Positions 1 to 64,000 of a stretch of DNA of 64,000 nt are shown one piece after another; the first letter of the stretch is position 1, and each line of letters begins with the position of its first letter. Both the position numbers and the translations under genes were made by a program. The DNA is from Verrucomicrobiota bacterium. GTDB taxonomy: Bacteria; Verrucomicrobiota; Verrucomicrobiia; Opitutales; Opitutaceae. The notes under the pieces are model-generated. The model ran no database searches and was not told the DNA's origin. It worked only from the letters and a program-made list of their open reading frames with translations. Location: positions 1 through 64,000 of the forward strand of contig JAFEGO010000092.1 of assembly GCA_018239845.1 (NCBI GenBank), in the 5' to 3' direction.

Positions 1-1
1 C

Positions 2-32
2 AAGGCCGCCCGGTTTTCCGGGCGGCCTTTTT
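2..32 (+). terminator. Rho-independent terminator of an upstream gene
   Basis: A 12-base GC-rich stem (2-13 pairing with 18-29) with a TTTT loop runs into a T tract at 28-32. It should end a plus-strand gene lying before the window. The stem closely matches the terminator after the prepilin gene at 779-810. Confidence 0.85.
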
Positions 33-398
33 GTTGGGGAAAATCGAACAAATCCGAACAAATCAAACCGCCTTGATTGTTAGTCGTTCATGGGGCGGGG
101 CTTAACGTTTGGTCCGCACAGGGATAAGCCCGGCGCGATTAAAAGCCGTGTAAATAACTCATGGCCAATCGCTTTTAATTCGATTCCGCCCGACGATCTG
201 CTGGACTTCAGGGCGGAGCAGCCCGCGATGAAACCCACTCAACCGCCCGTATCCGCCCGAGCCCGTCAGGCTCCTTATCGTCGCCGCTTGGCGATTGGCT
301 AAATCGCCCGACCGATTGTTACCCGCTTGAAAATGGCCCGTCATCACCCCTCACGACTTTTAACCTTACTTTTTGTCAGAATATAATCCCATCCATCC
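33..398 (+). other. Long upstream region of the prepilin gene with inverted repeats
   Basis: No convincing gene lies here; the one short open frame (90-302) has no recognisable features. Three perfect inverted repeats are visible. ATTAAAAGC at 138-146 pairs with GCTTTTAAT at 171-179. TCCGCCC at 185-191 pairs with GGGCGGA at 211-217. GCCAATCGC at 164-172 pairs with GCGATTGGC at 291-299. The first and third share bases 171-172, so they cannot fully form together. This could be a structured leader or small RNA, but no known riboswitch class is recognised. Confidence 0.4.
359..387 (+). promoter_or_regulatory. Possible sigma-70-like promoter of the prepilin gene
   Basis: A perfect TATAAT stands at 382-387. 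A weak -35 candidate, TTTAAC at 359-364, lies 17 bases upstream. The start codon is only 11 bases after the -10 box, so a transcript from here would have almost no leader. No Shine-Dalgarno sequence is visible before 399. An upstream promoter that includes the folded region is equally possible. Confidence 0.35.
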
Positions 399-752
399 AT
401 GACTAATAACCACCGGTCCAGCCGAGGCTTCACCCTCGTTGAAATCATGATCGTCGTCGTCATCATCGGCCTCCTGGCCGCCATGGCGATTCCCGCCTTT
501 CAGAAGGTCCGTCAGTCCTCGCAGGACAAGGCGGTGATGAACAACGCCCGCCAGCTCGCCGCCGCCGCCGACCAGTATTATCTGGAAAATGGCGTGTCGT
601 CGGTCTCGCAGGGCGACCTCGTCGGCGCGAGCAACTACGTGAAGGCGCTGAACCTCGTCGCCAACGAGACGTACCCCGCGGGCTTCACGCAGGGCCAGAC
701 GATCTCGATCCTCGGCGTTGCCGGTGCCCGCACGATCACGTACGCGCCCTGA
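399..752 (+). CDS. Type IV-like prepilin (pilin/pseudopilin)
   Basis: This 117-residue protein should be processed by a prepilin peptidase and assembled into a type IV pilus- or type II secretion-like fibre. The leader is ten residues and ends in Gly10, followed by the class III signature FTLVE starting at Phe11, with the conserved Glu at mature position 5. A hydrophobic helix of about 20 residues follows (VVVIIGLLAAMAIPAF). The C-terminal part is short and has no cysteines, as in the small prepilins common in Verrucomicrobiota. No pilus assembly ATPase or platform gene is in the window. The gene has its own terminator, so it is probably monocistronic and well expressed. Whether it is a major pilin or a pseudopilin cannot be told from sequence. 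Confidence 0.9.
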   Translation: MTNNHRSSRGFTLVEIMIVVVIIGLLAAMAIPAFQKVRQSSQDKAVMNNARQLAAAADQYYLENGVSSVSQGDLVGASNYVKALNLVANETYPAGFTQGQTISILGVAGARTITYAP

Positions 753-778
753 TTTTTTGCGCGCGCGATTTTGCCGCA

Positions 779-810
779 AAGGCCGCCCGGGATTTCGGGC
801 GGCCTTTTTT
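779..810 (+). terminator. Rho-independent terminator of the prepilin gene
   Basis: The stem AAGGCCGCCCG (779-789) pairs with CGGGCGGCC (796-804) and runs into six Ts at 805-810. It sits 26 bases after the prepilin stop codon. Confidence 0.9.
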
Positions 811-899
811 ATTGGACCCGTTCCCGCGCGTGAAGATGCATCCGCGCGAGCCATCAGGCTTTCATTTTCCCCGCTGAGCCGTCACGCTTTTGAAACCGC

Positions 900-2768
900 A
901 TGAGTCCCCCGCCGTCCTCGTTTCTCTTCTCGGATAAACGCCTCTGGTTGTTCGCGCTCTCGGGCGTGCTGGCCGTCGTGCTGGGCTTCTTCGCCATCTC
1001 GGGCGCAGCGGCGATCACCTTCGTCTCCAAAACCGGGTACTGGTTCGTGCTCGCGGCGTTCATCCTGTTTGTGCGCGCGCTGTGGATCACGTTTCGCGAT
1101 GAGATAAAGGCCCTCCGCTGGTCGAAGGTCGACTGGGCCTCGGCGGTGATCGTCGCGCTCGGCGGCACGGTGCTGCTCGTACACGAGACCTTCGGTTTCA
1201 AGATCGTGATGGATGAGATCATGCTGCTCGGCACCTCGATGAGCATGCACCTCGACCGCACGGTGCTCACGCCGATGCGCGGCAACGACATCCAGGGAGC
1301 CTTCGTGATCCTCGACGGCATGATGGACAAGCGCCCGCTGTTCTTCCCGTTTCTCGTCTCGGTCCTCCACGACCTCACGGGCTACCGCCCGGAAAACGCG
1401 TTTCTCCTCAACGGCATCCTCACCTTCATCTTCCTCGGCATGGTCAACCACTGCGGCCGGCTCCTCGCGGGTCGCCGCGCGGGCTGGCTCGGCGTGATCC
1501 TCTGCGCGGGCCTGCCGCTGCTCAGCCACAATGCCACCGGCGGCGGCTTCGAGCTGCTCAACATCGTGATGATCCTCGCCACGCTGCTCCTCACCGCGCG
1601 GTTCATCGCGCGCCGCGACGAGGCCTCGCTCACGGCGCTCGGCCTTTCCGCGATCCTGCTCGTGCAGGTGCGCTACGAGTCGATGCTCTACCTGCTGCCG
1701 GTCGCGCTCGCGGTGCTCTGGGTGTGGTGGGGCGAACGCCGCATCGTGCTCTCGTGGCCGCTGATCTTCGCGCCGCTGCTGCTGATCGACTACCCGCTGC
1801 AGCACCGCATCTTCGAGCTGCGCGCCTCCGCGTGGCAGCTGGAGAGCAAGCCCGACTTCACCACGCCGTTCTCCGCCGCCTACATCCCCGACAACCTCGC
1901 GCACGCCGCGTCGTTCTTCTTTGCCGACCCGAAGGACCAGCCGAGTTCGCTCGTGCTTTCAATTCTCGGCTGCCTCGCGCTGCCGTTTTTGCTGCTCTTC
2001 CTCGTGAAGAAGGTGCGCGCGCTGCGCGACGAGTCGCCCGCATTTGCCGCCACGGCGTTTTTCACGATCGGGTTCGCGGCGCAGTTCGTCCTCATGATGT
2101 GCTATTTCTGGGGCAAGTTCGACGACCCCATCATCCGCCGGCTGAGCCTGCCGACCAACCTCTGGCTCGTGATCGCCGTGATGGCGGTGCTCCCGCAGTT
2201 TGCCAATGCGGCCTTCCAGCGCGCGCTGCTCGGCCTCGCGGCCTTCGGCCTGATCGTGAGCGGCGTGCCCTCGATGGCGGCGCACGCCTACAGCCAGGAA
2301 TACCTGCCCGGCCGCGAGATCGCGTGGCGCCGGCAGTTCATCGCCGACCAGACGCGCCACGACTACCTCGTGATCGACAACGACTCGCCGCTCTGGATCG
2401 CCCACCAGGTGTCCGCCACGCCGGTCTTCCAGGCGAAGAAGCGCGTGAAGGACATCGCCTTCCTCATGCGCAACCACGCGTTTTCCAATGTGTATGTGTT
2501 CCAACACCTGAAGGTGGATGAGAAGACCGGCCGGATGAAGGTGCGGGAAGACGACGACCTCGGGCCGGCCTACGTGCTCGAGCCCGTGCGCGAGGAGCGG
2601 CTGGAGATATTCACCCTCGAGCGCATGAGCCGCGTGAAGGAGATCCGCGAGGACGCCGTGTCGCTCACCGCCCCCGACGCAAAGGAGCCCGTGGTGCCGC
2701 AGAGCCGCGAGGAGATCGAAAAGCTCCGCAAGGCCTACCTCGAGCAATTCGTGAAGCAGCTCCCCTGA
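900..2768 (+). CDS. Membrane glycosyltransferase, GT39/ArnT-like
   Basis: A 622-residue inner-membrane protein with roughly ten to twelve hydrophobic segments and a soluble C-terminal tail of about 160 residues. The acidic pair Asp105-Glu106 after the first periplasmic-type loop fits the catalytic position of GT39/GT83 enzymes, which move a sugar from a polyprenyl-phosphate carrier onto an acceptor. A DKRPLFFPFL segment follows. It is the first of three same-strand membrane glycosyltransferases (900-5870) and resembles the next gene throughout, so the two are probably tandem paralogues. The C-terminal tail is charged and ends without known motifs. The acceptor is unknown; glycan or pilin are possible. 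Confidence 0.7.
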   Translation: MSPPPSSFLFSDKRLWLFALSGVLAVVLGFFAISGAAAITFVSKTGYWFVLAAFILFVRALWITFRDEIKALRWSKVDWASAVIVALGGTVLLVHETFGFKIVMDEIMLLGTSMSMHLDRTVLTPMRGNDIQGAFVILDGMMDKRPLFFPFLVSVLHDLTGYRPENAFLLNGILTFIFLGMVNHCGRLLAGRRAGWLGVILCAGLPLLSHNATGGGFELLNIVMILATLLLTARFIARRDEASLTALGLSAILLVQVRYESMLYLLPVALAVLWVWWGERRIVLSWPLIFAPLLLIDYPLQHRIFELRASAWQLESKPDFTTPFSAAYIPDNLAHAASFFFADPKDQPSSLVLSILGCLALPFLLLFLVKKVRALRDESPAFAATAFFTIGFAAQFVLMMCYFWGKFDDPIIRRLSLPTNLWLVIAVMAVLPQFANAAFQRALLGLAAFGLIVSGVPSMAAHAYSQEYLPGREIAWRRQFIADQTRHDYLVIDNDSPLWIAHQVSATPVFQAKKRVKDIAFLMRNHAFSNVYVFQHLKVDEKTGRMKVREDDDLGPAYVLEPVREERLEIFTLERMSRVKEIREDAVSLTAPDAKEPVVPQSREEIEKLRKAYLEQFVKQLP

Positions 2769-2787
2769 GGCCCGCGCCGCCCGCGTG

Positions 2788-4614
2788 ATGAAGCGACCGA
2801 AGAATCTGCCCGAGTTTGATGCGGCGACGCGTACGCGCGCGCTGCTGCTCGCGCTCGGCGGGGCGGTGGCCCTTGGTGTCGGCTTCTTCGCGGTGCCGCC
2901 GCACACCGCGGAGCGGCTCATCGCGGCCGGGGGCTACTACTACATGCTCGGCGTCTTCGCGTTGTTTGTCTTTTACGCGTGGCGCGTGCTGCGCGAGCGG
3001 CAGGCGGTGTGGCAGCCGTGGCTGCGCCGGCCGGGCTGGATTGGTCTCGCGCTGGCCGTCGCCCTCGCGTTCGTGCTGTGGTCCGACCCTTTCCAACACA
3101 AGGTCCTGTTCGACGAATACGTGCTGCAGGCGACGGCGTTCCACATGCACAGCACAAAGGAGATCGGCACCGTGATCCGGGCCTACGATCTCTTCGGCAC
3201 GTGGCTGCCGATCGACACCTTTCTCGACAAGCGGCCGTACTTCTTCGCCTTCCTGCTCTCGCTGGTCCACGATCTCGCGGGCTACCGCATCAGCAATATC
3301 TTCTTCCTCAACGCCGCGTTCACCGCCCTGTTCCTCGGGCTGGTCTTCTGGTTTGCGCGCCAGCTCACGGGCCGCATCGGTGCGCTGCTCGCGGTGGCGC
3401 TGCTCGCGACCCTGCCGCTCATCGGGCAGAATGCCACCGGCGCGGGCATGGAGATGCACAACCTGCTGATGCTGCTCGGCACCATGTGCGCGGCGCTGCT
3501 CTACCTGCGCGCACCCGATGCGGACCGCCTCGCGCTGCTTTGTCTCTCGGCCGTGCTGCTCGCCCAGAGCCGCTACGAGTCGGTGATCTATGTCGGCCCC
3601 GTCGCGGTCGTGATCGTGCTCGGCTGGTGGCGCGCGCGCCGCGTGCTGCTGCCGTGGGCGGCGGTGGCGGCGCCGCTGCTGCTCATCCCCTACGCGTGGC
3701 ACAACCGCGTGGTCAGCGCCACGCCGCTCCTCTGGCAGCTGCACGAGGGGCAAACGGCGCGTTTCAGTTTCGGCTACCTCGCGGACAACCTCACCGGCGC
3801 CTTTGACTTCTTCTTCAACGTCGGCCCCGCGCTGGCCAACTCGTGGTGGCTCTCCGTGCTCGGCGGGGCGGGGTTGATCGGAGCGCTGGTGGTCGGTCTG
3901 CGCCGCGCACGCTGGGCGGAGGCTCCGCCGCTGCGGCCGGTCGTGTGGACTACGATTCTCTTCGGCGTGGGCGTCGCGGCCAACCTCACGATGCTGATGT
4001 TTTACTACTGGAGCCGCCTCGACGACGTCATCGCCTCGCGCTTCGCCTTGCCCGCGTGCCTCATGCTCGCGCTGCTCGCGGCGTGGCTCGCGACGCGGCT
4101 CGACGGCAAGCGGCCGGTGCTGCGCTGGGCCTTCATCGGCACGGGCGGGTTTCTCCTCGTGTCGGCGCTGCCCGCGATGGCGCAGCGGCTCTACACGAGC
4201 CAGAATCTCGTGATGCAGGAGGTGGACTGGGAGCACGACATCGTGACGGCCCGCGCGCACGGCCCGCTGCTCTTCATCTCCAACAAGTCCACGATTCCCT
4301 GGGTGCTGTGGAAAATCCCCTCGGTCATCAACGGCGTGGCGCGCCTGCGGCCGGGCCACATCCGCTGGCACATGGAGCAGGGCACGTTTCACGAGGTGAT
4401 CGTGGCGCAGGCGCTGCGGCCGACCTCGGCCGACGGCCATTTCGGCGTCGATCCCGAGGACGTGCTGCCGCCGTATTTCCACCTGGAGACGATCACGGAG
4501 AAACGCTTCGGCGGCCGCATGGCGCGGCTGAGCCGGCTCGTGTCGATCGACGACGTGCCGGATAAATTTCCCGACAACCCGAATCCGCCGCCGAAGCCGC
4601 GGCCGGCGCCATGA
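2788..4614 (+). CDS. Membrane glycosyltransferase, GT39/ArnT-like (paralogue of 900-2768)
   Basis: A 608-residue multi-spanning protein. It shares with its upstream neighbour the order of an acidic pair (Asp109-Glu110), a DKRPYFFAFLLSLVHDLAGY segment and a RYESVIYVGPVAV segment, which suggests tandem duplication. The family transfers sugars from lipid-phosphate donors outside the cytoplasm. The ATG at 2788 is preferred over the adjoining GTG at 2785. The gene begins 19 bases after the previous stop and overlaps the next start in ATGA, so the three genes look like one operon. The tail is proline-rich. Donor and acceptor cannot be read from sequence. Confidence 0.7.
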   Translation: MKRPKNLPEFDAATRTRALLLALGGAVALGVGFFAVPPHTAERLIAAGGYYYMLGVFALFVFYAWRVLRERQAVWQPWLRRPGWIGLALAVALAFVLWSDPFQHKVLFDEYVLQATAFHMHSTKEIGTVIRAYDLFGTWLPIDTFLDKRPYFFAFLLSLVHDLAGYRISNIFFLNAAFTALFLGLVFWFARQLTGRIGALLAVALLATLPLIGQNATGAGMEMHNLLMLLGTMCAALLYLRAPDADRLALLCLSAVLLAQSRYESVIYVGPVAVVIVLGWWRARRVLLPWAAVAAPLLLIPYAWHNRVVSATPLLWQLHEGQTARFSFGYLADNLTGAFDFFFNVGPALANSWWLSVLGGAGLIGALVVGLRRARWAEAPPLRPVVWTTILFGVGVAANLTMLMFYYWSRLDDVIASRFALPACLMLALLAAWLATRLDGKRPVLRWAFIGTGGFLLVSALPAMAQRLYTSQNLVMQEVDWEHDIVTARAHGPLLFISNKSTIPWVLWKIPSVINGVARLRPGHIRWHMEQGTFHEVIVAQALRPTSADGHFGVDPEDVLPPYFHLETITEKRFGGRMARLSRLVSIDDVPDKFPDNPNPPPKPRPAP

Positions 4615-5870
4615 GCGGCGCAGCTCCCGTGGCGCCGCCCCGCAAATCCACCGTCGTCCGCCTCTGGGTGATGCTCGGGCTGGCGGTGGTCTGCTACTTC
4701 GCGGCCTTCGCCTTTTATCCGAACCTGTTCTGGTTCGCCGGCGTCAACCACTACGGTGTTTGGTTTCTCGACAGCTTTGCGGTGCTCGCATCCAACGACG
4801 CCATCACGCGCGGCATCAATCCCTACGGGCCCAACCCGCTCGACTACTTCCACCGGCCGCACGTCTATTCGAACTGGTGGCTGCACCTGCGCGACCTCGG
4901 TCTCACGCGGGCGGACAACTTCTGGGTTGGGCTCTCGATGGTTGGCCTCTTTCTCCTCGCGGCGCTCTCGCGGTTGAAGCCCACGCAGCCGAAGCAGCTG
5001 CTGTTTTACCTCGCGGTGCTTGCGTCGTCGCCCGTGCTGCTGGCGGTCAATCGCGCCAACATCGATCTCGTGATCTTCGTGCTGCTCACGCCGCTGGTGT
5101 CGTGCCTGCTGGATAAGAGCACCGTCGTGCGGTACGCCGCGCCCTTCCTCGTCGCGGTGGCGGCGGGGCTGAAATATTTCCCGGCGGCGGCGGGCCTCGT
5201 ACTGCTCGCGGCGGCCCCGGGCAAGGAGCTGCGCTGGCGAGTGGCGCTGGCGCTGGGCCTGCTCGTTCTGGTGGGGATCAGCGTGGAATCCGATCTCGTC
5301 GCCTTCGGGGCGTACGCCCCGCAGCCGGAGGGTTTTCTCAGCTTTGGCGCGATGGCGCTGACCCATGCGCTCGGCTGGGATGGTGCGGTGCCCAGGTTGC
5401 TCTGCCTCGCGCTGGGCGGGGGCGTCTTCGTCTGGTTCTGGCGCTCGCGGCGGTTCGAGGGCTGGACGATCCCGCCGGAGCGGCAGGCCGACTGGCTGCA
5501 CTTCATGCTCGGCGCGGTGCTGCTCGCGGGCTGCTTTTTCACGAGCCTGAACTTTGCGTACCGCTGGGTCTTCGCCGTGTGGATGGCGCCGCTCCTCTGG
5601 TGGCTGCCGGGTGACGTCACGGCGCCGGGCCCGGTGCGGAGTCTGGCGCGACTCACGCGCGCGCTGCTCATCGCCGTGTTGTGGATCGACACGGCCTTCT
5701 GCTTCGCGCTCAACCGCGCGATTCCTTATGTGACCGGGCCCGAGTTGCAGCGGTGGGCCGACCGCACCTTCATGGTCGAGCAGCCGTTGTTCTGGGCCTT
5801 CTTCGTCTGCGTGCTGGCCTTCCTCGCCCGCTTCACGCGCGACGGCGTGAAGGCGCTGTTCGCGCGGTGA
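4611..5870 (+). CDS. GT87-family (DUF2029) membrane glycosyltransferase
   Basis: A 419-residue polytopic membrane protein of the size and pattern of GT87 enzymes, which use polyprenyl-phosphate sugars (the best known are mycobacterial mannosyltransferases). Visible family features are the NPYGPN segment in the first large loop, a NRANIDLVIFVLL helix and the LKYFPA motif. The start overlaps the previous stop by four bases, so translation is probably coupled. The gene is followed by a hairpin repeat, then by a gene on the other strand. The product is likely part of the same glycan pathway as its two upstream partners. Confidence 0.75.
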   Translation: MSGAAPVAPPRKSTVVRLWVMLGLAVVCYFAAFAFYPNLFWFAGVNHYGVWFLDSFAVLASNDAITRGINPYGPNPLDYFHRPHVYSNWWLHLRDLGLTRADNFWVGLSMVGLFLLAALSRLKPTQPKQLLFYLAVLASSPVLLAVNRANIDLVIFVLLTPLVSCLLDKSTVVRYAAPFLVAVAAGLKYFPAAAGLVLLAAAPGKELRWRVALALGLLVLVGISVESDLVAFGAYAPQPEGFLSFGAMALTHALGWDGAVPRLLCLALGGGVFVWFWRSRRFEGWTIPPERQADWLHFMLGAVLLAGCFFTSLNFAYRWVFAVWMAPLLWWLPGDVTAPGPVRSLARLTRALLIAVLWIDTAFCFALNRAIPYVTGPELQRWADRTFMVEQPLFWAFFVCVLAFLARFTRDGVKALFAR

Positions 5871-5888
5871 GGGCGGTTTGATGAATTG

Positions 5889-5958
5889 AGGTAGGAGCGT
5901 GCTTGCACGCGATTTCCCGGGCTCGGGTCATTCATCGCGTGCAAGCACGCTCCTACCT
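5889..5958. repeat. REP-like inverted repeat, GTAGGAGC family
   Basis: Two perfectly complementary 25-base arms (5889-5913 and 5934-5958) flank a 20-base centre. Each arm is itself a small palindrome around GCGTGCTTGCACGC. Related copies lie at 37792-37860 and 43449-43517. It sits between convergent genes and may also end transcription. Confidence 0.9.
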
Positions 5959-5976
5959 TGGGATCCGCGCCGATCT

Positions 5977-7992
5977 TTAGCGTCCGCCCTGCAGGCCGCG
6001 CTCGATTGCGGCGCTCCACGCGGCAAGGGAGTCCTCGGTGGCGGCCTTGAGCTCGGCGTCGCTCAGCCGGTAGATGAAGATGGAGTAGCCGATATTGGCG
6101 TCGGGCTCGCGCGCCCGGAGGTAGTGGCACAGCCGCGCGAACCGCAGCTGGTCGTAGCGCTCCCAGGCGGTGTGCCATTGCTCCGGCTTCACGTCGTGCT
6201 GGTATTGGGTGCGCTTGGCCGGGTCGCTGGCGTACTCGTGAAAGATGGGGTTGAGCGCGCGCAGGCGCTGGTACTCGGCCTCGAGCTCAAGGGTCCAGGG
6301 TCCGCGGACCGAGCTGTACACGTGCTGCAGCATCGTCACGCTCACGCAGTAGATTCCCGGCTTGAGCCAGTACCACGGCCGCGGCGGCGGGATCAGCGGC
6401 AGCGTGGGCAAGCGCGTGGCCACGATGCCTTCGTACGACGGATCACCGGTGCCGAAGTAGGAGAGATAAACGGGTTCGTTTTTGGGCGCGCGGTTGTTTT
6501 CGCGCAGCCACGTCGCGAGGCCGGGCAGGTCCTGCCCCCAGTCGAGCGAGCTGTCCACGAGGTGGCGGTAGCCGTTGGCCGGGCCGCCGACGAGCTGGTT
6601 GAAATAGGCGAGGTAGTGCGGCCGGATCCACAGCGACTCGCCGGCGTGCCAGAGGCCGAGCAGCGCGACGAGGGCGAGCGCGAAGGGCCGCCGCAGGTCG
6701 AGCCACGCCCCGAGCGCGCCGAGCAAGATGAAGAGCACCGGGTACGTCGGCAAAATGTGGCGGTGCCCGATGTTGAGGTGGCTGCGCAGGAAAACGGCCC
6801 AGCAGAGGAAGAACAGCACGAGCAGCGGCGCGGTGCGCAGGAGCAGCGTGCGCAGCTGCGGCCAGCGTTCGCGTCCGGCACGGGCGACCCGGAAGAGCCA
6901 CGCGAGCAGGCCGGTGCCAAGGAGCAGCAGGAGGGGCAGGGGGGTCTTGACCAAAAACGCGAAGGGGAAGAACCACGCCCAGCCGTGGATGCTGTACTCG
7001 CCGCTCAGGAATGCGCCGCGCTGCCCGGCAAACTCCAGGACGAAGGTGAAGCCGTAGAGAAACGCCTCGGGCAGCAGGTGCAGCGAGCGCATCCAGCCGA
7101 TGACGGTGCCGTACCCGCCGATGTTGGCCAGCATCCACGCCCACGGACGGTTGAAGTCCCCGGCGGGGAGCGCGGGGTTGAAGGCCGAGTAGCGGAAACC
7201 GTAGAAGGCCCAGATCACGGCCCACGCGAGGACGATGTGCGCGAGGGTGGCCAGCGCGATGCGGCTGGCGAGGCGTCCGCGCGTCGTGCCCGACGGCGGC
7301 CAGACCAGCCGCAGGGCGGCGAGCAGGAGCAGCATCGGCACGAGGAGCGGCGCGGAAAATTTCGCCACGCAGGCCAGCGCGAAGACCGCGGCGCTCAGCA
7401 GCGTGCGCGGCCAGGGGAGATTCGTTTCCAAGGCCCACCACCACGCGCTCACGCTCGCGAGGAGGAAGAAGACCATGGTGACGTCCGACGTCGCGAGCGC
7501 GCCGTGCGCGAGGAAGTTGGGGCAGAAGGCAAAAAGCCCGAGCGAGAGAAAGGCGCCGCGCAGGCCGAAGAGCTTTCTCGACCAGAAGAAGATCAGGAGC
7601 CCGGTGCCTGCGCTGAAGAGCGAGATCATGGCGCGGCCGCAGAGCACCATGAAATCGGCGGGATTGCCCGAGAGGTAGAAGAACCGGTGGCCGAAGACCC
7701 AGACCTCGCCGTGCCGCCCGCTTTCGTCGAGCGGCGGGAAGTGGGGCTGGATCACCGTCATCGGCAGGGCGGCCCAGCGCTGGGGCAAATTGCCGTTCTC
7801 GGGCTGGAGGCGGTAGTCGTTGAGGGTGTTGTAGGCGCGGCCGGCGGTGAGGTGCGCGATCTCGTCGTTGGTGAGCGACTCGCCCGTGGTGGCGGTGACG
7901 GCCAGCACGGCATGCAGCGCGGCGAGCAGCAGCGCGAGCGCGATGATAAAACTCTCTGAAAATGGCGCCGATGGGCGGCGGAGGGCGGCCAT
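5977..7992 (-). CDS. GT39/PMT-like membrane glycosyltransferase
   Basis: A 671-residue protein with many transmembrane helices and a soluble C-terminal domain. The family moves sugars from polyprenyl- or dolichyl-phosphate donors onto proteins or glycans at the outer face of the membrane. The TNDE motif (Asp43-Glu44) is in the catalytic position after the first helix. Further on are GHRHILPTYP and the segment YFNQLVGGPANGYRHLVDSS followed by DWGQDL, both typical of bacterial GT39-like proteins. The gene is monocistronic on the minus strand, between a REP repeat and a divergent methyltransferase gene 56 bases away. Because it resembles protein O-mannosyltransferase relatives more than its neighbours do, a protein acceptor is possible. 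Confidence 0.78.
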   Translation of the reverse strand: MAALRRPSAPFSESFIIALALLLAALHAVLAVTATTGESLTNDEIAHLTAGRAYNTLNDYRLQPENGNLPQRWAALPMTVIQPHFPPLDESGRHGEVWVFGHRFFYLSGNPADFMVLCGRAMISLFSAGTGLLIFFWSRKLFGLRGAFLSLGLFAFCPNFLAHGALATSDVTMVFFLLASVSAWWWALETNLPWPRTLLSAAVFALACVAKFSAPLLVPMLLLLAALRLVWPPSGTTRGRLASRIALATLAHIVLAWAVIWAFYGFRYSAFNPALPAGDFNRPWAWMLANIGGYGTVIGWMRSLHLLPEAFLYGFTFVLEFAGQRGAFLSGEYSIHGWAWFFPFAFLVKTPLPLLLLLGTGLLAWLFRVARAGRERWPQLRTLLLRTAPLLVLFFLCWAVFLRSHLNIGHRHILPTYPVLFILLGALGAWLDLRRPFALALVALLGLWHAGESLWIRPHYLAYFNQLVGGPANGYRHLVDSSLDWGQDLPGLATWLRENNRAPKNEPVYLSYFGTGDPSYEGIVATRLPTLPLIPPPRPWYWLKPGIYCVSVTMLQHVYSSVRGPWTLELEAEYQRLRALNPIFHEYASDPAKRTQYQHDVKPEQWHTAWERYDQLRFARLCHYLRAREPDANIGYSIFIYRLSDAELKAATEDSLAAWSAAIERGLQGGR

Positions 7993-8048
7993 GCGCCATT
8001 TAGAGATTGGAGGTCGGCGCGTTTCGCAACACCGTCTTCACCTCAAAC

Positions 8049-8792
8049 ATGGACGCCGGGGAATACGCCAATCTGGAACGGGTCGAGGGGGAGCACTGGT
8101 ATTACTCCGGCAAGCGCCGCTTCGTGCGCGACTGGCTGCTCCGGGCGCGTCCGCCGCAGCCCGCCGACACGCTGCTCGACTGCGGCGCGGGCACGGGGCG
8201 CTTTGCGCAGGACATGGCCGCACACTGCCGCGTGCTCGTGCTCGACGACCACGAGGAGGCGCTGCAGCTGCTCCGCACGCGCTTCAAGGCCGACCAGATA
8301 CTCAGCCTCGCGGGCGACTCGGTACCGCTGCCCGACGGCTCGCTCGACTACGTGACTGCGCTCGACGTGCTGGAGCACGTGCCGGACGACGCGGCCGTGG
8401 TGCGCGGCTTCCACCGCCTGCTGCGGCCGGGTGGCATCGCGGCCGTGACGGTGCCCGCGAGCATGGCGCTCTGGAGCGACTGGGATACGGCGCTGCACCA
8501 TTTCCGCCGCTATCACCGCGACCAGCTGCGCGCGCTTTTCCCGGAGCAGGACTGGGAGCTGGTGTACGTGAACTACACCAACGTCCCCGTGTACCCGGCC
8601 GTGTGGCTCGCCCGCAAATGGCGCGCGGTGCGCCGCAAGCTCGGCCTCAAGGAGCAGGCTGGCCGCGCCGAGGACCAGTTGCCCTCGCCGCTGGTGAACA
8701 AATTACTGCGGGCGCAATTCGTGGCCCTCGCGAAGTGGCGCGTGCCATTTCCCTTCGGGGTGAGCCTGCTGCTGGTGGCGCGTCGTAAGTAA
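8049..8792 (+). CDS. Class I SAM-dependent methyltransferase
   Basis: A 247-residue soluble methyltransferase. The SAM-binding motif LLDCGAGTGRFA lies near residue 45, followed by an acidic end of strand 2 and the motif IV region YVTALDVLEHVPDD. These are hallmarks of the Methyltransf_11 type. The ATG at 8049 is chosen because conserved sequence starts there; an in-frame TTG at 8007 would add 14 residues that look like noncoding DNA. The substrate is unknown. Within a glycan locus, methylation of a sugar or lipid carrier intermediate is plausible. Confidence 0.8.
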   Translation: MDAGEYANLERVEGEHWYYSGKRRFVRDWLLRARPPQPADTLLDCGAGTGRFAQDMAAHCRVLVLDDHEEALQLLRTRFKADQILSLAGDSVPLPDGSLDYVTALDVLEHVPDDAAVVRGFHRLLRPGGIAAVTVPASMALWSDWDTALHHFRRYHRDQLRALFPEQDWELVYVNYTNVPVYPAVWLARKWRAVRRKLGLKEQAGRAEDQLPSPLVNKLLRAQFVALAKWRVPFPFGVSLLLVARRK

Positions 8793-8802
8793 AGACGCGG
8801 TA

Positions 8803-8874
8803 CGGACGCCTCTCCGAGGCGTCCGTCAGCGTCGCAAGTCGAATGGGTCCCGCGGACGGCTCGGAGTGCCGTCC
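8803..8874. repeat. Pair of GC-rich hairpins between convergent genes
   Basis: A 9-base stem (8803-8811 with 8817-8825) and a 7-base stem (8854-8860 with 8868-8874) fill the gap between two convergent genes. Neither is followed by a clear T run. The second, read on the minus strand as GTAGGGACGGC..., looks like a REP-type element. Confidence 0.6.
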
Positions 8875-8901
8875 CTACCTTTAGCCACTGCGAGACAGCG
8901 C

Positions 8902-11094
8902 TCAGGGTCGCAGGCGCGCGAGACCGAGCTCGGTGCCGTTGGCATCGCGCAGGATGATCAGCGTGCGCGCGAGCGAGAACCGGCGGTCGGCGCGGTTGAA
9001 ATAGACGCGCAGGAGGGCTGCGCCCGTGGAACCGGTGGCGGGATCGCCTTGGAGCGTGATGGGCGTGAGCTCGAGGCGGGCGTTGGTGGCGTCGAGGTGC
9101 AGCGAGGCGGGGGAGTCCATTTCGGCGAACTCGACGGAGGCGATTTTCTGACCCGGTGAGAGGAGCAGCGGAATTTCGACGAGCGTGTTGAAAGGGTCGG
9201 AGGGATTCGCGGCGGCGGGGCGTTCGCGGACCTCGGCGGTGAGGAGCGGGGCGATGCGGCGGCCGCGGCGCACGCGGAACTCGAAGCCATCGATCGTGAA
9301 GGCGGGGGTGTATTCGCGCATCACGTAGTCGTAGAGCGGACCCCCGGGGGTGAGGCCGCGCGCACGGAGGAAATCGAGGTGGCCGGCCTGCACGATCACG
9401 GCGCTGCGGGGGTGGGCGGCGAGGGCGCGGATGATCGCCTGCTGTTGCGCGTCGTCGAGCAGGGAGAACCAGTGCGTGACGTTGGCGAGCGTCGGCGCGG
9501 GGAGGTCGGTCCAGAGGTTGAAGCTGAACATGCCGGGCAGCGAGAAGAGCACGTCGGCGTGCGCGGCGGCGTTGAGGCTGAGCAGGCGGTAGGTGGCCGT
9601 CGTGCTGTCGGGCAGCCGCAGGCTCGCGGCGCCGGGCAAACCGAGCGGGCGGCTGTCGAGGTAGCGCGTGCCGATCTGCACGAGCCGGCTGCCGGTGACG
9701 AGGGCGGCGAGGATAAGGACGAATTGGGAGGCGAGGCGGATCTTGTCGGCGGGGACGAGCAGGCGTTTGCGCAGCCAGCCGGCGGCGGAGACGCAGCCGA
9801 GCGCGGCGAGGGGCAGCGCGAGAAACGTGCCCCACGCGATCTGGCTGCCGGGCACGGGATAAGGGTGGAGCCACTGGCCGAGGAGCAGGAGCGCGAGCCA
9901 CGTACGGGCGGTGAGCGAGGTTTCGCCGGGCAGCGGCCAGAGGAAAATCCAGAGGAAAGGCAGGGCGTGCGCGAAGACCGCGTTGTCCGGGCTGTAGAGC
10001 GGGAAGCGGAGGAGGACCGCCGCGAGGGCGAGGGAGGCGAGAAAGCGCAGCGCGGCGACGGCGTGGTGAATCGCGGGAAATTTCCGGCGCGCAGCGATGG
10101 CGAACAGAAAGAGCGCGAGCGAAACGGCGGCTCCGGCGGTGGTGCCGGCGGGCCACGGGAAAACGAGGCTGAAGTGCGTGGGATGGCGCAGCGGGCCGAG
10201 CAGCGTGCCCTCGATGATTTCGGCGAACGTGGTGCCGCGCGCGAGGATCACGCCGAGCACCACGACCGAGATGGCGACACCGCCGAGGAGCGCGGCGATG
10301 AATTCGCGTCCGCCGAGGCGCAGGCGCGGCTCGGTCGCGGCGGCGAGACCGGCGGCCCCGGCGGCGGGCACCGCGGCGAGGGCGAAGACGAGCGCGTAGG
10401 TTTGCACCCACGGCGTGCCGAGCAGGGCGCGCATCAGGGCGAAGGGCAGCACAGCGAGCCCGGCGGCGATCAGCCACGGGGCGAAGCGGCGCAGCGTGGG
10501 CGAGGCCGCGTGCAGCAGGAAAAACGCGAGCACGCTGAGCGCGGCGAAGACGCCGACGTTGATCTTGGTGAGGATCAGCGCGGCCGAGATGGCCCCGGCG
10601 AGCGCGGCCCAGCGCGTGGTTTTATCCGCGGCGAGCCAGCCGTAGCCGAGGGCGCCGAGCGCGGCGGTGAGCACGGCGATGAGCGCGCCCGGGTGGTTGG
10701 GCTCGCTGACCATGATCCAGAGATAGACGAAGACCGCGGCGAGCGTGGCGAGCGCGGCGCCGAAATGTTTGGTCGCGCGCCAGACGAGCGCGGTGGAAAG
10801 CCCCGCGGCTCCGGCCCACGCGAGGAGGGTGAGCAGCCGGCCCGCGACGTGCGTGAGCGGCAGGCCGAGCGCGTGCAGCGCGGCGTAGAGCACGTAGGGC
10901 AGCGGGCCGTACTGAGTGTAAACGGTGTCGTAGAGGTGGCCGTGCTCCGCGAAATTCTTCAGCGAGAAGAGCACGTAGCCCTCGTCGTCGTAGAGCATGA
11001 ACGTGCTGAACATCATCAACCCCGCCGCCACGGTGAGCACGAGCCCCGCGAGCGAGAGGACGATGACGGGCAGGCTGGACTGGCGCGGAATCAA
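8902..11094 (-). CDS. Large membrane protein, GT39-like glycosyltransferase
   Basis: A 730-residue protein with about 12 hydrophobic segments in its first 450 residues and a soluble C-terminal domain. The sequence YDDEGYVLFSLKNF places Asp36-Asp37-Glu38 just after the first helix, and a TQYGPLPY motif follows. This is the usual arrangement of lipid-phosphate-sugar-dependent membrane glycosyltransferases. The start is a TTG overlapping the stop of the upstream GT2 gene by four bases (TTGA), so it is translationally coupled. It is the last gene of a minus-strand run from 14414 to 8902. Co-transcription with a polyprenyl-phosphate sugar synthase suggests that enzyme supplies its donor. Confidence 0.65.
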   Translation of the reverse strand: MIPRQSSLPVIVLSLAGLVLTVAAGLMMFSTFMLYDDEGYVLFSLKNFAEHGHLYDTVYTQYGPLPYVLYAALHALGLPLTHVAGRLLTLLAWAGAAGLSTALVWRATKHFGAALATLAAVFVYLWIMVSEPNHPGALIAVLTAALGALGYGWLAADKTTRWAALAGAISAALILTKINVGVFAALSVLAFFLLHAASPTLRRFAPWLIAAGLAVLPFALMRALLGTPWVQTYALVFALAAVPAAGAAGLAAATEPRLRLGGREFIAALLGGVAISVVVLGVILARGTTFAEIIEGTLLGPLRHPTHFSLVFPWPAGTTAGAAVSLALFLFAIAARRKFPAIHHAVAALRFLASLALAAVLLRFPLYSPDNAVFAHALPFLWIFLWPLPGETSLTARTWLALLLLGQWLHPYPVPGSQIAWGTFLALPLAALGCVSAAGWLRKRLLVPADKIRLASQFVLILAALVTGSRLVQIGTRYLDSRPLGLPGAASLRLPDSTTATYRLLSLNAAAHADVLFSLPGMFSFNLWTDLPAPTLANVTHWFSLLDDAQQQAIIRALAAHPRSAVIVQAGHLDFLRARGLTPGGPLYDYVMREYTPAFTIDGFEFRVRRGRRIAPLLTAEVRERPAAANPSDPFNTLVEIPLLLSPGQKIASVEFAEMDSPASLHLDATNARLELTPITLQGDPATGSTGAALLRVYFNRADRRFSLARTLIILRDANGTELGLARLRP

Positions 11095-12035
11095 GGCCGA
11101 CGCGAGGGTTTCACGAGATAGACGGGCCGCTGCTTCACCTCATCGTAGATGCGGCCGAGGTATTCGCCGAGGACGCCGATGCCGATCAGCTGCACGCCGC
11201 CGAGGAAGAGCACGAGCGTGACGAGTGTGGTAAAACCGGTGGCGGCCGTCTCGATGCCGATGATCCGGCGGATGGCGAAAAACAGGCCGACGGCAAAACC
11301 GCTGATCGCGATGAAAATGCCGGTGTAGGTCAGCAGGCGGAGCGGGAGGTAGGAAAAACTAAAGAGACCATCGAGCGCGTAGCGGATGAGCCGGCCGAGG
11401 GTTTGCTGGGGCTCGCCGGCGGCGCGTTCCTGGCGGTCGTACGGCACGTCGGCGGTGGGGAAGCCGATCCACGCGCGGAGGCCGGGGAAAAACCGGTGGC
11501 GCTCCGGGAGCTGGCCGAAGGCCTCGACGGCGGCGCGGCCGAGCAGGCCGAAGGTGCCGGTGTTGGCCTCGACGGGGTAGTCGATGAGTTTGCCGAACAC
11601 CCGGTGAAAAGTATCGAAGCCGACGCGGCGCAGGCCCGTCTCCTGGCGCGAGCGGCGGGTGGCGCGCACGACCTCGGCGCCGTCGCGCCACGCGGCGACG
11701 AGCGCGGGGATGACCTCGGGCGGGTCCTGCAGGTCGGCGTCCATCGTGACGACGGCATCCGCGTCAGTGGCGGCGGCGAGGCCGGCGGCGAGGGCACTCT
11801 GGAAACCGAAGTTGCGCGAGAGCTCGATGAGACGGAAACGCGGATCGCGCAGGGCCTGCGCGCGGATGAGTTCAGCCGAGCGGTCGCGGCTGCCGTCGTC
11901 GATCAGCTGGGCGCGCCACGTGCAGCCGGGCTGGGCGTCAAAAAGCGCGGTCAGCCGCGCGAAGAGCTCGGGCAGCACCAGCTCTTCGTTGAAGACGGGG
12001 ATGACGAGGGCGACGGTGGGACGGGAAGCGGTCAT
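11091..12035 (-). CDS. GT2 polyprenyl-phosphate glycosyltransferase (GtrB/ArnC-like)
   Basis: A 314-residue enzyme that should transfer a nucleotide-sugar to undecaprenyl phosphate on the cytoplasmic face. The GT-A domain carries DDGSRD (47-51 region) and the metal-binding MDADLQDPP (about 98-106). Two C-terminal transmembrane helices (about 235-290) end in the LGEYLGRIYDEVKQRPVY motif, which is diagnostic of the GtrB/DPM1-type family. The length fits. It overlaps both neighbours by four bases, in an operon with two large membrane glycosyltransferases that probably consume its product. The sugar (Glc, Ara4N, GlcNAc or other) cannot be read from sequence. Confidence 0.88.
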   Translation of the reverse strand: MTASRPTVALVIPVFNEELVLPELFARLTALFDAQPGCTWRAQLIDDGSRDRSAELIRAQALRDPRFRLIELSRNFGFQSALAAGLAAATDADAVVTMDADLQDPPEVIPALVAAWRDGAEVVRATRRSRQETGLRRVGFDTFHRVFGKLIDYPVEANTGTFGLLGRAAVEAFGQLPERHRFFPGLRAWIGFPTADVPYDRQERAAGEPQQTLGRLIRYALDGLFSFSYLPLRLLTYTGIFIAISGFAVGLFFAIRRIIGIETAATGFTTLVTLVLFLGGVQLIGIGVLGEYLGRIYDEVKQRPVYLVKPSRRP

Positions 12036-13699
12036 GGAGCGGACGGCTGGAGGCGGGCACGCACGAGAGCCAGCATGAGGACGGCGGCGAGGAGGGCGAG
12101 CACAAGCGCGGGGGGCGCCGGGAAAACATCCGTAAAAAACGCGAGATGGTTGCGGATCTTGCCGCCGAGGTTGAGGAGGGCCACGCCATTATAACTGGTG
12201 AGGGTGTCGGCGGAGTCACGGCCCGGGGCGAGCCAGCGGTCGAGCAGGTAGCTCTGCGCGCCGAATTGGAGGGCGATGCCGAGGACGAAGTCGAGGGTGG
12301 CGCCGGCGATCAGCGCGAGCCGCCAGCTGCGGCTGAGCTGCGCCCACGCGGCGGCGAGCACGGCGAGCCCGAGGACGACGATCGTCTGGAGACAGATGTG
12401 CGCGAGCCCCCAGGTGTCGCGCGCGCCGTGCACCGCGATGCCGAGAAAAATCCCGCCGCCGGCGAAGAGGAGCCAGAAGGCACGGCTGCGCGTGGCGAAC
12501 GTGCGCCAGCGGCGGACGAGTTCAATCGAGAGCACGAGCCAGCCGACGGAGCCAAAGACGAAGAGGAGGTTGACCTGGTAGAGTTGGAAGAACCAATCGC
12601 GCCACCAGCCCCACGGGCTGCGCTGCGCGATGAACGCGGCGTCGGGCGAGCGCAGGAAATGCGGGACCACGGTGTCGCGGAGATTGAGGGCGATCTTGAG
12701 CAGCTGGTTGCCGTGCTGCGCGTCGTGCGACGTGACGGAAGAGTTCGAGAGAAACGTGGTGGACGCGCCGTAGGCGGCGAGCGACCAGCCGAACCACGTG
12801 AGCAGCAGCGCCGCCGACAGGGCAAAGACCGCGGGGCGGAAACGCGGCGGCCAGAGGAGCCACGCGAGCGCGAGGAGCAGCGCGTACGGGACGGCGGAGT
12901 AGTGCGTGAGGATGCCGGCCGCGAGGGCGGCGGCGCAGAGCGGCGCGGCGGCGGGCGGCGCATCCGAGTCGCGGGCGCGGAGGAAAAAATAGAGGCCGCC
13001 GAGCACCCACATGACGGTGATGAGTTTGGTCCACGCGAAAGTGGCGTTTTCCACGAAGCACGGACTGACGAGCAGCAGCGCGGCGAGCACCGCGATGGCG
13101 CGGCTCCCGCCGAAGCGCCGCGCGAGGAGCGCAGCGGGGAGGAAGGCGAGGGCGTTGAGTAGAGCGGTGAAGAGCTGGTACTGCGCGTAGCTCGCCGACG
13201 AGAGGGCGAGAAAGGCGCCGGTAACGAGATTGGCGAGCGGCGGCCGCGCGGGCAGGGCGTAGGAGCCGAGGAACTTCGTATCCAGCGGCAGTCGCTCTAC
13301 GAAGAAACGCGCGCGTTCCCAATGCTCGGCCCAGTCGCCCGCCCAGCCGCCGCCGGAGTAACTCGCGATGAAAAACAGCCAGCCCACGCACCACGCGGCG
13401 ACGAGCCCCTGGCTGATGAGCAGGTTTTTTACGTCGGCATCGCGAAGGGTGGCGATGAGTTCGGCCCGGCGGAAAAAAAGGCCGGCGACGGCGAGCAGTG
13501 GGAGGGCCCAGTGGACGACCGGCGGGAGCCCGGCGACAAAGGTGGCGAAGGCGAAGAGATAGACGCCGAGCAGCGAGAGCAGGACGGATGCGGTGAGTTT
13601 TTCCGCCGGATCGAGCGTGAGGCGCGCGGCGAGAGGCCACGCAAGGCCGAGGACGGTGAGGGCGAAGACCGCGAGACTGGCGAACAGCGGGAGGAGCAT
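12032..13699 (-). CDS. Polytopic membrane protein, probable glycosyltransferase
   Basis: A 555-residue integral membrane protein with about 12 hydrophobic segments. Its first large loop has SYSGGGWAGDWAEHWERARF, with Asp122 and Glu125 in the place of the acidic catalytic residues of GT39-like enzymes, then an LPARPPLANLV segment. That pattern recurs in bacterial lipid-linked sugar transferases, but similarity is too low to name a family firmly. It overlaps the GtrB-like gene by four bases, so the two are probably translated together. It could alternatively be a polymerase-like membrane protein. Confidence 0.6.
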   Translation of the reverse strand: MLLPLFASLAVFALTVLGLAWPLAARLTLDPAEKLTASVLLSLLGVYLFAFATFVAGLPPVVHWALPLLAVAGLFFRRAELIATLRDADVKNLLISQGLVAAWCVGWLFFIASYSGGGWAGDWAEHWERARFFVERLPLDTKFLGSYALPARPPLANLVTGAFLALSSASYAQYQLFTALLNALAFLPAALLARRFGGSRAIAVLAALLLVSPCFVENATFAWTKLITVMWVLGGLYFFLRARDSDAPPAAAPLCAAALAAGILTHYSAVPYALLLALAWLLWPPRFRPAVFALSAALLLTWFGWSLAAYGASTTFLSNSSVTSHDAQHGNQLLKIALNLRDTVVPHFLRSPDAAFIAQRSPWGWWRDWFFQLYQVNLLFVFGSVGWLVLSIELVRRWRTFATRSRAFWLLFAGGGIFLGIAVHGARDTWGLAHICLQTIVVLGLAVLAAAWAQLSRSWRLALIAGATLDFVLGIALQFGAQSYLLDRWLAPGRDSADTLTSYNGVALLNLGGKIRNHLAFFTDVFPAPPALVLALLAAVLMLALVRARLQPSAP

Positions 13700-13724
13700 G
13701 GCGGGCCGCGGCTCGCGCAGGGCG

Positions 13725-14414
13725 TCAGCGGAAGAAATTATACTTCACAATCGCGTACAGGGCGCGGAAACCGTCGCGCCAGCCGATCTTTTTGCCCTCG
13801 GCGTAGGTGCGGCCGTAGTAGCTGATGCCGACCTCGTAGATCACGCAGTTGAGCTTGGCGACCTTGGCGGTGATCTCGGGCTCGAAGCCGAAGCGGTTTT
13901 CCTCGATGGTGATCTTCTGCAGGATCTCGCGGCGGAAGACCTTGTAGCAGGTCTCCATGTCCGTGAGGTTGAGGTTGGTCGCCATGTTGGAGAGGAGCGT
14001 GAGCACCTTGTTGCCGACCATGTGCCAGAAATAGACCACGCGATGGGCGTCGCCCCCGGCAAAGCGCGAGCCGAAGACGGCGTCGGCCTTGCCCTCGATG
14101 AGAGGGCGGAGGAGCTTGGGGTATTCCTGCGGGTCGTACTCGAGGTCGGCATCCTGCACGATGACGGCATCGCCCGTGGCGGCGGCAAAACCGGTGCGGA
14201 GCGCGGCGCCCTTCCCCTGGTTGACGTCGTGGTAGATGATGCGGTCCACGAGCGGGGCGATCTGGGTGCGGAGCAGGTCGCGGGTGCCGTCGCGCGAGCA
14301 GTCGTCCACGATGATGATCTCCTTGTCGGCCACGGGGGCGGCGCGCACGCGGTCCACGATGGTGCGGATGGTCTTGGTCTCGTTGTAGCAGGGGATGACG
14401 ATGGTGAGCTTCAT
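13725..14414 (-). CDS. GT2 glycosyltransferase, DPM1-like
   Basis: A 229-residue soluble GT-A enzyme related to dolichol-phosphate-mannose synthases. The N-terminal strand VIPCYNE, the nucleotide-binding DDCSRDGT (37-44), [11 protein letters not shown] and the metal-binding [13 protein letters not shown] (87-99) are all present. It lacks the C-terminal transmembrane pair of the 11091-12035 enzyme, as DPM1 does. It probably charges a polyprenyl phosphate with a hexose for the membrane glycosyltransferases nearby. It is the first gene of the four-gene minus-strand run and diverges from the flippase gene. Confidence 0.88.
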
Positions 14415-14549
14415 GCAGGCGCTATCCGGCAGGCTAGGGCCGGCCGGGACGGGGGAAAGCCTTTTCCCAATGGGCTCGGGTGGTTTACGAACGGTTCACG
14501 GCGGAGCAAGAGGGTTGAATACGAGGAGAGGGGTCAGCAGGCTGGGCGG

Positions 14550-15875
14550 GTGTGGTCCAGACTTAGACAACTGCTGAGCCGGCCGGGGGCGCGGGAGGCG
14601 GCGCGCAACCTCGGGTGGCTCGTCGCCGAAAAGGGCGCGCGGCTCGTGCTGAACGTCGGCGTGGGCTTCTGGGTCGCGCGTTACCTAGGGCCCGCGCAGT
14701 TTGGCGCGCTCAACTTTGCCATCGCGGTGGTGGGCATCGTGGCGCTGTTCGCCGAGCTCGGGCTCGAGGCCGTGGTGCGCCGCGAACTCGTTCGCGCACC
14801 GGCCGACGGTGGGCGCGTGCTTGCGACGACCGCGGGGCTGCGGCTCGCGGGCGGGGCGCTGGCGGCCGGACTGCTCGCGGCGGGCGTGATTTTGAGCGGC
14901 GCGACAGGGACGGGGCGGGCGCTGCTGCTGGTGACGGGGCTGACCTTGTTTCAACCGGCGTTGACCGTGGCGGACCTGTGGTTTCAGGCGCGGTTGCAGG
15001 CGAAGTTTTCCGTGCTCGCGCAACTGGGTGCGCTGGCCGCAGGGGCGGCGGTGCGGGTGGCGCTGATCGCAGCGCACGGACCGCTGGTGGGGTTTGCGTG
15101 GGCGCTTGTGCTGGAGATGGCGGTGGCGGGAATCTTGTTTTTTGCGCTGGCGCGACGGGAAGGCCGTACGGAGCTGGGCGGGGCGTTTGACTCGGCGGTG
15201 GCGCGGCGGCTGATGCGCGAGGCGTGGCCGCTCATGCTGTCGGGCTTTGCCGTGATGCTCTACATGCGGATCGATGCGGTGATGCTGCGGCAGCTCGCGG
15301 GCGAAGCGGAGGTGGGGATCTATGCGGCGGCCACCCGGTTTACGGAGGTCTGGTACTTTGTGCCGGTGGCGCTGGCGTCGAGCCTGCTGCCCGCGCTGCT
15401 GCGGGCGCGCGAGCGCGGCCCGGCCGAGTATGCGGCGCGGCTGCAAGCGAGCTACGACCTGAATGCGGGCATCGCGTATGCGCTGGCGGTGCCGCTGGCG
15501 CTGGCGGCGCCGTGGCTGATCCGCGCGGCCTACGGCCCGGAGTTTGTGGCGGCGGGCCCGGTGCTGGCGCTGCACGCGTGGTCGAGTGTGTTTGTTTTTC
15601 TCGGCGTGGCGCGTTCGCAGTACCTCGTGAACGAAGGGCACACCCGCTTCTACCTCGGCTCGACGGTGGCGGGCCTGCTGGTGAACGTGGCGCTGAATTT
15701 CTGGCTGATCCCGCGGGAGGGCGCGTGGGGCGCCGCGCTGGCGACGGTGGTCGCGCAGGCGGTGGCGGCGTGGATCTCCACGTTTGGTTGCGCGCCGCTG
15801 CGGCCCACGGCATGGATGCAGACGAAAGCGTTGCTCATTCCCTTCACCTGGTACCGTCATGTCCGCCGCTCCTGA
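14550..15875 (+). CDS. Polysaccharide flippase (Wzx/MATE-like)
   Basis: About 441 residues with 12-14 hydrophobic segments, matching the oligosaccharide flippase fold that moves lipid-linked glycan across the inner membrane. The N-terminal NLGWLVAEKGARLVLNVGVGFWVARYLGP region is the conserved start of this family (helix 1), and the middle has LSGFAVMLYMRIDAVMLRQL. The start is uncertain. A GTG at 14550 puts a short basic stretch before helix 1; the frame is open further upstream, but that part is antisense to another gene. It overlaps the next gene by 17 bases and begins a four-gene operon. Confidence 0.82.
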   Translation: MWSRLRQLLSRPGAREAARNLGWLVAEKGARLVLNVGVGFWVARYLGPAQFGALNFAIAVVGIVALFAELGLEAVVRRELVRAPADGGRVLATTAGLRLAGGALAAGLLAAGVILSGATGTGRALLLVTGLTLFQPALTVADLWFQARLQAKFSVLAQLGALAAGAAVRVALIAAHGPLVGFAWALVLEMAVAGILFFALARREGRTELGGAFDSAVARRLMREAWPLMLSGFAVMLYMRIDAVMLRQLAGEAEVGIYAAATRFTEVWYFVPVALASSLLPALLRARERGPAEYAARLQASYDLNAGIAYALAVPLALAAPWLIRAAYGPEFVAAGPVLALHAWSSVFVFLGVARSQYLVNEGHTRFYLGSTVAGLLVNVALNFWLIPREGAWGAALATVVAQAVAAWISTFGCAPLRPTAWMQTKALLIPFTWYRHVRRS

Positions 15876-16542
15876 AGACCACCGTCCGCTCCCGCCCGCC
15901 ACCAAGGCGTGGCGGTTTCTCCGCCTGCTCGCGCGGCCGGCGCTGGCGCGGAAGCTCGGCACGCTCGTGACAGAAGGTTATCTCGAGCGCACGGGCTGGG
16001 TGCGCAGCGTGCAGGAGGGCGCCGTAGCCGCGGCGGATGGCGCCGCGCTGCCGTGGACGACGCTGCCCTTCATCGACTTCATCACGCCGCGGCTGAAGCC
16101 GGAGTGGACGGTCTTCGAATACGGCGCGGGGGCCTCGACGCGGTTTTATGCCGCGCGGGTCGCGACAGTGCTGGCCGTGGAGCACGATGACAATTTCGCC
16201 AAGATGCTGGCGCCTCGGCTGCCGAAAAACGCACGGCTTCTCGTGCGGCCGGAAGGTGACGCGAGCTACATTAACGCCGCCGCCGAATGCCAGTCGCGGC
16301 CGGATCTCGTGAGCGTGGATGGACGCGACCGCGTGCGCTGTGTGCAGGCGGCCCTCGGTGCGCTCGCGCCATCGGGGGTACTCGTGCTCGATGATGCGGA
16401 GCGGCCGGAGTACGCGCCGGCTTGGGCGGCGTTGAAGGCGGCGGGCTTTCGCGCGGTGGAGTTCTGGGGTCTCGCGCCGGGCGGCGTGGAGCGGAAGTGC
16501 ACCGCGGTGTTTTACCGCGACGGCAACGGATTGGGACTTTGA
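15859..16542 (+). CDS. Small class I methyltransferase-like protein
   Basis: A 227-residue protein. FEYGAGASTRFYA near residue 95 matches the glycine-rich SAM-binding loop of class I methyltransferases. The acidic end of strand 2 (VEHDDNF) and the segment VSVDGRDRVRCVQAAL follow in the right order. The start is ATG at 15859, inside the end of the flippase gene. The overlap points to coupled expression. It might act on a sugar residue of the glycan or on a hydroxyl of the carrier; no substrate motif is visible. Confidence 0.68.
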   Translation: MSAAPEDHRPLPPATKAWRFLRLLARPALARKLGTLVTEGYLERTGWVRSVQEGAVAAADGAALPWTTLPFIDFITPRLKPEWTVFEYGAGASTRFYAARVATVLAVEHDDNFAKMLAPRLPKNARLLVRPEGDASYINAAAECQSRPDLVSVDGRDRVRCVQAALGALAPSGVLVLDDAERPEYAPAWAALKAAGFRAVEFWGLAPGGVERKCTAVFYRDGNGLGL

Positions 16543-16550
16543 GGCCCCGC

Positions 16551-18260
16551 ATGGAGACGATCCCCGTGGTGCTTTTTGCGTATGCGCGGCCGGAGCACCT
16601 GGCGCGCGTGCTCGCCAAGCTGCGCGAGAATCGGGTGCCGCTCATCCTGGCGTACAGCGACGGACCCAAGGATGCGGTGGACGCGGCCAAGGTAGCGGCG
16701 GTGCGCGCGCAGTTGCGGGCGATCGACTGGGCGAAAGTGCAATTGACGGAGCGTCCGGAAAATCTCGGTCTCGGGCGCAACGTGCTGGCGGGCATCACCG
16801 CCGTGGCGGCGCAGTATCCCATGTTCATTGTCTGGGAAGATGATCTGATCTGCGTGCCCGGTACCTATGACTGGATCTGCGCGGCCCTGCGCCACTACCG
16901 CGAGGACACGCGCGTGATGAGTGTGACGGCCTGGACGCATCCACGCGTGACGCCCGGCGACGTCGGCGACCGGCCTTACTTCGATGCGCGGGCCGAGTGC
17001 TGGGTGTGGGGCACCTACGCGCGCGCGTGGCGCGGGATGGAGCAGAACGCGCAGGAAAAAATCGCCGCGATCACCGCGGCCGGCCAATCGCCGTCGGCCT
17101 ATGGCGCCGATCTGCCGGAGATGGCGCGGGTCGAGCGGCGCAAAAACATCTGGGCGGTGCGCTGGCTGTTTCACCATCTCCAGCACGGCGGCCTGTGTGT
17201 GCGTCCGCCGTGGAGCATGGTGGAGCACATCGGATTTGATGCCGGGGCGACCAACGCCGGCGAGGCGACGGAGTGGGCCAACCCGCCCCTGCGGACCTGC
17301 CCGCCGGTACCGGCCACGTGGCCGGACGTGCGCGAACACCCGGACGTGCGCGCCCTCTGGGCGGCGGCCAATCCCGCGCAGGGTAAATTTTCGCGGCTCC
17401 ACCAACGCATCGTCCGCCGGCTGCGACGCGAGTTGGCGCGCGTGGATTGGAAAACACCATTCAAGGCGCTCACGCCGCCTGCGGCCCGGGCCTGGCTGCG
17501 GCGGACGTTTGGCTGGCGGTGGTTTCGCGGCCACTACGGCTCCTGGGCTGAAGCGCGGGCGCAGGCCCGGGGCTATGACGATGCGGCAGGACTGGCGCGG
17601 GTCATCACGGCGACGCGCGCGGTCCGGATGGGGCAGGCGAGCTGGGAGCGCGACGGTGTGCTGTTCGCCGAGCCGCAGGTGCACGCGCCCCTGCTGGCGG
17701 CGTTGCAGGCCGCGGCCCGGGAAAACGCCGGGCGGCTGGCGGTGGTAGACTTTGGCGGGGCACTGGGCAGCACGTGGTGGCAGCACCGGGCGGCGCTGGC
17801 GGAGTTTTTCGTGATCTGGAAAGTAGTCGAGCAACCGGCGCTCGTGGCGGCGGGGCAAAGCGAATTCTCCGGCGACGGACTGGGGTTTTGCGCTTCGCTG
17901 GCGGAGGCCGGCGCCGGAGCGCGGCAGGTCGCGCTGCTCTCCAGCGTGCTGCCGTACGTGGATGCGCCGCATGCGCTGCTGGATGAGATCGTCGGGCTCG
18001 GTTTTGAACACGTGATCCTCGATCGCATGCCCTTCATCGACGCGGCGCAGGATCGGCTCGTGGTCCAGCACACGCCGCCCCGGCTGGGCGGCGGGAGCTA
18101 TCCGGCGTGGCTGTTTGCGCGCGCCGAAATCGCCCGGCACTTTGCCGCGGCCTATGACCTTGTGGCGGAATGGCCGGTGGAGTTCGATCAACTGGACGCG
18201 CGGGTGACGTATGCGGGCTGGCATTTTCGCCGGCGGGCTCCATCGAAGGGCGCACGATGA
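16551..18260 (+). CDS. Fusion: GT-A glycosyltransferase plus TIGR04325 methyltransferase
   Basis: A 569-residue two-domain protein. Residues 1-300 form a GT-A-like glycosyltransferase: VVLFAYARPEHL at the start, a RPENLGLGRNV segment, then VWEDDLI, an acidic DxD-like site near residue 95, and PYFDARAECWVWGTYARAW. Residues 330-565 look like the LIC12133/TIGR04325 methyltransferase family, with YGSWAEARAQARGYDD at the start, VVDFGGALGSTWWQ as SAM loop and LLSSVLPYVDAPHALLDE. These families usually occur as separate proteins in polysaccharide loci. The fusion suggests adding a sugar and methylating the product in one step. It lies 8 bases after the previous gene and overlaps the next by four. 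Confidence 0.78.
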   Translation: METIPVVLFAYARPEHLARVLAKLRENRVPLILAYSDGPKDAVDAAKVAAVRAQLRAIDWAKVQLTERPENLGLGRNVLAGITAVAAQYPMFIVWEDDLICVPGTYDWICAALRHYREDTRVMSVTAWTHPRVTPGDVGDRPYFDARAECWVWGTYARAWRGMEQNAQEKIAAITAAGQSPSAYGADLPEMARVERRKNIWAVRWLFHHLQHGGLCVRPPWSMVEHIGFDAGATNAGEATEWANPPLRTCPPVPATWPDVREHPDVRALWAAANPAQGKFSRLHQRIVRRLRRELARVDWKTPFKALTPPAARAWLRRTFGWRWFRGHYGSWAEARAQARGYDDAAGLARVITATRAVRMGQASWERDGVLFAEPQVHAPLLAALQAAARENAGRLAVVDFGGALGSTWWQHRAALAEFFVIWKVVEQPALVAAGQSEFSGDGLGFCASLAEAGAGARQVALLSSVLPYVDAPHALLDEIVGLGFEHVILDRMPFIDAAQDRLVVQHTPPRLGGGSYPAWLFARAEIARHFAAAYDLVAEWPVEFDQLDARVTYAGWHFRRRAPSKGAR

Positions 18261-19294
18261 ACCACTACTGCACGTATTTCGACCGCGGGTTTTTGATCCA
18301 AGGTCTCGCGCTGTGGCGGTCGCTGGCGACGCACGACCAGGACTCGGTGCTGTGGGTGCTGGCGCTGGATGATTTCACGGCCGAAGTGGTGCGCGAGATC
18401 GGCGGGACCTGGCTGCGCGTGGTGCGGCTGCCGGACCTTGAGACGGGTGATGCGGCGCTCGCGGCGGCGAAGGCGAACCGGACTCCGGTGGAATATTATT
18501 TCACGCTGTCGCCGTGCTGGCCGCGATGGCTGTTGGCGAGGCATCCGGAGATTGAGCGGCTGACCTATGTCGATGCGGACATGCTCTTCTTTAAAAACCC
18601 GGAGCCGATCTTTGACACGATGGATGCGGCGAAGGCGAGCGTGCTGATCACCGCACACCGGTTTCCGGCCTGGCTCACGCACTATGAGCGACACGGGAAA
18701 TTCAACGTAGGGATTTTGAGCTTCCGCAACGATGCGGCCGGCCGCGCGTGTTTGGAGGACTGGCGCACGCGGTGTCTCGCGTGGTGCTACGACCGCATGG
18801 AGGGCGAAAAATACGCGGACCAAAAATACCTCGAAGCGTGGCCGGAGCGCCTGGGCGCGGCGCTGCTTGTGCTGGAGCATCCGGGCGTGAACCTCGCGCC
18901 ATGGAACTGGATGAAGCAGGACGCGAAGGAGGCGGACGTGATCTTGTTTCACTTCGCGCGGTTTCGTCCGCTGCGCGGGGACTGGTGGTGGCAGTCGGGT
19001 CAGCTCGACTACGGCGTGATGCCGTGGCGCAGGCGCAATGCGATTTATGGCCCGTATGTGCAGGCGCTGTTGGCGGCACGGGCGGAGATCGCGGCGGTGC
19101 GGCCGGGTTTTGATTTTGTGCGGCGGCCGGCGCGGGCGGGCCGGGCGTTTTGGAAAGGGCTGCCGCTGCGCGTGCTCTTCGGCAGCGACTGGGCGTGGGT
19201 CGGCGGTAAGTTGGTCTCAGGCCGGCTGGGCCTCGGACGATGGTCGGGACGAGTGATGGCGGCGCTGCGCCGGATGGTCAGCGGCGGCGCTTGA
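18257..19294 (+). CDS. Glycosyltransferase with DxD motif (GT8-like)
   Basis: A 345-residue soluble protein. The N terminus HYCTYFDRGFLIQGLALWRS and the central LTYVDADMLFFKNPEPIFD match nucleotide-sugar transferases of the GT8-like kind, with VDAD as metal-binding site near residue 113. GKFNVGILSFRND and YADQKYLEAW are also usual in this group. It is the last gene of the plus-strand operon 14550-19294. Its end overlaps the convergent downstream gene by 17 bases. It probably adds a sugar to the growing lipid-linked glycan. Confidence 0.75.
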   Translation: MNHYCTYFDRGFLIQGLALWRSLATHDQDSVLWVLALDDFTAEVVREIGGTWLRVVRLPDLETGDAALAAAKANRTPVEYYFTLSPCWPRWLLARHPEIERLTYVDADMLFFKNPEPIFDTMDAAKASVLITAHRFPAWLTHYERHGKFNVGILSFRNDAAGRACLEDWRTRCLAWCYDRMEGEKYADQKYLEAWPERLGAALLVLEHPGVNLAPWNWMKQDAKEADVILFHFARFRPLRGDWWWQSGQLDYGVMPWRRRNAIYGPYVQALLAARAEIAAVRPGFDFVRRPARAGRAFWKGLPLRVLFGSDWAWVGGKLVSGRLGLGRWSGRVMAALRRMVSGGA

Positions 19295-20024
19295 ACGTGC
19301 GGACGATTTTTTTGCGCAGCCAGCGGACGACGGACAGGGCATCCCAGAACCAGCAGCGCCACGCGGCGGCGTAGCGGTGGCGGACGCGGATCTCCTCGGC
19401 GTAGCCGCGCCAGCGGCCGGCATCGCTCAGGCCGCCGGTGCCGCAGGCGCTCACACGGAGCTTCATGGGTTTGAAGCGGACGTGGTTTTTCCAGAGGCGG
19501 AGGTTGAGCTCGTAGTCGCCCATGATTGCGAGCGAGGTGTCGAAATCGCCGCTCTCGGCGAAAAGCGTGCGGCGGTAGAACGTGCCCTGATGGTGCACGA
19601 AGTTGCGCGGGAGCGGATTGACGTGCGAGCTGAGCTTGTAGATGCGGCCGTCGTTGTAGGCGACCTCGCCGACCACGACGCCGGCCTCCGTGCGCTTCAT
19701 CCAGCTGAGCACCTCGTTGAGGACGTTGGCGCCGACGAGGCGGTCGTCGGCTCCGAGGAAGAGCACCCATTCGCCGGAGGCGAGGGCGAGGCCTTTGTTC
19801 ATCGCCTCGTACACGCCGCCGTCGGGTTCGGACAAAAAATGCGCCAGGCGTGTGCGCTGCGTCTCGAGCCACTCGCGGGTGCCATCGGTGGAAGCGCCGT
19901 CGATGACGATGAGCTCGAGGGTGCAGCCGGCCTGTTCCCAGACGCTCGCCAGCGCCGCCTTGAGGCGGGAGCCGGGATTCTTGCAGACGACGATGACGCT
20001 GAAGGTCGGAGACGGAGCGGACAT
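19278..20024 (-). CDS. GT2 glycosyltransferase
   Basis: A 248-residue GT-A enzyme with TFSVIVVCKNPGSRLKAALAS at the start, IDGASTDGTREWLE as nucleotide-binding segment, SEPDGGVYEAMNKGLALASG and the metal site FLGADDRL. That order is typical of WcaA/colanic-acid-type GT2 enzymes. The ATG at 20024 is chosen because conserved sequence starts there; the frame extends upstream to 20099 but overlaps the divergent gene. It is monocistronic and convergent with the previous gene. Confidence 0.87.
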   Translation of the reverse strand: MSAPSPTFSVIVVCKNPGSRLKAALASVWEQAGCTLELIVIDGASTDGTREWLETQRTRLAHFLSEPDGGVYEAMNKGLALASGEWVLFLGADDRLVGANVLNEVLSWMKRTEAGVVVGEVAYNDGRIYKLSSHVNPLPRNFVHHQGTFYRRTLFAESGDFDTSLAIMGDYELNLRLWKNHVRFKPMKLRVSACGTGGLSDAGRWRGYAEEIRVRHRYAAAWRCWFWDALSVVRWLRKKIVRTFKRRR

Positions 20025-20064
20025 TGCGTTCGCGAAAAGTTCGGCCAAGCGTCGGCGCGTGTCC

Positions 20065-20997
20065 ATGCCGAATAACCCGGTGATCCTCTCGGTCATCATC
20101 GTCGCCTACCGCTCGCGCGACGAGATCGCGCCGTGCCTCGCCTCGCTGCCGCGAGTGCTGATGGGACGCGCGGTGGAAGTGTGTGTGGTCGACAACTCGC
20201 CGGGTGAAGCGACAGGCGTAGGTGAAATCGTACGCCGGGATTTCCCGTCGGTGGACTACGTGGCGGCGAAGGGGAACCTGGGTTTTGGGCGGGCGAACAA
20301 CCTGGGTTTTAAGCGGACGCGCGGGGAGTTTGTGCTGTTTCTGAATCCCGACACCGTGTGCAACCGCGCGGCGCTGGAACACTGCATCGCGCGGCTGGAG
20401 GAGGACGTGGAGATCGGCCTGATCACGCCGAAACTCGTGATGGCCAACGGCGAGATGGACCTCGCGTGCCGCCGCGGCATCCCGACGCTGTGGGACGGAT
20501 TCTGTCGTGCGACGGGATTGGCGGCGATATTTCCGCGCAGCCGGTGGTTCGCCGGCTACAACCTGACGTTTTTGCCCGAGGATGGGACGTACGACGTGGG
20601 CGCGATCAACGGGGCTTTTATGATGGGGGCGCGCTGGATGTTTGCGGAGGAAGTGGCCGAGGACGGGGCGGTCTTTGATGAGAATTTCTTCATGTACGGC
20701 GACGACCTCGACCTGTGCATTCGGGTGGTGCAGGCGGATTTTCGCCTCGTGTACGACGGGAGCGTGCAGATCACGCACCTGAAGGGGCTGAGCGTCGCGA
20801 AGGAACTCGACGCGATGTCGCGCGCGATCTTCGACGCGAACCGCGACGTGTGGCTGAAGCACTTCGTGCCGGAGCCGCGCGATGGCTGGAAAGCGCGCTG
20901 GACGATCTGGAAATACCGCACGGCCTTTGCGGCCTGGAAAACCGTGGCGCGCTCGCGGGCGAAGCTGCGCGGGCACCGGAAGGTGCGGCCGGTTTAA
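20065..20997 (+). CDS. GT2 glycosyltransferase, rhamnosyltransferase-like
   Basis: A 310-residue GT-A enzyme of the WbbL type. It has LSVIIVAYRSRDEIAPCLAS, VVDNSPGEA, AKGNLGFGRANNLGFKRTRG and the metal-binding LFLNPDT. The C-terminal half has INGAFMMGARWMF and DENFFMYGDDLDLCIRV, both characteristic of dTDP-rhamnosyl and related transferases. The start is ATG at 20065, 40 bases from the divergent GT2 gene. Its TAA stop sits in a TTAA that also provides the stop of the opposite-strand gene. Confidence 0.87.
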   Translation: MPNNPVILSVIIVAYRSRDEIAPCLASLPRVLMGRAVEVCVVDNSPGEATGVGEIVRRDFPSVDYVAAKGNLGFGRANNLGFKRTRGEFVLFLNPDTVCNRAALEHCIARLEEDVEIGLITPKLVMANGEMDLACRRGIPTLWDGFCRATGLAAIFPRSRWFAGYNLTFLPEDGTYDVGAINGAFMMGARWMFAEEVAEDGAVFDENFFMYGDDLDLCIRVVQADFRLVYDGSVQITHLKGLSVAKELDAMSRAIFDANRDVWLKHFVPEPRDGWKARWTIWKYRTAFAAWKTVARSRAKLRGHRKVRPV

Positions 20998-22439
20998 GGC
21001 GCGCGCCAGCGGACGAAGGTGAGGAGGACGATCTGGACGTCGAGCCAGAGGCTCCAGTTTTCGATATAGTAGATATCATGCTGCACGCGGGCAGTGATGT
21101 CGCCCTCGCCGCGGAGACCGTGGACCTGGGCCCAGCCGGTCATGCCGGGTTTCACGAGGTGGCGCGGCAGGTAGTGCGGGATCGCGTGCGCGAGCTGGTC
21201 CACATGGTACGGGCGTTCGGGACGCGGGCCGACGAGACTCATGTCACCGCGCAGGACGTTCCAAAACTGGGGCAGCTCGTCGAGATTCCAGCGGCGGATG
21301 AAGGCGCCGAGACGCAGGAGGCGCGGGTCCTGGTGCGCGGTGCTTTGGCGCGCGGTGTCGGAGGCTGCGGCGTCGGGCTGCATGCTGCGGAGTTTCCAGA
21401 GTGTGAAAGGCCGGTGGCCGGCGCCGATGCGCGTCTGGCGGAAAAACACGGGGCCGTCGGGCGACTCGCGTTTGATGAGGACGGCGAGGAGCGCGATGAT
21501 CGGCGCGGAGAGGACGAGGCCGATGACGGCGGCGACGAGGTCGAAGGCGCGCTTGAGGGCGCGGTTGAGCAGGCGCGTGATCGGCAGTTCCTCGACGCCG
21601 AGGACGGGCACGCGGCCGACGGTCTGGAGGCGCAGGCCGCTGAGGAAAATATCGAAGGCGCCGGGGACGACCTTCCACTCGACGTAGGCGCGCTCGCAGG
21701 TCTCGACGATGCGCTTGATCTCGTCACGCGGCAGGTCGAGGCGCGTGGTGATGACGAGGTCGGCGGAGACGCGGGCGAGAATCGCCTCGAGGTCGGAGAC
21801 GGGGCCGAGGACGAGCGGGGGCGTTTGGAGCGGGTCGGAAATTTGATCGGCGGAACGAGGCAGCGAAACAATGCCCGCGAGGGAGTACGGATGAGCGGGA
21901 TCGTGGGCGACCTCGGTGGCGAGATCGCGGGCGGCCTCGTTCCAGCCGAGGAGGACGACGCGGCGGCGGAGCCGGGCGAGGAGCGGGGTGTGGATAACGA
22001 ACTCACGCGCGAGGGTGCGCCAAAGCCAGAGCAGGCCGACGACGCAGGCGAAGGCGATGAGGGCGAAGAGGCGTGAGATCGGCGGATCGAATTTCAGGAC
22101 GAGGGACAGGCCGAGATAGGCGACAAACCAAAAGGCGGTGCCCTTGAGGATGGCACCGAGGCTTTGGTAGCGGCGGAGCAAAATGCGCGAGTCGTAGAGG
22201 CCGAATTGCGCGAAGGCGGCGAGGAGGAGTCCGACGCCGACGAGGAGCAGCGGCAGGTAACGCGCGAAGGTCGCGTCGGGCACGTAGATAAAAAGCCCGG
22301 TGCCCGTGGAAGGCGCGAGCGGTGAGGCGTAGCGCAGCCACCAGCCGAGGGCGAGGCCGGCAAAGGTCACGAGCGTGTCGCCCACGAGGAGGGTGAGCGG
22401 CACGAAGGTTTCGCGAAGGGTGTTTTGGGCGCGCGGCAC
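20994..22439 (-). CDS. Initiating sugar-phosphate transferase, WbaP/WcaJ-like
   Basis: A 481-residue polyprenyl glycosylphosphotransferase that should start glycan synthesis by placing a sugar-1-phosphate on undecaprenyl phosphate. The N-terminal half has about four hydrophobic helices and a CoA-binding-like domain (VVLLGWNEAARDLA). The C-terminal bacterial sugar transferase domain has KRAFDLVAAVIGL, VFFRQTRIGAGHRPFTLWKL, the DELPQFWNVLRGDMSLVGPR catalytic stretch and KPGMTGWAQVHGLRGEG. The start is a GTG at 22439. It lies 15 bases after the ligase/polymerase gene on the same strand, so both ends of the pathway are in one operon. Confidence 0.92.
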   Translation of the reverse strand: MPRAQNTLRETFVPLTLLVGDTLVTFAGLALGWWLRYASPLAPSTGTGLFIYVPDATFARYLPLLLVGVGLLLAAFAQFGLYDSRILLRRYQSLGAILKGTAFWFVAYLGLSLVLKFDPPISRLFALIAFACVVGLLWLWRTLAREFVIHTPLLARLRRRVVLLGWNEAARDLATEVAHDPAHPYSLAGIVSLPRSADQISDPLQTPPLVLGPVSDLEAILARVSADLVITTRLDLPRDEIKRIVETCERAYVEWKVVPGAFDIFLSGLRLQTVGRVPVLGVEELPITRLLNRALKRAFDLVAAVIGLVLSAPIIALLAVLIKRESPDGPVFFRQTRIGAGHRPFTLWKLRSMQPDAAASDTARQSTAHQDPRLLRLGAFIRRWNLDELPQFWNVLRGDMSLVGPRPERPYHVDQLAHAIPHYLPRHLVKPGMTGWAQVHGLRGEGDITARVQHDIYYIENWSLWLDVQIVLLTFVRWRAP

Positions 22440-22454
22440 GAGGACAAGGAAGGG

Positions 22455-24566
22455 CTATTCTCCCCCGGCGGCCGGGGGAGCGAGAAGCGCCGGGAGGAGC
22501 GGCGTGGGCAGCCAGCCTTTGGCGGGGAAGAGGAAGGATAGCTCGGTGGCGGCGAGGACGTTTTCCTGGACGTCGTAGAGATCGACCGGCACGGGCAGAT
22601 CGAGGTCGCGCATGAGGACGGGGTAGCCGGTGCGCTCGCGGTGATAGGCGCGGACCGGCCCGGTGGAAAAATCGGGCACGGCGGGGCGGCGCGCGAAGTA
22701 GCTGACGCGCGGGCCGGTGTTGGCGTGCGCGAGGGGTTCGCCGGGGATCGCCTCGCCGCCGAGCCAGCGCGTCAGCGCTGCGACGTAGGCGAGTTCGCGG
22801 CGCGTGGCGGGCAAATCATCGACGAGGCCGCTGGCGCCGGCGGCTTCAGCCAAGGTGACCACGGTGCGAAAAGTATCGGCCTGCAGCGCGTGGAGCGAAG
22901 GCTCGCGCCACCACGGTGAGGAGAGGAAAAGCGGGTCGTTGAGGCACTCGACGGCGAGGGCGCGGACCACGGTGTCGCGGGGCCGGCCGGCATTGAGACG
23001 GGCGAGGGCGAGGCCGAAGTACACACCGCCCTTGTCGGGCACGAGGTGCGCGGCCGCGACAAAATGGGTCTCGGCCTCGGCGGGATCGCGGGTGACGAGG
23101 AGCCAGCCGAGGTTGAAGTGTGCGATCTCCTGGTGGCGGTTGAGCGCGAGGGATTCGCGAAAAAGCGCGGCGGCGCGGTCGGCCTGGGCGGGGTCGCGCG
23201 CGAGGGCGAGGGCGCGGAGGTTGAGGGCCGGGGCGCGGTCGCGCTGGCCAAAAACGCCAATGCACAGCAGGGCGGCGGCGGCCGCTGCGGAAAGAAACAG
23301 CGCGGCCAGGCGGGGACGCCGAATCCCCTGGGCCGGCGGCGCGAGCAAGGCGGCGCAGACCGCGAGGGCGAAGGCGAAAATCGGAAGGTCGAGCTGCCAG
23401 TCGGTGAGCGCAAAAGCGGCATAGCCAAGAAACGCCAGGAACGCGGGGCGGCAGCGGGTCGCTCCGCGCACGACCAGGACAAGGGCGGCCAGCGCGGCGA
23501 TGATGCTCGGTGCACCGAGTTCGGCCCAGAGCTGGAGAGGGGTGCTGTGGAGCTGCAGGACGTTTTCGGTGCCACCGCTGAGGGCGGCGCGGAGATAGGG
23601 ATAAACGAGCGGGGTGGTGCCGGGGCCCCAGCCGAAGAGCGGACGCTCGAACCCCATCAACATCCCCGCCTCGACCATGGCGTTGCGCTGCACATCACTG
23701 ACATTGGATGCGGTGGCGGTGGCCGCGGCAGGCTTGCGGAAGAGCATCGCGCGGGTGCGGGGGTGCGCGAAGGCCAGCGCCAGGGCGGCGATCGCCGCAG
23801 CACAGGAGAGGAGGAGGATTTTTTTCCAGCCGAGACCGGACCAGAGCACGGCCCCGGCGGCGAGCACGGCGAGGCCTAGCAGGCCGCCGCGGCTGCCGCT
23901 GGTGAAAAGCATCAGGAGCACGAGCGCGGTGACGACGAGCCAGGCGGCGCGGCGGAGTCCGCGGCTGCGCAAGGCGAGAGTGGCGGGCCAGGGCAGGGCG
24001 AGGAGAGCGAGGCCGGCGGTGTAGTTGGAGTGGCCGAGCGGGTGGTCGTTGCGGTGGATCAGCAGACTGGCGAGGCCGGTGATTTTATCGGGAGTGACGA
24101 CGAGCGTGGCGAGCCACTGGAAGAGACTGACGGTGGCAATCAGCAAAGCGGCAAGGCCGGCAGCGGTGATGAGTGGCGCGGAGCGATCCTCGTTGGAGTG
24201 GTGCAGCCAGTCGTGCAGGCAGAAAAATGCGGCGAGGCCGGCGAGCAGCGGGAGCGCATTGAGACAGGCGGTGCCGCGGTAGGGACTGACGAGGGCGGAA
24301 GCGACGATGCCTCCGGCGCAGAGGGCCGCACCGAGGCACCAGGTGCGGCCGGGCAGGACGAAAGGCCTGGAGCCCGAGTTGGCGCGGAGCAAAAGCACGG
24401 CAAAGGGCGCCAGTTCGGCAAACCAGAGCAGCGTGGACCACGGCGTGGAAAACTGGCGCGTGGCACCCCGGTCAAGGAGCGTCAGCACCGCGAGACACAG
24501 GAGTCCGCCGAGGGCGAAAATCCGGGCGGGGAGCCGGGCGGGATCAGCGGGACGGGTGGACGACAT
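22455..24566 (-). CDS. O-antigen ligase/polymerase-like (Wzy_C) protein with TPR-like C terminus
   Basis: A 703-residue protein with about 12 hydrophobic segments in the first 440 residues. A large loop contains FGWGPGTTPLVYPYLRAAL and LHSTPLQLWAELG, as in the Wzy_C/RfaL family where a conserved His and Arg act. The C-terminal 250 residues are soluble and show TPR-like helices (LNLRALALARDPAQADRAAALF, then FNLGWLLVTRDPAEAE). It may polymerise repeat units, ligate the glycan to a lipid, or glycosylate pilin as PglL/PilO relatives do. ATG 24566 is preferred; an in-frame TTG at 24638 would add 24 residues. Confidence 0.78.
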   Translation of the reverse strand: MSSTRPADPARLPARIFALGGLLCLAVLTLLDRGATRQFSTPWSTLLWFAELAPFAVLLLRANSGSRPFVLPGRTWCLGAALCAGGIVASALVSPYRGTACLNALPLLAGLAAFFCLHDWLHHSNEDRSAPLITAAGLAALLIATVSLFQWLATLVVTPDKITGLASLLIHRNDHPLGHSNYTAGLALLALPWPATLALRSRGLRRAAWLVVTALVLLMLFTSGSRGGLLGLAVLAAGAVLWSGLGWKKILLLSCAAAIAALALAFAHPRTRAMLFRKPAAATATASNVSDVQRNAMVEAGMLMGFERPLFGWGPGTTPLVYPYLRAALSGGTENVLQLHSTPLQLWAELGAPSIIAALAALVLVVRGATRCRPAFLAFLGYAAFALTDWQLDLPIFAFALAVCAALLAPPAQGIRRPRLAALFLSAAAAAALLCIGVFGQRDRAPALNLRALALARDPAQADRAAALFRESLALNRHQEIAHFNLGWLLVTRDPAEAETHFVAAAHLVPDKGGVYFGLALARLNAGRPRDTVVRALAVECLNDPLFLSSPWWREPSLHALQADTFRTVVTLAEAAGASGLVDDLPATRRELAYVAALTRWLGGEAIPGEPLAHANTGPRVSYFARRPAVPDFSTGPVRAYHRERTGYPVLMRDLDLPVPVDLYDVQENVLAATELSFLFPAKGWLPTPLLPALLAPPAAGGE

Positions 24567-24683
24567 GAACGCACGGGCATCAGAGCCAGACGCGGCGGGG
24601 TGGGCAAGCCCGGGCGGTGCGGCACGCGATTCTGACAAATATTTTTCGTGGACGGCCCTAGGAGGGCCGGCAGGCTGAGCGGG

Positions 24684-25364
24684 ATGTCAACCGAGCCCGC
24701 AGCGGCGAAACCAAAGTTATTGTGGATCAAACTGGCGGTCGTGGTCGTGGTGCTCGCGACGGGCGGCCTGTTGATGATGCAGGGGGTGGATGTGCGCGGG
24801 TGGATCGACCGGGGCATGAACCTCGTGCGTAGCACCGGCCCCGTGACTTTCTTCACGGCCATGGCGCTGACCCCGGCAGTCGGCGTGCCGGCCTCCCTCT
24901 TCACGCTGACGGCGGGCACGGCGTTCGGACCGCAGCTGGGGATCTTCTGGGTCATGGTGCTCTGCATGGCGGCGATCCTAGTCAACGTGGCGCTGACGCA
25001 CTGGCTTGCGCGATACGCGCTGCGACCGCTGCTGGAAAAACTGATGGCCAAGCTGGGCTACAAGCTGCCGCAGGTCGCGGCGGAAAACACGACGGACCTG
25101 GCGATTCTCGTGCGAGTGACGCCCGGCTCGCCGTTCCCCGTGCAAAACTACCTGCTCGGCCTAGCGGGCGTGCCGCTCGTGCGCAACCTGCTCGTGGTCT
25201 TCATCGTGCAACTGGTGTACCTGCCGGCGTTCGTGCTGTTCGGTGATGCGATCCAGCACGGCAAGGGCAAGGTGGCGATGATCGCGCTCGGCCTGCTCGC
25301 GGCGGCCGGGGCGGGCACGCACCTGCTGCGCAAGCACTACGCGAAAAAGAAGAAGGCCGGATGA
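24684..25364 (+). CDS. VTT-domain (TVP38/TMEM64, DedA-like) membrane protein
   Basis: A 226-residue inner-membrane protein with about five hydrophobic segments. The family motif region GVPASLFTLTAGTAFGPQLG and the later RVTPGSPFPVQNYLLGLAGV match the SNARE-associated/VTT superfamily, thought to act in lipid scrambling or membrane homeostasis. The start is ATG at 24684; an upstream start at 24648 is less likely. The gene overlaps xseA by four bases, so they share a transcript, although no functional link is known. Confidence 0.8.
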   Translation: MSTEPAAAKPKLLWIKLAVVVVVLATGGLLMMQGVDVRGWIDRGMNLVRSTGPVTFFTAMALTPAVGVPASLFTLTAGTAFGPQLGIFWVMVLCMAAILVNVALTHWLARYALRPLLEKLMAKLGYKLPQVAAENTTDLAILVRVTPGSPFPVQNYLLGLAGVPLVRNLLVVFIVQLVYLPAFVLFGDAIQHGKGKVAMIALGLLAAAGAGTHLLRKHYAKKKKAG

Positions 25365-26668
25365 AACTGCGCGGGGAAACCGAGGCGGACGGCGGCACCC
25401 ACGTCGAGAGCGTGAGCGAGTTCACGCGGCGGGTGAAGACGCTGCTCGAGGCCGGGATCCGGCCGGGCTGGGTGCGCGGCGAGGTATCGAACCTGCGCGC
25501 GCAGGCGAGCGGCCACGTGTATTTTTCCCTCAAGGACGCGGGTGCGCAGGTCAGCGCGGTGCTGTTTCGCGGCGACGCGGCGCGGCAGACCGTGAAGCTC
25601 CGCGAAGGCACGCAGGTGGCGGTGTACGGCGAGGTGAGCGTGTACGAGGCGCGCGGGCAGTATCAGTTGATCGTGCGGGCGGTGATCGAGGACGGCGTGG
25701 GCCGGCTGCAGCGCGAGTTCGAGGCGCTGAAGCAACGGCTGGCGGACGAAGGGCTCTTCGCGCCGGAGCGCAAGCGCGCGATCCCGGAGATGCCGGCGAC
25801 GGTGGGCTTCATCACGTCGCCGACGGGCGCGGCGGTGCAGGATTTTTTGCGCATCCTCACGCGCCGCGGCTGGCGCGGGCGCGTGGTGGTGCTGCCGGCC
25901 AAGGTGCAGGGTGAGGGCGCGGCGGCGGAGATGGTCGGGATGCTCGCGCTGGCGCAGCAGCTGGGGATCTTTGACCTGATCGTGATCGGTCGCGGCGGCG
26001 GGAGCATCGAGGACCTGTGGGCTTTTAATGAAGAGCCGTTGGTGCGAGCGGTGGCCGCGTGCACGGTGCCGGTGATCTCGGCAGTGGGGCATGAGATTGA
26101 TTTCACTTTGTGCGACTTCGCGGCCGATGTACGCGCGGAGACGCCGAGCGCGGCGGCGGAGCTGATCTCCAGTCACTTCGTGGCGAGCTTGGAACGGGCG
26201 GAGCGGGCGAGTGAGGCGATGCTAGCGGCGGTCGAGAATGCCGTGGAAGGTGCGCAAGAGCGGCTCGACCATGCGCGCTCGCGACTGCGGTTGCTTGCGC
26301 CGGCTGCGCAGGTGGAGCGGGGATTTTTGCGGCTCGACGACCTCTCGAACCGGCTGGGCTCGGCGCTGCTGGCGTCGGTGCAGGAGCGGCGGCAGCGGCT
26401 GGGCGAAGCGCGCGCGGCCCTCGCGCAGCGCTCACCCGAGACGCGCGTGCAGATCGAGTCGCACCGCCTGCTGGCGCTGTGGAAACGCCTGCAGGGCGCG
26501 AGCCCGCGCTCGGTGTTGAACCGCGGCTTCGTGATCATGCGCGACGAGCAGGGCCGGCCGGTGCCGCGGCGCAAGGGTGTGGCGGCCGGACAGCGCCTCA
26601 CGGCGGAGTTTGGCGACGGCACGCTGCCCGTGCGGGCGGAGGAAGCGGACCGCAAGTCCGGGGAATAA
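25361..26668 (+). CDS. xseA: Exodeoxyribonuclease VII large subunit
   Basis: A 435-residue catalytic subunit of exonuclease VII, which degrades single-stranded DNA in both directions. The N-terminal OB fold (about 15-110) has GWVRGEVSNLRAQASGHVYF. The catalytic core has VGFITSPTGAAVQDFLRIL, VIGRGGGSIEDLWAFNEE near residue 210 and PVISAVGHEIDFTLCDFAAD. The helical C-terminal half ends in LNRGFVIMRD. The length is normal. The small subunit gene xseB is not next to it. Confidence 0.95.
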   Translation: MKLRGETEADGGTHVESVSEFTRRVKTLLEAGIRPGWVRGEVSNLRAQASGHVYFSLKDAGAQVSAVLFRGDAARQTVKLREGTQVAVYGEVSVYEARGQYQLIVRAVIEDGVGRLQREFEALKQRLADEGLFAPERKRAIPEMPATVGFITSPTGAAVQDFLRILTRRGWRGRVVVLPAKVQGEGAAAEMVGMLALAQQLGIFDLIVIGRGGGSIEDLWAFNEEPLVRAVAACTVPVISAVGHEIDFTLCDFAADVRAETPSAAAELISSHFVASLERAERASEAMLAAVENAVEGAQERLDHARSRLRLLAPAAQVERGFLRLDDLSNRLGSALLASVQERRQRLGEARAALAQRSPETRVQIESHRLLALWKRLQGASPRSVLNRGFVIMRDEQGRPVPRRKGVAAGQRLTAEFGDGTLPVRAEEADRKSGE

Positions 26669-26698
26669 GCGCGGCCGTTTGCGGTTCCTACGAACACG

Positions 26699-27304
26699 AT
26701 GAAACTTCTCTTCGCTGTCACCTTTCTCGCCGCGATCACCGCGGCCTGCGCGCAATCCACCATGAAATCCACCACGCCCGGCAAAGACGCCCTGCAATGC
26801 AAGCCCGGTGAAAAATCCGCCTGCGGCCTGCCTTCGAATGTCGTGATCGACATGAGCAAGGCCAAGGTGCAGCACACGGACGCCGAGTGGAAACAGCGGC
26901 TCACGCCAAGGCAGTACCAGGTCGCCCGCAAGCAGGGCACCGAGCCGCCTTTCCAGAACGAGTACTACGACAACCACGAGGACGGCGTGTATTTCTCCGT
27001 CTGCAGCGACACGCCGCTCTTCGACTCGCGCGACAAATTCGACAGCGGCACAGGCTGGCCGAGCTTCACCAAGCCGATCGAGAAAGCCTTCGTCGGTGAG
27101 ACGACGGACTACACCTACGGCATGGAGCGCACCGAGGTGCACTGCAATGTCGATGGCGCGCACCTCGGCCACGTGTTTGACGACGGCCCGGCGCCGACGG
27201 GCCTGCGCTACTGCATCAACTCTGCGTCGCTGCGCTTCATGCCCCGCAAGGAGTACGAGGCCTGGGTGGCGAAGAACCAGCCCGGCGCGCAGACAGGGAA
27301 GTAA
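26699..27304 (+). CDS. msrB: Peptide-methionine (R)-S-oxide reductase, lipoprotein form without zinc cysteines
   Basis: A 201-residue enzyme that should reduce methionine-R-sulfoxide in envelope proteins. The N terminus is a lipoprotein-type signal with a lipobox-like ITAAC and Cys17. The MsrB core starts with [20 protein letters not shown] and has [13 protein letters not shown], the [18 protein letters not shown] stretch and the catalytic Cys near 172. The two CxxC pairs that bind zinc in many MsrBs are broken: [10 protein letters not shown] and [14 protein letters not shown] each keep only one cysteine. It is probably monocistronic and convergent with the next gene. Confidence 0.92.
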
Positions 27305-27316
27305 GCCCCGCTTGCT

Positions 27317-28201
27317 TCAAACCGCGGCCTGTAGCAGCAGCTGATGCAGGCGCTGCGGATCGGTGGCGGAGGTTTTTGCGACAAAGCCGCGCAGGTGCGC
27401 GAAATGCACGTCGGGCTCGGCGGTGATGCGCGTGAAATCGAGGCGCGGGTGATCGCGATGGCGCGTCAGCCCGTAGCCGCTGCTGCGGCGGTCGGGCGCG
27501 ACGATGGCCACGATGCGGTCATCGAGACCCTGCTCCTGCACATAGCGGTCGAGGCCGGCGGAGGGTTCCTCCGGCAGGGGCTCCGTGCGCGGCATGAAGA
27601 GGACGGCGGGAGCTGACTTGTTTTCAGTGGAGAGGGTCAGGCTGTCGAGCGACCAGAGCTGGGCGTGTTGGCCGATGAAGGTGAGGCGCGCGCGGAGGTT
27701 GCGGATGTAGTCGAGCAGGTCGGTGCCGACGAGGCGCATCATTTCCCAGAGCGGTTCGCCGGGGGCGTGGCGGGTCGCGGCGGCGAAGCGACGCAGGAGG
27801 GTGCCGTCGACGGGCGAGTAGAGCTTGCCGACGATGTCGCGCTCGACGCCGAGCCAGCGCGCGGTGGCATTGGGTCCGCGGCAGTCGAACCACTCCGCCG
27901 GCTCGAGCCAGTCGCAAAACGCCTTGGCGTCCGCGTAGAGCCCGAGGTGCTGCAGCACGAGCGACAGCGCGCAGGTCGGCGCCGCGTCGTCGGGCAGCTG
28001 GTGGTGGTCGAAGTTGTTCAGCGCCGGCTCGTGGCGGTGACCCACGTCCACGACGACGGTGGCGGGATCAGCGAGATCGGCGTCGGTCGGCTCGCGCCGC
28101 ACGATCGGCACGGGCGCGGTGGCCAGCAGCACGCAGCAGGCAAGGAACTCATCTTTGTGGGCGCTGCCCGGATGCGTGAGGATGGTGGTGAACGGCGTCA
28201 T
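27317..28201 (-). CDS. MYG1/UPF0160-family protein
   Basis: A 294-residue protein of the MYG1 family, a DHH-related group with predicted metal-dependent phosphoesterase or exonuclease activity. The metal-binding N terminus is visible as LTHPGSAHKDEFLACC (residues 8-23), VVDVGHRHEPALNNFDHHQ with Asp65-His66-His67, and the LVLQHLG helix. The length is somewhat shorter than eukaryotic members. It ends 13 bases from the msrB stop, convergent with it. The exact substrate is not established for bacterial members. Confidence 0.8.
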   Translation of the reverse strand: MTPFTTILTHPGSAHKDEFLACCVLLATAPVPIVRREPTDADLADPATVVVDVGHRHEPALNNFDHHQLPDDAAPTCALSLVLQHLGLYADAKAFCDWLEPAEWFDCRGPNATARWLGVERDIVGKLYSPVDGTLLRRFAAATRHAPGEPLWEMMRLVGTDLLDYIRNLRARLTFIGQHAQLWSLDSLTLSTENKSAPAVLFMPRTEPLPEEPSAGLDRYVQEQGLDDRIVAIVAPDRRSSGYGLTRHRDHPRLDFTRITAEPDVHFAHLRGFVAKTSATDPQRLHQLLLQAAV

Positions 28202-28266
28202 TCAGCACCACCTCAGCACAGCCGGGCGGCCAAAGCTAGGCGGCAGAACCGCGATCCAAAATAAAA

Positions 28267-28299
28267 AGGTGGGCTGCATGCGAACGCATGGCCCACCTT
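28267..28299 (-). terminator. Rho-independent terminator of the Gfo/Idh/MocA gene
   Basis: A long stem with one bulged base (AAGGTGGGC...GCATGCG pairing with CGCATGGCCCACCTT) is flanked by an A run at 28259-28267, which gives U residues on the minus strand. It lies 28 bases after the stop of the minus-strand gene 28327-29484. Confidence 0.85.
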
Positions 28300-28326
28300 C
28301 GAGCTATCCGTGGTGTCTGAGACCGC

Positions 28327-29484
28327 TTACGCCTTCGGGAACTTCAGCCACTTGGCGCCGCGCTTGGAGCTCTTCACGACGGTGTCGATGAAGGCCATGC
28401 CGTACACGCCGTCCTCGATCGTCGGGTAGTCGAGATCCTTCGGCTGCGGCTTGCCTTCGAGTTCGGCTTCGATGGCGCGGAAGGCCTCGAGGTAGATATT
28501 CGCGAACGCCTCGAGGTAACCCTCGGGGTGGCCGAAGGGGATGCGGGTGAATTTCTTGCCGTGCTCGGAGATGTAGCCGTTGCCGCGGCGCCAGATCTCG
28601 CGGGGCTTGTCGGCGTATTTCACGACGAGTTCGTTGGGGAATTCCTGGCGCCACTCGAGGCCGGCCTTGGTGCCGTACACGCGGATGTTGAGCATGTTCT
28701 CATCGCCGATGCTGATCTGCGAGGCGTGGAGGATGCCCTTGGCGCCGCCCTTGTAGCGCACGAGGACGTTGCCGTCGTCGTCGAGCTTGCGGCCTTTCAC
28801 GAAGGTCGTGAGGTCGGCGCAGAGGGAGTCGATCTCGAGGCCGGTGATGTAGCGCGCGAGGTTTTCGGCGTGCGTGCCGATGTCGCCCATGCAGCCGGCG
28901 GCGCCGCTGCGCTTGGGGTCGGTGCGCCAGGCGGCCTGCTTCTGGTTGTCGCCTTCGAGGAAGGTCGAGAGCCAGCCCTGCGGGTACTCGACGACGACCT
29001 TGCGGATGTCGCCGACGGCGCCGTTTTGCACGAGCTCGCGGGCCTGCTTCACCATCACGTTGCCCGTGTAGTTGTGGGTCAGGACGAGGACCTTCTTCGT
29101 CTTCTTGACGATGGCGCGGAGCTTCTTGGCCTCGGCGAGGTCGAAGGTCGCGGGCTTGTCGAGGACGACGTTGAAGCCGCTTTCGAGGAAGAGCTTCGCG
29201 GGCGGGAAGTGCTGGTGGTTGGGCGTGACGATGACGACGAAGTCGATGCGCTTGTCCGCGGGGAGCGCGGCCTCGGCCCTGGCCATCTCCTGATAGGAAC
29301 CGTAGGCGCGGTCGGGGGCGACGAAGAGGTCGGCGGCAGAAGCCTTGGAGCGGGCGGGGTCGGAGGAGAAGGCGCCGGCGACGAGCTCGGCCTTGCCGTC
29401 CATGTGCGCGGCAATGCGGTGCACGGCGCCGATAAACGCACCGCGGCCGCCACCGATCATGCCAAAACGTAGTTTGCGATTCAT
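28327..29484 (-). CDS. Gfo/Idh/MocA-family oxidoreductase
   Basis: A 385-residue NAD(P)-dependent sugar or inositol dehydrogenase-like protein. The Rossmann loop is [18 protein letters not shown] near the N terminus. [20 protein letters not shown] and [14 protein letters not shown] follow, with the Lys of DKP as the conserved catalytic residue. [19 protein letters not shown] matches the substrate-binding Asp-His region. It lies downstream of a sugar phosphate isomerase/epimerase gene on the same strand. Such pairs commonly act on keto-sugars or inositols. An inverted repeat separates them, so expression may differ. Confidence 0.88.
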
Positions 29485-29496
29485 GAGTGATTGAAG

Positions 29497-29580
29497 GGTA
29501 GTGAGTAGCGGGTAGTGGGTAGCGAGTAGGCGGAGAGGCGGGTCGCATGCTCGCTACCCGCTACCTTCTACTCGCTACTT
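29497..29580. repeat. Imperfect inverted repeat rich in GTAG/CTAC
   Basis: Short units of GTAGCGGGTAG type on one side are complementary to CTACCCGCTAC units on the other, with a central CGGGTCGCATG. The left half also shows internal direct repetition (AGTGAGTAGCGGGTAGTGGG). It fills the gap between two minus-strand genes and resembles a REP element of a different family from the GTAGGAGC type. Confidence 0.7.
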
Positions 29581-29583
29581 CAT

Positions 29584-30627
29584 TTACTGGTTCTTCTTGT
29601 CGAACGCGGCGTCGAAGGCCAGGGCGCTCGGGGGGAAATCGACCTTGCGGACGAAGGCGGCGGCCTCGGAGGCGCCGTGCACGCGGTCCATGCGGATGTC
29701 CTCCCACTCGACGGAGAGGGGGCCGCGGTAACCGACGTCGTTGAGCGCGACGATGATGTCCTCGAACTTGATGTCGCCGTGGCCGAGGGAGCGGAAGTCC
29801 CACTGGCGGCGGGCGTCGCCGAAGCTCACGTGGCCGCCGAAGACGCCGACGGTGCCGTCACCGTGGCCCCACCACACGTCCTTCATGTGGGCGTGGTAGA
29901 TGCGGTCGCCGAAGGTGCGGATAAATTTCACGTAATCGACGCCCTGATACCCGAGGTGCGAGGGGTCGTAGTTGAAGCCGAAACGGCGGTGGCCGCCGAC
30001 GGCCTGGATCGCGCGCTGGGCTGAGGCGATGTCGAAGGCGATCTCGGTGGGGTGCACCTCGAGGCCGAAGTTCACGTTTTGTTTTTCAAACGCCTCGAGG
30101 ATCGGGCCGAAGCGTTTGCCGAAGTCGGCGAAGCCCGCGTCCCAATACGCCTGCGAGGTCGGGGGGAAGGCGTAGATCGAGTGCCAGATGGAGGAGCCGG
30201 TGAAGCCGTTGACCACGACGGGGAAGTCGTCCTTGGAGCCGCGGCCGGGCTTCACGTCGAAGAAGGTTCGCGCGGCCTTGGCGGCGAGCGCGAGTTTCTT
30301 GGCGGCGCGCTTGCGCACACCCTCGGGATCACCGTCGCCCCAGACGTCGGGCGGGAGGATGGCCTTGTGGCGCTCGTCGATGTGGTCGCACACGGCTTGG
30401 CCGACGAGGTGGCTCGAGATCGCGTAGCAGGTGAGGCCGTTGTCCTTCAGAAGCTGCCACTTCTCGGCGACGTACTTCTTGGAAGAGGCGGCCTGGTCGA
30501 CGTCGAAGTGGTCGCCCCAGCAGGCGAGCTCGACGCCATCGTAGCCCATCTTTTTGGCGAGCGGGGCGAGTTGAGCCAGCGGGAGGTCGGCCCATTGGCC
30601 GGTGAAGAGGGTGACGGGTCTCGGCAT
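29584..30627 (-). CDS. Sugar phosphate isomerase/epimerase (xylose isomerase-like TIM barrel)
   Basis: A 347-residue AP_endonuc_2-fold enzyme. The barrel starts with [20 protein letters not shown] and [20 protein letters not shown]. Probable metal ligands are visible as the Glu in [13 protein letters not shown], the Asp in [14 protein letters not shown], the His in [12 protein letters not shown] and the Glu in [12 protein letters not shown]. It stands upstream of the Gfo/Idh/MocA dehydrogenase. Together they probably convert an imported sugar or inositol. The exact substrate cannot be named. Confidence 0.88.
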
Positions 30628-30754
30628 AAACTAAGGATATTTGGGGTTGAGCAACCACCCGGCACCAAGCACCGCGGCGGAGCCATGTGTTTCGCGAGTG
30701 CGCGCGGATGCGGCAAGGGAAAATCCAGTCAGCTCATCGCGCCCGCAAAACTGC

Positions 30755-30812
30755 GAAATCGGATAATATCGAACAAAACACATATGCAAATATATTGCTT
30801 TTACATCCTGTC
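30755..30812 (+). promoter_or_regulatory. AT-rich patch before the giant surface-protein gene
   Basis: An AT-rich stretch (ATCGGATAATATCGAACAAA, then repeated CATATGCAAATATATTGC) stands out in very GC-rich surroundings, 60-120 bases before the proposed start of the autotransporter-repeat protein. It is the best place for its promoter, but no clear -35/-10 pair can be fixed. Confidence 0.35.
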
Positions 30813-30872
30813 TGCTATGGCCGCCTGCTCAATTTGGTTGAGGCACTGGGCGCGATAGGGTGGGCTCCTCAG

Positions 30873-33800
30873 GTGCGCCCACGAGGTTTCCAGTCCCTGG
30901 TTTGGCGGCTCAGCCGTGTATTGGCGGCGCTGATGCTTGTGGCGGTCGCGCGCGCGCAGTTCGTGCAGACCGGCCCCGGCACGTACGAGTACCTCAGCGT
31001 GCTCAACTGGCTCGGCTCGCTAACGGGAAACATCAACGGCCAGTTCACCCAGACGCAGACCGGTGCGCAGACGCTCACGTTCACGCTCGATACCACCCTC
31101 AGCAGCGGCTTCACCTTCAACCTCGGCGCGCCCAACTCCTCCCTGACCCTCCGCAGCCTCGGCCTCGCCGACCGCACGCTGACCTTCGGCGGCGACATCG
31201 CCATGGCGAGCGCCTACGGCACCGGCGTGCAGATCGGCGACCCCACCGCGAACAACCGTCTCAACCTCGCGCTCACCTCCGGCGCGCACGTCCTCACCCT
31301 CGCGGCCAACAACAGCCTCTCGCTCGTCAACACCGTCTCCAACGCCGGCGGCGCGGCGAGCCTCGACAAGCGCGGCGACGGCTTCCTCTTTCTCAGCGGG
31401 GCCAACACCTACTCCGGTGGCACCGTGATCGAGGCGGGCTCCGTCTTCGCCACCAACGCCACCGGCTCCGCCACCGGCACGGGCAACATCACCATCGCGA
31501 GCGGCGCGCAGCTCGCCATCGGCAAGGACCCCGCGGCCGCCCTCGGCGCGGTCTCGGGCAACATCGCCAGCGACGGCGCGGTGATCTTCTCCCGCGGCGA
31601 CGCGACCACCTACGCCGGGAAAATCACCGGCGCGGGCAGCGTCACGCAGTCCGGCCAGGGCACGCTCACGCTCACCGGGGTCAGCACCTACACCGGCGGC
31701 ACCACGGTCAACAACGGCACGCTCGTCATCGGCGCCGACCAGGCGCTGCCCGCCGGCGGTAACTTGTTGGTGGATACAAACGGCGCGCTCGGCGTCGCGC
31801 ACGACCAGTCGGTCGGCACCCTCCAGGGCTCCGGCGCCATCAATCTCGCCGCGGCGCACGCGCTGAGCGTGGACAACGGCTATTTCAGCGGCGTCATCAG
31901 CGGCGACGGCAAGTTCGTCAAAACCGGCGGCACCGACGACTATCTCACGCTCACCGGCGCCAACACCTACACCGGTGGCACGGCGGTCAACGGCGGCTCC
32001 CTCACCATCGAGGGCGACGAAAATCTCGGCGCGGGCAGCGGCGGGCTCTCGTTCGACGGCGGCCGGCTCGCCTTCCAGGAGGGCGGCGCCACGGCCCGCG
32101 CGATCACGCTCAATGCCGGCGGCGGCACCATCTCCACCGGCGGCGTCCCGGTGACGCTCTCCGGCGTCATCTCCGGCCCCGGGGCGCTCGAGCTGCACGG
32201 CACCGGCGATGTCACGCTCAGCGGCAACAATACCTACAGCGGCGGCACGCTCGTCTCCTACGGCACGACGGTGGCGGTCGCCAGCGACGCCAACCTCGGC
32301 GCCACCGCCGGCGGACTCGTGCTCACGGGCGGCACGCTCCGCACCACGGCGGCGATCGCGGATTTCACGCACGGCATCGAGTTCCGCGACAGCGACGGCA
32401 CCATCGACACTTTCGGCTACAACTCCACGGTCAGCGGCGCGCTCACCGGTACGGCTGGCTTCACCAAGGTGGGCGAGGGCACCCTCACGCTGACCAACTC
32501 CGCCAGCGATTTCAGCGGCTGGACCTACGTGCGCCTAGGCACGCTGCGCCTCGGCGTCGATCAGGCGCTGCCGGCGACCGGCTCGATCCAGATCGACAGC
32601 GGCGCCACGCTCGATGTCGCGGCCAACCTCACCACGCGCTACCTCGGCGGCTACGGGGCCATCACGCTCCAGCGGGCGCAGACCCTCACGATCGCGACCG
32701 GCTACGGCGGCTCCTTCGCCGGCGTCATCTCCGGCTATGGTACGCTGGCGCTCGCCGACTCCACCTACCTCACGCTCTCCGGTGCCAACACCTACACCGG
32801 CGGCACCACCATCAGCTCCGGCTCCACCCTGCAGGTCGGCGACGGCGAGACCGGCTCGCTCGCGGGCGACGTCGCCAACGACGGCCAGCTCACCTTCTAC
32901 ACCGGCGGCACGCAGGCCTACGGCGGCAACATCACGGGCAACGGCAGCGTCGAGTTTCGCGGCGGCGCCACCTACACCCTGACCGGCGCGAGCACCTACA
33001 CCGGCGCGACCCGGCTCAGCGGCGAGGCCACGACGGTCGTCGTCGCGGCGGCCGACACGCTGCCCGTGGCGACCAGCTTGGACGTCTCCTCCGGCGCCAC
33101 GCTGCAGCTCGACCAAAACCAGACGGTGCGCGACCTCAACGGCTACGACTCCTCCGGCCGGGTCGTGATCGGGGCCGGCCGGACCCTCACGGTGAATCCC
33201 GCCGCCGACACCCAAAATAATTTCGGCGGCATCATCAGCGGCGCCGGTGCGCTGGTGAAATCCGGCGGCGGCTCGCTCTTCCTCTACAACGACAACACCT
33301 ACACCGGCGGTACCGCGGTCAACGCCGGCACGCTCTATATCGGCGCGGGCAACGAGTCTTACCCCGGCGGCTCCGTGCAGGGCGACATCACCGTGGCCAG
33401 CGGCGCGCTCGTCGCCTTCAACCACGCCTTCGACTCCACCTACGGCGGCGTGATCTCCGGCGACGGCGCGGTCCGCACGCAGGGCTTTGGCGTCATGAGC
33501 CTCACCGGGGCCAACACCTATCGCGGCGGCACCACCATCGACTACGGCAGCACGCTCGCCATTACATCCGATACCGCGCTCGGCGACGCGGCCGGTGCGC
33601 TCACGCTGCGCGGCGGCACGCTCCGCACGGATGCGGCGCTCGGCACCGTGAGCCGCGGCCTCGTGCTCACCGACTCCACCGGCTACATCGACACCAACGG
33701 CTTCGACTCCACCTTCTCCGGCAAGATCACCGGCAACACCGGCTTCACCAAGACCGGCGCCGGCGTGCTCACGCTCACGAATCCAAACAGCGACTACAAC

Positions 33801-36800
33801 GGCTGGCTGACCGTCAGCGGCGGCACCCTCCGCGTCGGTGCCGACAACGCCCTGCCCGCCGCGGGCAACACCTACCTCGGGAGCGAGGGCACGCTCGACG
33901 TCGCGCACGACCTCACGCTCTTCTCGGTCAGCGGCAACGGCACGATCACCCTCGCGGCGACGAAGACGCTCACGCTGGGCGGCGGCTACTACAACACCTT
34001 CGCCGGGCCCATCACCGGCGACGGCGCGCTCCAGGTCGCCGCCAACTCGAGCCTCCAGCTCAACAGCGACAGCACCTACACCGGCGGCACCACGATCGGC
34101 CCCGGCGGCTCGCTCAGCCTCGGTTATAATACCGCTACCGGCTCCATCACCGGCGACGTGGTGAACAACGGCCAGCTCAGCTTCGGCCGCGTCGGCGGCG
34201 AGACCTTCGCCGGCGCCATCTCCGGCTCGGGCCAGATCAGCGTCACCCAGGACACGCTCACCCTCACGGGCAACAACACCTACGCCGGCGCCACCACGGT
34301 TTACCAGGATGCCACGCTCGTGGCCGGCGCGGCCCACGCGCTCCCGGCGACGACCAATCTCTCGCTCTACGCCAACGCCACGCTGCAGCTCGACGCCAGC
34401 CAGACCATCGCCCAGCTCAACAGCTGGCAGGCGGGCGCGCAGGTCATTTTGGGCCAGGGCACGGTGCTCACGGTCGAGCCCGGCCAGAATGGTTACAGCG
34501 GCACCTTCACCGGCGTCATCAGCGGCGGCGGCGCCTTCGTGAAAAACGGCACGAACAACCAGACGCTCGGCGGCGACAACACCTACACCGGCGGCACCAC
34601 GGTCAACGCCGGTTCGCTGACCATCGGCGGCACCGGCGAGAGCACCACGGGCTCGGTGCTCGGCGACATCGCGCTCGCGAACCACGCCCAGCTCTGGTTC
34701 CAGCGCTCCAACGCCTACACCTTCGCCGGCGCGATCACCGGCAGCGGCAGTGTTTCCAGCTTTGGCAACGGCACGCTCACGCTCACCGGCCAGAGCAGCT
34801 ACGACGGTCAGACCCAGGTCAGCAACGGCACGCTGCGGGTCGGCGCGGCCGGCGCGCTCCCCGCCACCACCGCCGTCTCGGTCAACTACGCCACCTTCGA
34901 TGTCGGCTACGACCAGACGATCGCCAGCCTCTCCGGCAACGGCGTCCTCACGCTCGGCAGCGGCGCCACCCTCACGGTCGCCACCGCGGCGGAAAACGGC
35001 TCGTACTTCTCCGGCAATGTCTCCGGCGCCGGCGGTCTGGTGAAAAACGGCCCCGACCGGCTGGTGCTCGCGGGGCGAAACACCTTCACGGGCGCCACCA
35101 CGATCAACGCCGGCGAGCTGCAGATCTCCGCCTACGCCACCACGCCGGCCCTCACTGCCGCCATCACGGACAACGCGACCCTCACCTTCGACAACGCCGC
35201 CGACTACACCTACTCGGGCGTCCTCAGCGGGGCCGGGATGCTGAACAAGCGCAACTATGGCACGCTGACTCTCACGGCCAACAGCCCCTTCACCGGCTCC
35301 GTCTACATCTCCAACGGCACGCTCCAGCTCGGCACGGGCGGCACCGCCGGTGGTCTCTCCACGACCAGCATCGAGCTCGACTACGGCGGCACGCTCGCGA
35401 TCAACCGCTCGGATAGCTTTATTTATCCGGGTGCTGTCACGGGCAGCGGCTCTTTCGTGAAGGATGGCGCGGGCACGCTCACCCTCGTCGGGGATAACTC
35501 TTTTTCCGGCAGTGCCACGGTCAACGGCGGCACCCTCATCGTGGGCGCGGTCACTTCGCTCCCGCAGGTCCTCGTCACGGTCAATTCCGGCGCCACGCTC
35601 GACATCGCGGCCGACACCACCGTCGCCAGCCTCACCGGCACGGGCACCACCACGGTGGACGCGGCGCACACGCTCACCCTGGCCAACTCCTCGGTCCTCG
35701 GCTCGGTCGTCTCCGGGGCGGGCAGCCTCGGTATCAGCGGCCAGGTCGTCGTCACGGCCGACCAGACCTACACGGGCCTGACGAAGGTCTTCGACGGTGG
35801 TTCGCTCACCCTCGGCAACGGCGGTGCGACCGGCTCCGTGGCGGGCGATATCTCGCTCGGGTGCTACGGCAGCTGGCTGACCTTCGCCCGCAGCGACCGC
35901 TACACCTATGCCGGCGTGATCTCCGGTCTCGGCAGCGTCAGTGTCACGGGCCCCGGCACCCTCACGTTCGCGGGCCTCAACACCTACAGCGGCGCCACGC
36001 AGATTAACTCTGGCGGCCTGGCCGACGGGGTGGCCGGCGCCTTCTCGCCCGACAGCGTGATCTACCTCGGCAGCGGCGCCACGCTCTCCGTCAATTACAA
36101 CGAGACCATTCCCGGCCTGATGGACGCCTATCCCGGCTACGGCGGCGATGTCGCGCTCGCCGGCGGCGCCACGCTCACGGTCAACGTGGCCGACAATCAC
36201 TTCTACACCGCCTCCGGCGCCATCACCGGCGCGGGTTCGCTGCTGAAGACCGGCGCCGGCTACTTCACGCTCGGCGGGGCGGCGGCGTTTACCGGCGGCA
36301 CCACGGTCAACGGCGGCTTCCTCATCGTCGGCAACGGCGACTTCGGCTCGCTCGCGGGCAACGTCACCTTCACCGGCACCACCGATCTCTACGGCGGCGA
36401 ACTCCAGTTCAACCGCAACGACGCGCTCACGTTCGCGGGCGCCATCGCGGGCCCGGGCCGCGTTTCCAATTTCGGTTACGGCACCGTCTCGTTCTCCGGG
36501 GCCAGCACCTATAGCGGCGGCACCTACCTCTACGCGGGCCGCTTTGCCGACACGGCCACCAACCGCTTTTCGCCCAACAGCGCCTTCTACCTCAACTCCC
36601 TCGCCACGCTCGCCGTCGGTTACAACGAGACCATCGCCGGCCTGAACGACTACTTCTACATCCCGACCAACGGCGGCGGCGAGCCCGGGCCGAAGCCCAC
36701 GCCTTCCTCCGGCGGCGCCGTGACGCTCGCCAGCGGCGCGACCCTCACCGTGGCCATGCCCGCCGGCTACTCCCAGTTCTCCGGCGCGATCAGCGGCGAC

Positions 36801-37796
36801 GGCGCGCTGGCGAAGACCGGCGCGGGCATCCTCGCCCTCACCGGCGTCAACTCCTACGCGGGCGGCACCACCATCGGCGGGGGCAGCACGCTCATGCTCG
36901 GCAACGGCGGCGCCGGCGGCTCGATCATCGGCAATGTGGCCGACAACGGCACGCTGGTCTTCAACCGCGGCGACAACTTCACCTTCAGCGGCGTCATCTC
37001 CGGCAGCGGCGGCTTGATGCAGGGTGTGGCCAACGGTCCGTTCACGGGCACCACGACGCTGACCGGCATCAATACCTACAGCGGCGGCACCACGATCAAC
37101 AGCGGCAAGCTCGTCGCCGGCAATGCCAGCGCCTTCGGCACCGGCCCGATCACGATCAACGGCGGCAGCCTCGGCGTGGCCCAGGGCGTCTCGCTCTCGA
37201 CGCCGCTGACCTTCGGCCCCGCGGGCGGCGTGCTCAGCGGCAACGGCACCATCAGCGCGCCTTTCACCACCGGTCAGAATGTCACCCTCTCGCCCGGCAA
37301 CTCGCCCGGCCAGCTCACCTTCACGAGCGGCCTCACCTGGTCCTCCGGCGGCGCCTACACCTTCGAGATCGCGAGCGCCCTCGGCACCCGCCCGGGCACG
37401 GATTACGATACGATCGCCATCACCGGTGGCGCGTTCGCCATCACCTCGACCACGCTCAATCCCTTCACGATCCACGTCACGTCCCTCGATGTGAATCTCG
37501 CCCCGGGCACCGTCTCGGACTTCAGCGCGGCGAGCAGCTACACGTGGCTGCTCGCGACCTCCGCCACAAGCATCCAGGGCTTCGCGCCGAACCTGTTCGC
37601 GATCGACACCTCGCAGTTTGCCAACGTGCTCGGCGGCGGCACGTTCTCGGTCTCGCTCGGCGGCCTCAATGGCGACACCTCGGTCTTCCTGAATTTCAAT
37701 CCCGCCTCCGTGCCCGAGCCCTCGACCTGGGCGTTGCTTGCTCTTGGTCTCGGGGCCGTCGTGCTGCTGGCCCGCCGGCGTCGCAAACAAGGGTAG
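30873..37796 (+). CDS. Giant autotransporter-repeat surface protein with PEP-CTERM signal
   Basis: A protein of about 2,307 residues. The proposed GTG start gives a signal peptide with a basic n-region, the hydrophobic core VLAALMLVAVA and an ARA cleavage site; the frame is open further upstream to 30687. The body has about 23 copies of an autotransporter-associated beta-strand (PATR) unit, consensus GANTYTGGTTVNAGTL, separated by glycine/threonine/serine-rich strands, so a long beta-helix is expected. The C terminus is VPEPSTWALLALGLGA, a hydrophobic helix and RRRRKQG: a PEP-CTERM signal handled by exosortase in the inner membrane. There is no autotransporter barrel. It is probably an adhesin or matrix protein. 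Confidence 0.85.
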   Translation: MRPRGFQSLVWRLSRVLAALMLVAVARAQFVQTGPGTYEYLSVLNWLGSLTGNINGQFTQTQTGAQTLTFTLDTTLSSGFTFNLGAPNSSLTLRSLGLADRTLTFGGDIAMASAYGTGVQIGDPTANNRLNLALTSGAHVLTLAANNSLSLVNTVSNAGGAASLDKRGDGFLFLSGANTYSGGTVIEAGSVFATNATGSATGTGNITIASGAQLAIGKDPAAALGAVSGNIASDGAVIFSRGDATTYAGKITGAGSVTQSGQGTLTLTGVSTYTGGTTVNNGTLVIGADQALPAGGNLLVDTNGALGVAHDQSVGTLQGSGAINLAAAHALSVDNGYFSGVISGDGKFVKTGGTDDYLTLTGANTYTGGTAVNGGSLTIEGDENLGAGSGGLSFDGGRLAFQEGGATARAITLNAGGGTISTGGVPVTLSGVISGPGALELHGTGDVTLSGNNTYSGGTLVSYGTTVAVASDANLGATAGGLVLTGGTLRTTAAIADFTHGIEFRDSDGTIDTFGYNSTVSGALTGTAGFTKVGEGTLTLTNSASDFSGWTYVRLGTLRLGVDQALPATGSIQIDSGATLDVAANLTTRYLGGYGAITLQRAQTLTIATGYGGSFAGVISGYGTLALADSTYLTLSGANTYTGGTTISSGSTLQVGDGETGSLAGDVANDGQLTFYTGGTQAYGGNITGNGSVEFRGGATYTLTGASTYTGATRLSGEATTVVVAAADTLPVATSLDVSSGATLQLDQNQTVRDLNGYDSSGRVVIGAGRTLTVNPAADTQNNFGGIISGAGALVKSGGGSLFLYNDNTYTGGTAVNAGTLYIGAGNESYPGGSVQGDITVASGALVAFNHAFDSTYGGVISGDGAVRTQGFGVMSLTGANTYRGGTTIDYGSTLAITSDTALGDAAGALTLRGGTLRTDAALGTVSRGLVLTDSTGYIDTNGFDSTFSGKITGNTGFTKTGAGVLTLTNPNSDYNGWLTVSGGTLRVGADNALPAAGNTYLGSEGTLDVAHDLTLFSVSGNGTITLAATKTLTLGGGYYNTFAGPITGDGALQVAANSSLQLNSDSTYTGGTTIGPGGSLSLGYNTATGSITGDVVNNGQLSFGRVGGETFAGAISGSGQISVTQDTLTLTGNNTYAGATTVYQDATLVAGAAHALPATTNLSLYANATLQLDASQTIAQLNSWQAGAQVILGQGTVLTVEPGQNGYSGTFTGVISGGGAFVKNGTNNQTLGGDNTYTGGTTVNAGSLTIGGTGESTTGSVLGDIALANHAQLWFQRSNAYTFAGAITGSGSVSSFGNGTLTLTGQSSYDGQTQVSNGTLRVGAAGALPATTAVSVNYATFDVGYDQTIASLSGNGVLTLGSGATLTVATAAENGSYFSGNVSGAGGLVKNGPDRLVLAGRNTFTGATTINAGELQISAYATTPALTAAITDNATLTFDNAADYTYSGVLSGAGMLNKRNYGTLTLTANSPFTGSVYISNGTLQLGTGGTAGGLSTTSIELDYGGTLAINRSDSFIYPGAVTGSGSFVKDGAGTLTLVGDNSFSGSATVNGGTLIVGAVTSLPQVLVTVNSGATLDIAADTTVASLTGTGTTTVDAAHTLTLANSSVLGSVVSGAGSLGISGQVVVTADQTYTGLTKVFDGGSLTLGNGGATGSVAGDISLGCYGSWLTFARSDRYTYAGVISGLGSVSVTGPGTLTFAGLNTYSGATQINSGGLADGVAGAFSPDSVIYLGSGATLSVNYNETIPGLMDAYPGYGGDVALAGGATLTVNVADNHFYTASGAITGAGSLLKTGAGYFTLGGAAAFTGGTTVNGGFLIVGNGDFGSLAGNVTFTGTTDLYGGELQFNRNDALTFAGAIAGPGRVSNFGYGTVSFSGASTYSGGTYLYAGRFADTATNRFSPNSAFYLNSLATLAVGYNETIAGLNDYFYIPTNGGGEPGPKPTPSSGGAVTLASGATLTVAMPAGYSQFSGAISGDGALAKTGAGILALTGVNSYAGGTTIGGGSTLMLGNGGAGGSIIGNVADNGTLVFNRGDNFTFSGVISGSGGLMQGVANGPFTGTTTLTGINTYSGGTTINSGKLVAGNASAFGTGPITINGGSLGVAQGVSLSTPLTFGPAGGVLSGNGTISAPFTTGQNVTLSPGNSPGQLTFTSGLTWSSGGAYTFEIASALGTRPGTDYDTIAITGGAFAITSTTLNPFTIHVTSLDVNLAPGTVSDFSAASSYTWLLATSATSIQGFAPNLFAIDTSQFANVLGGGTFSVSLGGLNGDTSVFLNFNPASVPEPSTWALLALGLGAVVLLARRRRKQG
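31390..37120 (+). repeat. PATR repeat array inside the giant surface-protein gene
   Basis: The DNA word AACACCTACACCGGCGGCAC and close variants recur roughly every 200-300 bases, coding for the NTYTGGT unit. Clear copies are near 31688, 31961, 32790, 34578 and 37073. The repeats are coding and of varied spacing. Confidence 0.8.
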
Positions 37797-37860
37797 GAGC
37801 GTGCTTGCACGCGATGTTTGATTCCGCGGAAACGAAATCGCGTGCAAGCACGCTCCTACC
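37792..37860. repeat. REP-like inverted repeat, GTAGGAGC family, containing a stop codon
   Basis: Two perfectly complementary 24-base arms (37792-37815 and 37837-37860) flank a 21-base centre. The left arm begins GGTAGGAGC, and its TAG is the stop codon of the giant surface-protein gene. The element is nearly the same as the one at 5889-5958, and its centre resembles that at 43449-43517. Confidence 0.9.
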
Positions 37861-37898
37861 TCAATCCGCGATCGCTCTTGGGCCGCCTCGCGGGATTG

Positions 37899-37956
37899 AG
37901 TAGCGCCGGCATCTTGCCGGCACCCATTCGATGGCCGGCAGGATGCCGGCGCTACT
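37899..37956. repeat. REP-like inverted repeat, AGTAGCGCCGGCA family
   Basis: Arms 37899-37921 and 37934-37956 are complementary over 23 bases with one G-U type mismatch, around a 12-base centre. Each arm contains GCCGGCATCTTGCCGGC-type inner symmetry. It lies just before the end of a minus-strand dehydrogenase gene and may help end its transcript. Confidence 0.85.
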
Positions 37957-37962
37957 TTGGCC

Positions 37963-38967
37963 TTACGCCGTCGCGTCGTAACGATCGGCCGAGATCACCG
38001 CTTCCAGCGGCCGGCCTTCGGAATACGCGCGCAGGTTCTTTAGCGCGAACGCGCCGCCGTCCACGAAGCGGTCGAAGGTCGGGCCCGCGATGTGCGGGGT
38101 CACACTCACGTTGCGCAGCCCGCGAAACGGGCTGTCCTTCGGCAGCGGCTCGTCGACAAACACATCGAGGCCAACGGTGATCTTGCCCTCCGCGGCGATG
38201 CGCATGAGCGCGGCCTCGTCCGTCACGGCCGCGCGGCCGACATTGACGAAGACGCCGCCCGGGCGGATGAGCCGCAGGTGCCGCTCCGTCACGATGCCCT
38301 TGGTCTCCGGGGTGAGCGGCGCGACCTCGACGATCACGTCGTTGTCCGCAAACAGCGCGTCCATCGAGGCTGCGCGGCGTACGCCGTTGGCCTGGGCCAC
38401 CGCGTCGTCCACATCCGGCGCGAAGACCGACACCGTGCAGTTGAAAGGCTGGATCAGCTTCAAAAATTGCCGCGCCACCGAGCCGAAGCCGTGGATGCCG
38501 ACCTTGCGTTGGAAGAGCGAGCCCGCCTGCTCCCAGCCGTCGCGCCAGCCGCCGTCGCGGTGGATGTCGAGGGTCCACTGCGGCAGGCGGCGCAGGCAGG
38601 AGAGCGTGTGCAGCAGCGCGCACTCCGCGACGGTGCGGCTGATCGCGGTGCCCCAGTTGGTCACGATCAGGCCCTGCTCGACCTGCGCGCGCGTCACGAG
38701 CCGCCGCACCGAGCCCGTCACGTAGCACATGTACTTCAACCGCGCCGGCAGCACGGCCGGCAGCGGCAGCGAGTACCACGACATCAGCACGACCTCGGGA
38801 TTCATGGCGGCGAGTTCGCGGGCAAAGTCCTCGGCCTTCAGTCCCGTCGGGTCGAGCAGGCGGAAATTCTCCGCCACCGTGCTCAGCTCCCCGAAGAGGG
38901 GATCCGGGAAAAAGTTCTCCCGTTCATAAGGCGACAGGACGGCAAGCAAAGAGGAGGGACGCGGCAT
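37963..38967 (-). CDS. D-isomer-specific 2-hydroxyacid dehydrogenase family protein
   Basis: A 334-residue NAD-dependent dehydrogenase of the D-lactate/phosphoglycerate type. The Rossmann fold is inserted in the middle, with VGIHGFGSVARQFLKLI as the dinucleotide loop. GGVFVNVGRAAVTDEAALMR and ITVGLDVFVDEPLP carry the conserved Arg/Glu region, and the catalytic His is in VSVTPHIAGPTFDRF. The start is ATG at 38967; a frame open to 39003 adds a poor N terminus. The substrate is not evident; glyoxylate/hydroxypyruvate or a sugar acid would fit with the nearby glycerate kinase. Confidence 0.87.
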   Translation of the reverse strand: MPRPSSLLAVLSPYERENFFPDPLFGELSTVAENFRLLDPTGLKAEDFARELAAMNPEVVLMSWYSLPLPAVLPARLKYMCYVTGSVRRLVTRAQVEQGLIVTNWGTAISRTVAECALLHTLSCLRRLPQWTLDIHRDGGWRDGWEQAGSLFQRKVGIHGFGSVARQFLKLIQPFNCTVSVFAPDVDDAVAQANGVRRAASMDALFADNDVIVEVAPLTPETKGIVTERHLRLIRPGGVFVNVGRAAVTDEAALMRIAAEGKITVGLDVFVDEPLPKDSPFRGLRNVSVTPHIAGPTFDRFVDGGAFALKNLRAYSEGRPLEAVISADRYDATA

Positions 38968-39025
38968 GCTCAAAAATCTGTCGTCTCGTCGGGCGATACG
39001 CAAACCTACACCGCGTCACAGCAGC

Positions 39026-39098
39026 AGGTCTCGCGACGCCCGCGAAGGACGCGACGTACCGGTCTGTCGTCGCGACCGTCGCGGGCGTCGCGAGACCT
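39026..39098. repeat. Perfect 20-base inverted repeat
   Basis: Arms AGGTCTCGCGACGCCCGCGA (39026-39045) and its exact complement (39079-39098) surround a 33-base centre that has further GCGAC/GTCGC symmetry. It lies between two minus-strand genes, right after the NamZ-like gene stop, and could end its transcript. Confidence 0.85.
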
Positions 39099-39106
39099 AT
39101 CCGGGG

Positions 39107-40477
39107 TTACCGATACAGCCAGTAGCGCTGCGACTGTTTCTGGTAGATCGCGCCCTCGGCGGCCCACTTTTTCAGGAAGGCGTTCACGTCGGTCCGGGCG
39201 CCGTCGCGCTTCAGGGCGTTGAAGAACTCCTCGGAGCCCATGATCTTCAGGAAGAAATCGGCTTCCTTGGCCGTCGCCGTGGCGAAGGGGTTCTTCGGCT
39301 CCAGTTTGCAGGCGAGGCGCATCAGGTTGATGCTCAGCTCCGTCGGGTGCCAGTCGTCGAAATCGGAGATTTCGATGTAGAGGCCCGTCGCGGGCTTGCC
39401 GGTCTTGGGGTTGGGCGCGGAGACGCGGCGGAATTGCAGGCCCGGGAGGTTGAGCGCGCGGATTTCCTTTTCGACGACGTCGAGCTTCACCGTCTTGTGC
39501 GAGATGCCGCGGAAGATGTAGCTCGCGCCCACACCGTGGCGGAAGCCGCCGAGCTCGCAGCCGAGGCCGGTCATCGGGTAGCCCATCACGGCGCCGTAAT
39601 CCGGCATCATCGGCGAGGTCGGTATCCAGGTCAGCCCGGTGTCGGGCCAGCGCATCGCGCGGCGCCAGCCGCGCATCGGCACCACGGTGAGCTGGCCGCG
39701 GATGCGCACGGCGTCCGGCACGGCGAGCACGCCGGGCGCCTCCTTGGCCATGCGCGCGAGCTCGGCGATGGTGAGGCCGTGCACGTAGGGCACGCGGAAG
39801 GCGCCGACGTAGCTGACCCGCTTCGCGTCCAGCAGCGGGCCGTCCACCTTGAGGCCGCCGAGGGGATTGGGCCGGTCGAGCACGATGACCTCGATGTTGT
39901 TTTCAAAGCACGCCTCGAGTGCGAGCTTCATGGCGCTGATGAAGGTGTAGCTGCGTGAGCCGATGTCCTGCAGGTCGATCACCACGGCGTCGAGGCCCTT
40001 GAGCTGGGCCTTGGTGGGCTTGCGGGTCTTGCCGTCGTAGAGCGACATGACGGGCAGGCCGGTGCGCTTGTCGGTGTAGTTCTCGTAATTTTTCCCGGCG
40101 GGAAACTCGTTGTTCACGCCGTGTTCGACGCCGAAGAGCCGCACGAGCTGCACGCCGGGGGCGCGGCGCAGCACATCGACCGTGGTCACGCCGAGGCGGT
40201 TGACCGCGGCCGGGTGGGTGAGGAGGCCGATCTTCTTGCCCTTCACGGCGGCGAAGCCCTGCGACTCCAGCACGTCGATGCCGAGCATCACGGGATACAC
40301 GATGGGCGCGCTGACGAAGGCGGGCTTGGCCGGCGCCGGCGCGGGGGCGCGCACGGGCGCGACCGGAGCGGCGGGCCGCGTGGGCGGCTGGCTCGCGCTG
40401 CAGCCAAAGAGGCCCAGCAACAGCAGAAAGGGGATGCAGCGGGAGTTCACAGGGGACGGACGAAAGAGGCCGGGCAT
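39107..40477 (-). CDS. NamZ-like (DUF1343) exo-beta-N-acetylmuramidase family lipoprotein
   Basis: A 456-residue protein of the DUF1343/NamZ family, whose studied members release N-acetylmuramic acid from the ends of peptidoglycan fragments. The N terminus is a lipoprotein signal (LLLLGLFGC, Cys26) followed by a proline/alanine-rich linker of about 30 residues. The catalytic domain has GIDVLESQGFAAVKGKKIGL, LTHPAAVNRLGVTTVDVL, FGVEHGVNNEF, VVIDLQDIGSRSYTFISAM and VLDRPNPLGG. A GTG at 40450 would shorten the n-region to MNSRC and looks equally good. It probably works in cell-wall recycling or scavenging in the periplasm. Confidence 0.9.
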   Translation of the reverse strand: MPGLFRPSPVNSRCIPFLLLLGLFGCSASQPPTRPAAPVAPVRAPAPAPAKPAFVSAPIVYPVMLGIDVLESQGFAAVKGKKIGLLTHPAAVNRLGVTTVDVLRRAPGVQLVRLFGVEHGVNNEFPAGKNYENYTDKRTGLPVMSLYDGKTRKPTKAQLKGLDAVVIDLQDIGSRSYTFISAMKLALEACFENNIEVIVLDRPNPLGGLKVDGPLLDAKRVSYVGAFRVPYVHGLTIAELARMAKEAPGVLAVPDAVRIRGQLTVVPMRGWRRAMRWPDTGLTWIPTSPMMPDYGAVMGYPMTGLGCELGGFRHGVGASYIFRGISHKTVKLDVVEKEIRALNLPGLQFRRVSAPNPKTGKPATGLYIEISDFDDWHPTELSINLMRLACKLEPKNPFATATAKEADFFLKIMGSEEFFNALKRDGARTDVNAFLKKWAAEGAIYQKQSQRYWLYR

Positions 40478-40543
40478 GGCGGCTACGACGATGGGTTGCG
40501 ACCGCGCTCCGTCGAGGCTGTTTCGCCCGGGATTGGATTTAAT

Positions 40544-40613
40544 TGTAGGAGCGGCTTTACGCCGCGACCAACGCTCCGCCCGCGATTAGTCGCGGCGTAA
40601 AGCCGCTCCTACA
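40544..40613. repeat. REP-like inverted repeat, GTAGGAGCGGC family
   Basis: Perfect 24-base arms (40544-40567 and 40590-40613) enclose a 22-base centre. The arms share the outer TGTAGGAGC with the GTAGGAGC family but have a different inner palindrome (GCGGCTTTACGCCGC). It abuts the 3-prime end of the glycerate kinase gene. Confidence 0.9.
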
Positions 40614-40615
40614 GT

Positions 40616-41776
40616 TCACAACGCGCGCTCGACGGTCGCAGTGAGATTCGCGCCCGCGGTGCGCAGCGCTTCGGGCAGCGGCACGCCGGGCGGCGTGATC
40701 GCGTGGAGCTGCAGGCCGGCGTGCGGCGTGGTGACGGTGACGCTGCCGGCGAAGACACACGCGGCCTTGCCCAGTTCGAGCGCGCGGCGGGCGACCTCGC
40801 CCGGGCCCTTGCCGCTCAGCGAGCTGTCGTCGAAGCGGCCTTCGCCGGTGATTACGAGGTCGGCCGCCGCGATGCGCGCCTCGAGGTCGAGCCACGCGCC
40901 GACGAGATCCGCGCCGGGGAGCAAAATCGCCCCGGCCGCGGCCATGAGGCCGTAGGCGATGCCGCCGGCCGCACCTGCGCCGGTGCGGTCCATCAGCGAC
41001 TCGGGCTGGCCGCAGTGGGCCGCGAGCATGAGCGCGAGCCGCGCGCTGGCGTTTTCCATGCGCGTGCGGTCGGCGGGAAGGAGGCCCTTCTGCGGACCGT
41101 AGATCGCGGCGCAGCCGTTGGGCCCGAGCAGAGGGTTGGAGACATCGCAGGCGATGCGCACCGGCGGCAGGTCGGCGCGCACGCGCTTTTCGAGGCGCGC
41201 GATGCTTGGCCACGTCGCGGGCGTGGGTAGGGCGACGGTATCGCCCGTGGTGGTGCGAAACTCCAGGCCGAGCGCCGCGAGGGCACCGAGCCCGAGGTCG
41301 TTGGTCGCGCTGCCGCCGACACCGAGGAGGATGGCGGCGGCGTCGTGGGCGGTGGCGGCGCGCATGAGCTCGCCGGTGCCGAGGGAGTTGGCGTGCCACG
41401 GGTCGCGCTCACCGTACGGCACGAGCGCGAGGCCGCTGGCCGCCGCCATCTCGATCACCGCAATCTCGGCCGACGCGGGGAGCCCCGCAGGCAGGTCGAG
41501 CCGCGTGCGCGCAGCGGTGGGAATCTTTTCCCAGCGCACGAGGCCGAAGGCCGCGGCCACCGGTGCGCCGCGCGGGCCGGTGACGGTCTGGGTGATCAGC
41601 CGCCCGCCCGCGGCGCGCGTGAGGATTTCCGCAAAGCCTTCGCCACCGTCCGCGAGCGGACAGAGGTCGAGCGACCAGTCGGCGTGCGTCCGGCGCAGCA
41701 CGGCGGCCGTGAGGTCGCACGCCTGCGGCGCGGTGAGGGCGTCCTTGAATTTGTCGAAGGCGAGCAGGGCGCGCAT
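40616..41776 (-). CDS. Glycerate kinase (GlxK/GarK family)
   Basis: A 386-residue kinase that phosphorylates D-glycerate to 2-phosphoglycerate (2-kinase in the characterised class). The start LLAFDKFKDALTAPQACDLT, the CPLADGGEGFAEILT segment, LLGVGGSATNDLGLGALAALG and LVITGEGRFDDSSLSGKGPG are signature stretches of PF02595. The length is normal. It is the last gene of a three-gene minus-strand operon after GH32 and DUF1653. It may serve glycerate coming from sugar acids or serine-type pathways. A REP element follows the stop. Confidence 0.93.
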   Translation of the reverse strand: MRALLAFDKFKDALTAPQACDLTAAVLRRTHADWSLDLCPLADGGEGFAEILTRAAGGRLITQTVTGPRGAPVAAAFGLVRWEKIPTAARTRLDLPAGLPASAEIAVIEMAAASGLALVPYGERDPWHANSLGTGELMRAATAHDAAAILLGVGGSATNDLGLGALAALGLEFRTTTGDTVALPTPATWPSIARLEKRVRADLPPVRIACDVSNPLLGPNGCAAIYGPQKGLLPADRTRMENASARLALMLAAHCGQPESLMDRTGAGAAGGIAYGLMAAAGAILLPGADLVGAWLDLEARIAAADLVITGEGRFDDSSLSGKGPGEVARRALELGKAACVFAGSVTVTTPHAGLQLHAITPPGVPLPEALRTAGANLTATVERAL

Positions 41777-41780
41777 GGCG

Positions 41781-42026
41781 TCAGGTCGCGGTCGGGCCCA
41801 CGTAGGCGAAGCGCGGCTGGCGGCGCCCCTGATGCTCGATCGTCTCGATGAACATCGCGGCGGGGCGGACCCAGAGGCCGCGTTCGCCGTAGAGCGCCTG
41901 ATACACTACGAGCGGTTCAAGGGTCTCGGAGTGGCGGCAGAGGCCGATCACGCGGTAATCGTTGCCTTTGTAGTGGCGGTAGAAGCCGGGGCGGGGTTCG
42001 GCGGGCAGCGGAGGAAGGTCGGACAT
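41781..42026 (-). CDS. DUF1653 protein
   Basis: An 81-residue small protein. GFYRHYKGNDYRVIGLCRHSETLEPLVVYQALYGERGLWVRPAAMF covers nearly the whole DUF1653 domain, whose function is unknown. It sits 4 bases from the upstream GH32 gene stop and 4 bases before the glycerate kinase start, so it is clearly in their operon. There is no signal peptide, so it is cytoplasmic. Confidence 0.9.
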   Translation of the reverse strand: MSDLPPLPAEPRPGFYRHYKGNDYRVIGLCRHSETLEPLVVYQALYGERGLWVRPAAMFIETIEHQGRRQPRFAYVGPTAT

Positions 42027-42029
42027 GAT

Positions 42030-43355
42030 TCACGCCAACGTGGCGGGCGCGGCGCGCAAGGTCCAGACGCGACCGCTCGCCAGCCGGGCCGAACCGTCCA
42101 TTTTTAGCTGCGCCGTCGCCGGCTGAAATGGCACGACCCGCGTAAACGTGGCGCGCTCATCGATGAATACCTCAAGTAAGGAACGGTCGAGCAGCCAGCG
42201 GACCCGCACGGTGCCGGGCGCGGGCAGCTCCACGGCCGGACGTTCGCCGAAGCGCACCGTATCCGCCGTGAGAAAAATGGTTTCGCCCGCGAGCTCGATT
42301 CGCGCGCCGGCTCCGCGCTCGATCTCCAGCGTGAGCTCGCCTTCGTGCATCGCGCCCTCGGGCAACGTGAGCGCGAACGGGAGCGGTTGCGCGGGAAGAA
42401 TGGTTTCCGCACTGCGCAACGCGGCGAGCGCGGCGACGGGTGCGCTGCGGAGTTCGCCGGCGTCGTCGAGCCACACGCGGCGCGGGGCGCCGAGGCGGCC
42501 GTTCCAGCCGCGGCCCTTGGGAAATTTTTGCGCCCAGCCGAACATCACGGGCGATCCGTCGGGGCCGTAGGCGGTGTGCGATGCGTAGTAGTGGTCGCTC
42601 TCGTCCACGCGGCCCCAGCGCTCGGCGTGAAATTCCGCGCGGTCGGGATCGAAGGTCCCGCTCCACCACTCAACCTCGCGCACGGGCGAGGTGATGAGCA
42701 CCCACTTGTCGCCGAAAGGGAGAAAGCACGGGCACTCGAAGAAAACGGTCTCGCGCTTCGGCGCGCGGTGCAGGATGCCGCGGTACCGCCACTGCTTCAG
42801 ATCGCCGGTGGGGTTTTCGTAGAGCGGCACGACGGCCTCGTCGCCGAGTTCGGCGCCGAGAATCAGGAACGTACGACCGGCGGCGCGAAACACAAAAGGG
42901 TCGCGCCAGCTCGCGCCGAAGGCGGGGCCATCGTGCGACGGCAGCGCGAGGATCGGCGTATCCACGTGCTGGGTCCACGTGCGCCACGCCGGGTCGTTGG
43001 GTGTGGCGAGGACCTGCGTGAGCGCCGCCTCGGGATCGGTCTTGGAACTGGTGTAGAGGATATACGGCAGCCCGTCGGCGCCGAAGGTGAGGCAGCCGGA
43101 GCAGCAGTGTTTTTCATTGGCGGCGTGCTGCGGGTACAGGGCGATGGGCAGGTGTTCCCAGTGGACGAGGTCGCGGCTGCGGGCGTGGCCCCAGTGCATG
43201 TTGGCCCACTCCTCGCTGTCGGGGTTGTGCTGGTAAAACACGTGCCACCACCCGTCGTGCCAGCACGCGCCGTTGGGGTCGTTCATCCAGCAAGCGGGCG
43301 GGCCGAAATGCCAGCGGGGCAGGGCGGGGTCGGTGAGGGTGGGGTATACGTTCAC
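42030..43355 (-). CDS. GH32 beta-fructosidase (levanase/sucrase type)
   Basis: A 441-residue glycoside hydrolase that should cleave beta-fructosyl bonds of sucrose, inulin or levan. The GH32 motifs are complete: WMNDPNG with nucleophile Asp26, HWGHARSRDLVHWEHLP, WRDPFVF with Asp152, and FECPCFLPF with acid/base Glu207. A C-terminal beta-sandwich follows (about 330-441). A GTG at 43355 starts close to the catalytic region and there is no signal peptide, so the enzyme is probably cytoplasmic. It leads the operon with DUF1653 and glycerate kinase. A terminator of the upstream gene separates it from 43532. Confidence 0.92.
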   Translation of the reverse strand: MNVYPTLTDPALPRWHFGPPACWMNDPNGACWHDGWWHVFYQHNPDSEEWANMHWGHARSRDLVHWEHLPIALYPQHAANEKHCCSGCLTFGADGLPYILYTSSKTDPEAALTQVLATPNDPAWRTWTQHVDTPILALPSHDGPAFGASWRDPFVFRAAGRTFLILGAELGDEAVVPLYENPTGDLKQWRYRGILHRAPKRETVFFECPCFLPFGDKWVLITSPVREVEWWSGTFDPDRAEFHAERWGRVDESDHYYASHTAYGPDGSPVMFGWAQKFPKGRGWNGRLGAPRRVWLDDAGELRSAPVAALAALRSAETILPAQPLPFALTLPEGAMHEGELTLEIERGAGARIELAGETIFLTADTVRFGERPAVELPAPGTVRVRWLLDRSLLEVFIDERATFTRVVPFQPATAQLKMDGSARLASGRVWTLRAAPATLA

Positions 43356-43399
43356 GCGTGCAGGAACAGAGAAGGGAAGCGCGGACTTGATAAATAAAA

Positions 43400-43426
43400 A
43401 AGCGGAGCCCGCGATGGGCTCCGCTT
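43400..43426 (-). terminator. Rho-independent terminator of the fucose-isomerase-like gene
   Basis: The stem AAGCGGAGCCC (43400-43410) pairs with GGGCTCCGCTT (43416-43426) around GCGAT. The A run at 43393-43400 gives a U tract on the minus strand. It stops transcription before the GH32 operon. Confidence 0.9.
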
Positions 43427-43448
43427 GGAGAATGAATGGGTGATCGAG

Positions 43449-43517
43449 GGTAGGAGCCTGCTTGCAGGCGATGTTGGATTCCGCCGGGGCGAAATCGCGT
43501 GCAAGCACGCTCCTACC
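43449..43517. repeat. REP-like inverted repeat, GTAGGAGC family, with a changed left arm
   Basis: Arms are 43449-43472 and 43494-43517, with a centre close to that of the 37792 copy. The left arm has GCCTGCTTGCAGGC where the other copies have GCGTGCTTGCACGC. The two base changes are complementary to each other inside the arm, but they break pairing with the right arm. Confidence 0.88.
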
Positions 43518-43531
43518 TCGATCTGCCCGGC

Positions 43532-45160
43532 TCAGAACTTCGAGCCGTCGGCCTTGGTGCCGCAGAGGCTCACGGTGAGGCCCAGCTCGGCGGCGAGCGC
43601 GGCCTTGGTGTACATCGCGAGGTCGGCTTCCTTGGCGCTGTTGGCGTAGGCGACCTGGATGTGGTTGGCCTTGTGGCGGGCCATCATCTGGTCGCGCGAC
43701 ACGCCGTAGGTGACGGCGTGCATGATCGGCCACTGCACGGTGGTCTCCTTCCAGCGGCGCTCGGTCTCGGCGCGGGGCAGGGTGATGACCTTGGCGCGGC
43801 CGAGGTCCATCTTGAGCTTGCCGTCTTCCATGAAGACGCGGCTCCACACGATCTCGCCGGGCTTGGCGATGCCGCGCACGGTGCCGCCGCCGAGGCGGAA
43901 GTACATGAGGGGCTGGCGCAGCGAGTCGGTGCCCGCGTAGCCGTCGATGTGGTGGGCCGGCGGCGCGCTGCCCGAGATGAGGAAGACCCACACGTAATCC
44001 TTCGTGGTGCCGCTCTCGTCGTAGGCGCCCCAACGGAGGTCGTGCAGCGTGTTCTCGACCGGCTGGCCGAGGGCGGTGTGCACGCGGTTGGTGAGGAGGC
44101 CGTCGAGGCCGGCGCACTCGTCCACCTCGTTGAAATGGGTGAGGGGCTTGCGGTCGTGGATGATCTCGCCGGAGGCGTTGGCGACGGGCGGACGGTCGGA
44201 GTTGTTGAGGATGCCCTCGACGAGGTCGCTGGCGGGCAGGAGGTCCTTGAGGCCCTGCTGGTACTGGATGCCAATGGTCTCGCAGCCGAACTCGTCGGCG
44301 ATGCGCAGCGCGGCGATGTAGGTGCGGCACTGCCAGAGCACCTGCGTCTCGGTGAGCTCGGTGTCGGGATTGGTGCCGAGGTGGAACTTCATGCCCTTGG
44401 CCTTGAGCCAGTCAAAGACGGCGCGGGCCTCGGTCTCGCTCACCTGCGTGGCGCCGTAGTAGAGCGCGGACTGCGAGAGACGCTCCTTGTACACGCCGCA
44501 GGGGAAGAGGAGCTCGTCGGGGATGATGGCGTTGTACATGCCCATGCAGCCTTCGTCGAAGATGCCCATGATGGACTTCTTGCGGCGGAGGTCGGCGGCG
44601 ATGGTCTTCGCGACCGAACGCGCCTTGGCCGGCACCGCGGCCTTGGCAAGCGGGCGGACGTGCGCGGTGGCGTGCTTGACCTTGCCGGTCTTGAGCCACG
44701 TCTCGAGTTTTCCGAGGAAGAACTCGTCGGTGAAGTCGGCGCTCCAGAGGGAGCCGTAGTCCACGCCGGCCTTGGTGAGGGAGCCGTTGAGATTGAGCAT
44801 GCCGACGAGGCCGGGCCAGGTGCCCGACCAGTTGGCGACCGTGAGGATCGGGGCCTGGTGCGAGATCAGGCCGTGCAGGACGTGGTGCGAGTACTGCCAG
44901 ACGGCCTCGGCGACGATGATGGGCGTCGTGGGGTCGATCGTGGCAAACACGGCCATACCCTCCTTCTGCGAGCCGATGAAGCCGTGCTTGGCCTCGGGCT
45001 TGTAGGGATGCGCGCGCACGAGCTTGTAGCCGAACTTGGCCACAGCGGCCGTGAGCTGGCGTTCCATGGCCTGCTGAGCGGCCCAGCAGGCTTCGTTGGC
45101 GGAGGCCCGCAGGTCGCCGTTGGCGACGAGCAGGACGGTTTTCTTCGGGGATTTTTTCAT
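43532..45160 (-). CDS. L-fucose/L-arabinose isomerase-like protein
   Basis: A 542-residue protein resembling the L-fucose isomerase superfamily, which interconverts aldoses and ketoses with a divalent metal. The middle has [20 protein letters not shown], with acidic residues that could bind metal; then [19 protein letters not shown] and [20 protein letters not shown]. The C-terminal half has [20 protein letters not shown], as in the fucose isomerase C-terminal domain. The start is ATG at 45160, where conserved sequence begins with a basic MKKSPKK; no signal peptide is seen. It diverges from an AraC regulator 102 bases away, the usual layout for a sugar-induced catabolic gene. Confidence 0.72.
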
Positions 45161-45262
45161 CGGGTACCTAGATAAAATTGGCGCGCGGGCGGGGCGGACG
45201 GGGAAAGGGCGGCCATTATGCACTGGTAGCGGCGAATCGGAATGGATAATGGTGGAAAGATA
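45161..45262. promoter_or_regulatory. Divergent regulatory region with a direct repeat
   Basis: This 102-base gap lies between the isomerase-like gene and the AraC-type regulator. The 12-mer GATAAAATTGGC occurs at 45171-45182 and again at 45266-45277, just inside the regulator gene. Such direct half-sites would suit an AraC-family operator. GGTGGAAAG at 45251-45259 is the likely ribosome binding site for the regulator. Confidence 0.4.
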
Positions 45263-46147
45263 ATGGATAAAATTGGCAGCCAGCCCGCCAGCCAGCTGCT
45301 CTCCCGCCAGGTGTCGGGAGCGCGTTATTTTTTCCTCAACCTCGCGCCTGCGCCCCGCTCGCCGCTGGCCCTGACCGTCGGCGGCCGCGAGACCTGCAAT
45401 CCCGACTACGCGATCGACCGCGCCGGATTTCCTTATCTCGGAATCGAATACGTCGCGGAAGGGCGCGGCTGGGTGGAGCTCGGGGGCGGCCGCCGCCACG
45501 ACCTCGCGCCGGGCGCGGTGTTTTGTTACGATCAGGCGACGCCATGCGCGATGGGTACCGATCCGGCGCACCCGATGGTGAAATATTTCGCGTGCGTGGG
45601 CGGCGCGGCCCCGGTGGCGCGGCTTAAGCGCGCGGGCCTGCCGCCCGGCGCGGTGCGTCGCCTCGTGGCCCACGGCGAGGTGCGCAGCGTTTGGGAGGAC
45701 ATCATCCGCGACGGTCAGCATACGGGCGCACTCGCGCGCGAGATCTGCGCGGCGCTGCTGCAGGTGCTGTTGCTCAAGATCGAGCAGGGCCTCGCCGGCC
45801 GCGGGACGGGTGCCGATCCGGCGGAGGACACGTTTCTGCGCTGCAAGGCCCTGATCGACGCGCAGGCCGACCGTTTGTCGTCGCTCGGCGAACTCGCCGC
45901 GCAGGCCGGCGTGGAGGCGTCGAGCATCTGCCGGCTCTTTCAGCGCTACCAAGGCACGAGCCCTTACCAATATCTGCTGCGACGAAAGATGAATCTTGCC
46001 GCAGGCTTTCTCGTGGAGTCAGGCGGCCTCGTGAAGGAAGCGGCGCTCCGCGTGGGCTTCGCGGACCCGTATCATTTTTCCCGCTGCTTCAAGGCCGTGC
46101 ACGGCGTGGCTCCGCGCGACGTGCTGCGCTATCGGCGGGCGGGATAA
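45263..46147 (+). CDS. AraC-family transcriptional regulator
   Basis: A 294-residue regulator. Residues 1-170 form a cupin-like ligand-binding domain ([20 protein letters not shown], then [15 protein letters not shown]). Residues 190-292 carry two helix-turn-helix motifs: [34 protein letters not shown], and [28 protein letters not shown] with the family signature. ATG 45263 is preferred over 45242 because GGTGGAAAG lies at the right spacing. It probably senses a sugar and controls the divergent isomerase gene. Confidence 0.92.
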
Positions 46148-46148
46148 A

Positions 46149-46628
46149 TCAAGGCGCCGACGTGCTGCTGAGCTGCGCGTCGACCTCGGTGACGCCATCG
46201 GTCTCGAGGGCGAGGCGCACGGCCTTGCCGACGAGTTCGAGGGAGGACACCGTGCCGCGGAGGGTCACGTGGCCGTCGGTGCAATCGACGTTGATGGCGA
46301 AGGCCGAGATGTCGCTCTCGAAGGCGTACTTGCCCTTGATGACGGCGACGATGCGCGCGTCAGAGATACGGTCGCCCGCGACCTTGGCCTTCGTGCGGAC
46401 GACCTTGCCCGCCGTGGTGAGGTCCTGGCGGATGTCGGTCGGCGTCAGTTTCCACTCCACGAGCTTGTTGGAAACGGTGTCCTTCGCTTCGGTGGCGGCC
46501 TCCTTGCTGCGTTCGGCGAGCGTGGCGCCCTGCAGGTGGGTGGCCGATGCGTCATTACGCGTCAGGTAGAGATGGTAGGAAAACACACCGATCACGAAAC
46601 CGAGCAGGAGGAGGAAGAGGGCTTTCAT
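46149..46628 (-). CDS. BON-domain envelope protein
   Basis: A 159-residue protein with an N-terminal hydrophobic helix (ALFLLLLGFVIGVFSYHLYL) that anchors or exports it. A charged linker follows, then a BON domain from about 85 to 155 (ISDARIVAVIKGKYAFESDISAFAINVDCTDGHVTLRGTVSS, then AVRLALETDGVTEVD). OsmY and related BON proteins bind phospholipid and protect the envelope. It converges with the AraC gene, one base apart. Confidence 0.87.
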   Translation of the reverse strand: MKALFLLLLGFVIGVFSYHLYLTRNDASATHLQGATLAERSKEAATEAKDTVSNKLVEWKLTPTDIRQDLTTAGKVVRTKAKVAGDRISDARIVAVIKGKYAFESDISAFAINVDCTDGHVTLRGTVSSLELVGKAVRLALETDGVTEVDAQLSSTSAP

Positions 46629-46767
46629 GGTATTATTATTGGGAGCGGGATTTCCCCCACAGACCGGCGGGTGTCGTTTTGGTTCAGGCGAATTTTCAGC
46701 GCCGCGGCGTTGCGGATGGGATTAGAGCATTGCGGGTCCGGGCCGGGTCGCTTTCGCTCTCATCCCC

Positions 46768-47550
46768 ATGGCAACGAAAACCGCTCTCGTCACCGGCGCA
46801 TCGCGCGGCATTGGCCGCGGCATCGCCCTCGAACTCGCCCGCGCGGGCACCCGCGTCGCGATCAACTACGCCGGCAACGCCGAGGCCGCCGCCGAGGCGC
46901 TCGCCCTCGTCAAGGCCGCGGGCGGCGACGGTTTCATCGTGCAGGGCGACGTCGCCGTGGCGGCGGACCGCGAGCGCATGGTCGCTGAGACCGTGGCCAA
47001 GTTCGGCCGCATCGACCTCCTCGTGAACAACGCCGGCGTCGCCCCCAAGGTGCGCGCCGACCTCCTCGACGCGGGCGAGGAAAGCTTCGACCGCCTCTTC
47101 GCAATCAACCTCAAGGGCCCCTTCTTCCTCTCGCAGCTCGTGGCGAAGCAGATGCTCCAGCAGGCGCCCGACGCCGAAGGCTTCCGCGGTCGCATCGTGA
47201 ACATCACGTCGATCTCCGTGTACACCGCGTCGATCAACCGCGGCGACTACTGCATGGTGAAGGCGGGCCTCGCGATGATGACGAAGCTCTTCGCCGACCG
47301 CCTCGCGAACGACGGCATCAACGTCTATGAGATCCGCCCCGGCGTGATCGCGACCGACATGACGGGCGGCGTGAAGGAAAAGTACGACAAGCTCATCATC
47401 ACCGACGAGCGCGGCATCACCCCGATCCGCCGCTGGGGCAAGCCTGAGGACATCGGCCGCGCCGTCCGCGCGATCGCCGAGGACCGCTTCCCCTTCAGCA
47501 CGGGCGCGTGCTTCGATGTGGACGGCGGCTTCCATCTGCATCGGCTCTGA
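46768..47550 (+). CDS. Short-chain dehydrogenase/reductase
   Basis: A 260-residue classical SDR, NAD(P)-dependent. [12 protein letters not shown] (9-20) is the cofactor loop, NNAGV is near residue 90, and the catalytic Ser (NITSIS), Tyr161 and Lys165 (YCMVK) are in place. The C terminus ends in [15 protein letters not shown]. Fatty-acid ketoreductases and sugar dehydrogenases share this layout, so the substrate is not assigned. It lies 8 bases before rlmM on the same strand. No Shine-Dalgarno is seen; the start follows a CATCCCC run. Confidence 0.9.
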
Positions 47551-47558
47551 CCCCTCCG

Positions 47559-48557
47559 ATGCTGCTCATCGGCCAGGCCGGATTTGAAGAATACCTCGCG
47601 CGCGAAGTGAGCGCGCGAGGCGGGCGCGTGCTCGCGCAGGGGCCGGGCTGGGTGCGCGCGGAGGGCGCGGCGCAGGACCTTGCGTTTGCGCATGTCGTGC
47701 TGAGCGGCGAGACGGAGTTTGCGGGCGACTCGGTCAACGGGCTCGCGCAGCAGCTCGCGGATTTTTTCATGCAGAGCCTCAAGGGCGAGCGCATCGAGGC
47801 CGCGTGGCCCTGTGTGTTTGCCGGGCCGGCCGAGCTGGTCGGGCTCGGGCGGCGCATCGCCGGCGTGGAGAAGGCGTTTCACGAGGTGCTTAAGAAACGC
47901 TTCGCGCGCGTGGCCAAGCTCGCGGTGCCGGACCTGCCGCGCGGCGCGGGCAGCGTGCGCGGCCTCGCGGTGTGGTTCACGGATTTCGGCCGGCTGGTCG
48001 TCGCGCGTGACATCACGCTCAACGGCCAGCGCCGCATGGCCGACGATGATCTCGCGCCGTCGCGGAGTTATCTGAAGGTCGAGGAGGGTTACATCGTGCT
48101 CGGGCGCGAGCCGGCGCAGGGCGAGACGGTGTGCGACCTCGGCGCGGCGCCGGGCGGCTGGAGCTACAGCGCGGCCAAGCGCGGCGCGAAGGTCGTCGCG
48201 GTGGACAACGGTCCGCTCAAGGGCGGCGCGAAGGACAATCCGTTGATCGAGCACCGCATGGAGGACGCGTTCCGTTTTCAGCCCGCCGAGGGGCAGGCCT
48301 ACGACTGGTTGTTTTGCGACATGGTCGAGGATCCGCACCACGTGCTGCACCACATCATCGAGCCGTGGGTCGAGCGCGGCTGGTGCCGGCGCTTTGTGGT
48401 CAACCTGAAGTTCGGCCGCGTCGATGCCGTGGCGCTGCTCGATGAGCTGCGCGATCCGCGCTCGGTGCTGCAGCGTTGCGCGCCGGGCCTGCGCATCCGG
48501 CACCTGTACCACGACCGCGAGGAGTTCACCCTCGTGGGCGAGGTGGCGGCCAGGTAA
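47559..48557 (+). CDS. rlmM: RlmM-like 23S rRNA ribose 2-prime-O-methyltransferase
   Basis: A 332-residue SAM-dependent enzyme of the RlmM type, which methylates cytidine 2498 (E. coli numbering) of 23S rRNA. A THUMP-like N-terminal half precedes the Rossmann-like methyltransferase, with VCDLGAAPGGWSYSAAKRGA as the SAM loop, AVDNGPLKGGAKDN, the catalytic Asp region WLFCDMVEDP, FVVNLKFGRVDA with the catalytic Lys and HLYHDREEFT near the end. The length is slightly shorter than E. coli. The start is ATG at 47559; the open frame upstream overlaps the SDR gene. Confidence 0.85.
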   Translation: MLLIGQAGFEEYLAREVSARGGRVLAQGPGWVRAEGAAQDLAFAHVVLSGETEFAGDSVNGLAQQLADFFMQSLKGERIEAAWPCVFAGPAELVGLGRRIAGVEKAFHEVLKKRFARVAKLAVPDLPRGAGSVRGLAVWFTDFGRLVVARDITLNGQRRMADDDLAPSRSYLKVEEGYIVLGREPAQGETVCDLGAAPGGWSYSAAKRGAKVVAVDNGPLKGGAKDNPLIEHRMEDAFRFQPAEGQAYDWLFCDMVEDPHHVLHHIIEPWVERGWCRRFVVNLKFGRVDAVALLDELRDPRSVLQRCAPGLRIRHLYHDREEFTLVGEVAAR

Positions 48558-48695
48558 GGTTTTTTACCCCAAGCGCGCAAGGATCGCAAAGGCTGGGCTG
48601 GGAGGACTTTGCCGCCGTTGCGACCACGGCGCGGAAATAATCAGGCGGTTGAGCGTGGACAGCGCTGCGCGGCGGTGGGTTACTTACACCCCATC

Positions 48696-49232
48696 ATGAT
48701 GACCTCATTCAAAAAAATCCTCCTCGGCTTCGTGCTGGCTCTGGCCGGCGTCGCCGCGGTTTCCGCGAATCCGGCGCTGGCCGGCCGCTGGCGCCTCGAC
48801 CCGGCGCAAAGCACGGCGCTCGACGGCTGGTCCACCCTCGACTTGGTCGTCTCGCTCGACGGCAGCAAGGTGGCGCTCCGCCACGAGCTGACCTGGGGCG
48901 CCACCAAGGCGACCGAGACCAACACGCTCGACACCGCCGCTCCGGTGGACGCGGCGAAATACTTCCGCATCGAGGCGCGCCACATGGCGGTTTATCCCGC
49001 CAAGGGCGGCGTCACGCACGCGACGGCGACGTGGATCGACAGCGGCAAGACGCTGCGTATCGAGGCCACGACGCCCGTCGAGGTTTCCCAGGGCATCGTG
49101 CCCATCCGCCTTTACAGCGAGTACCGCGTGAGCGAGCTCGGCGATGTGCTCACCGTGATCGAGCTGCGTTCCTCGCGGAATCGTCCCCTCGTCTATGTCT
49201 TCAAGAAAGTGCCGGCGGAGGCGGCTAAATAA
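48696..49232 (+). CDS. Secreted protein of unknown function
   Basis: A 178-residue protein with a clear Sec signal peptide (KKILLGFVLALAGVAAVSA, cleaved before NPALAG). The mature part begins AGRWRLDPAQS, a start like lipocalin-type proteins, and is rich in beta strands (LDLVVSLDGSKVALRHEL, TATWIDSGKTLRIEATT, LRSSRNRPLVYVFKKV). No family is recognised with certainty. It lies 6 bases before the GxGYxYP gene, so they form an operon and may handle the same substrate. ATG codons occur at both 48696 and 48699. Confidence 0.7.
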   Translation: MMTSFKKILLGFVLALAGVAAVSANPALAGRWRLDPAQSTALDGWSTLDLVVSLDGSKVALRHELTWGATKATETNTLDTAAPVDAAKYFRIEARHMAVYPAKGGVTHATATWIDSGKTLRIEATTPVEVSQGIVPIRLYSEYRVSELGDVLTVIELRSSRNRPLVYVFKKVPAEAAK

Positions 49233-49238
49233 AATACC

Positions 49239-50897
49239 ATGAAACGCATTTTCTCTTTCCTCATCCTCTCCTGTCTCGCGCTGACCCTGCGCGCTGAAAC
49301 CGAGACGACCCTCACCGCCACGCCGGCCCGCGAGGCCTACGTGATGCACTTCGACCTCAACTGGAATGTCGCCGGCGGCCTCCCCGAGAAGGCGATGCTC
49401 ATCAGCCTCCAAGGCCTGGCCAACCGCACGGCCCCGAATCTCTACGTGATCCACCCGAAGGAGTACCAGTGGGAGATCACCCAGCCGCTCTACGACTACT
49501 ACGAGCGCAAGTACCACGTGCACTTCACCCCGCTGGCGACCGCCGACGCGGCGCTCACGCAGTTCAAGTCCGCGGCCAAGGGCTACGTCGTGTGGGACAA
49601 GAAGGTCGGAGCCTCCCTTAATGTCGCCTTCACCATCGCCGGTCTCGAGGACGCGGTGGTCGTGAGCGAGGAGCTGATCCCCGTTGTTGAAAAACACGGC
49701 CTGAAGAAGATCGACGACCTTCGCGGCCGCTACACCGGCCAGACCGATGCGCAGATCTATCAGGATGCGGTCAACCGCTACTGGTCGCGCACCAACAAGG
49801 ATGCCGTCATGATGATGGGTGGACACCGCGGTGCGGTGATGATGCCCGGCATGGCCGACTGGGGCGTGCGCCAGAAGATGTTCTTCCACGACCTCGCGGC
49901 CAATCCCGCGATCCCCGCCGAGCTCGCGCTGGAGCGCAAGCTCCTCAGCCAGCTCAACCCCGGCGCGACCGTCTTCGGCTGGCACCCCTACGGCAAGGAC
50001 ACCGAGGAGCAGCACACCACGCTGATCTCGACCTACGGCCTCAAGATGGAGGGCCTGCACAACCTGCCCAACCTGAGCTTCAACTGCCAGTTCACCTTCA
50101 CCCCGGGCTTCAAGTTCACCAACCACCACCACGTGGACCGCGACGCCAAGCTCGTCGCCGGGCAGAAGGTTTACATGGCCTTCGTGCAGTCCGACTCGAT
50201 CGGCATCGGCGTGTGGACCAAGCCCGGCCGCGGCAAGCTGCCCTTCGCCTGGCAGGTCACGATGAACTGGACGAAGTTCTCGCCCGCCGCGCTGGAGTAT
50301 TTCCACGAGAGCGCGACGCCCAACGACTACTTCATCGGCGGCCTCTCCGGCCCCGGCTACATGTACCCCAACCACATCCCGGCCGACAAATTCCCGCTGC
50401 TGATGAAGGAGGCCAACGAGATGATGAACATGCTCGATGAGCGCGTGCTTGAGATCATGGACAACTCCGCCGCCGACGGAAACCTTGGCAACGCCGACCT
50501 CACCAAGGAGACGGTGGACCGCTACTACAAGGCGTTCCCCAACGTCATCGGCTTCATCAACGGCTACGGCCCGGCCCGCACGCGTGACCTCCGCGGCTCG
50601 CAGCCGATGATCTCATACGACTACTACATCAACCCGCGCCGTCCGCGCGACGAGGTCACGGCCGACCTCAACGAGCTGATCGCCCTCAACGCGAAGCGCC
50701 CGTACTTCCTGCTCGTGCACGTGCGCGAGTCGAACGACGTGAACAGCCTTGTCGAGGTGACGAAGCGTCTCGAAGGCCCGGTCGAGATCGTGCCGCTCGA
50801 TGTCTTCCTGAAGCTCGCCGCGAGCAATCAGACGTACACGACCCGCTACCAAGACCCCGAGGAGCCCAAGCACTTCGCGGGCTTCCCGAAGGAGTAA
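49239..50897 (+). CDS. GxGYxYP-domain secreted protein (putative glycoside hydrolase)
   Basis: A 552-residue protein with a Sec signal (KRIFSFLILSCLALTLRA). The domain name motif is seen as GPGYMYP near residue 371 in FIGGLSGPGYMYPNHIPADK. GQKVYMAFVQSDSIG and PFAWQVTMNWT are further family stretches. The GxGYxYP family is predicted to be a glycan-degrading TIM-barrel hydrolase, but its reaction has not been established to my knowledge. It follows the small secreted protein gene by 6 bases and has its own terminator. Confidence 0.85.
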   Translation: MKRIFSFLILSCLALTLRAETETTLTATPAREAYVMHFDLNWNVAGGLPEKAMLISLQGLANRTAPNLYVIHPKEYQWEITQPLYDYYERKYHVHFTPLATADAALTQFKSAAKGYVVWDKKVGASLNVAFTIAGLEDAVVVSEELIPVVEKHGLKKIDDLRGRYTGQTDAQIYQDAVNRYWSRTNKDAVMMMGGHRGAVMMPGMADWGVRQKMFFHDLAANPAIPAELALERKLLSQLNPGATVFGWHPYGKDTEEQHTTLISTYGLKMEGLHNLPNLSFNCQFTFTPGFKFTNHHHVDRDAKLVAGQKVYMAFVQSDSIGIGVWTKPGRGKLPFAWQVTMNWTKFSPAALEYFHESATPNDYFIGGLSGPGYMYPNHIPADKFPLLMKEANEMMNMLDERVLEIMDNSAADGNLGNADLTKETVDRYYKAFPNVIGFINGYGPARTRDLRGSQPMISYDYYINPRRPRDEVTADLNELIALNAKRPYFLLVHVRESNDVNSLVEVTKRLEGPVEIVPLDVFLKLAASNQTYTTRYQDPEEPKHFAGFPKE

Positions 50898-50918
50898 GCG
50901 CGAAAGTTTTTAAATACA

Positions 50919-50947
50919 GGCCCGCTCATGGTGAGCGGGCCTTTTTT
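50919..50947 (+). terminator. Rho-independent terminator after the GxGYxYP gene
   Basis: The stem GGCCCGCTCA pairs with TGAGCGGGCC around TGG and runs into six Ts (50942-50947). It overlaps the TAA stop of the convergent minus-strand gene at 50946-50948. Confidence 0.93.
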
Positions 50948-52499
50948 ATGCCCGGTCAAAACCCAATCTGATCACCCCCGAGGCATCCGGCTTCAGGGCA
51001 AAGCCGGCCTCGTGCGCGATAGTCGAGCCGGCCAGCACCGGCACGGTGTACTCGTAGCCTTCGTGGCGGTAGCGCAGTGCGTGCGTGTCCGCGCCGACAA
51101 ACGCGGTCTTGAGCGCGGGCGACCAGTTCGCGGTCAGCGTCCAGTCGAGTCCGGCGGGACCGCGCAGCACGATCGCCTTCTCCTCAAAGGTGAAGGCGAA
51201 GCGGTGGTCGAGACGGGCATGGAGCGTCTGCGCATCGAGCTCCGTCACCTGCGGCGCGGTGGGCAGTGCGATCGGCTGGCCCGCGGCATCGAGGATGCGC
51301 AGCGAGGCCTTGTGCTGGGCATCGCTCCAGAGGAAGCCATCGAGCACGGGGAGGGCGTCGTACTTGCAGGCGCGCTCGGTGCAGACGGTATTCAGGAACG
51401 GCTCGGCGCGGCGCTCGTCGTAGCGCTGGATGTCGCGGATGCGCCACGCGGCGCCGTCCCAGCGCAGGCTGGTGCGATAGTTTTTGGAGCAATACCAGAA
51501 GGCGCCGCGGTCGGGGGCATTGAGGTCCTGCGGAGCGACGACCGCGGAGGGCGGGGTGAGAGGATAGCGGGCTTTGAACCACGCGCCGGACTGCGAGAGC
51601 GTTTCGACGCGCACGAGGCCGCGCTCACGCAGTTCGGCGATGCGCTGGTGCTGGTGCTCGAGGCCCTTCTTCATGAGGGGCCAGCCGAAGGAGTTTTCCT
51701 GGCCGACCTGCGTGTAGCCGAAGCTCAGGCAGGGCGTTTCAAACATGTTCGAAAGAAAACGGTCGGTCCACGCCGCGTCAGCGCCGCCGGGCGAGATGGG
51801 CTCGAGGGTGAGGACGAGCTGGCCGTTGTTATGCACGGTATCGAGGTCGATCTCGTACTGGTGGATGGGGTCGCTGCCGAGCATCCGGAAGGTGGGTACA
51901 TTGATCTGCGCGGCCGCCGTCTGGGCGGGGATGTAGGCGTTGAGCTTGGAGGGGTAGTAGGCCTGGTTGAAGTAGCCGCCCCAGAGCGTGTAGCCATCGG
52001 TGCCCCACTGGTCCTTGCAGTTGCAGAAGGCGACGAGGCCGTGCTGCTGCTCAAGGTGGGCGAGGGAGTGAGCGTCGAGGATCCAGGAGCCGGCGGCCTT
52101 GGGTGTGTAGCCGAAGGTGGCGCGAAACTGCGCGACGAAAATGTCGAGCATCTGCGTGCGCTCGGCCGGCGTGTAGCCTTGGGAGAAGCCGACGTTCACA
52201 TGCCAGTCCCACGGAAAACGTCCGCGCCACTTGAGGCCGGCCTTCTCGACGAGCGGCTGCACGAACTCGATCCAGATGCCGACCTCGTCGCCGGGCGGGA
52301 TCGCCTTGAGGATATCGGTGAAGCGGGATTCGAGCAGGGCGTCATACTGGATGAGCCAGGTGACAGGCAGGCCGTGGCGCTGGGCGAGCTCGCGCTGGCG
52401 GAGCACGGGCTCGAGGAGATCGATCGTGGCGTCGCGCGGCTCAACCGCACGGATGAAGTTAATGATATGAACGATACCTTGGCGTGGGGCAGCTTGCAT
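50946..52499 (-). CDS. Deacetylase/GH57-like barrel protein of unknown function
   Basis: A 517-residue cytoplasmic protein with no signal peptide. The first 250 residues look like the (beta/alpha) barrel of polysaccharide deacetylases or GH57 enzymes: GIVHIINFIRAVEPRDATID, QRHGLPVTWLIQYDALLESR, then GDEVGIWIEFVQPLVE and an FGYTPKAAGSWILDAHSLAHL segment. The C-terminal 150 residues look like a beta-rich substrate domain. ATG 52499 is the start; the frame stays open for 219 bases further upstream. Convergent with the GxGYxYP gene, so probably regulated separately. Confidence 0.55.
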   Translation of the reverse strand: MQAAPRQGIVHIINFIRAVEPRDATIDLLEPVLRQRELAQRHGLPVTWLIQYDALLESRFTDILKAIPPGDEVGIWIEFVQPLVEKAGLKWRGRFPWDWHVNVGFSQGYTPAERTQMLDIFVAQFRATFGYTPKAAGSWILDAHSLAHLEQQHGLVAFCNCKDQWGTDGYTLWGGYFNQAYYPSKLNAYIPAQTAAAQINVPTFRMLGSDPIHQYEIDLDTVHNNGQLVLTLEPISPGGADAAWTDRFLSNMFETPCLSFGYTQVGQENSFGWPLMKKGLEHQHQRIAELRERGLVRVETLSQSGAWFKARYPLTPPSAVVAPQDLNAPDRGAFWYCSKNYRTSLRWDGAAWRIRDIQRYDERRAEPFLNTVCTERACKYDALPVLDGFLWSDAQHKASLRILDAAGQPIALPTAPQVTELDAQTLHARLDHRFAFTFEEKAIVLRGPAGLDWTLTANWSPALKTAFVGADTHALRYRHEGYEYTVPVLAGSTIAHEAGFALKPDASGVIRLGFDRA

Positions 52500-52620
52500 G
52501 GGGTGGGCGTGGCAGCTTGATGGCACGGCGAGGCGCCCACTGGCAAGGCCCCCGACGCGGGATGACAGGCGTGGATACGTTTGCGCTGGTCGCATACGGC
52601 CCAGTTGGCTTGGATGCGGC

Positions 52621-55005
52621 ATGCCCCAACGTCTTCGCTCTGCGGTGCTTTTCCTCTGGCTGGTTTGCACGGTGATCTCGGCGAATGCGGCGCCGCTCGC
52701 TTTGTTTTGTGAGGTCAACGGCCGGCCTTATCCGGTGGCGAAGGTCGAGCGGCACCAGATTTGGGTGATGGTGGAGGGCAAGCTGACTCCCGCGCCTCGC
52801 GACGCGAACTGGCGGCTGGAGGGCGACTTGAAGGAGAACGCGCGCTATGCGGACTGGTCGCCGAGTTACAAGGTTTCGCGGTTGGATATGCCGGATTACA
52901 AGGTCGCGACGACGCCAGTGCAGCTGGAGGCGCGTGTCTGGGTCAGGCATTGGATCAAAGGGGCGCATATTGAATTTGGGGGTCGGATGATGCGCATGGA
53001 TTTCGCCGGGCCATTTGTTGATGTCTGGCCGGAGGGTCTGACCACGCCGGGTGCGGTCGTGATGGCGTGGGTTTTGCACGGACAGGTCGTCAAGGCCGAG
53101 GCGCAGCCCGTTCCATCGATGAGCCAGGCCCAGGATTTCTGGGCTGATATCAGCTGGGATCTGACCCCGGACGAAGCGATGGGGCAGCCGGTGGCCCTGC
53201 TCTGGCATGAGGGGGCGTTTGTACCGGTAAGGCCGCGCTTCGCCAAGCCGGAGGGAGAGGCGGCCTTCCATGCGGTTGAGATGCATGACCTCGCGGCACT
53301 CCAAGCCGCCCTGCACGCCGGATTGAAGCCCGGGATCGAGGATCGGAAAAATGTTTCGCTTTTTTATTACGCGGCCGAGGCCGGGAACCTCGGGGCGGTG
53401 GAGATGCTGCTGGCGGCGGGAGTGAGTCCCAACAGCGACCAGCGCAAGTTCAATATCCCGCTGAGTGCGGCGGTGAGCGGAAACCGTCAGGCGGTGGTTG
53501 ACCGGCTGCTGGCGGCGAAGGCGAATCCAAATGGCGGCACCAGGGGACTCTGGCCGCTGGCCGTGGCGCTGAACCAACGGCTCAATGGCATCGCCCTGAG
53601 CTTGGTGGCGGCAAAGGCCCGGTTGAACGATACGGACATTGTGGGGCACGAACCCGTGATCGTCGCAATGGATCTAGGTATGGCCGATGTCGCCAGCGCC
53701 ATGATCGAGGGCAAAGCCTATCAGGATGCCGACAAGGATCAGGCGGCCCGCGTGCTCATCACCCAGGCGAAAAAAGGTCACACGGCCGTCGTCCGCCTGC
53801 TTTTGCAGCAGAAGATCAAACCCGACCTCGAGTTCCAGGATGGCACCGCCTTGATCATGGGTGCGAGCAGCGGTGATCCCGAGCTGGCCAAGGCGCTGAT
53901 CGCAGCGGGTGCCTCGCCTAATCAGGCCGTGGCGGGCGGACTGACTCCGCTCATAGCAGCGGCAGTCAAGGGCCAGGCGGACTATGCCGTTGCGCTCCTT
54001 GATGCAGGCGCGAATCCCGATGCCACGACGGCCGACGGATGGACGGCCCTTCATTTTGCCGCGCAGGAGCGCGCGACTGCCGTGGTGGCGCTTCTGCTGG
54101 CTCGGGGCGCCAAGGCGGACGTCGCGGCGAAGGACGGTCTGACTCCCCTGCACATCGCTCTCAACGTGCAGGCGCGCGAAGCCGCCGACGCCATCGTGGC
54201 GAAAGGGGCGAAGCCTGACCTGCAATCGCCCGATTTCATGGAAACGGCCATCACCATCGACGCGAAGGCGGTGGTGCAGGCGGCCCTGGCCGCCGGCTGG
54301 TCATGCGACACGGTGTTTCGCGGCGGCTGGCCGGCGTTGCGCGTGGCGATCGAGGCTGGTGCTCCGGCCTCGGCCTCGTTGCTACGCACCGCCGGCGCGA
54401 AGGAAACGGCCGGCGGTCCGACGATGGCAAGCAGTGGAAAATTGGATGCGAAAATCAGGCTGCTCAAGGGCGTGCCGCCGGAGGATCCGCGCGATCCTGA
54501 GGACGACGACCTGCCCGCGCGGACGGTGGAGGCCGACATCGTGATCGACCCGAGCGGCGAGGTGCGCTTCCCCCGGGTGGTAGGTGCGCCCGAGCCGGCT
54601 TTGGCCATCGAGACTCTGCGGGTGCTCCGGCAGTGGCGGTTTGCGGCACCCTTGAGCCAGCAGTCGCCGGTGGCCATCCGAGCCCGGGTGCCCGTGACCT
54701 TTGCCGCGTCGGCCGATCTGGCTAAGGATATGTCCGAGGTGGATCGCGAGCCTGAGACCTTGAAGATGGTCAGTCCTGATACCCCGCCAAGCATGCGGTG
54801 GGGCGACTTCAGTGGCGTAGTCTGGCTGCGGTTCATCGTCACGCCCGAGGGTCGCGTCACCCACATCCGGGTGAAGGGCGCCCAACATCCGGAATTCGCC
54901 AGGGCAGCGGTCGAGGCAGTCGCGCAGTGGACGTTCAAGCCTGCCGTACTGGACGGCAGGCCCGTGGCGGTGTGGATGAATAGATCCGTGCTCTTCCGGC
55001 GCTGA
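52621..55005 (+). CDS. Ankyrin-repeat protein with two TonB C-terminal domains
   Basis: A 794-residue secreted protein. The signal peptide is RLRSAVLFLWLVCTVISANA. Residues 20-215 are an unrecognised beta-rich domain. About ten ankyrin repeats follow (220-595; for example DGWTALHFAAQERATAVVALLL and DGLTPLHIALNVQAREAADA). Two TonB_C-like domains end the protein, at about 632-705 (VEADIVIDPSGEVRFPRVVG) and 724-794 (GVVWLRFIVTPEGRVTHIRV, ending in QWTFKPAVLDGRPVAV). There is no N-terminal TonB-type anchor, so it is probably periplasmic. Ankyrins suggest protein binding; TonB_C suggests contact with outer-membrane receptors. Confidence 0.85.
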   Translation: MPQRLRSAVLFLWLVCTVISANAAPLALFCEVNGRPYPVAKVERHQIWVMVEGKLTPAPRDANWRLEGDLKENARYADWSPSYKVSRLDMPDYKVATTPVQLEARVWVRHWIKGAHIEFGGRMMRMDFAGPFVDVWPEGLTTPGAVVMAWVLHGQVVKAEAQPVPSMSQAQDFWADISWDLTPDEAMGQPVALLWHEGAFVPVRPRFAKPEGEAAFHAVEMHDLAALQAALHAGLKPGIEDRKNVSLFYYAAEAGNLGAVEMLLAAGVSPNSDQRKFNIPLSAAVSGNRQAVVDRLLAAKANPNGGTRGLWPLAVALNQRLNGIALSLVAAKARLNDTDIVGHEPVIVAMDLGMADVASAMIEGKAYQDADKDQAARVLITQAKKGHTAVVRLLLQQKIKPDLEFQDGTALIMGASSGDPELAKALIAAGASPNQAVAGGLTPLIAAAVKGQADYAVALLDAGANPDATTADGWTALHFAAQERATAVVALLLARGAKADVAAKDGLTPLHIALNVQAREAADAIVAKGAKPDLQSPDFMETAITIDAKAVVQAALAAGWSCDTVFRGGWPALRVAIEAGAPASASLLRTAGAKETAGGPTMASSGKLDAKIRLLKGVPPEDPRDPEDDDLPARTVEADIVIDPSGEVRFPRVVGAPEPALAIETLRVLRQWRFAAPLSQQSPVAIRARVPVTFAASADLAKDMSEVDREPETLKMVSPDTPPSMRWGDFSGVVWLRFIVTPEGRVTHIRVKGAQHPEFARAAVEAVAQWTFKPAVLDGRPVAVWMNRSVLFRR

Positions 55006-55080
55006 CTTCGGCACGGCAAACGAGTGCTGGCGGGCGGCACTTTTGTTTGGTTTTCGCCCCGGGGTGAGTCACGCTGGGGC

Positions 55081-55923
55081 ATGGCTCACTTTTCCAAACG
55101 AGGGCAGGGTCCGCGTCCGCACCGTCGTCCGTCGCAGGGCGCGGGCGCGCCGGCGATTTCGGCGTCCCGGCCTGAAGGGCCGGAGCGGCGCGAGGAGCTG
55201 AAGCTCTGCGGGCTTGGCGCGGTACGGGCGCGGTTTGCGCGCGACCCGGGGTCGATCCAGCGGCTGTTCTTCGATCTCGCCACGAGCAAACAGATCGGCG
55301 CCATCTGCAAGGTGCTCGCGCAGGGCAAAAAGGTTTACCGGTGCGTGGAGCCGGCGGAGCTGGAGAAGATCGCAGGCTCGATCCACCACGGCGGGATCGT
55401 CGCCATCGTCTCGCCGCCGGCGCTGCGTGTGACGACGTCGGCTGACGTGAAGGACTGGGCGCGGCGCGGCGAGCCGCTGCTGGTGCTCGACCGCGTCGGC
55501 AACGCCCACAATCTCGGCGCGATCGCGCGCACCGCGGCGTTTTTCGGTCTGCCACGCATCGTGATTCCCGATGACCCGGCGGCGGCGCGGCCTTCGGAGG
55601 CGTCGCACCGCGTGGCCGAGGGCGGGTTGGAGTACGTGGAAGTTTGGCAGACGAAGGATCTCCTGGCTTTCGTGCGCGACCTGACGGCGGCGGGCTACGA
55701 GGTGGTCGGCGCGGCGACGCGCGGCGGCCGGCCGGATGCGCCGCGCCCGGCGGAGCGCAAGCCCTTCGCGCTTGTGCTCGGCAACGAGGAGCACGGGATC
55801 GCGCCCGCGGTGTTGGCGGCGTGCACGCGGCTCGTCACGATTCCCGGCCACGGCAAGGTCGAGTCGCTCAATGTATCCGTGGCGGCCGCGGTGCTGATGT
55901 GGGAATTAGCGGCCCGGCGCTGA
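55081..55923 (+). CDS. TrmH/SpoU-family RNA 2-prime-O-methyltransferase, YfiF-like
   Basis: A 280-residue SPOUT enzyme. After a basic, proline-rich tail (1-45), a substrate-binding domain has ELKLCGLGAVRARFARDPGS and IAGSIHHGGIVAIV. The SPOUT knot has motif 1 LDRVGNAHNLGAIARTAAFFG, motif 2 LVLGNEEHGI and motif 3 IPGHGKVESLNVSVAAAVLMWE. The pattern resembles E. coli YfiF/TrmG more than RlmB or TrmH. The start is ATG at 55081; the frame upstream is open but lacks family sequence. Confidence 0.88.
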   Translation: MAHFSKRGQGPRPHRRPSQGAGAPAISASRPEGPERREELKLCGLGAVRARFARDPGSIQRLFFDLATSKQIGAICKVLAQGKKVYRCVEPAELEKIAGSIHHGGIVAIVSPPALRVTTSADVKDWARRGEPLLVLDRVGNAHNLGAIARTAAFFGLPRIVIPDDPAAARPSEASHRVAEGGLEYVEVWQTKDLLAFVRDLTAAGYEVVGAATRGGRPDAPRPAERKPFALVLGNEEHGIAPAVLAACTRLVTIPGHGKVESLNVSVAAAVLMWELAARR

Positions 55924-55997
55924 GGCGAGTTTTCTCTTCTAACCGGGCGGGGGCGGGAGCATAATTCCGGCAAACGGAACTAATACCCCAAATCCCC

Positions 55998-57395
55998 ATG
56001 GTTTCCCTCGCTCCCCCCAACGAAAAATCCCCCGCTACCTTCGACTGGCCGCTCGCCTATGAGGCCGAGCAACTGGTCGGAGGTTTCATCACGGCGTTTT
56101 TAGAAAAACACGGTTTCGCGCAAAAACTCGCCGCGCGCATGCGCGACGAGACCGGCACCGAGTTTTACGAATGGACCGATCACTTCGCGCTCTCGCCCGA
56201 ACACGGCGCGGCGCTGCGCGCGGTCGGTTTTGTCGAAGAGAATGTCCCGGTCGGCGTCGGCGCGACGGTGCTGCACCATCCGAAGGCGATGATGCCGCGC
56301 GTGGTGCTGCACGCGGGCGGCAGCCGCAATGGCGTGCCGGCGGCGCTCGCGATCAAGCCGGAGGTGCTGCCGGATTTTCTGGCGGCGCACGATCTCGCGG
56401 TGCCCATTGAGGGCGACTTTGGCGCGCGCTTGCGGCGGGCGCTCGTGGCCGAGGAAAACGGCCTGAGCCTGTATGCGGTCGAGCGGCTCGGCTACCGCGG
56501 TTTCCTCGTGGAGGAGCCGGCGCCGGGTTTCGCGGCGGCGGTGATCAAGGCCCGCGAACTCTTCCGCACGCGCCGGCGCAATTTCCCCGATGACGCGCAG
56601 GGCGTGAAGCATGCGTTTGACGTGCTCGCGCAGGTCCTGGCGCTCGTACCACGCGATGTGGCCTGCGAGTTGTTCTTCGCGGAGGAGCGGGTGTACTGGG
56701 AGTTTCGCAACCGTGCGGGCCGCGTGCAAAAGCGCCGGCAGGACACCCTCGGCCTCGGCTGGGGCAACCACGACCACCACACCTTCCGCTGCTCGCGACG
56801 GCTCTTCGCGGACCTCGTGGAGTTTCTCACGCGGCTTGGGCTCGAGAAGCGCGAGCGCTTCTACGCGGGCGACGAGGCGGGGTGGGGTGCGCAGGTGATG
56901 GAGGCGCCGGCGGTGGGTATCGTCGTCTTTGCCGACGTCGATCTGCAGCCGGGTGAGATCGACATCGATTTTGCGGCGCAGCGCCTGCCCGAGCTGAAGG
57001 AGCTGCGCACGGTCGGCCTCTGGTGCGGCTTGCACGGCGACAGCTTTCTTCAGGCCGGCATGCATCACCTCGAGGCGCGTTTCGACTTTGCGCGCTTGCG
57101 CGACCAGCTGGCCGCGGAGGGCGTGGCGACGATGAAGCCGTTTTCGGACTTCGCGTTTCTCAAGCAGGCCTTCACCGAGGGCGAACGTTGGCGCGTGCGA
57201 CCGGAACGCGTTGCCGAGCTGGTGAAGAAGAACTTCATCACGCCGGCGCAGGCCGACGGTTTCATCCGTGACGGCGCGATCGGCAGCCACCTCGAAAACC
57301 TTCAGCGCAAGGGCGGCTTCAAAGGTTTCAACCAAAAGGCCGTCAGCGCGATCATCGCCGCGACGGATCCCCGCAAAGTGCAGGCGCACGCTTGA
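55998..57395 (+). CDS. Conserved-looking protein of unknown function in a lysine-type operon
   Basis: A 465-residue cytoplasmic protein that I do not recognise by family. FYEWTDHFALSPEHGAALRAVGFVEENVPVG lies near the N terminus. A later part, WGNHDHHTFRCSRRLFADLVEFL followed by FADVDLQPGEIDIDF, has several His and acidic residues and could be a metal site of the vicinal-oxygen-chelate type. CGLHGDSFLQAGMHHLEARFDFARL and GSHLENLQRKGGFKGFNQKA follow. It begins the operon with a lysine/saccharopine dehydrogenase and an ALDH7 enzyme, 21 bases before the next gene. Its job may be in lysine breakdown, perhaps as an oxygenase, but this is inference only. Confidence 0.8.
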   Translation: MVSLAPPNEKSPATFDWPLAYEAEQLVGGFITAFLEKHGFAQKLAARMRDETGTEFYEWTDHFALSPEHGAALRAVGFVEENVPVGVGATVLHHPKAMMPRVVLHAGGSRNGVPAALAIKPEVLPDFLAAHDLAVPIEGDFGARLRRALVAEENGLSLYAVERLGYRGFLVEEPAPGFAAAVIKARELFRTRRRNFPDDAQGVKHAFDVLAQVLALVPRDVACELFFAEERVYWEFRNRAGRVQKRRQDTLGLGWGNHDHHTFRCSRRLFADLVEFLTRLGLEKRERFYAGDEAGWGAQVMEAPAVGIVVFADVDLQPGEIDIDFAAQRLPELKELRTVGLWCGLHGDSFLQAGMHHLEARFDFARLRDQLAAEGVATMKPFSDFAFLKQAFTEGERWRVRPERVAELVKKNFITPAQADGFIRDGAIGSHLENLQRKGGFKGFNQKAVSAIIAATDPRKVQAHA

Positions 57396-57416
57396 ACCCC
57401 CAATCCCCAGTTCCCC

Positions 57417-58493
57417 ATGAAATTTGGCATCATCGGTGCCGGCAAGGTCGGCTCCACCATCGCTACCCTGTTAGAGTCGTGTGATTTTTGCGACAGCGTT
57501 ACCTTCGCGGACAGCCGCGCGAATCTGAAACTCGCCGGTCTGAAAAAGGCCTCGGCCAGGAAGATCGACGTCACCAAGCGCGCGCCGCTCGACGCGTTTG
57601 TGAAACGCTGCGACGCCATCGTGAGCGCCGCGCCGTATTTTCTCAACAAGGGCATCGCCGAGGCCTGCGCGCGGCAGGGCGTGTCGTACTTCGACCTCAC
57701 GGAGGACGTGGAGACGACAAACTTCATCCGCCGCCTCGCGAAGAAATCGCAGGTCACATTCATGCCGCAGTGCGGCCTAGCGCCCGGCGCGATCAACATC
57801 GTCGGCGGCAGCCTCGCACGCTCGCTGCAGACGGTGCGCAACGTCGAGATGCGCGTCGGCGCGCTGCCGCTCTTCGCGGGCAACCAGATGAAATACTACC
57901 TCAGCTGGAGCACCGCGGGGTTGATCAACGAGTACTGCCAGCTCGGCGAGGCGCTGCACAGCGGCAAGCGCATCACGACGCTCCCGCTCGACGGCGTGGA
58001 GCGCTTGACGGTGGACGGTGTCGAGTACGAGGCCTTCAACACCTCCGGCGGCGTCGCCACGATGTGCGAGACGTTCGCGGGCAAGGTCGGGGAGCTGAAC
58101 TACAAGACCATGCGCTATCCCGGCCACCGTGACCTGATGAAGTTCCTCCTGCAGGATCTCAATCTCGCGGAGAAGCAGGAGGTGCTCACGCAGATCTTCG
58201 ACCAGGAGGTGCCGCTGACGGATCACGACGTCGTGGTGTTTTATGTGAGCGCGGTGGGCACGATTGACGGCGGGCTGGTGCAGCGCAGCTTTGTAAAAAA
58301 GATGCGCGGCGCCGTGGTCAACGGCCGCACGCTCTCCGCGATCCAGCTCACGACCGCCGCGGGCGTCACCGCGGTGCTGGAGATTTTCGCGCGCGGCGGG
58401 CTGCCGCGCGGTTTTGTGAAACAGGAATCCATCACGCTAAAAACCTTTCTCGCCACGCAATGGGGCGGGAAGGTTTACGGCGGCAACACCTAA
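57417..58493 (+). CDS. Saccharopine/lysine 6-dehydrogenase-like oxidoreductase
   Basis: A 358-residue NAD(P)-dependent enzyme. The Rossmann loop GIIGAGKVGSTIATLLESC is at the N terminus, then DAIVSAAPYFLNKGIAEACA, VSYFDLTEDVE and FMPQCGLAPGAINIVGG, all typical of the Sacchrp_dh_NADP plus C-terminal domains. The size fits lysine 6-dehydrogenase (LysDH), which turns lysine directly into aminoadipate semialdehyde, better than the longer bifunctional enzymes. The neighbouring ALDH7 would take the aldehyde onwards. A carboxynorspermidine or saccharopine role is less supported. Confidence 0.82.
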   Translation: MKFGIIGAGKVGSTIATLLESCDFCDSVTFADSRANLKLAGLKKASARKIDVTKRAPLDAFVKRCDAIVSAAPYFLNKGIAEACARQGVSYFDLTEDVETTNFIRRLAKKSQVTFMPQCGLAPGAINIVGGSLARSLQTVRNVEMRVGALPLFAGNQMKYYLSWSTAGLINEYCQLGEALHSGKRITTLPLDGVERLTVDGVEYEAFNTSGGVATMCETFAGKVGELNYKTMRYPGHRDLMKFLLQDLNLAEKQEVLTQIFDQEVPLTDHDVVVFYVSAVGTIDGGLVQRSFVKKMRGAVVNGRTLSAIQLTTAAGVTAVLEIFARGGLPRGFVKQESITLKTFLATQWGGKVYGGNT

Positions 58494-58502
58494 GGAACCA
58501 CC

Positions 58503-60050
58503 ATGGCCATCACCGTCAAAAAAACCGCCGCCGAGATTTTCCCGCGGCTCGGACTCAAGGCGAAGAATCCCGGCGTGTTCGCCGGCGAATGGTTCGGCTC
58601 CGGCGCCAGGATCGAGTGCCGCTCGCCGATCGACGGCACGGTGCTGGCCACGGTGGTCGCGGCGACGCCCGCCGAGTACAGCCGCGCCTCTGCGGCCGCA
58701 CACCGTGCCGCCCTCGCGTGGCGCGAGGTGCCCGCGCCGAAGCGCGGCGAGGTGATCCGACGCCTGGGTGAGACACTGCGCGCGCACAAGGCCGATCTCG
58801 GCCGGCTCGTCTCGCTCGAGGCGGGCAAGATCATCGCGGAGGGTGAGGGCGAGGTGCAGGAGATGATCGATATCTGCGACTTCGCCACCGGCCTCTCGCG
58901 TCAGCTGCATGGCCTCACCATCGCGAGCGAGCGGCCCGGCCACCGCATGATGGAGCAGTGGCATCCGCTCGGCGTGGTGGGCATCATCTCGGCCTTCAAC
59001 TTTCCCGTGGCCGTGTGGTCGTGGAACAGCGCGCTCGCCGCGGTGTGCGGCAACGCGACACTCTGGAAACCCTCCGAGAAAACCCCGCTCACCGCGATTG
59101 CCTGCGCGAAGCTCGCGGAGAAGGTGGCCCGCGCGAGTGGCGTCGATCCCGCGATCTTTTCCCTCGTCTGCGGCGACGGTCCGAGCGTCGGCGAACTCCT
59201 CGCGGCGGACCCGCGTGTGCCGCTTGTGTCCGCGACCGGTTCGACGCGCATGGGGCGGCACGTCGGCGAGGTGGTGGCCAAGCGTTTCGGCCGCTCGCTC
59301 CTCGAACTCGGCGGCAACAACGCGATCATCGTCACCCACTCGGCCGACCTGAAGATGGCGCTGCGCGCGATCCTCTTCGGCGCGGTGGGCACGGCGGGGC
59401 AGCGCTGCACGAGCACGCGCCGCGTGATCATCCACGAGTCGGTTTACCGGCGGTTTTTGAAATCGCTGATCGAGGCCTACCGGCAGGTGAAGATCGGCAA
59501 CCCCCTCGAATCCGGCACGCTGATGGGTCCGCTCATCGACGTCGCCGCGGTGGAAAACATGATGAACGCCATCGCCGCCGCGAAGCAGCATGGCGGCAGC
59601 GTGCTCTACGGCGGGCGGAAGGTCGGCGGAGCGCTCGGGGAGAACGGGCTCTACGTGACCCCCTGCATCATCGAGGCGGAAAATCATTGGTCGGTCGTGC
59701 AGCACGAGACCTTCGCGCCGATCCTCTACGTGATGACCTACAAGACGCTCGACGAGGCGATCGCGCTGCAAAACGCCGTACCGCAGGGCCTGAGCTCGGC
59801 GATCTTCACGCACGACCTGCGCGAGGCGGAGATTTTCCTCTCCGCGCGCGGGAGCGACTGCGGCATCGCCAACGTCAACATCGGCACGAGCGGGGCCGAA
59901 ATCGGCGGCGCCTTCGGCGGCGAAAAGGAGACCGGCGGCGGCCGCGAGAGCGGCAGCGACGCCTGGCGCGCCTACATGCGCCGGCAGACCGCGACCGTGA
60001 ACTACTCGCGCGAGCTGCCGCTGGCGCAGGGGATCAAGTTCGGAGAGTAA
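58503..60050 (+). CDS. ALDH7-family aldehyde dehydrogenase (aminoadipate semialdehyde dehydrogenase-like)
   Basis: A 515-residue NAD(P)-dependent dehydrogenase close to antiquitin (ALDH7A1). Diagnostic stretches are MMEQWHPLGVVGIISAFNFP, SLLELGGNNAIIV with the general-base Glu, GTAGQRCTSTRR with catalytic Cys near 301, and GGAFGGEKETGGGRESGSDA near the C terminus. The AGGA in TAAGGAACCACC just before 58503 is a likely ribosome site. Nine bases separate it from the dehydrogenase gene. It probably oxidises aminoadipate semialdehyde to 2-aminoadipate. Confidence 0.92.
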   Translation: MAITVKKTAAEIFPRLGLKAKNPGVFAGEWFGSGARIECRSPIDGTVLATVVAATPAEYSRASAAAHRAALAWREVPAPKRGEVIRRLGETLRAHKADLGRLVSLEAGKIIAEGEGEVQEMIDICDFATGLSRQLHGLTIASERPGHRMMEQWHPLGVVGIISAFNFPVAVWSWNSALAAVCGNATLWKPSEKTPLTAIACAKLAEKVARASGVDPAIFSLVCGDGPSVGELLAADPRVPLVSATGSTRMGRHVGEVVAKRFGRSLLELGGNNAIIVTHSADLKMALRAILFGAVGTAGQRCTSTRRVIIHESVYRRFLKSLIEAYRQVKIGNPLESGTLMGPLIDVAAVENMMNAIAAAKQHGGSVLYGGRKVGGALGENGLYVTPCIIEAENHWSVVQHETFAPILYVMTYKTLDEAIALQNAVPQGLSSAIFTHDLREAEIFLSARGSDCGIANVNIGTSGAEIGGAFGGEKETGGGRESGSDAWRAYMRRQTATVNYSRELPLAQGIKFGE

Positions 60051-60069
60051 GTCGGGCGTAAAGCCCGAC
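60051..60069. repeat. Short REP-like hairpin after the ALDH7 gene
   Basis: GTCGGGC (60051-60057) pairs with GCCCGAC (60063-60069) around GTAAA, directly after the stop codon. No T run follows. It may end or stabilise the operon transcript. Confidence 0.6.
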
Positions 60070-60086
60070 CCACAGTAGAAACAACC

Positions 60087-61046
60087 TCAGCAGATCCGGC
60101 GCTCTGGCTTCAGGAAGCCGTTGTCCCAGGGGCTGACGTTGAGGTTGTAATTGCGCCAGTAGTACTTCAGGTCGTCGTGCTTCCAGTTGGCGTAGATCTC
60201 CTCCCACTTCAGGGGGCAGTGCGGGTTGAGGGAGCTGTTGTCCACGATCTCGTCGGCGGGCTGGTAGCGCACGTCGAGGGAGAGGCGGATGCGGTCCTTG
60301 AACTGGCAGCGCAGGGCCTTGTGGACCGTGTGGCTGGGGAAGGTGAGCACGTCGCCGATCTGGTAGTCGCCCTCGACCCAGTGGTTTTCGGTCGGGCAGA
60401 GCGGCACGGCGAAGCCGCCCGCGCCCTTCGCGGGCTGGACGGGCAGGTAGCCCTTGGTGTGCGAGCCCTTGAGGACGGTGAGGCCGCCCATCTCGCGCGA
60501 GCAGTCGCCGACGGGGAACCAGCAGGTCCAGGTGTTGCCCGTGCCCTGGATGTAAGGGAAATCCTGATGCGGCGGGGTCGGCACCATGCAGGTGTGCGGC
60601 GTGATCATGCGCGCGATGTGGCGCGGATGCACGAGGACCTCGCGGCCGAAGAGCTTCTGGTAGATCTCCAGCAGGCGCGGGTGGTGCGGCAGGCGGTGGA
60701 AGCTCTCGAGGCGCTGTACGTCGTGGTAGGCGTCGGCCGTCACGCCGACGTCGGCGCGGTGCATCTCCTCGTCGGAGACGCGGTTGATCGCATCGTAGTC
60801 GATCAGGCCGCCGAGGGCGTCCTGCCCGGGCTGGCGCCAGCCGTACTTGTCCACGACGGCGAGGAGCTCGGCGCGGAGGGAGAGCAGCTCGGCGGCGGGA
60901 AGGCGCTGCTTGAAAAAGAGATAGCCGTCCTCCGCCGCGCGGGCGCGCAGGGCGACGGGGTCGTCGAGCAGGGGCGTCGAGTCGACGAACAGGGTCTTGC
61001 GGATGGCGTTGGGCGCAGGCGCCGGGGCTTCGGCAATCGTGGACAT
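60087..61046 (-). CDS. Phytanoyl-CoA dioxygenase (PhyH) family protein
   Basis: A 319-residue Fe(II)/2-oxoglutarate-dependent oxygenase. The iron-binding HxD is in TPPHQDFPYIQG (about residues 160-162). A GGLTVLKGSHTKGYLPVQP segment, a distal His in FPSHTVHKALRC (near 239) and a 2-oxoglutarate-binding Arg in RLSLDVRYQP complete the site. The substrate is unknown; bacterial PhyH proteins hydroxylate small molecules, including amino acids. It converges with the lysine-type operon and diverges from the large glycosidase-like gene. Confidence 0.88.
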   Translation of the reverse strand: MSTIAEAPAPAPNAIRKTLFVDSTPLLDDPVALRARAAEDGYLFFKQRLPAAELLSLRAELLAVVDKYGWRQPGQDALGGLIDYDAINRVSDEEMHRADVGVTADAYHDVQRLESFHRLPHHPRLLEIYQKLFGREVLVHPRHIARMITPHTCMVPTPPHQDFPYIQGTGNTWTCWFPVGDCSREMGGLTVLKGSHTKGYLPVQPAKGAGGFAVPLCPTENHWVEGDYQIGDVLTFPSHTVHKALRCQFKDRIRLSLDVRYQPADEIVDNSSLNPHCPLKWEEIYANWKHDDLKYYWRNYNLNVSPWDNGFLKPERRIC

Positions 61047-61176
61047 GAAAAAAGGGGGAAAGGGGAGTAGGGGAAACTAGATGAAGAACCGTCTAAATTG
61101 CGAGAACGAGAATGACGTCAATAAAACCTGACTCCGCCGCCCACGTCATTTCTAGTGCCACACCCTTTCCCCGCCC

Positions 61177-63717
61177 ATGCCCTCCGACCCGCTTGCGCTT
61201 TTCCCGCTGGATGACCGCTGCCAGCTGCTGACCAACCTCGTCTGGACGCCCAACGACGACGGTGTGCCTTCGCTGCACCGGCAGTTGATGTGGGTGCGCC
61301 TGCCTGCACCGACGCGGGTGAGCGGCCTCACGGCTAGGTTTCACTCGCCCGTGGGCCGCGTGCGGATCGAGGTGGCGGAGGACGGCGCGGGCAAGACCTG
61401 GCGCACACTGGCCGAGGCAGACCTGCAGACCTCGCCGCACACCCTCACGTGGCCGGCGCAGACGGTCGGCAATATCCGCATCGCCGTCCACGAGCCCGCG
61501 GCGCCCGGTTTTCCCAACACCTATTATTTCTCCTCGCTCGAACTCGCGGCCGAGGCGGCGGACGTGGCGGGCTGGGCGCCGCCGCTGTACACGGTGCCGG
61601 ACAAGCCGCTGCGCGACGAGAGTCCGGCGCGCGTCGAGCCCTTCGCCGGCCTGCCCGGCATCCATGCCAACCAGCAGCTCGGCCTGGCCCACGAGAAACC
61701 GCGCACCAACCGGCTGACTGTGACACCCTCTGCCGACGGCGTGCGGATGGACTCGCCGGTCTTCAGCGCGACGTTTTCGCGGCGGCACATGCAGCTCACC
61801 CAGCTCGGCTGGGATACGAACAAGCAGAACCGCGAACGCGAAAACCTCCTCATGTCCGCCCGCACCCGCGGCGCGTTTCCCGTGGTGGCGCGCGACGGCG
61901 AACTACGGTCCTCCGAATCCTGCGGCGGCACCTTCGCGGCCGACGGTCGCACGGTGACGTACCGCGGGATCAAGCCCGTGCCAGAGATCGTGTGGGACTA
62001 CACGTTTCGCGTGAACGAAAAAGGCTTCGCGCTGGAGATCGACTGGACGTGCGTGAAAACTTTTCACGCGAGCGAGCTCGCGGCGCTGCGCCTGCCCTTC
62101 GACCTCTTCCGCTCGGTCGTCAACGTCATGGCGATGCCCGATCCGCGCGGACCCTCGGGCCTCATCTCGTTCCCGGCCCTGATCCAGGCGCCGAACTACG
62201 GCGCCATGCGCGTGACGGTGCGCGAGGGTGCGGCGCTCGGGCGCATCACGCCGCTGCGCGCGCAGGCGGAGCTGTGGCTCGACCTGATCCCCGGCGCGGT
62301 GCCGCTGCCCAGCGGACTGCTCGAGCTGCCTGCGGGCCGCGGCCGCGTGGTGTTCGATTTCACGCTGACGAAGGTCTTCCCCTTCGGCGTGGAGGATATG
62401 CGCGACATTTTCGCGTGGTGGGAAATGCCGCCGTTTTATTCGTTCGTGGGGTTGGAGCCGGTCCTCGGCGCGTTGAGCGACGCGTGGCTCAACGGCATCT
62501 CGTTCCGTCCCGATCTCGGCCGCTTCGCCAACAACTCGGTCGCGGACTCGGTGGCCCTGTGTGCGTGCTACTACGCGGATCTCGCCGCGTATACCCCGCC
62601 GCTCGCCGACGGGCTCGATTCACGGCAGTTCATCCGCGTGGCAACGGAGCAGATGATGCGCGACCGCAACTCCAGCATCTACTCCAACTGGAAACATTTC
62701 CCCATGGCGGCGACGAGCCCGGTGGACTGCGCGTGGCTCTATGTGGCGTCGACCGGCGACTGGGACTGGGCGAAGCGCTGGCGCGATGCGATCCGCCACT
62801 ATGCGCACATCCTGAAGCAAATGGAGTGGCAGGACACCGGCCTCATCGCCTCCGAGGAGTCGGGCATCCCCGAGGAAGCCGCCGCGACCCACGCCAACAT
62901 GCAGTGCACCTGGGCCGACAGCGCACGCTCCGGCCATCTCGAATCCTACGTCAACGCCCACGGCTACCGCGCCCTGTTGCGCGTGGCCGATCTGCTCGAC
63001 CAGCTCGACGATGCGCCCGGCGCAGCGGCGGCGCGCGCGCAGGCGGGCCGGCTGAAGGCCAGCTTCATGGCTACGTTTTACGACGCCGCGACAAAACAGA
63101 TCATGCAGTGGATCGGGCGCGACGGCCGCCGCCACGGCTACCGCTCGCATATGCACCTCGGCTCGGCGGTGGCCCTCGGCCTCGTGCCGGAGGAGACTGC
63201 GCGCGAACTCCTGCGCGAACACCTCGCGCAGATGGAGGCGCGCGGCACCCGCTACGAGTGGGGCCTGCCCATCTACCTCGATCCCACCCCGGAGGTCGCC
63301 CACAACACCTGGCACGGCAAGGGCGTCGAGCCCGACGGCAGCGATCTTTTCGGCGTGTATCAAAACGGCTCCCTGCACACGCACCAAACCTGGTACTTCC
63401 TGCAGGCGCTCTACCACACCGGCCTGCGCAAGGAGGCCAACGATCTCTTCGTGAAGATGACCGCGCTGGTCCGCACCGGACAGCTCTGCGGTCCGCTGCA
63501 TTCCGGCGTCGATTGGCGGCATCCCGTCAGCGGCCGCCCGGTGGGCTATGAGGGCCTGCTCTCGGAGCAGTTCCACTTCCTGCTCGCGGCGGTCACCGGC
63601 TACCTCGGGTGTGAGCTCACGATCGACGGCCTCGTGATCAAGGGCCCGGCGACGGAGCGCATCCGGATGTTGAAACCCAACTTTGCGCGCATGGCGCCGA
63701 CGCAACCCAAAGCCTAA
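61177..63717 (+). CDS. Large six-hairpin glycosidase-like protein
   Basis: An 846-residue protein without a signal peptide. Residues 25-125 look like a beta-sandwich carbohydrate-binding domain (RVSGLTARFHSPVGRVRIEV). A beta-rich middle leads into an (alpha/alpha)6-type barrel from about 470 to 790 (SPVDCAWLYVASTGDWDWAK, TGLIASEESGIPEEAAATHANMQ, ATFYDAATKQIMQWIGRDGR, YEWGLPIYLDPTPEVAHNTW). Acidic residues in ASEESGIPEE and in the late barrel could be catalytic. No named GH family is certain; the shape resembles rhamnosidase-like enzymes. Confidence 0.7.
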   Translation: MPSDPLALFPLDDRCQLLTNLVWTPNDDGVPSLHRQLMWVRLPAPTRVSGLTARFHSPVGRVRIEVAEDGAGKTWRTLAEADLQTSPHTLTWPAQTVGNIRIAVHEPAAPGFPNTYYFSSLELAAEAADVAGWAPPLYTVPDKPLRDESPARVEPFAGLPGIHANQQLGLAHEKPRTNRLTVTPSADGVRMDSPVFSATFSRRHMQLTQLGWDTNKQNRERENLLMSARTRGAFPVVARDGELRSSESCGGTFAADGRTVTYRGIKPVPEIVWDYTFRVNEKGFALEIDWTCVKTFHASELAALRLPFDLFRSVVNVMAMPDPRGPSGLISFPALIQAPNYGAMRVTVREGAALGRITPLRAQAELWLDLIPGAVPLPSGLLELPAGRGRVVFDFTLTKVFPFGVEDMRDIFAWWEMPPFYSFVGLEPVLGALSDAWLNGISFRPDLGRFANNSVADSVALCACYYADLAAYTPPLADGLDSRQFIRVATEQMMRDRNSSIYSNWKHFPMAATSPVDCAWLYVASTGDWDWAKRWRDAIRHYAHILKQMEWQDTGLIASEESGIPEEAAATHANMQCTWADSARSGHLESYVNAHGYRALLRVADLLDQLDDAPGAAAARAQAGRLKASFMATFYDAATKQIMQWIGRDGRRHGYRSHMHLGSAVALGLVPEETARELLREHLAQMEARGTRYEWGLPIYLDPTPEVAHNTWHGKGVEPDGSDLFGVYQNGSLHTHQTWYFLQALYHTGLRKEANDLFVKMTALVRTGQLCGPLHSGVDWRHPVSGRPVGYEGLLSEQFHFLLAAVTGYLGCELTIDGLVIKGPATERIRMLKPNFARMAPTQPKA

Positions 63718-63728
63718 AGGAAGCGACC

Positions 63729-64000
63729 ATGAACAATGACGAACAAGCCATCCGTACCGCGCATGCCGTATGGATTGCGGCGGTCAACCGCGGCGATCTG
63801 AAGCTTCTGTTTACGATGATCACGGACGATGTGGTCCTGCTCAATCCCGGGCAGGAGCGGCTGGATCGCGCGGGGTTTGCGGCCAAGTTTGCCGGGGCCT
63901 GCGAACAGCTGCAGTTCCGTTGTGTCAGCGAGATTGAGGAGGTGGTGGTGAGCGGTGGGATGGCTTATACCCGCTGTTGGGATACGCTGACTGCGACCCC
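63729..64000 (+). CDS. SnoaL-like (SgcJ/EcaC) protein, cut by the window end
   Basis: The first 90 codons are present and the gene runs off the window. An AGGAAG site at 63719-63724 lies at good spacing before the ATG. The start NNDEQAIRTAHAVWIAAVNR followed by LKLLFTMITDDVVLLNPGQE is the usual opening of SgcJ/EcaC or DUF4440 members of the NTF2-like fold, small proteins with varied or unknown activity. It is 11 bases after the glycosidase-like gene and is probably co-transcribed. Confidence 0.8.
   Translation, partial: MNNDEQAIRTAHAVWIAAVNRGDLKLLFTMITDDVVLLNPGQERLDRAGFAAKFAGACEQLQFRCVSEIEEVVVSGGMAYTRCWDTLTAT

Follow-up and report, generated by a model that had tools for sequence, protein, structure and literature searches.

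What does a bacterium do with two TonB_C domains at the end of a long ankyrin protein, when such a domain is generally read as the sign of an energy transducer? The gene that raises the question lies in the window, that is, the whole 64,000-nucleotide stretch of DNA that was analysed (contig JAFEGO010000092.1 of the Verrucomicrobiota assembly GCA_018239845.1, family Opitutaceae), and its reading frame translates into 794 aa without an internal stop, Table 1. By Pfam matches, a hydropathy scan and an AlphaFold2 model of the whole protein (12-sequence alignment, mean pLDDT 84.6, pTM 0.70), its parts in order are a putative signal peptide, a predicted all-β N-domain, 12 ankyrin helix pairs and the two TonB_C units, TBC1 and TBC2; in the model strands lie within residues 27-196 and helix pairs within 210-590, followed by two β-β-α-β units. 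This is a new arrangement of known domains. We found no paper on a protein joining ankyrin repeats to TonB_C in the available portions of the open-licence literature, PMC12204202 and PMC7251102 included, and the 50 matches listed in a structure search with the whole model are ankyrin proteins.

Table 1. Coordinates of the ankyrin-TonB_C gene and its parts in the window.
Feature	Residues	Position	Strand	Basis
Whole gene, stop included	794 aa	52621..55005	+	frame without stops; relatives in other genera; syntenic orthologue in G070
Putative Sec-like signal peptide	1-23	52621..52689	+	sole hydrophobic stretch, no lipobox
N-domain, predicted all-β, small SH3-like part then Ig-like sandwich	24-204	52690..53232	+	AlphaFold2, VIA-align
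Ankyrin solenoid, 12 helix pairs	206-592	53236..54396	+	Pfam, AlphaFold2 model, phmmer against PDB ankyrins
TBC1, first TonB_C unit	613-696	54457..54708	+	33.2 bits; AlphaFold2
P-E-D-P-R, replacing TonB P-x-Y-P	620-624	54478..54492	+	alignment with E. coli TonB
TBC2, second TonB_C unit	706-794	54736..55002	+	51.3 bits; AlphaFold2
P-D-T-P, replacing TonB P-x-Y-P	719-722	54775..54786	+	alignment with E. coli TonB

A hydropathy scan finds a single hydrophobic stretch, at the N-terminus, and a search of this region for a lipobox returned none. We read the stretch as a Sec-like signal peptide that is probably cleaved after ANA, and the protein as exported. The same scan shows no N-terminal anchor of the TonB type. 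In TonB this anchor carries a Ser-His-Leu-Ser motif that binds ExbB, according to the available portions of PMC12905483; the motif is absent from the ankyrin-TonB_C protein, whose N-terminus, MPQRLRSAVLFLWLVCTVISANA, lacks His. Nor does the AlphaFold2 model contain a proline-rich or helical spanning linker like that of TonB, its place being filled by the ankyrin solenoid and the β N-domain. A sequence-only reading of the window had already remarked that anchor and rod are missing, and on this point it was correct.

That reading had also described an unknown domain of 200 residues after the signal peptide. The absence of a Pfam match stands for the window copy (none at E up to 1), while the extent has been amended to that given in Table 1, and an N-domain profile run against PDB sequences gives no match at E up to 5. 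Predicted alone from 25 sequences, the domain has a pLDDT of 89.1 and a pTM of 0.84. VIA-align superimposes the model on Ig-like parts of GH2 enzymes (Z 6.8, 82 residues, 2.5 Å) and on SH3-like integrase domains (Z 4.4, 45 residues, 2.6 Å), both within the range of common arrangements, and nothing above Z 8 was obtained with the Foldseek candidates, which is no proof of a new fold. SH3-like and Ig-like are thus descriptions of the predicted structure, with kinship to either family not claimed.

The ankyrin repeats themselves are secure (Ank_2 match of 3.2e-33, 114.6 bits against a Pfam cut-off of 27.3), and only their number, put earlier at about ten, has had to be revised to the 12 helix pairs of the model, the first and last of which are divergent. 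Exposed positions outside the ankyrin consensus are poorly kept among nine nearer relatives, with a conservation of 0.25 vs 2.11 for the core and 1.16 for DARPin-type positions, and better kept among eight more distant relatives, which are closer to each other (1.21 vs 2.06 for the core, 1.61 for DARPin-type positions). Since the two sets keep these positions so differently, the clients of the solenoid may differ between lineages.

Both C-terminal units exceed the curated Pfam cut-off of 24.6 bits for TonB_C, with TBC1 at 33.2 bits (54523-54702) and TBC2 at 51.3 bits (54811-54999) in a scan of the source genome, and both are modelled as β-β-α-β: strands 634-642 and 647-655, helix 659-669 and strand 685-694 in TBC1; helix 723-727, strands 732-740 and 745-754, helix 757-767 and strand 784-792 in TBC2. 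Structure prediction, which had been named beforehand as the check on the proposal of two TonB_C domains, thus returns TonB_C folds for both. The last β-strand is retained in each of the modelled units. It is to this strand that partners of TonB and TolA are bound by addition of a parallel strand (PMC12905483, PMC12204202), and HasB likewise binds by strand addition (PMC3602595), as far as the available parts of these papers describe.

The start of each domain is different. The profile matches begin at positions 17 (TBC1) and 15 (TBC2) of 79, so that the non-matching part is the domain start, the site of the Pro-x-Tyr-Pro motif in other TonB_C domains of the source genome. The window copy has the motif in neither unit, P-E-D-P standing in TBC1 and P-D-T-P in TBC2, and the position of E. 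coli TonB Arg158 is a Met in its TBC2. An alignment to E. coli TonB shows [YF]-Pro at the Tyr-Pro site of TBC2 in 15 of 17 proteins of the family, the exceptions being the window protein itself (Thr-Pro) and L049; the count leaves out L046, whose three units all lack Tyr-Pro, as well as the single units found in L094, L095 and L097. Of 13 proteins, 7 have Asp-Pro at the same site of TBC1, 4 have Tyr-Pro and the remaining 2 (L050, L089) have neither, with units below 12 bits omitted (L049, L051, L088, L091, L096, L098). In a quick tree of 102 domains a branch (SH-aLRT 90, not starred) separates 12 of 13 TBC1 from 17 of 17 TBC2; the TBC1 side also holds six units of tandem TonB_C proteins and three single units, TBC2 does not form a single clade, and with few supporting columns the support is modest. 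The degree of conservation differs as well, TBC2 being the best-kept region between L091 and L093 (68% vs 57% overall) and between L091 and L092 (61% vs 36%). It is not the best kept between the window protein and its orthologue in G070, where TBC2 is 34% identical, TBC1 43% and the whole protein 35%. On the motif counts, the tree and the region comparisons we regard the pair as old and unequal; in the window copy the more TonB-like of the two no longer has its motif.

Several other origins and uses of the pair were considered. A recent duplication of one TonB_C domain was set aside in favour of an old pair, as the quick tree parts TBC1 from TBC2. A kinship of TBC1 to the last unit of tandem TonB_C proteins seems likely by eye and is unsupported by the tree, and a role of TonB_C as a C-terminal sorting tag is ruled out by its internal position in L041 and L056. 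The suggestion that two units could act as interchangeable hands bridging receptors is not supported, the pair being unequal and Pro-x-Tyr-Pro missing from both units of the window copy. TonB structures (PF03544; 6fip, 1u07, 2gsk) match a profile of the pair over the TBC2 half only (best 3.3e-14), none matching the TBC1 half. The window protein is like TonB in that TBC1 and TBC2 are TonB_C domains and unlike it in having two of them behind ankyrins, no anchor or proline rod, and a replaced Tyr-Pro in both.

Near full-length relatives were found within the same family in a search of 57 related genomes, with tandem pairs in G014 and G015; those with names are two Ereboglobus sp. records (Opitutaceae, Opitutales, Verrucomicrobiota) and an Opitutaceae bacterium. 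Among 25 other family genes from Opitutaceae and other Opitutales, where TonB_C units were counted with local profiles at lax thresholds (5 bits or 3 bits), 17 have at least two units behind the ankyrins, including L046 with three and L098 with a frame split over two ORFs. Five have one (L042_9298, L044_7248, L094, L095, L097), and in three none was found (L099, L100, cut by a contig end, and L045, truncated); in L047 the gene start was called too late. Of 10 relatives scanned with Pfam at E 1e-3, 9 combine Ank with TonB_C, and 4 show two separate TonB_C stretches. The domain order, singled out as unusual from the letters alone, is thus real, and a chance fusion or frame artefact is ruled out by its retention in several genera. 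Its distribution is patchy. The N-domain profile matches 16 of 372 genomes of the order, a figure that includes the source genome and truncated or split copies, and 8 of 387 genomes in a sample of the phylum, all eight within the order. We conclude with high confidence as regards the anatomy that the architecture is real, recurrent, unusual and fast-evolving.

The pace of change is best seen against the neighbouring genes. A syntenic orthologue is present in another genus (G070, locus L090), where all 8 of the flanking window genes compared (46768 to 60050, not counting the gene itself or the ORF 50946-52499 on the minus strand) are matched in the same order. The two ankyrin-TonB_C proteins are only 35% identical (pN 0.49, pS 0.64) vs 57-89% for the flanking genes (pN 0.08-0.30). 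Within genus g20 the corresponding values are 36 and 39% vs 70-91%, and within g21 41% vs 58-90%. In every family pair compared pN lies below pS; dN/dS ratios are mostly unusable because synonymous sites are saturated. Such fast divergence could mean either changing partners or weak constraint. Among the 41 window genes longer than 200 aa, this one also has the lowest codon fit, and so do 9 of 13 family genes within their own loci, a hint only as the score includes amino-acid make-up.

Neither does the locus name a partner. Across the 23 loci compared, neighbouring gene families recur at most four times; the commonest, at 4 of 23 each, are a short-chain dehydrogenase type, a SpoU methyltransferase, which is also near the family gene in Ereboglobus-type genomes (L088, L045), and one family at g20 loci, the rest recurring in 2 or 3. 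We have rejected a functional operon on these figures, and a partner gene seems not to lie beside this one. Some features of the surroundings may be recorded here. The minus-strand ORF 50946-52499 has no Pfam match and no counterpart at this position in the G070 locus, which is syntenic otherwise; the plus-strand gene 55998-57395 encodes a 465-residue protein with no Pfam match above cut-off and keeps its order with a saccharopine-dehydrogenase-like gene in G070, and a very large ORF of about 2288 residues occupies 30933-37796 (+).

It had been noted that the gene stands without ExbBD or receptor genes. This holds locally and fails for the genome, which contains 18 Plug-domain matches (17 over cut-off) and 7 ExbD matches, one of them on the same contig (C115:72758). 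TonB_C is abundant too, with 27 matches in 18 genes. About three of these (L058, L059, L060) look like anchored TonB or TolA types, one of them, a TonB, adjoining two ExbD matches on C27, and in our reading the other 15 do not look like anchored transducers. Five of the 18 are small lipoproteins by their lipobox; elsewhere TonB_C is fused to an M48 peptidase, to Sel1 repeats, to the regions of an ECF sigma factor or to further TonB_C. Three consecutive small lipoproteins with one TonB_C each lie on contig C72 (L052:6818-8094). On C105 a minus-strand gene (L057:8092-9423) encodes a sigma factor of the ECF type (regions 2 and 4) that contains two hydrophobic stretches and ends in a TonB_C domain (349-425), possibly a membrane-held sigma factor able to read the state of a receptor directly. 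On C94 (L039:8515-14929) three proteins each have four or five TonB_C units by local profile, near a gene for a Sel1-TonB_C protein; similar tandem proteins occur in G004, G023, G021, G034 and G007, and their units group by position in the tree. These tandem and Sel1-TonB_C proteins resemble the window protein in being exported or envelope proteins whose TonB_C is not part of an anchored transducer, some also placing it behind repeat scaffolds, and differ in having no ankyrins, no such N-domain and, in the tandem proteins, more units. In a sample of 237 genomes of the phylum, counted up to a ceiling of 22 matches for each genome, at least 10 TonB_C matches are found in 20 of 39 genomes of the same family (the source genome included), 13-19 in a few genomes of the order's other families and up to 10 elsewhere in the class; outside the class the maximum is 4. 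The ankyrin-TonB_C protein thus belongs to a set of TonB_C proteins that has spread throughout the lineage.

With no anchor to link it to ExbB/ExbD there is no evident route by which motor force could reach the protein, and the simplest reading is an unpowered periplasmic adaptor, to which we assign a probability of roughly 0.35. Exported and soluble, it would reside in the periplasm as an envelope scaffold, its N-domain and solenoid holding one or more client proteins, while the TonB_C pair, mainly TBC2, would dock on β-strand peptides by strand addition, by analogy with TonB and TolA, so that partners would be tethered or positioned and not pulled on. Residence, partners, strand addition and scaffold role are all things that we infer. 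The recurrence of two units behind ankyrins, the [YF]-Pro of most TBC2 and pN below pS speak for an adaptor. Against it count the lack of Tyr-Pro in either unit and the Met at the Arg158 position, the five one-unit relatives, the absence of a regularly recurring neighbour gene, the fast divergence, a TBC2 that is not the best-kept region between window and G070, and the poor conservation of exposed ankyrin positions among the nearer relatives. The loss of Tyr-Pro makes receptor docking by the window copy less likely; the G070 orthologue, whose TBC2 has retained it, is the better object for that question.

The same loss, together with Asp-Pro in 7 of 13 TBC1 and the fact that neither unit is best kept by much between the window protein and G070, would follow if both TonB_C units had given up TonB-box binding and become general-purpose modules of the envelope that dimerise, associate with the wall or make a fixed contact within the protein, with the ankyrins doing the specific work. 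We hold this to be a doubtful though serious competitor, opposed by the retention of the TonB motif in 15 of 17 TBC2. That retention speaks instead for a decoy or regulator of the Ton system, in which TBC2 and true TonB would compete for receptor TonB boxes, TBC2 damping or reserving them, and the ankyrins would anchor or sense; the genome does supply a TonB adjoining two ExbD, along with the 18 Plug matches. The motif is lost, however, in the window copy and L049, some paralogues lack TBC2 (L042_9298, L044_7248), and the N-domain profile reaches just 16 of the 372 genomes of the order, leaving a decoy rather unlikely.

Divergence so much faster than that of the syntenic neighbours also raises the less likely case of a weakly constrained or decaying accessory gene, whose product would be real but of minor function and which would be on its way out in some lineages. 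Low codon fit and patchy distribution agree with it, as does the copy in G003 (L045:9334-10053), which stops after the first ankyrin repeat while a second genome of the genus, G344, has a full-length gene at the same locus (L088:4357-6816; 87% identity over the shared part), so that the gene does seem to be disappearing in places. Yet long open frames preserve the same order at 20-40% identity across genera, pN is consistently below pS, and tandem duplicates are kept in G014 and G015, all of which argues against decay. Pseudomonas AnkB, which we take to be a periplasmic ankyrin protein, shares a signal peptide and ankyrin repeats with the window protein, and genes of its kind adjoin a catalase gene. 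Export of an ankyrin protein would suit a similar stress protein supporting an enzyme such as catalase, and periplasmic ankyrins do appear beside catalase work in the available parts of the literature. No catalase was found by Pfam among five neighbouring proteins, the other loci being judged by gene lists, and AnkB to our knowledge is not known to carry TonB_C or such an N-domain, a distinction drawn by description; we consider this very improbable.

The unpowered adaptor leads to a more daring variant, which we offer as a long shot, a fast-evolving TonB mimic whose pair would catch strand peptides of the TonB-box type and whose solenoid would hold or dispose of the catch, the targets conceivably being receptors or incoming TonB-using bacteriocins and phage proteins. 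A contest with changing partners would be expected to produce fast divergence amid conserved neighbours; weak constraint would produce the same. If such a mimic exists, then it and the genome's TonB_C lipoproteins and tandem TonB_C proteins would make up a layer, separate from the Ton motor, in which peptides are docked or intercepted.

What can be said of the family is that one branch has joined TonB_C to a long ankyrin solenoid and kept the arrangement across genera. The unequal pair, with Tyr-Pro kept or lost between relatives, makes it possible to test directly which features the domain requires in order to bind a TonB box. Should TonB_C work here as a docking module in its own right, many genes of the group would be misnamed by the label 'TonB', and the envelope would contain a layer of unpowered adaptors that still awaits study.
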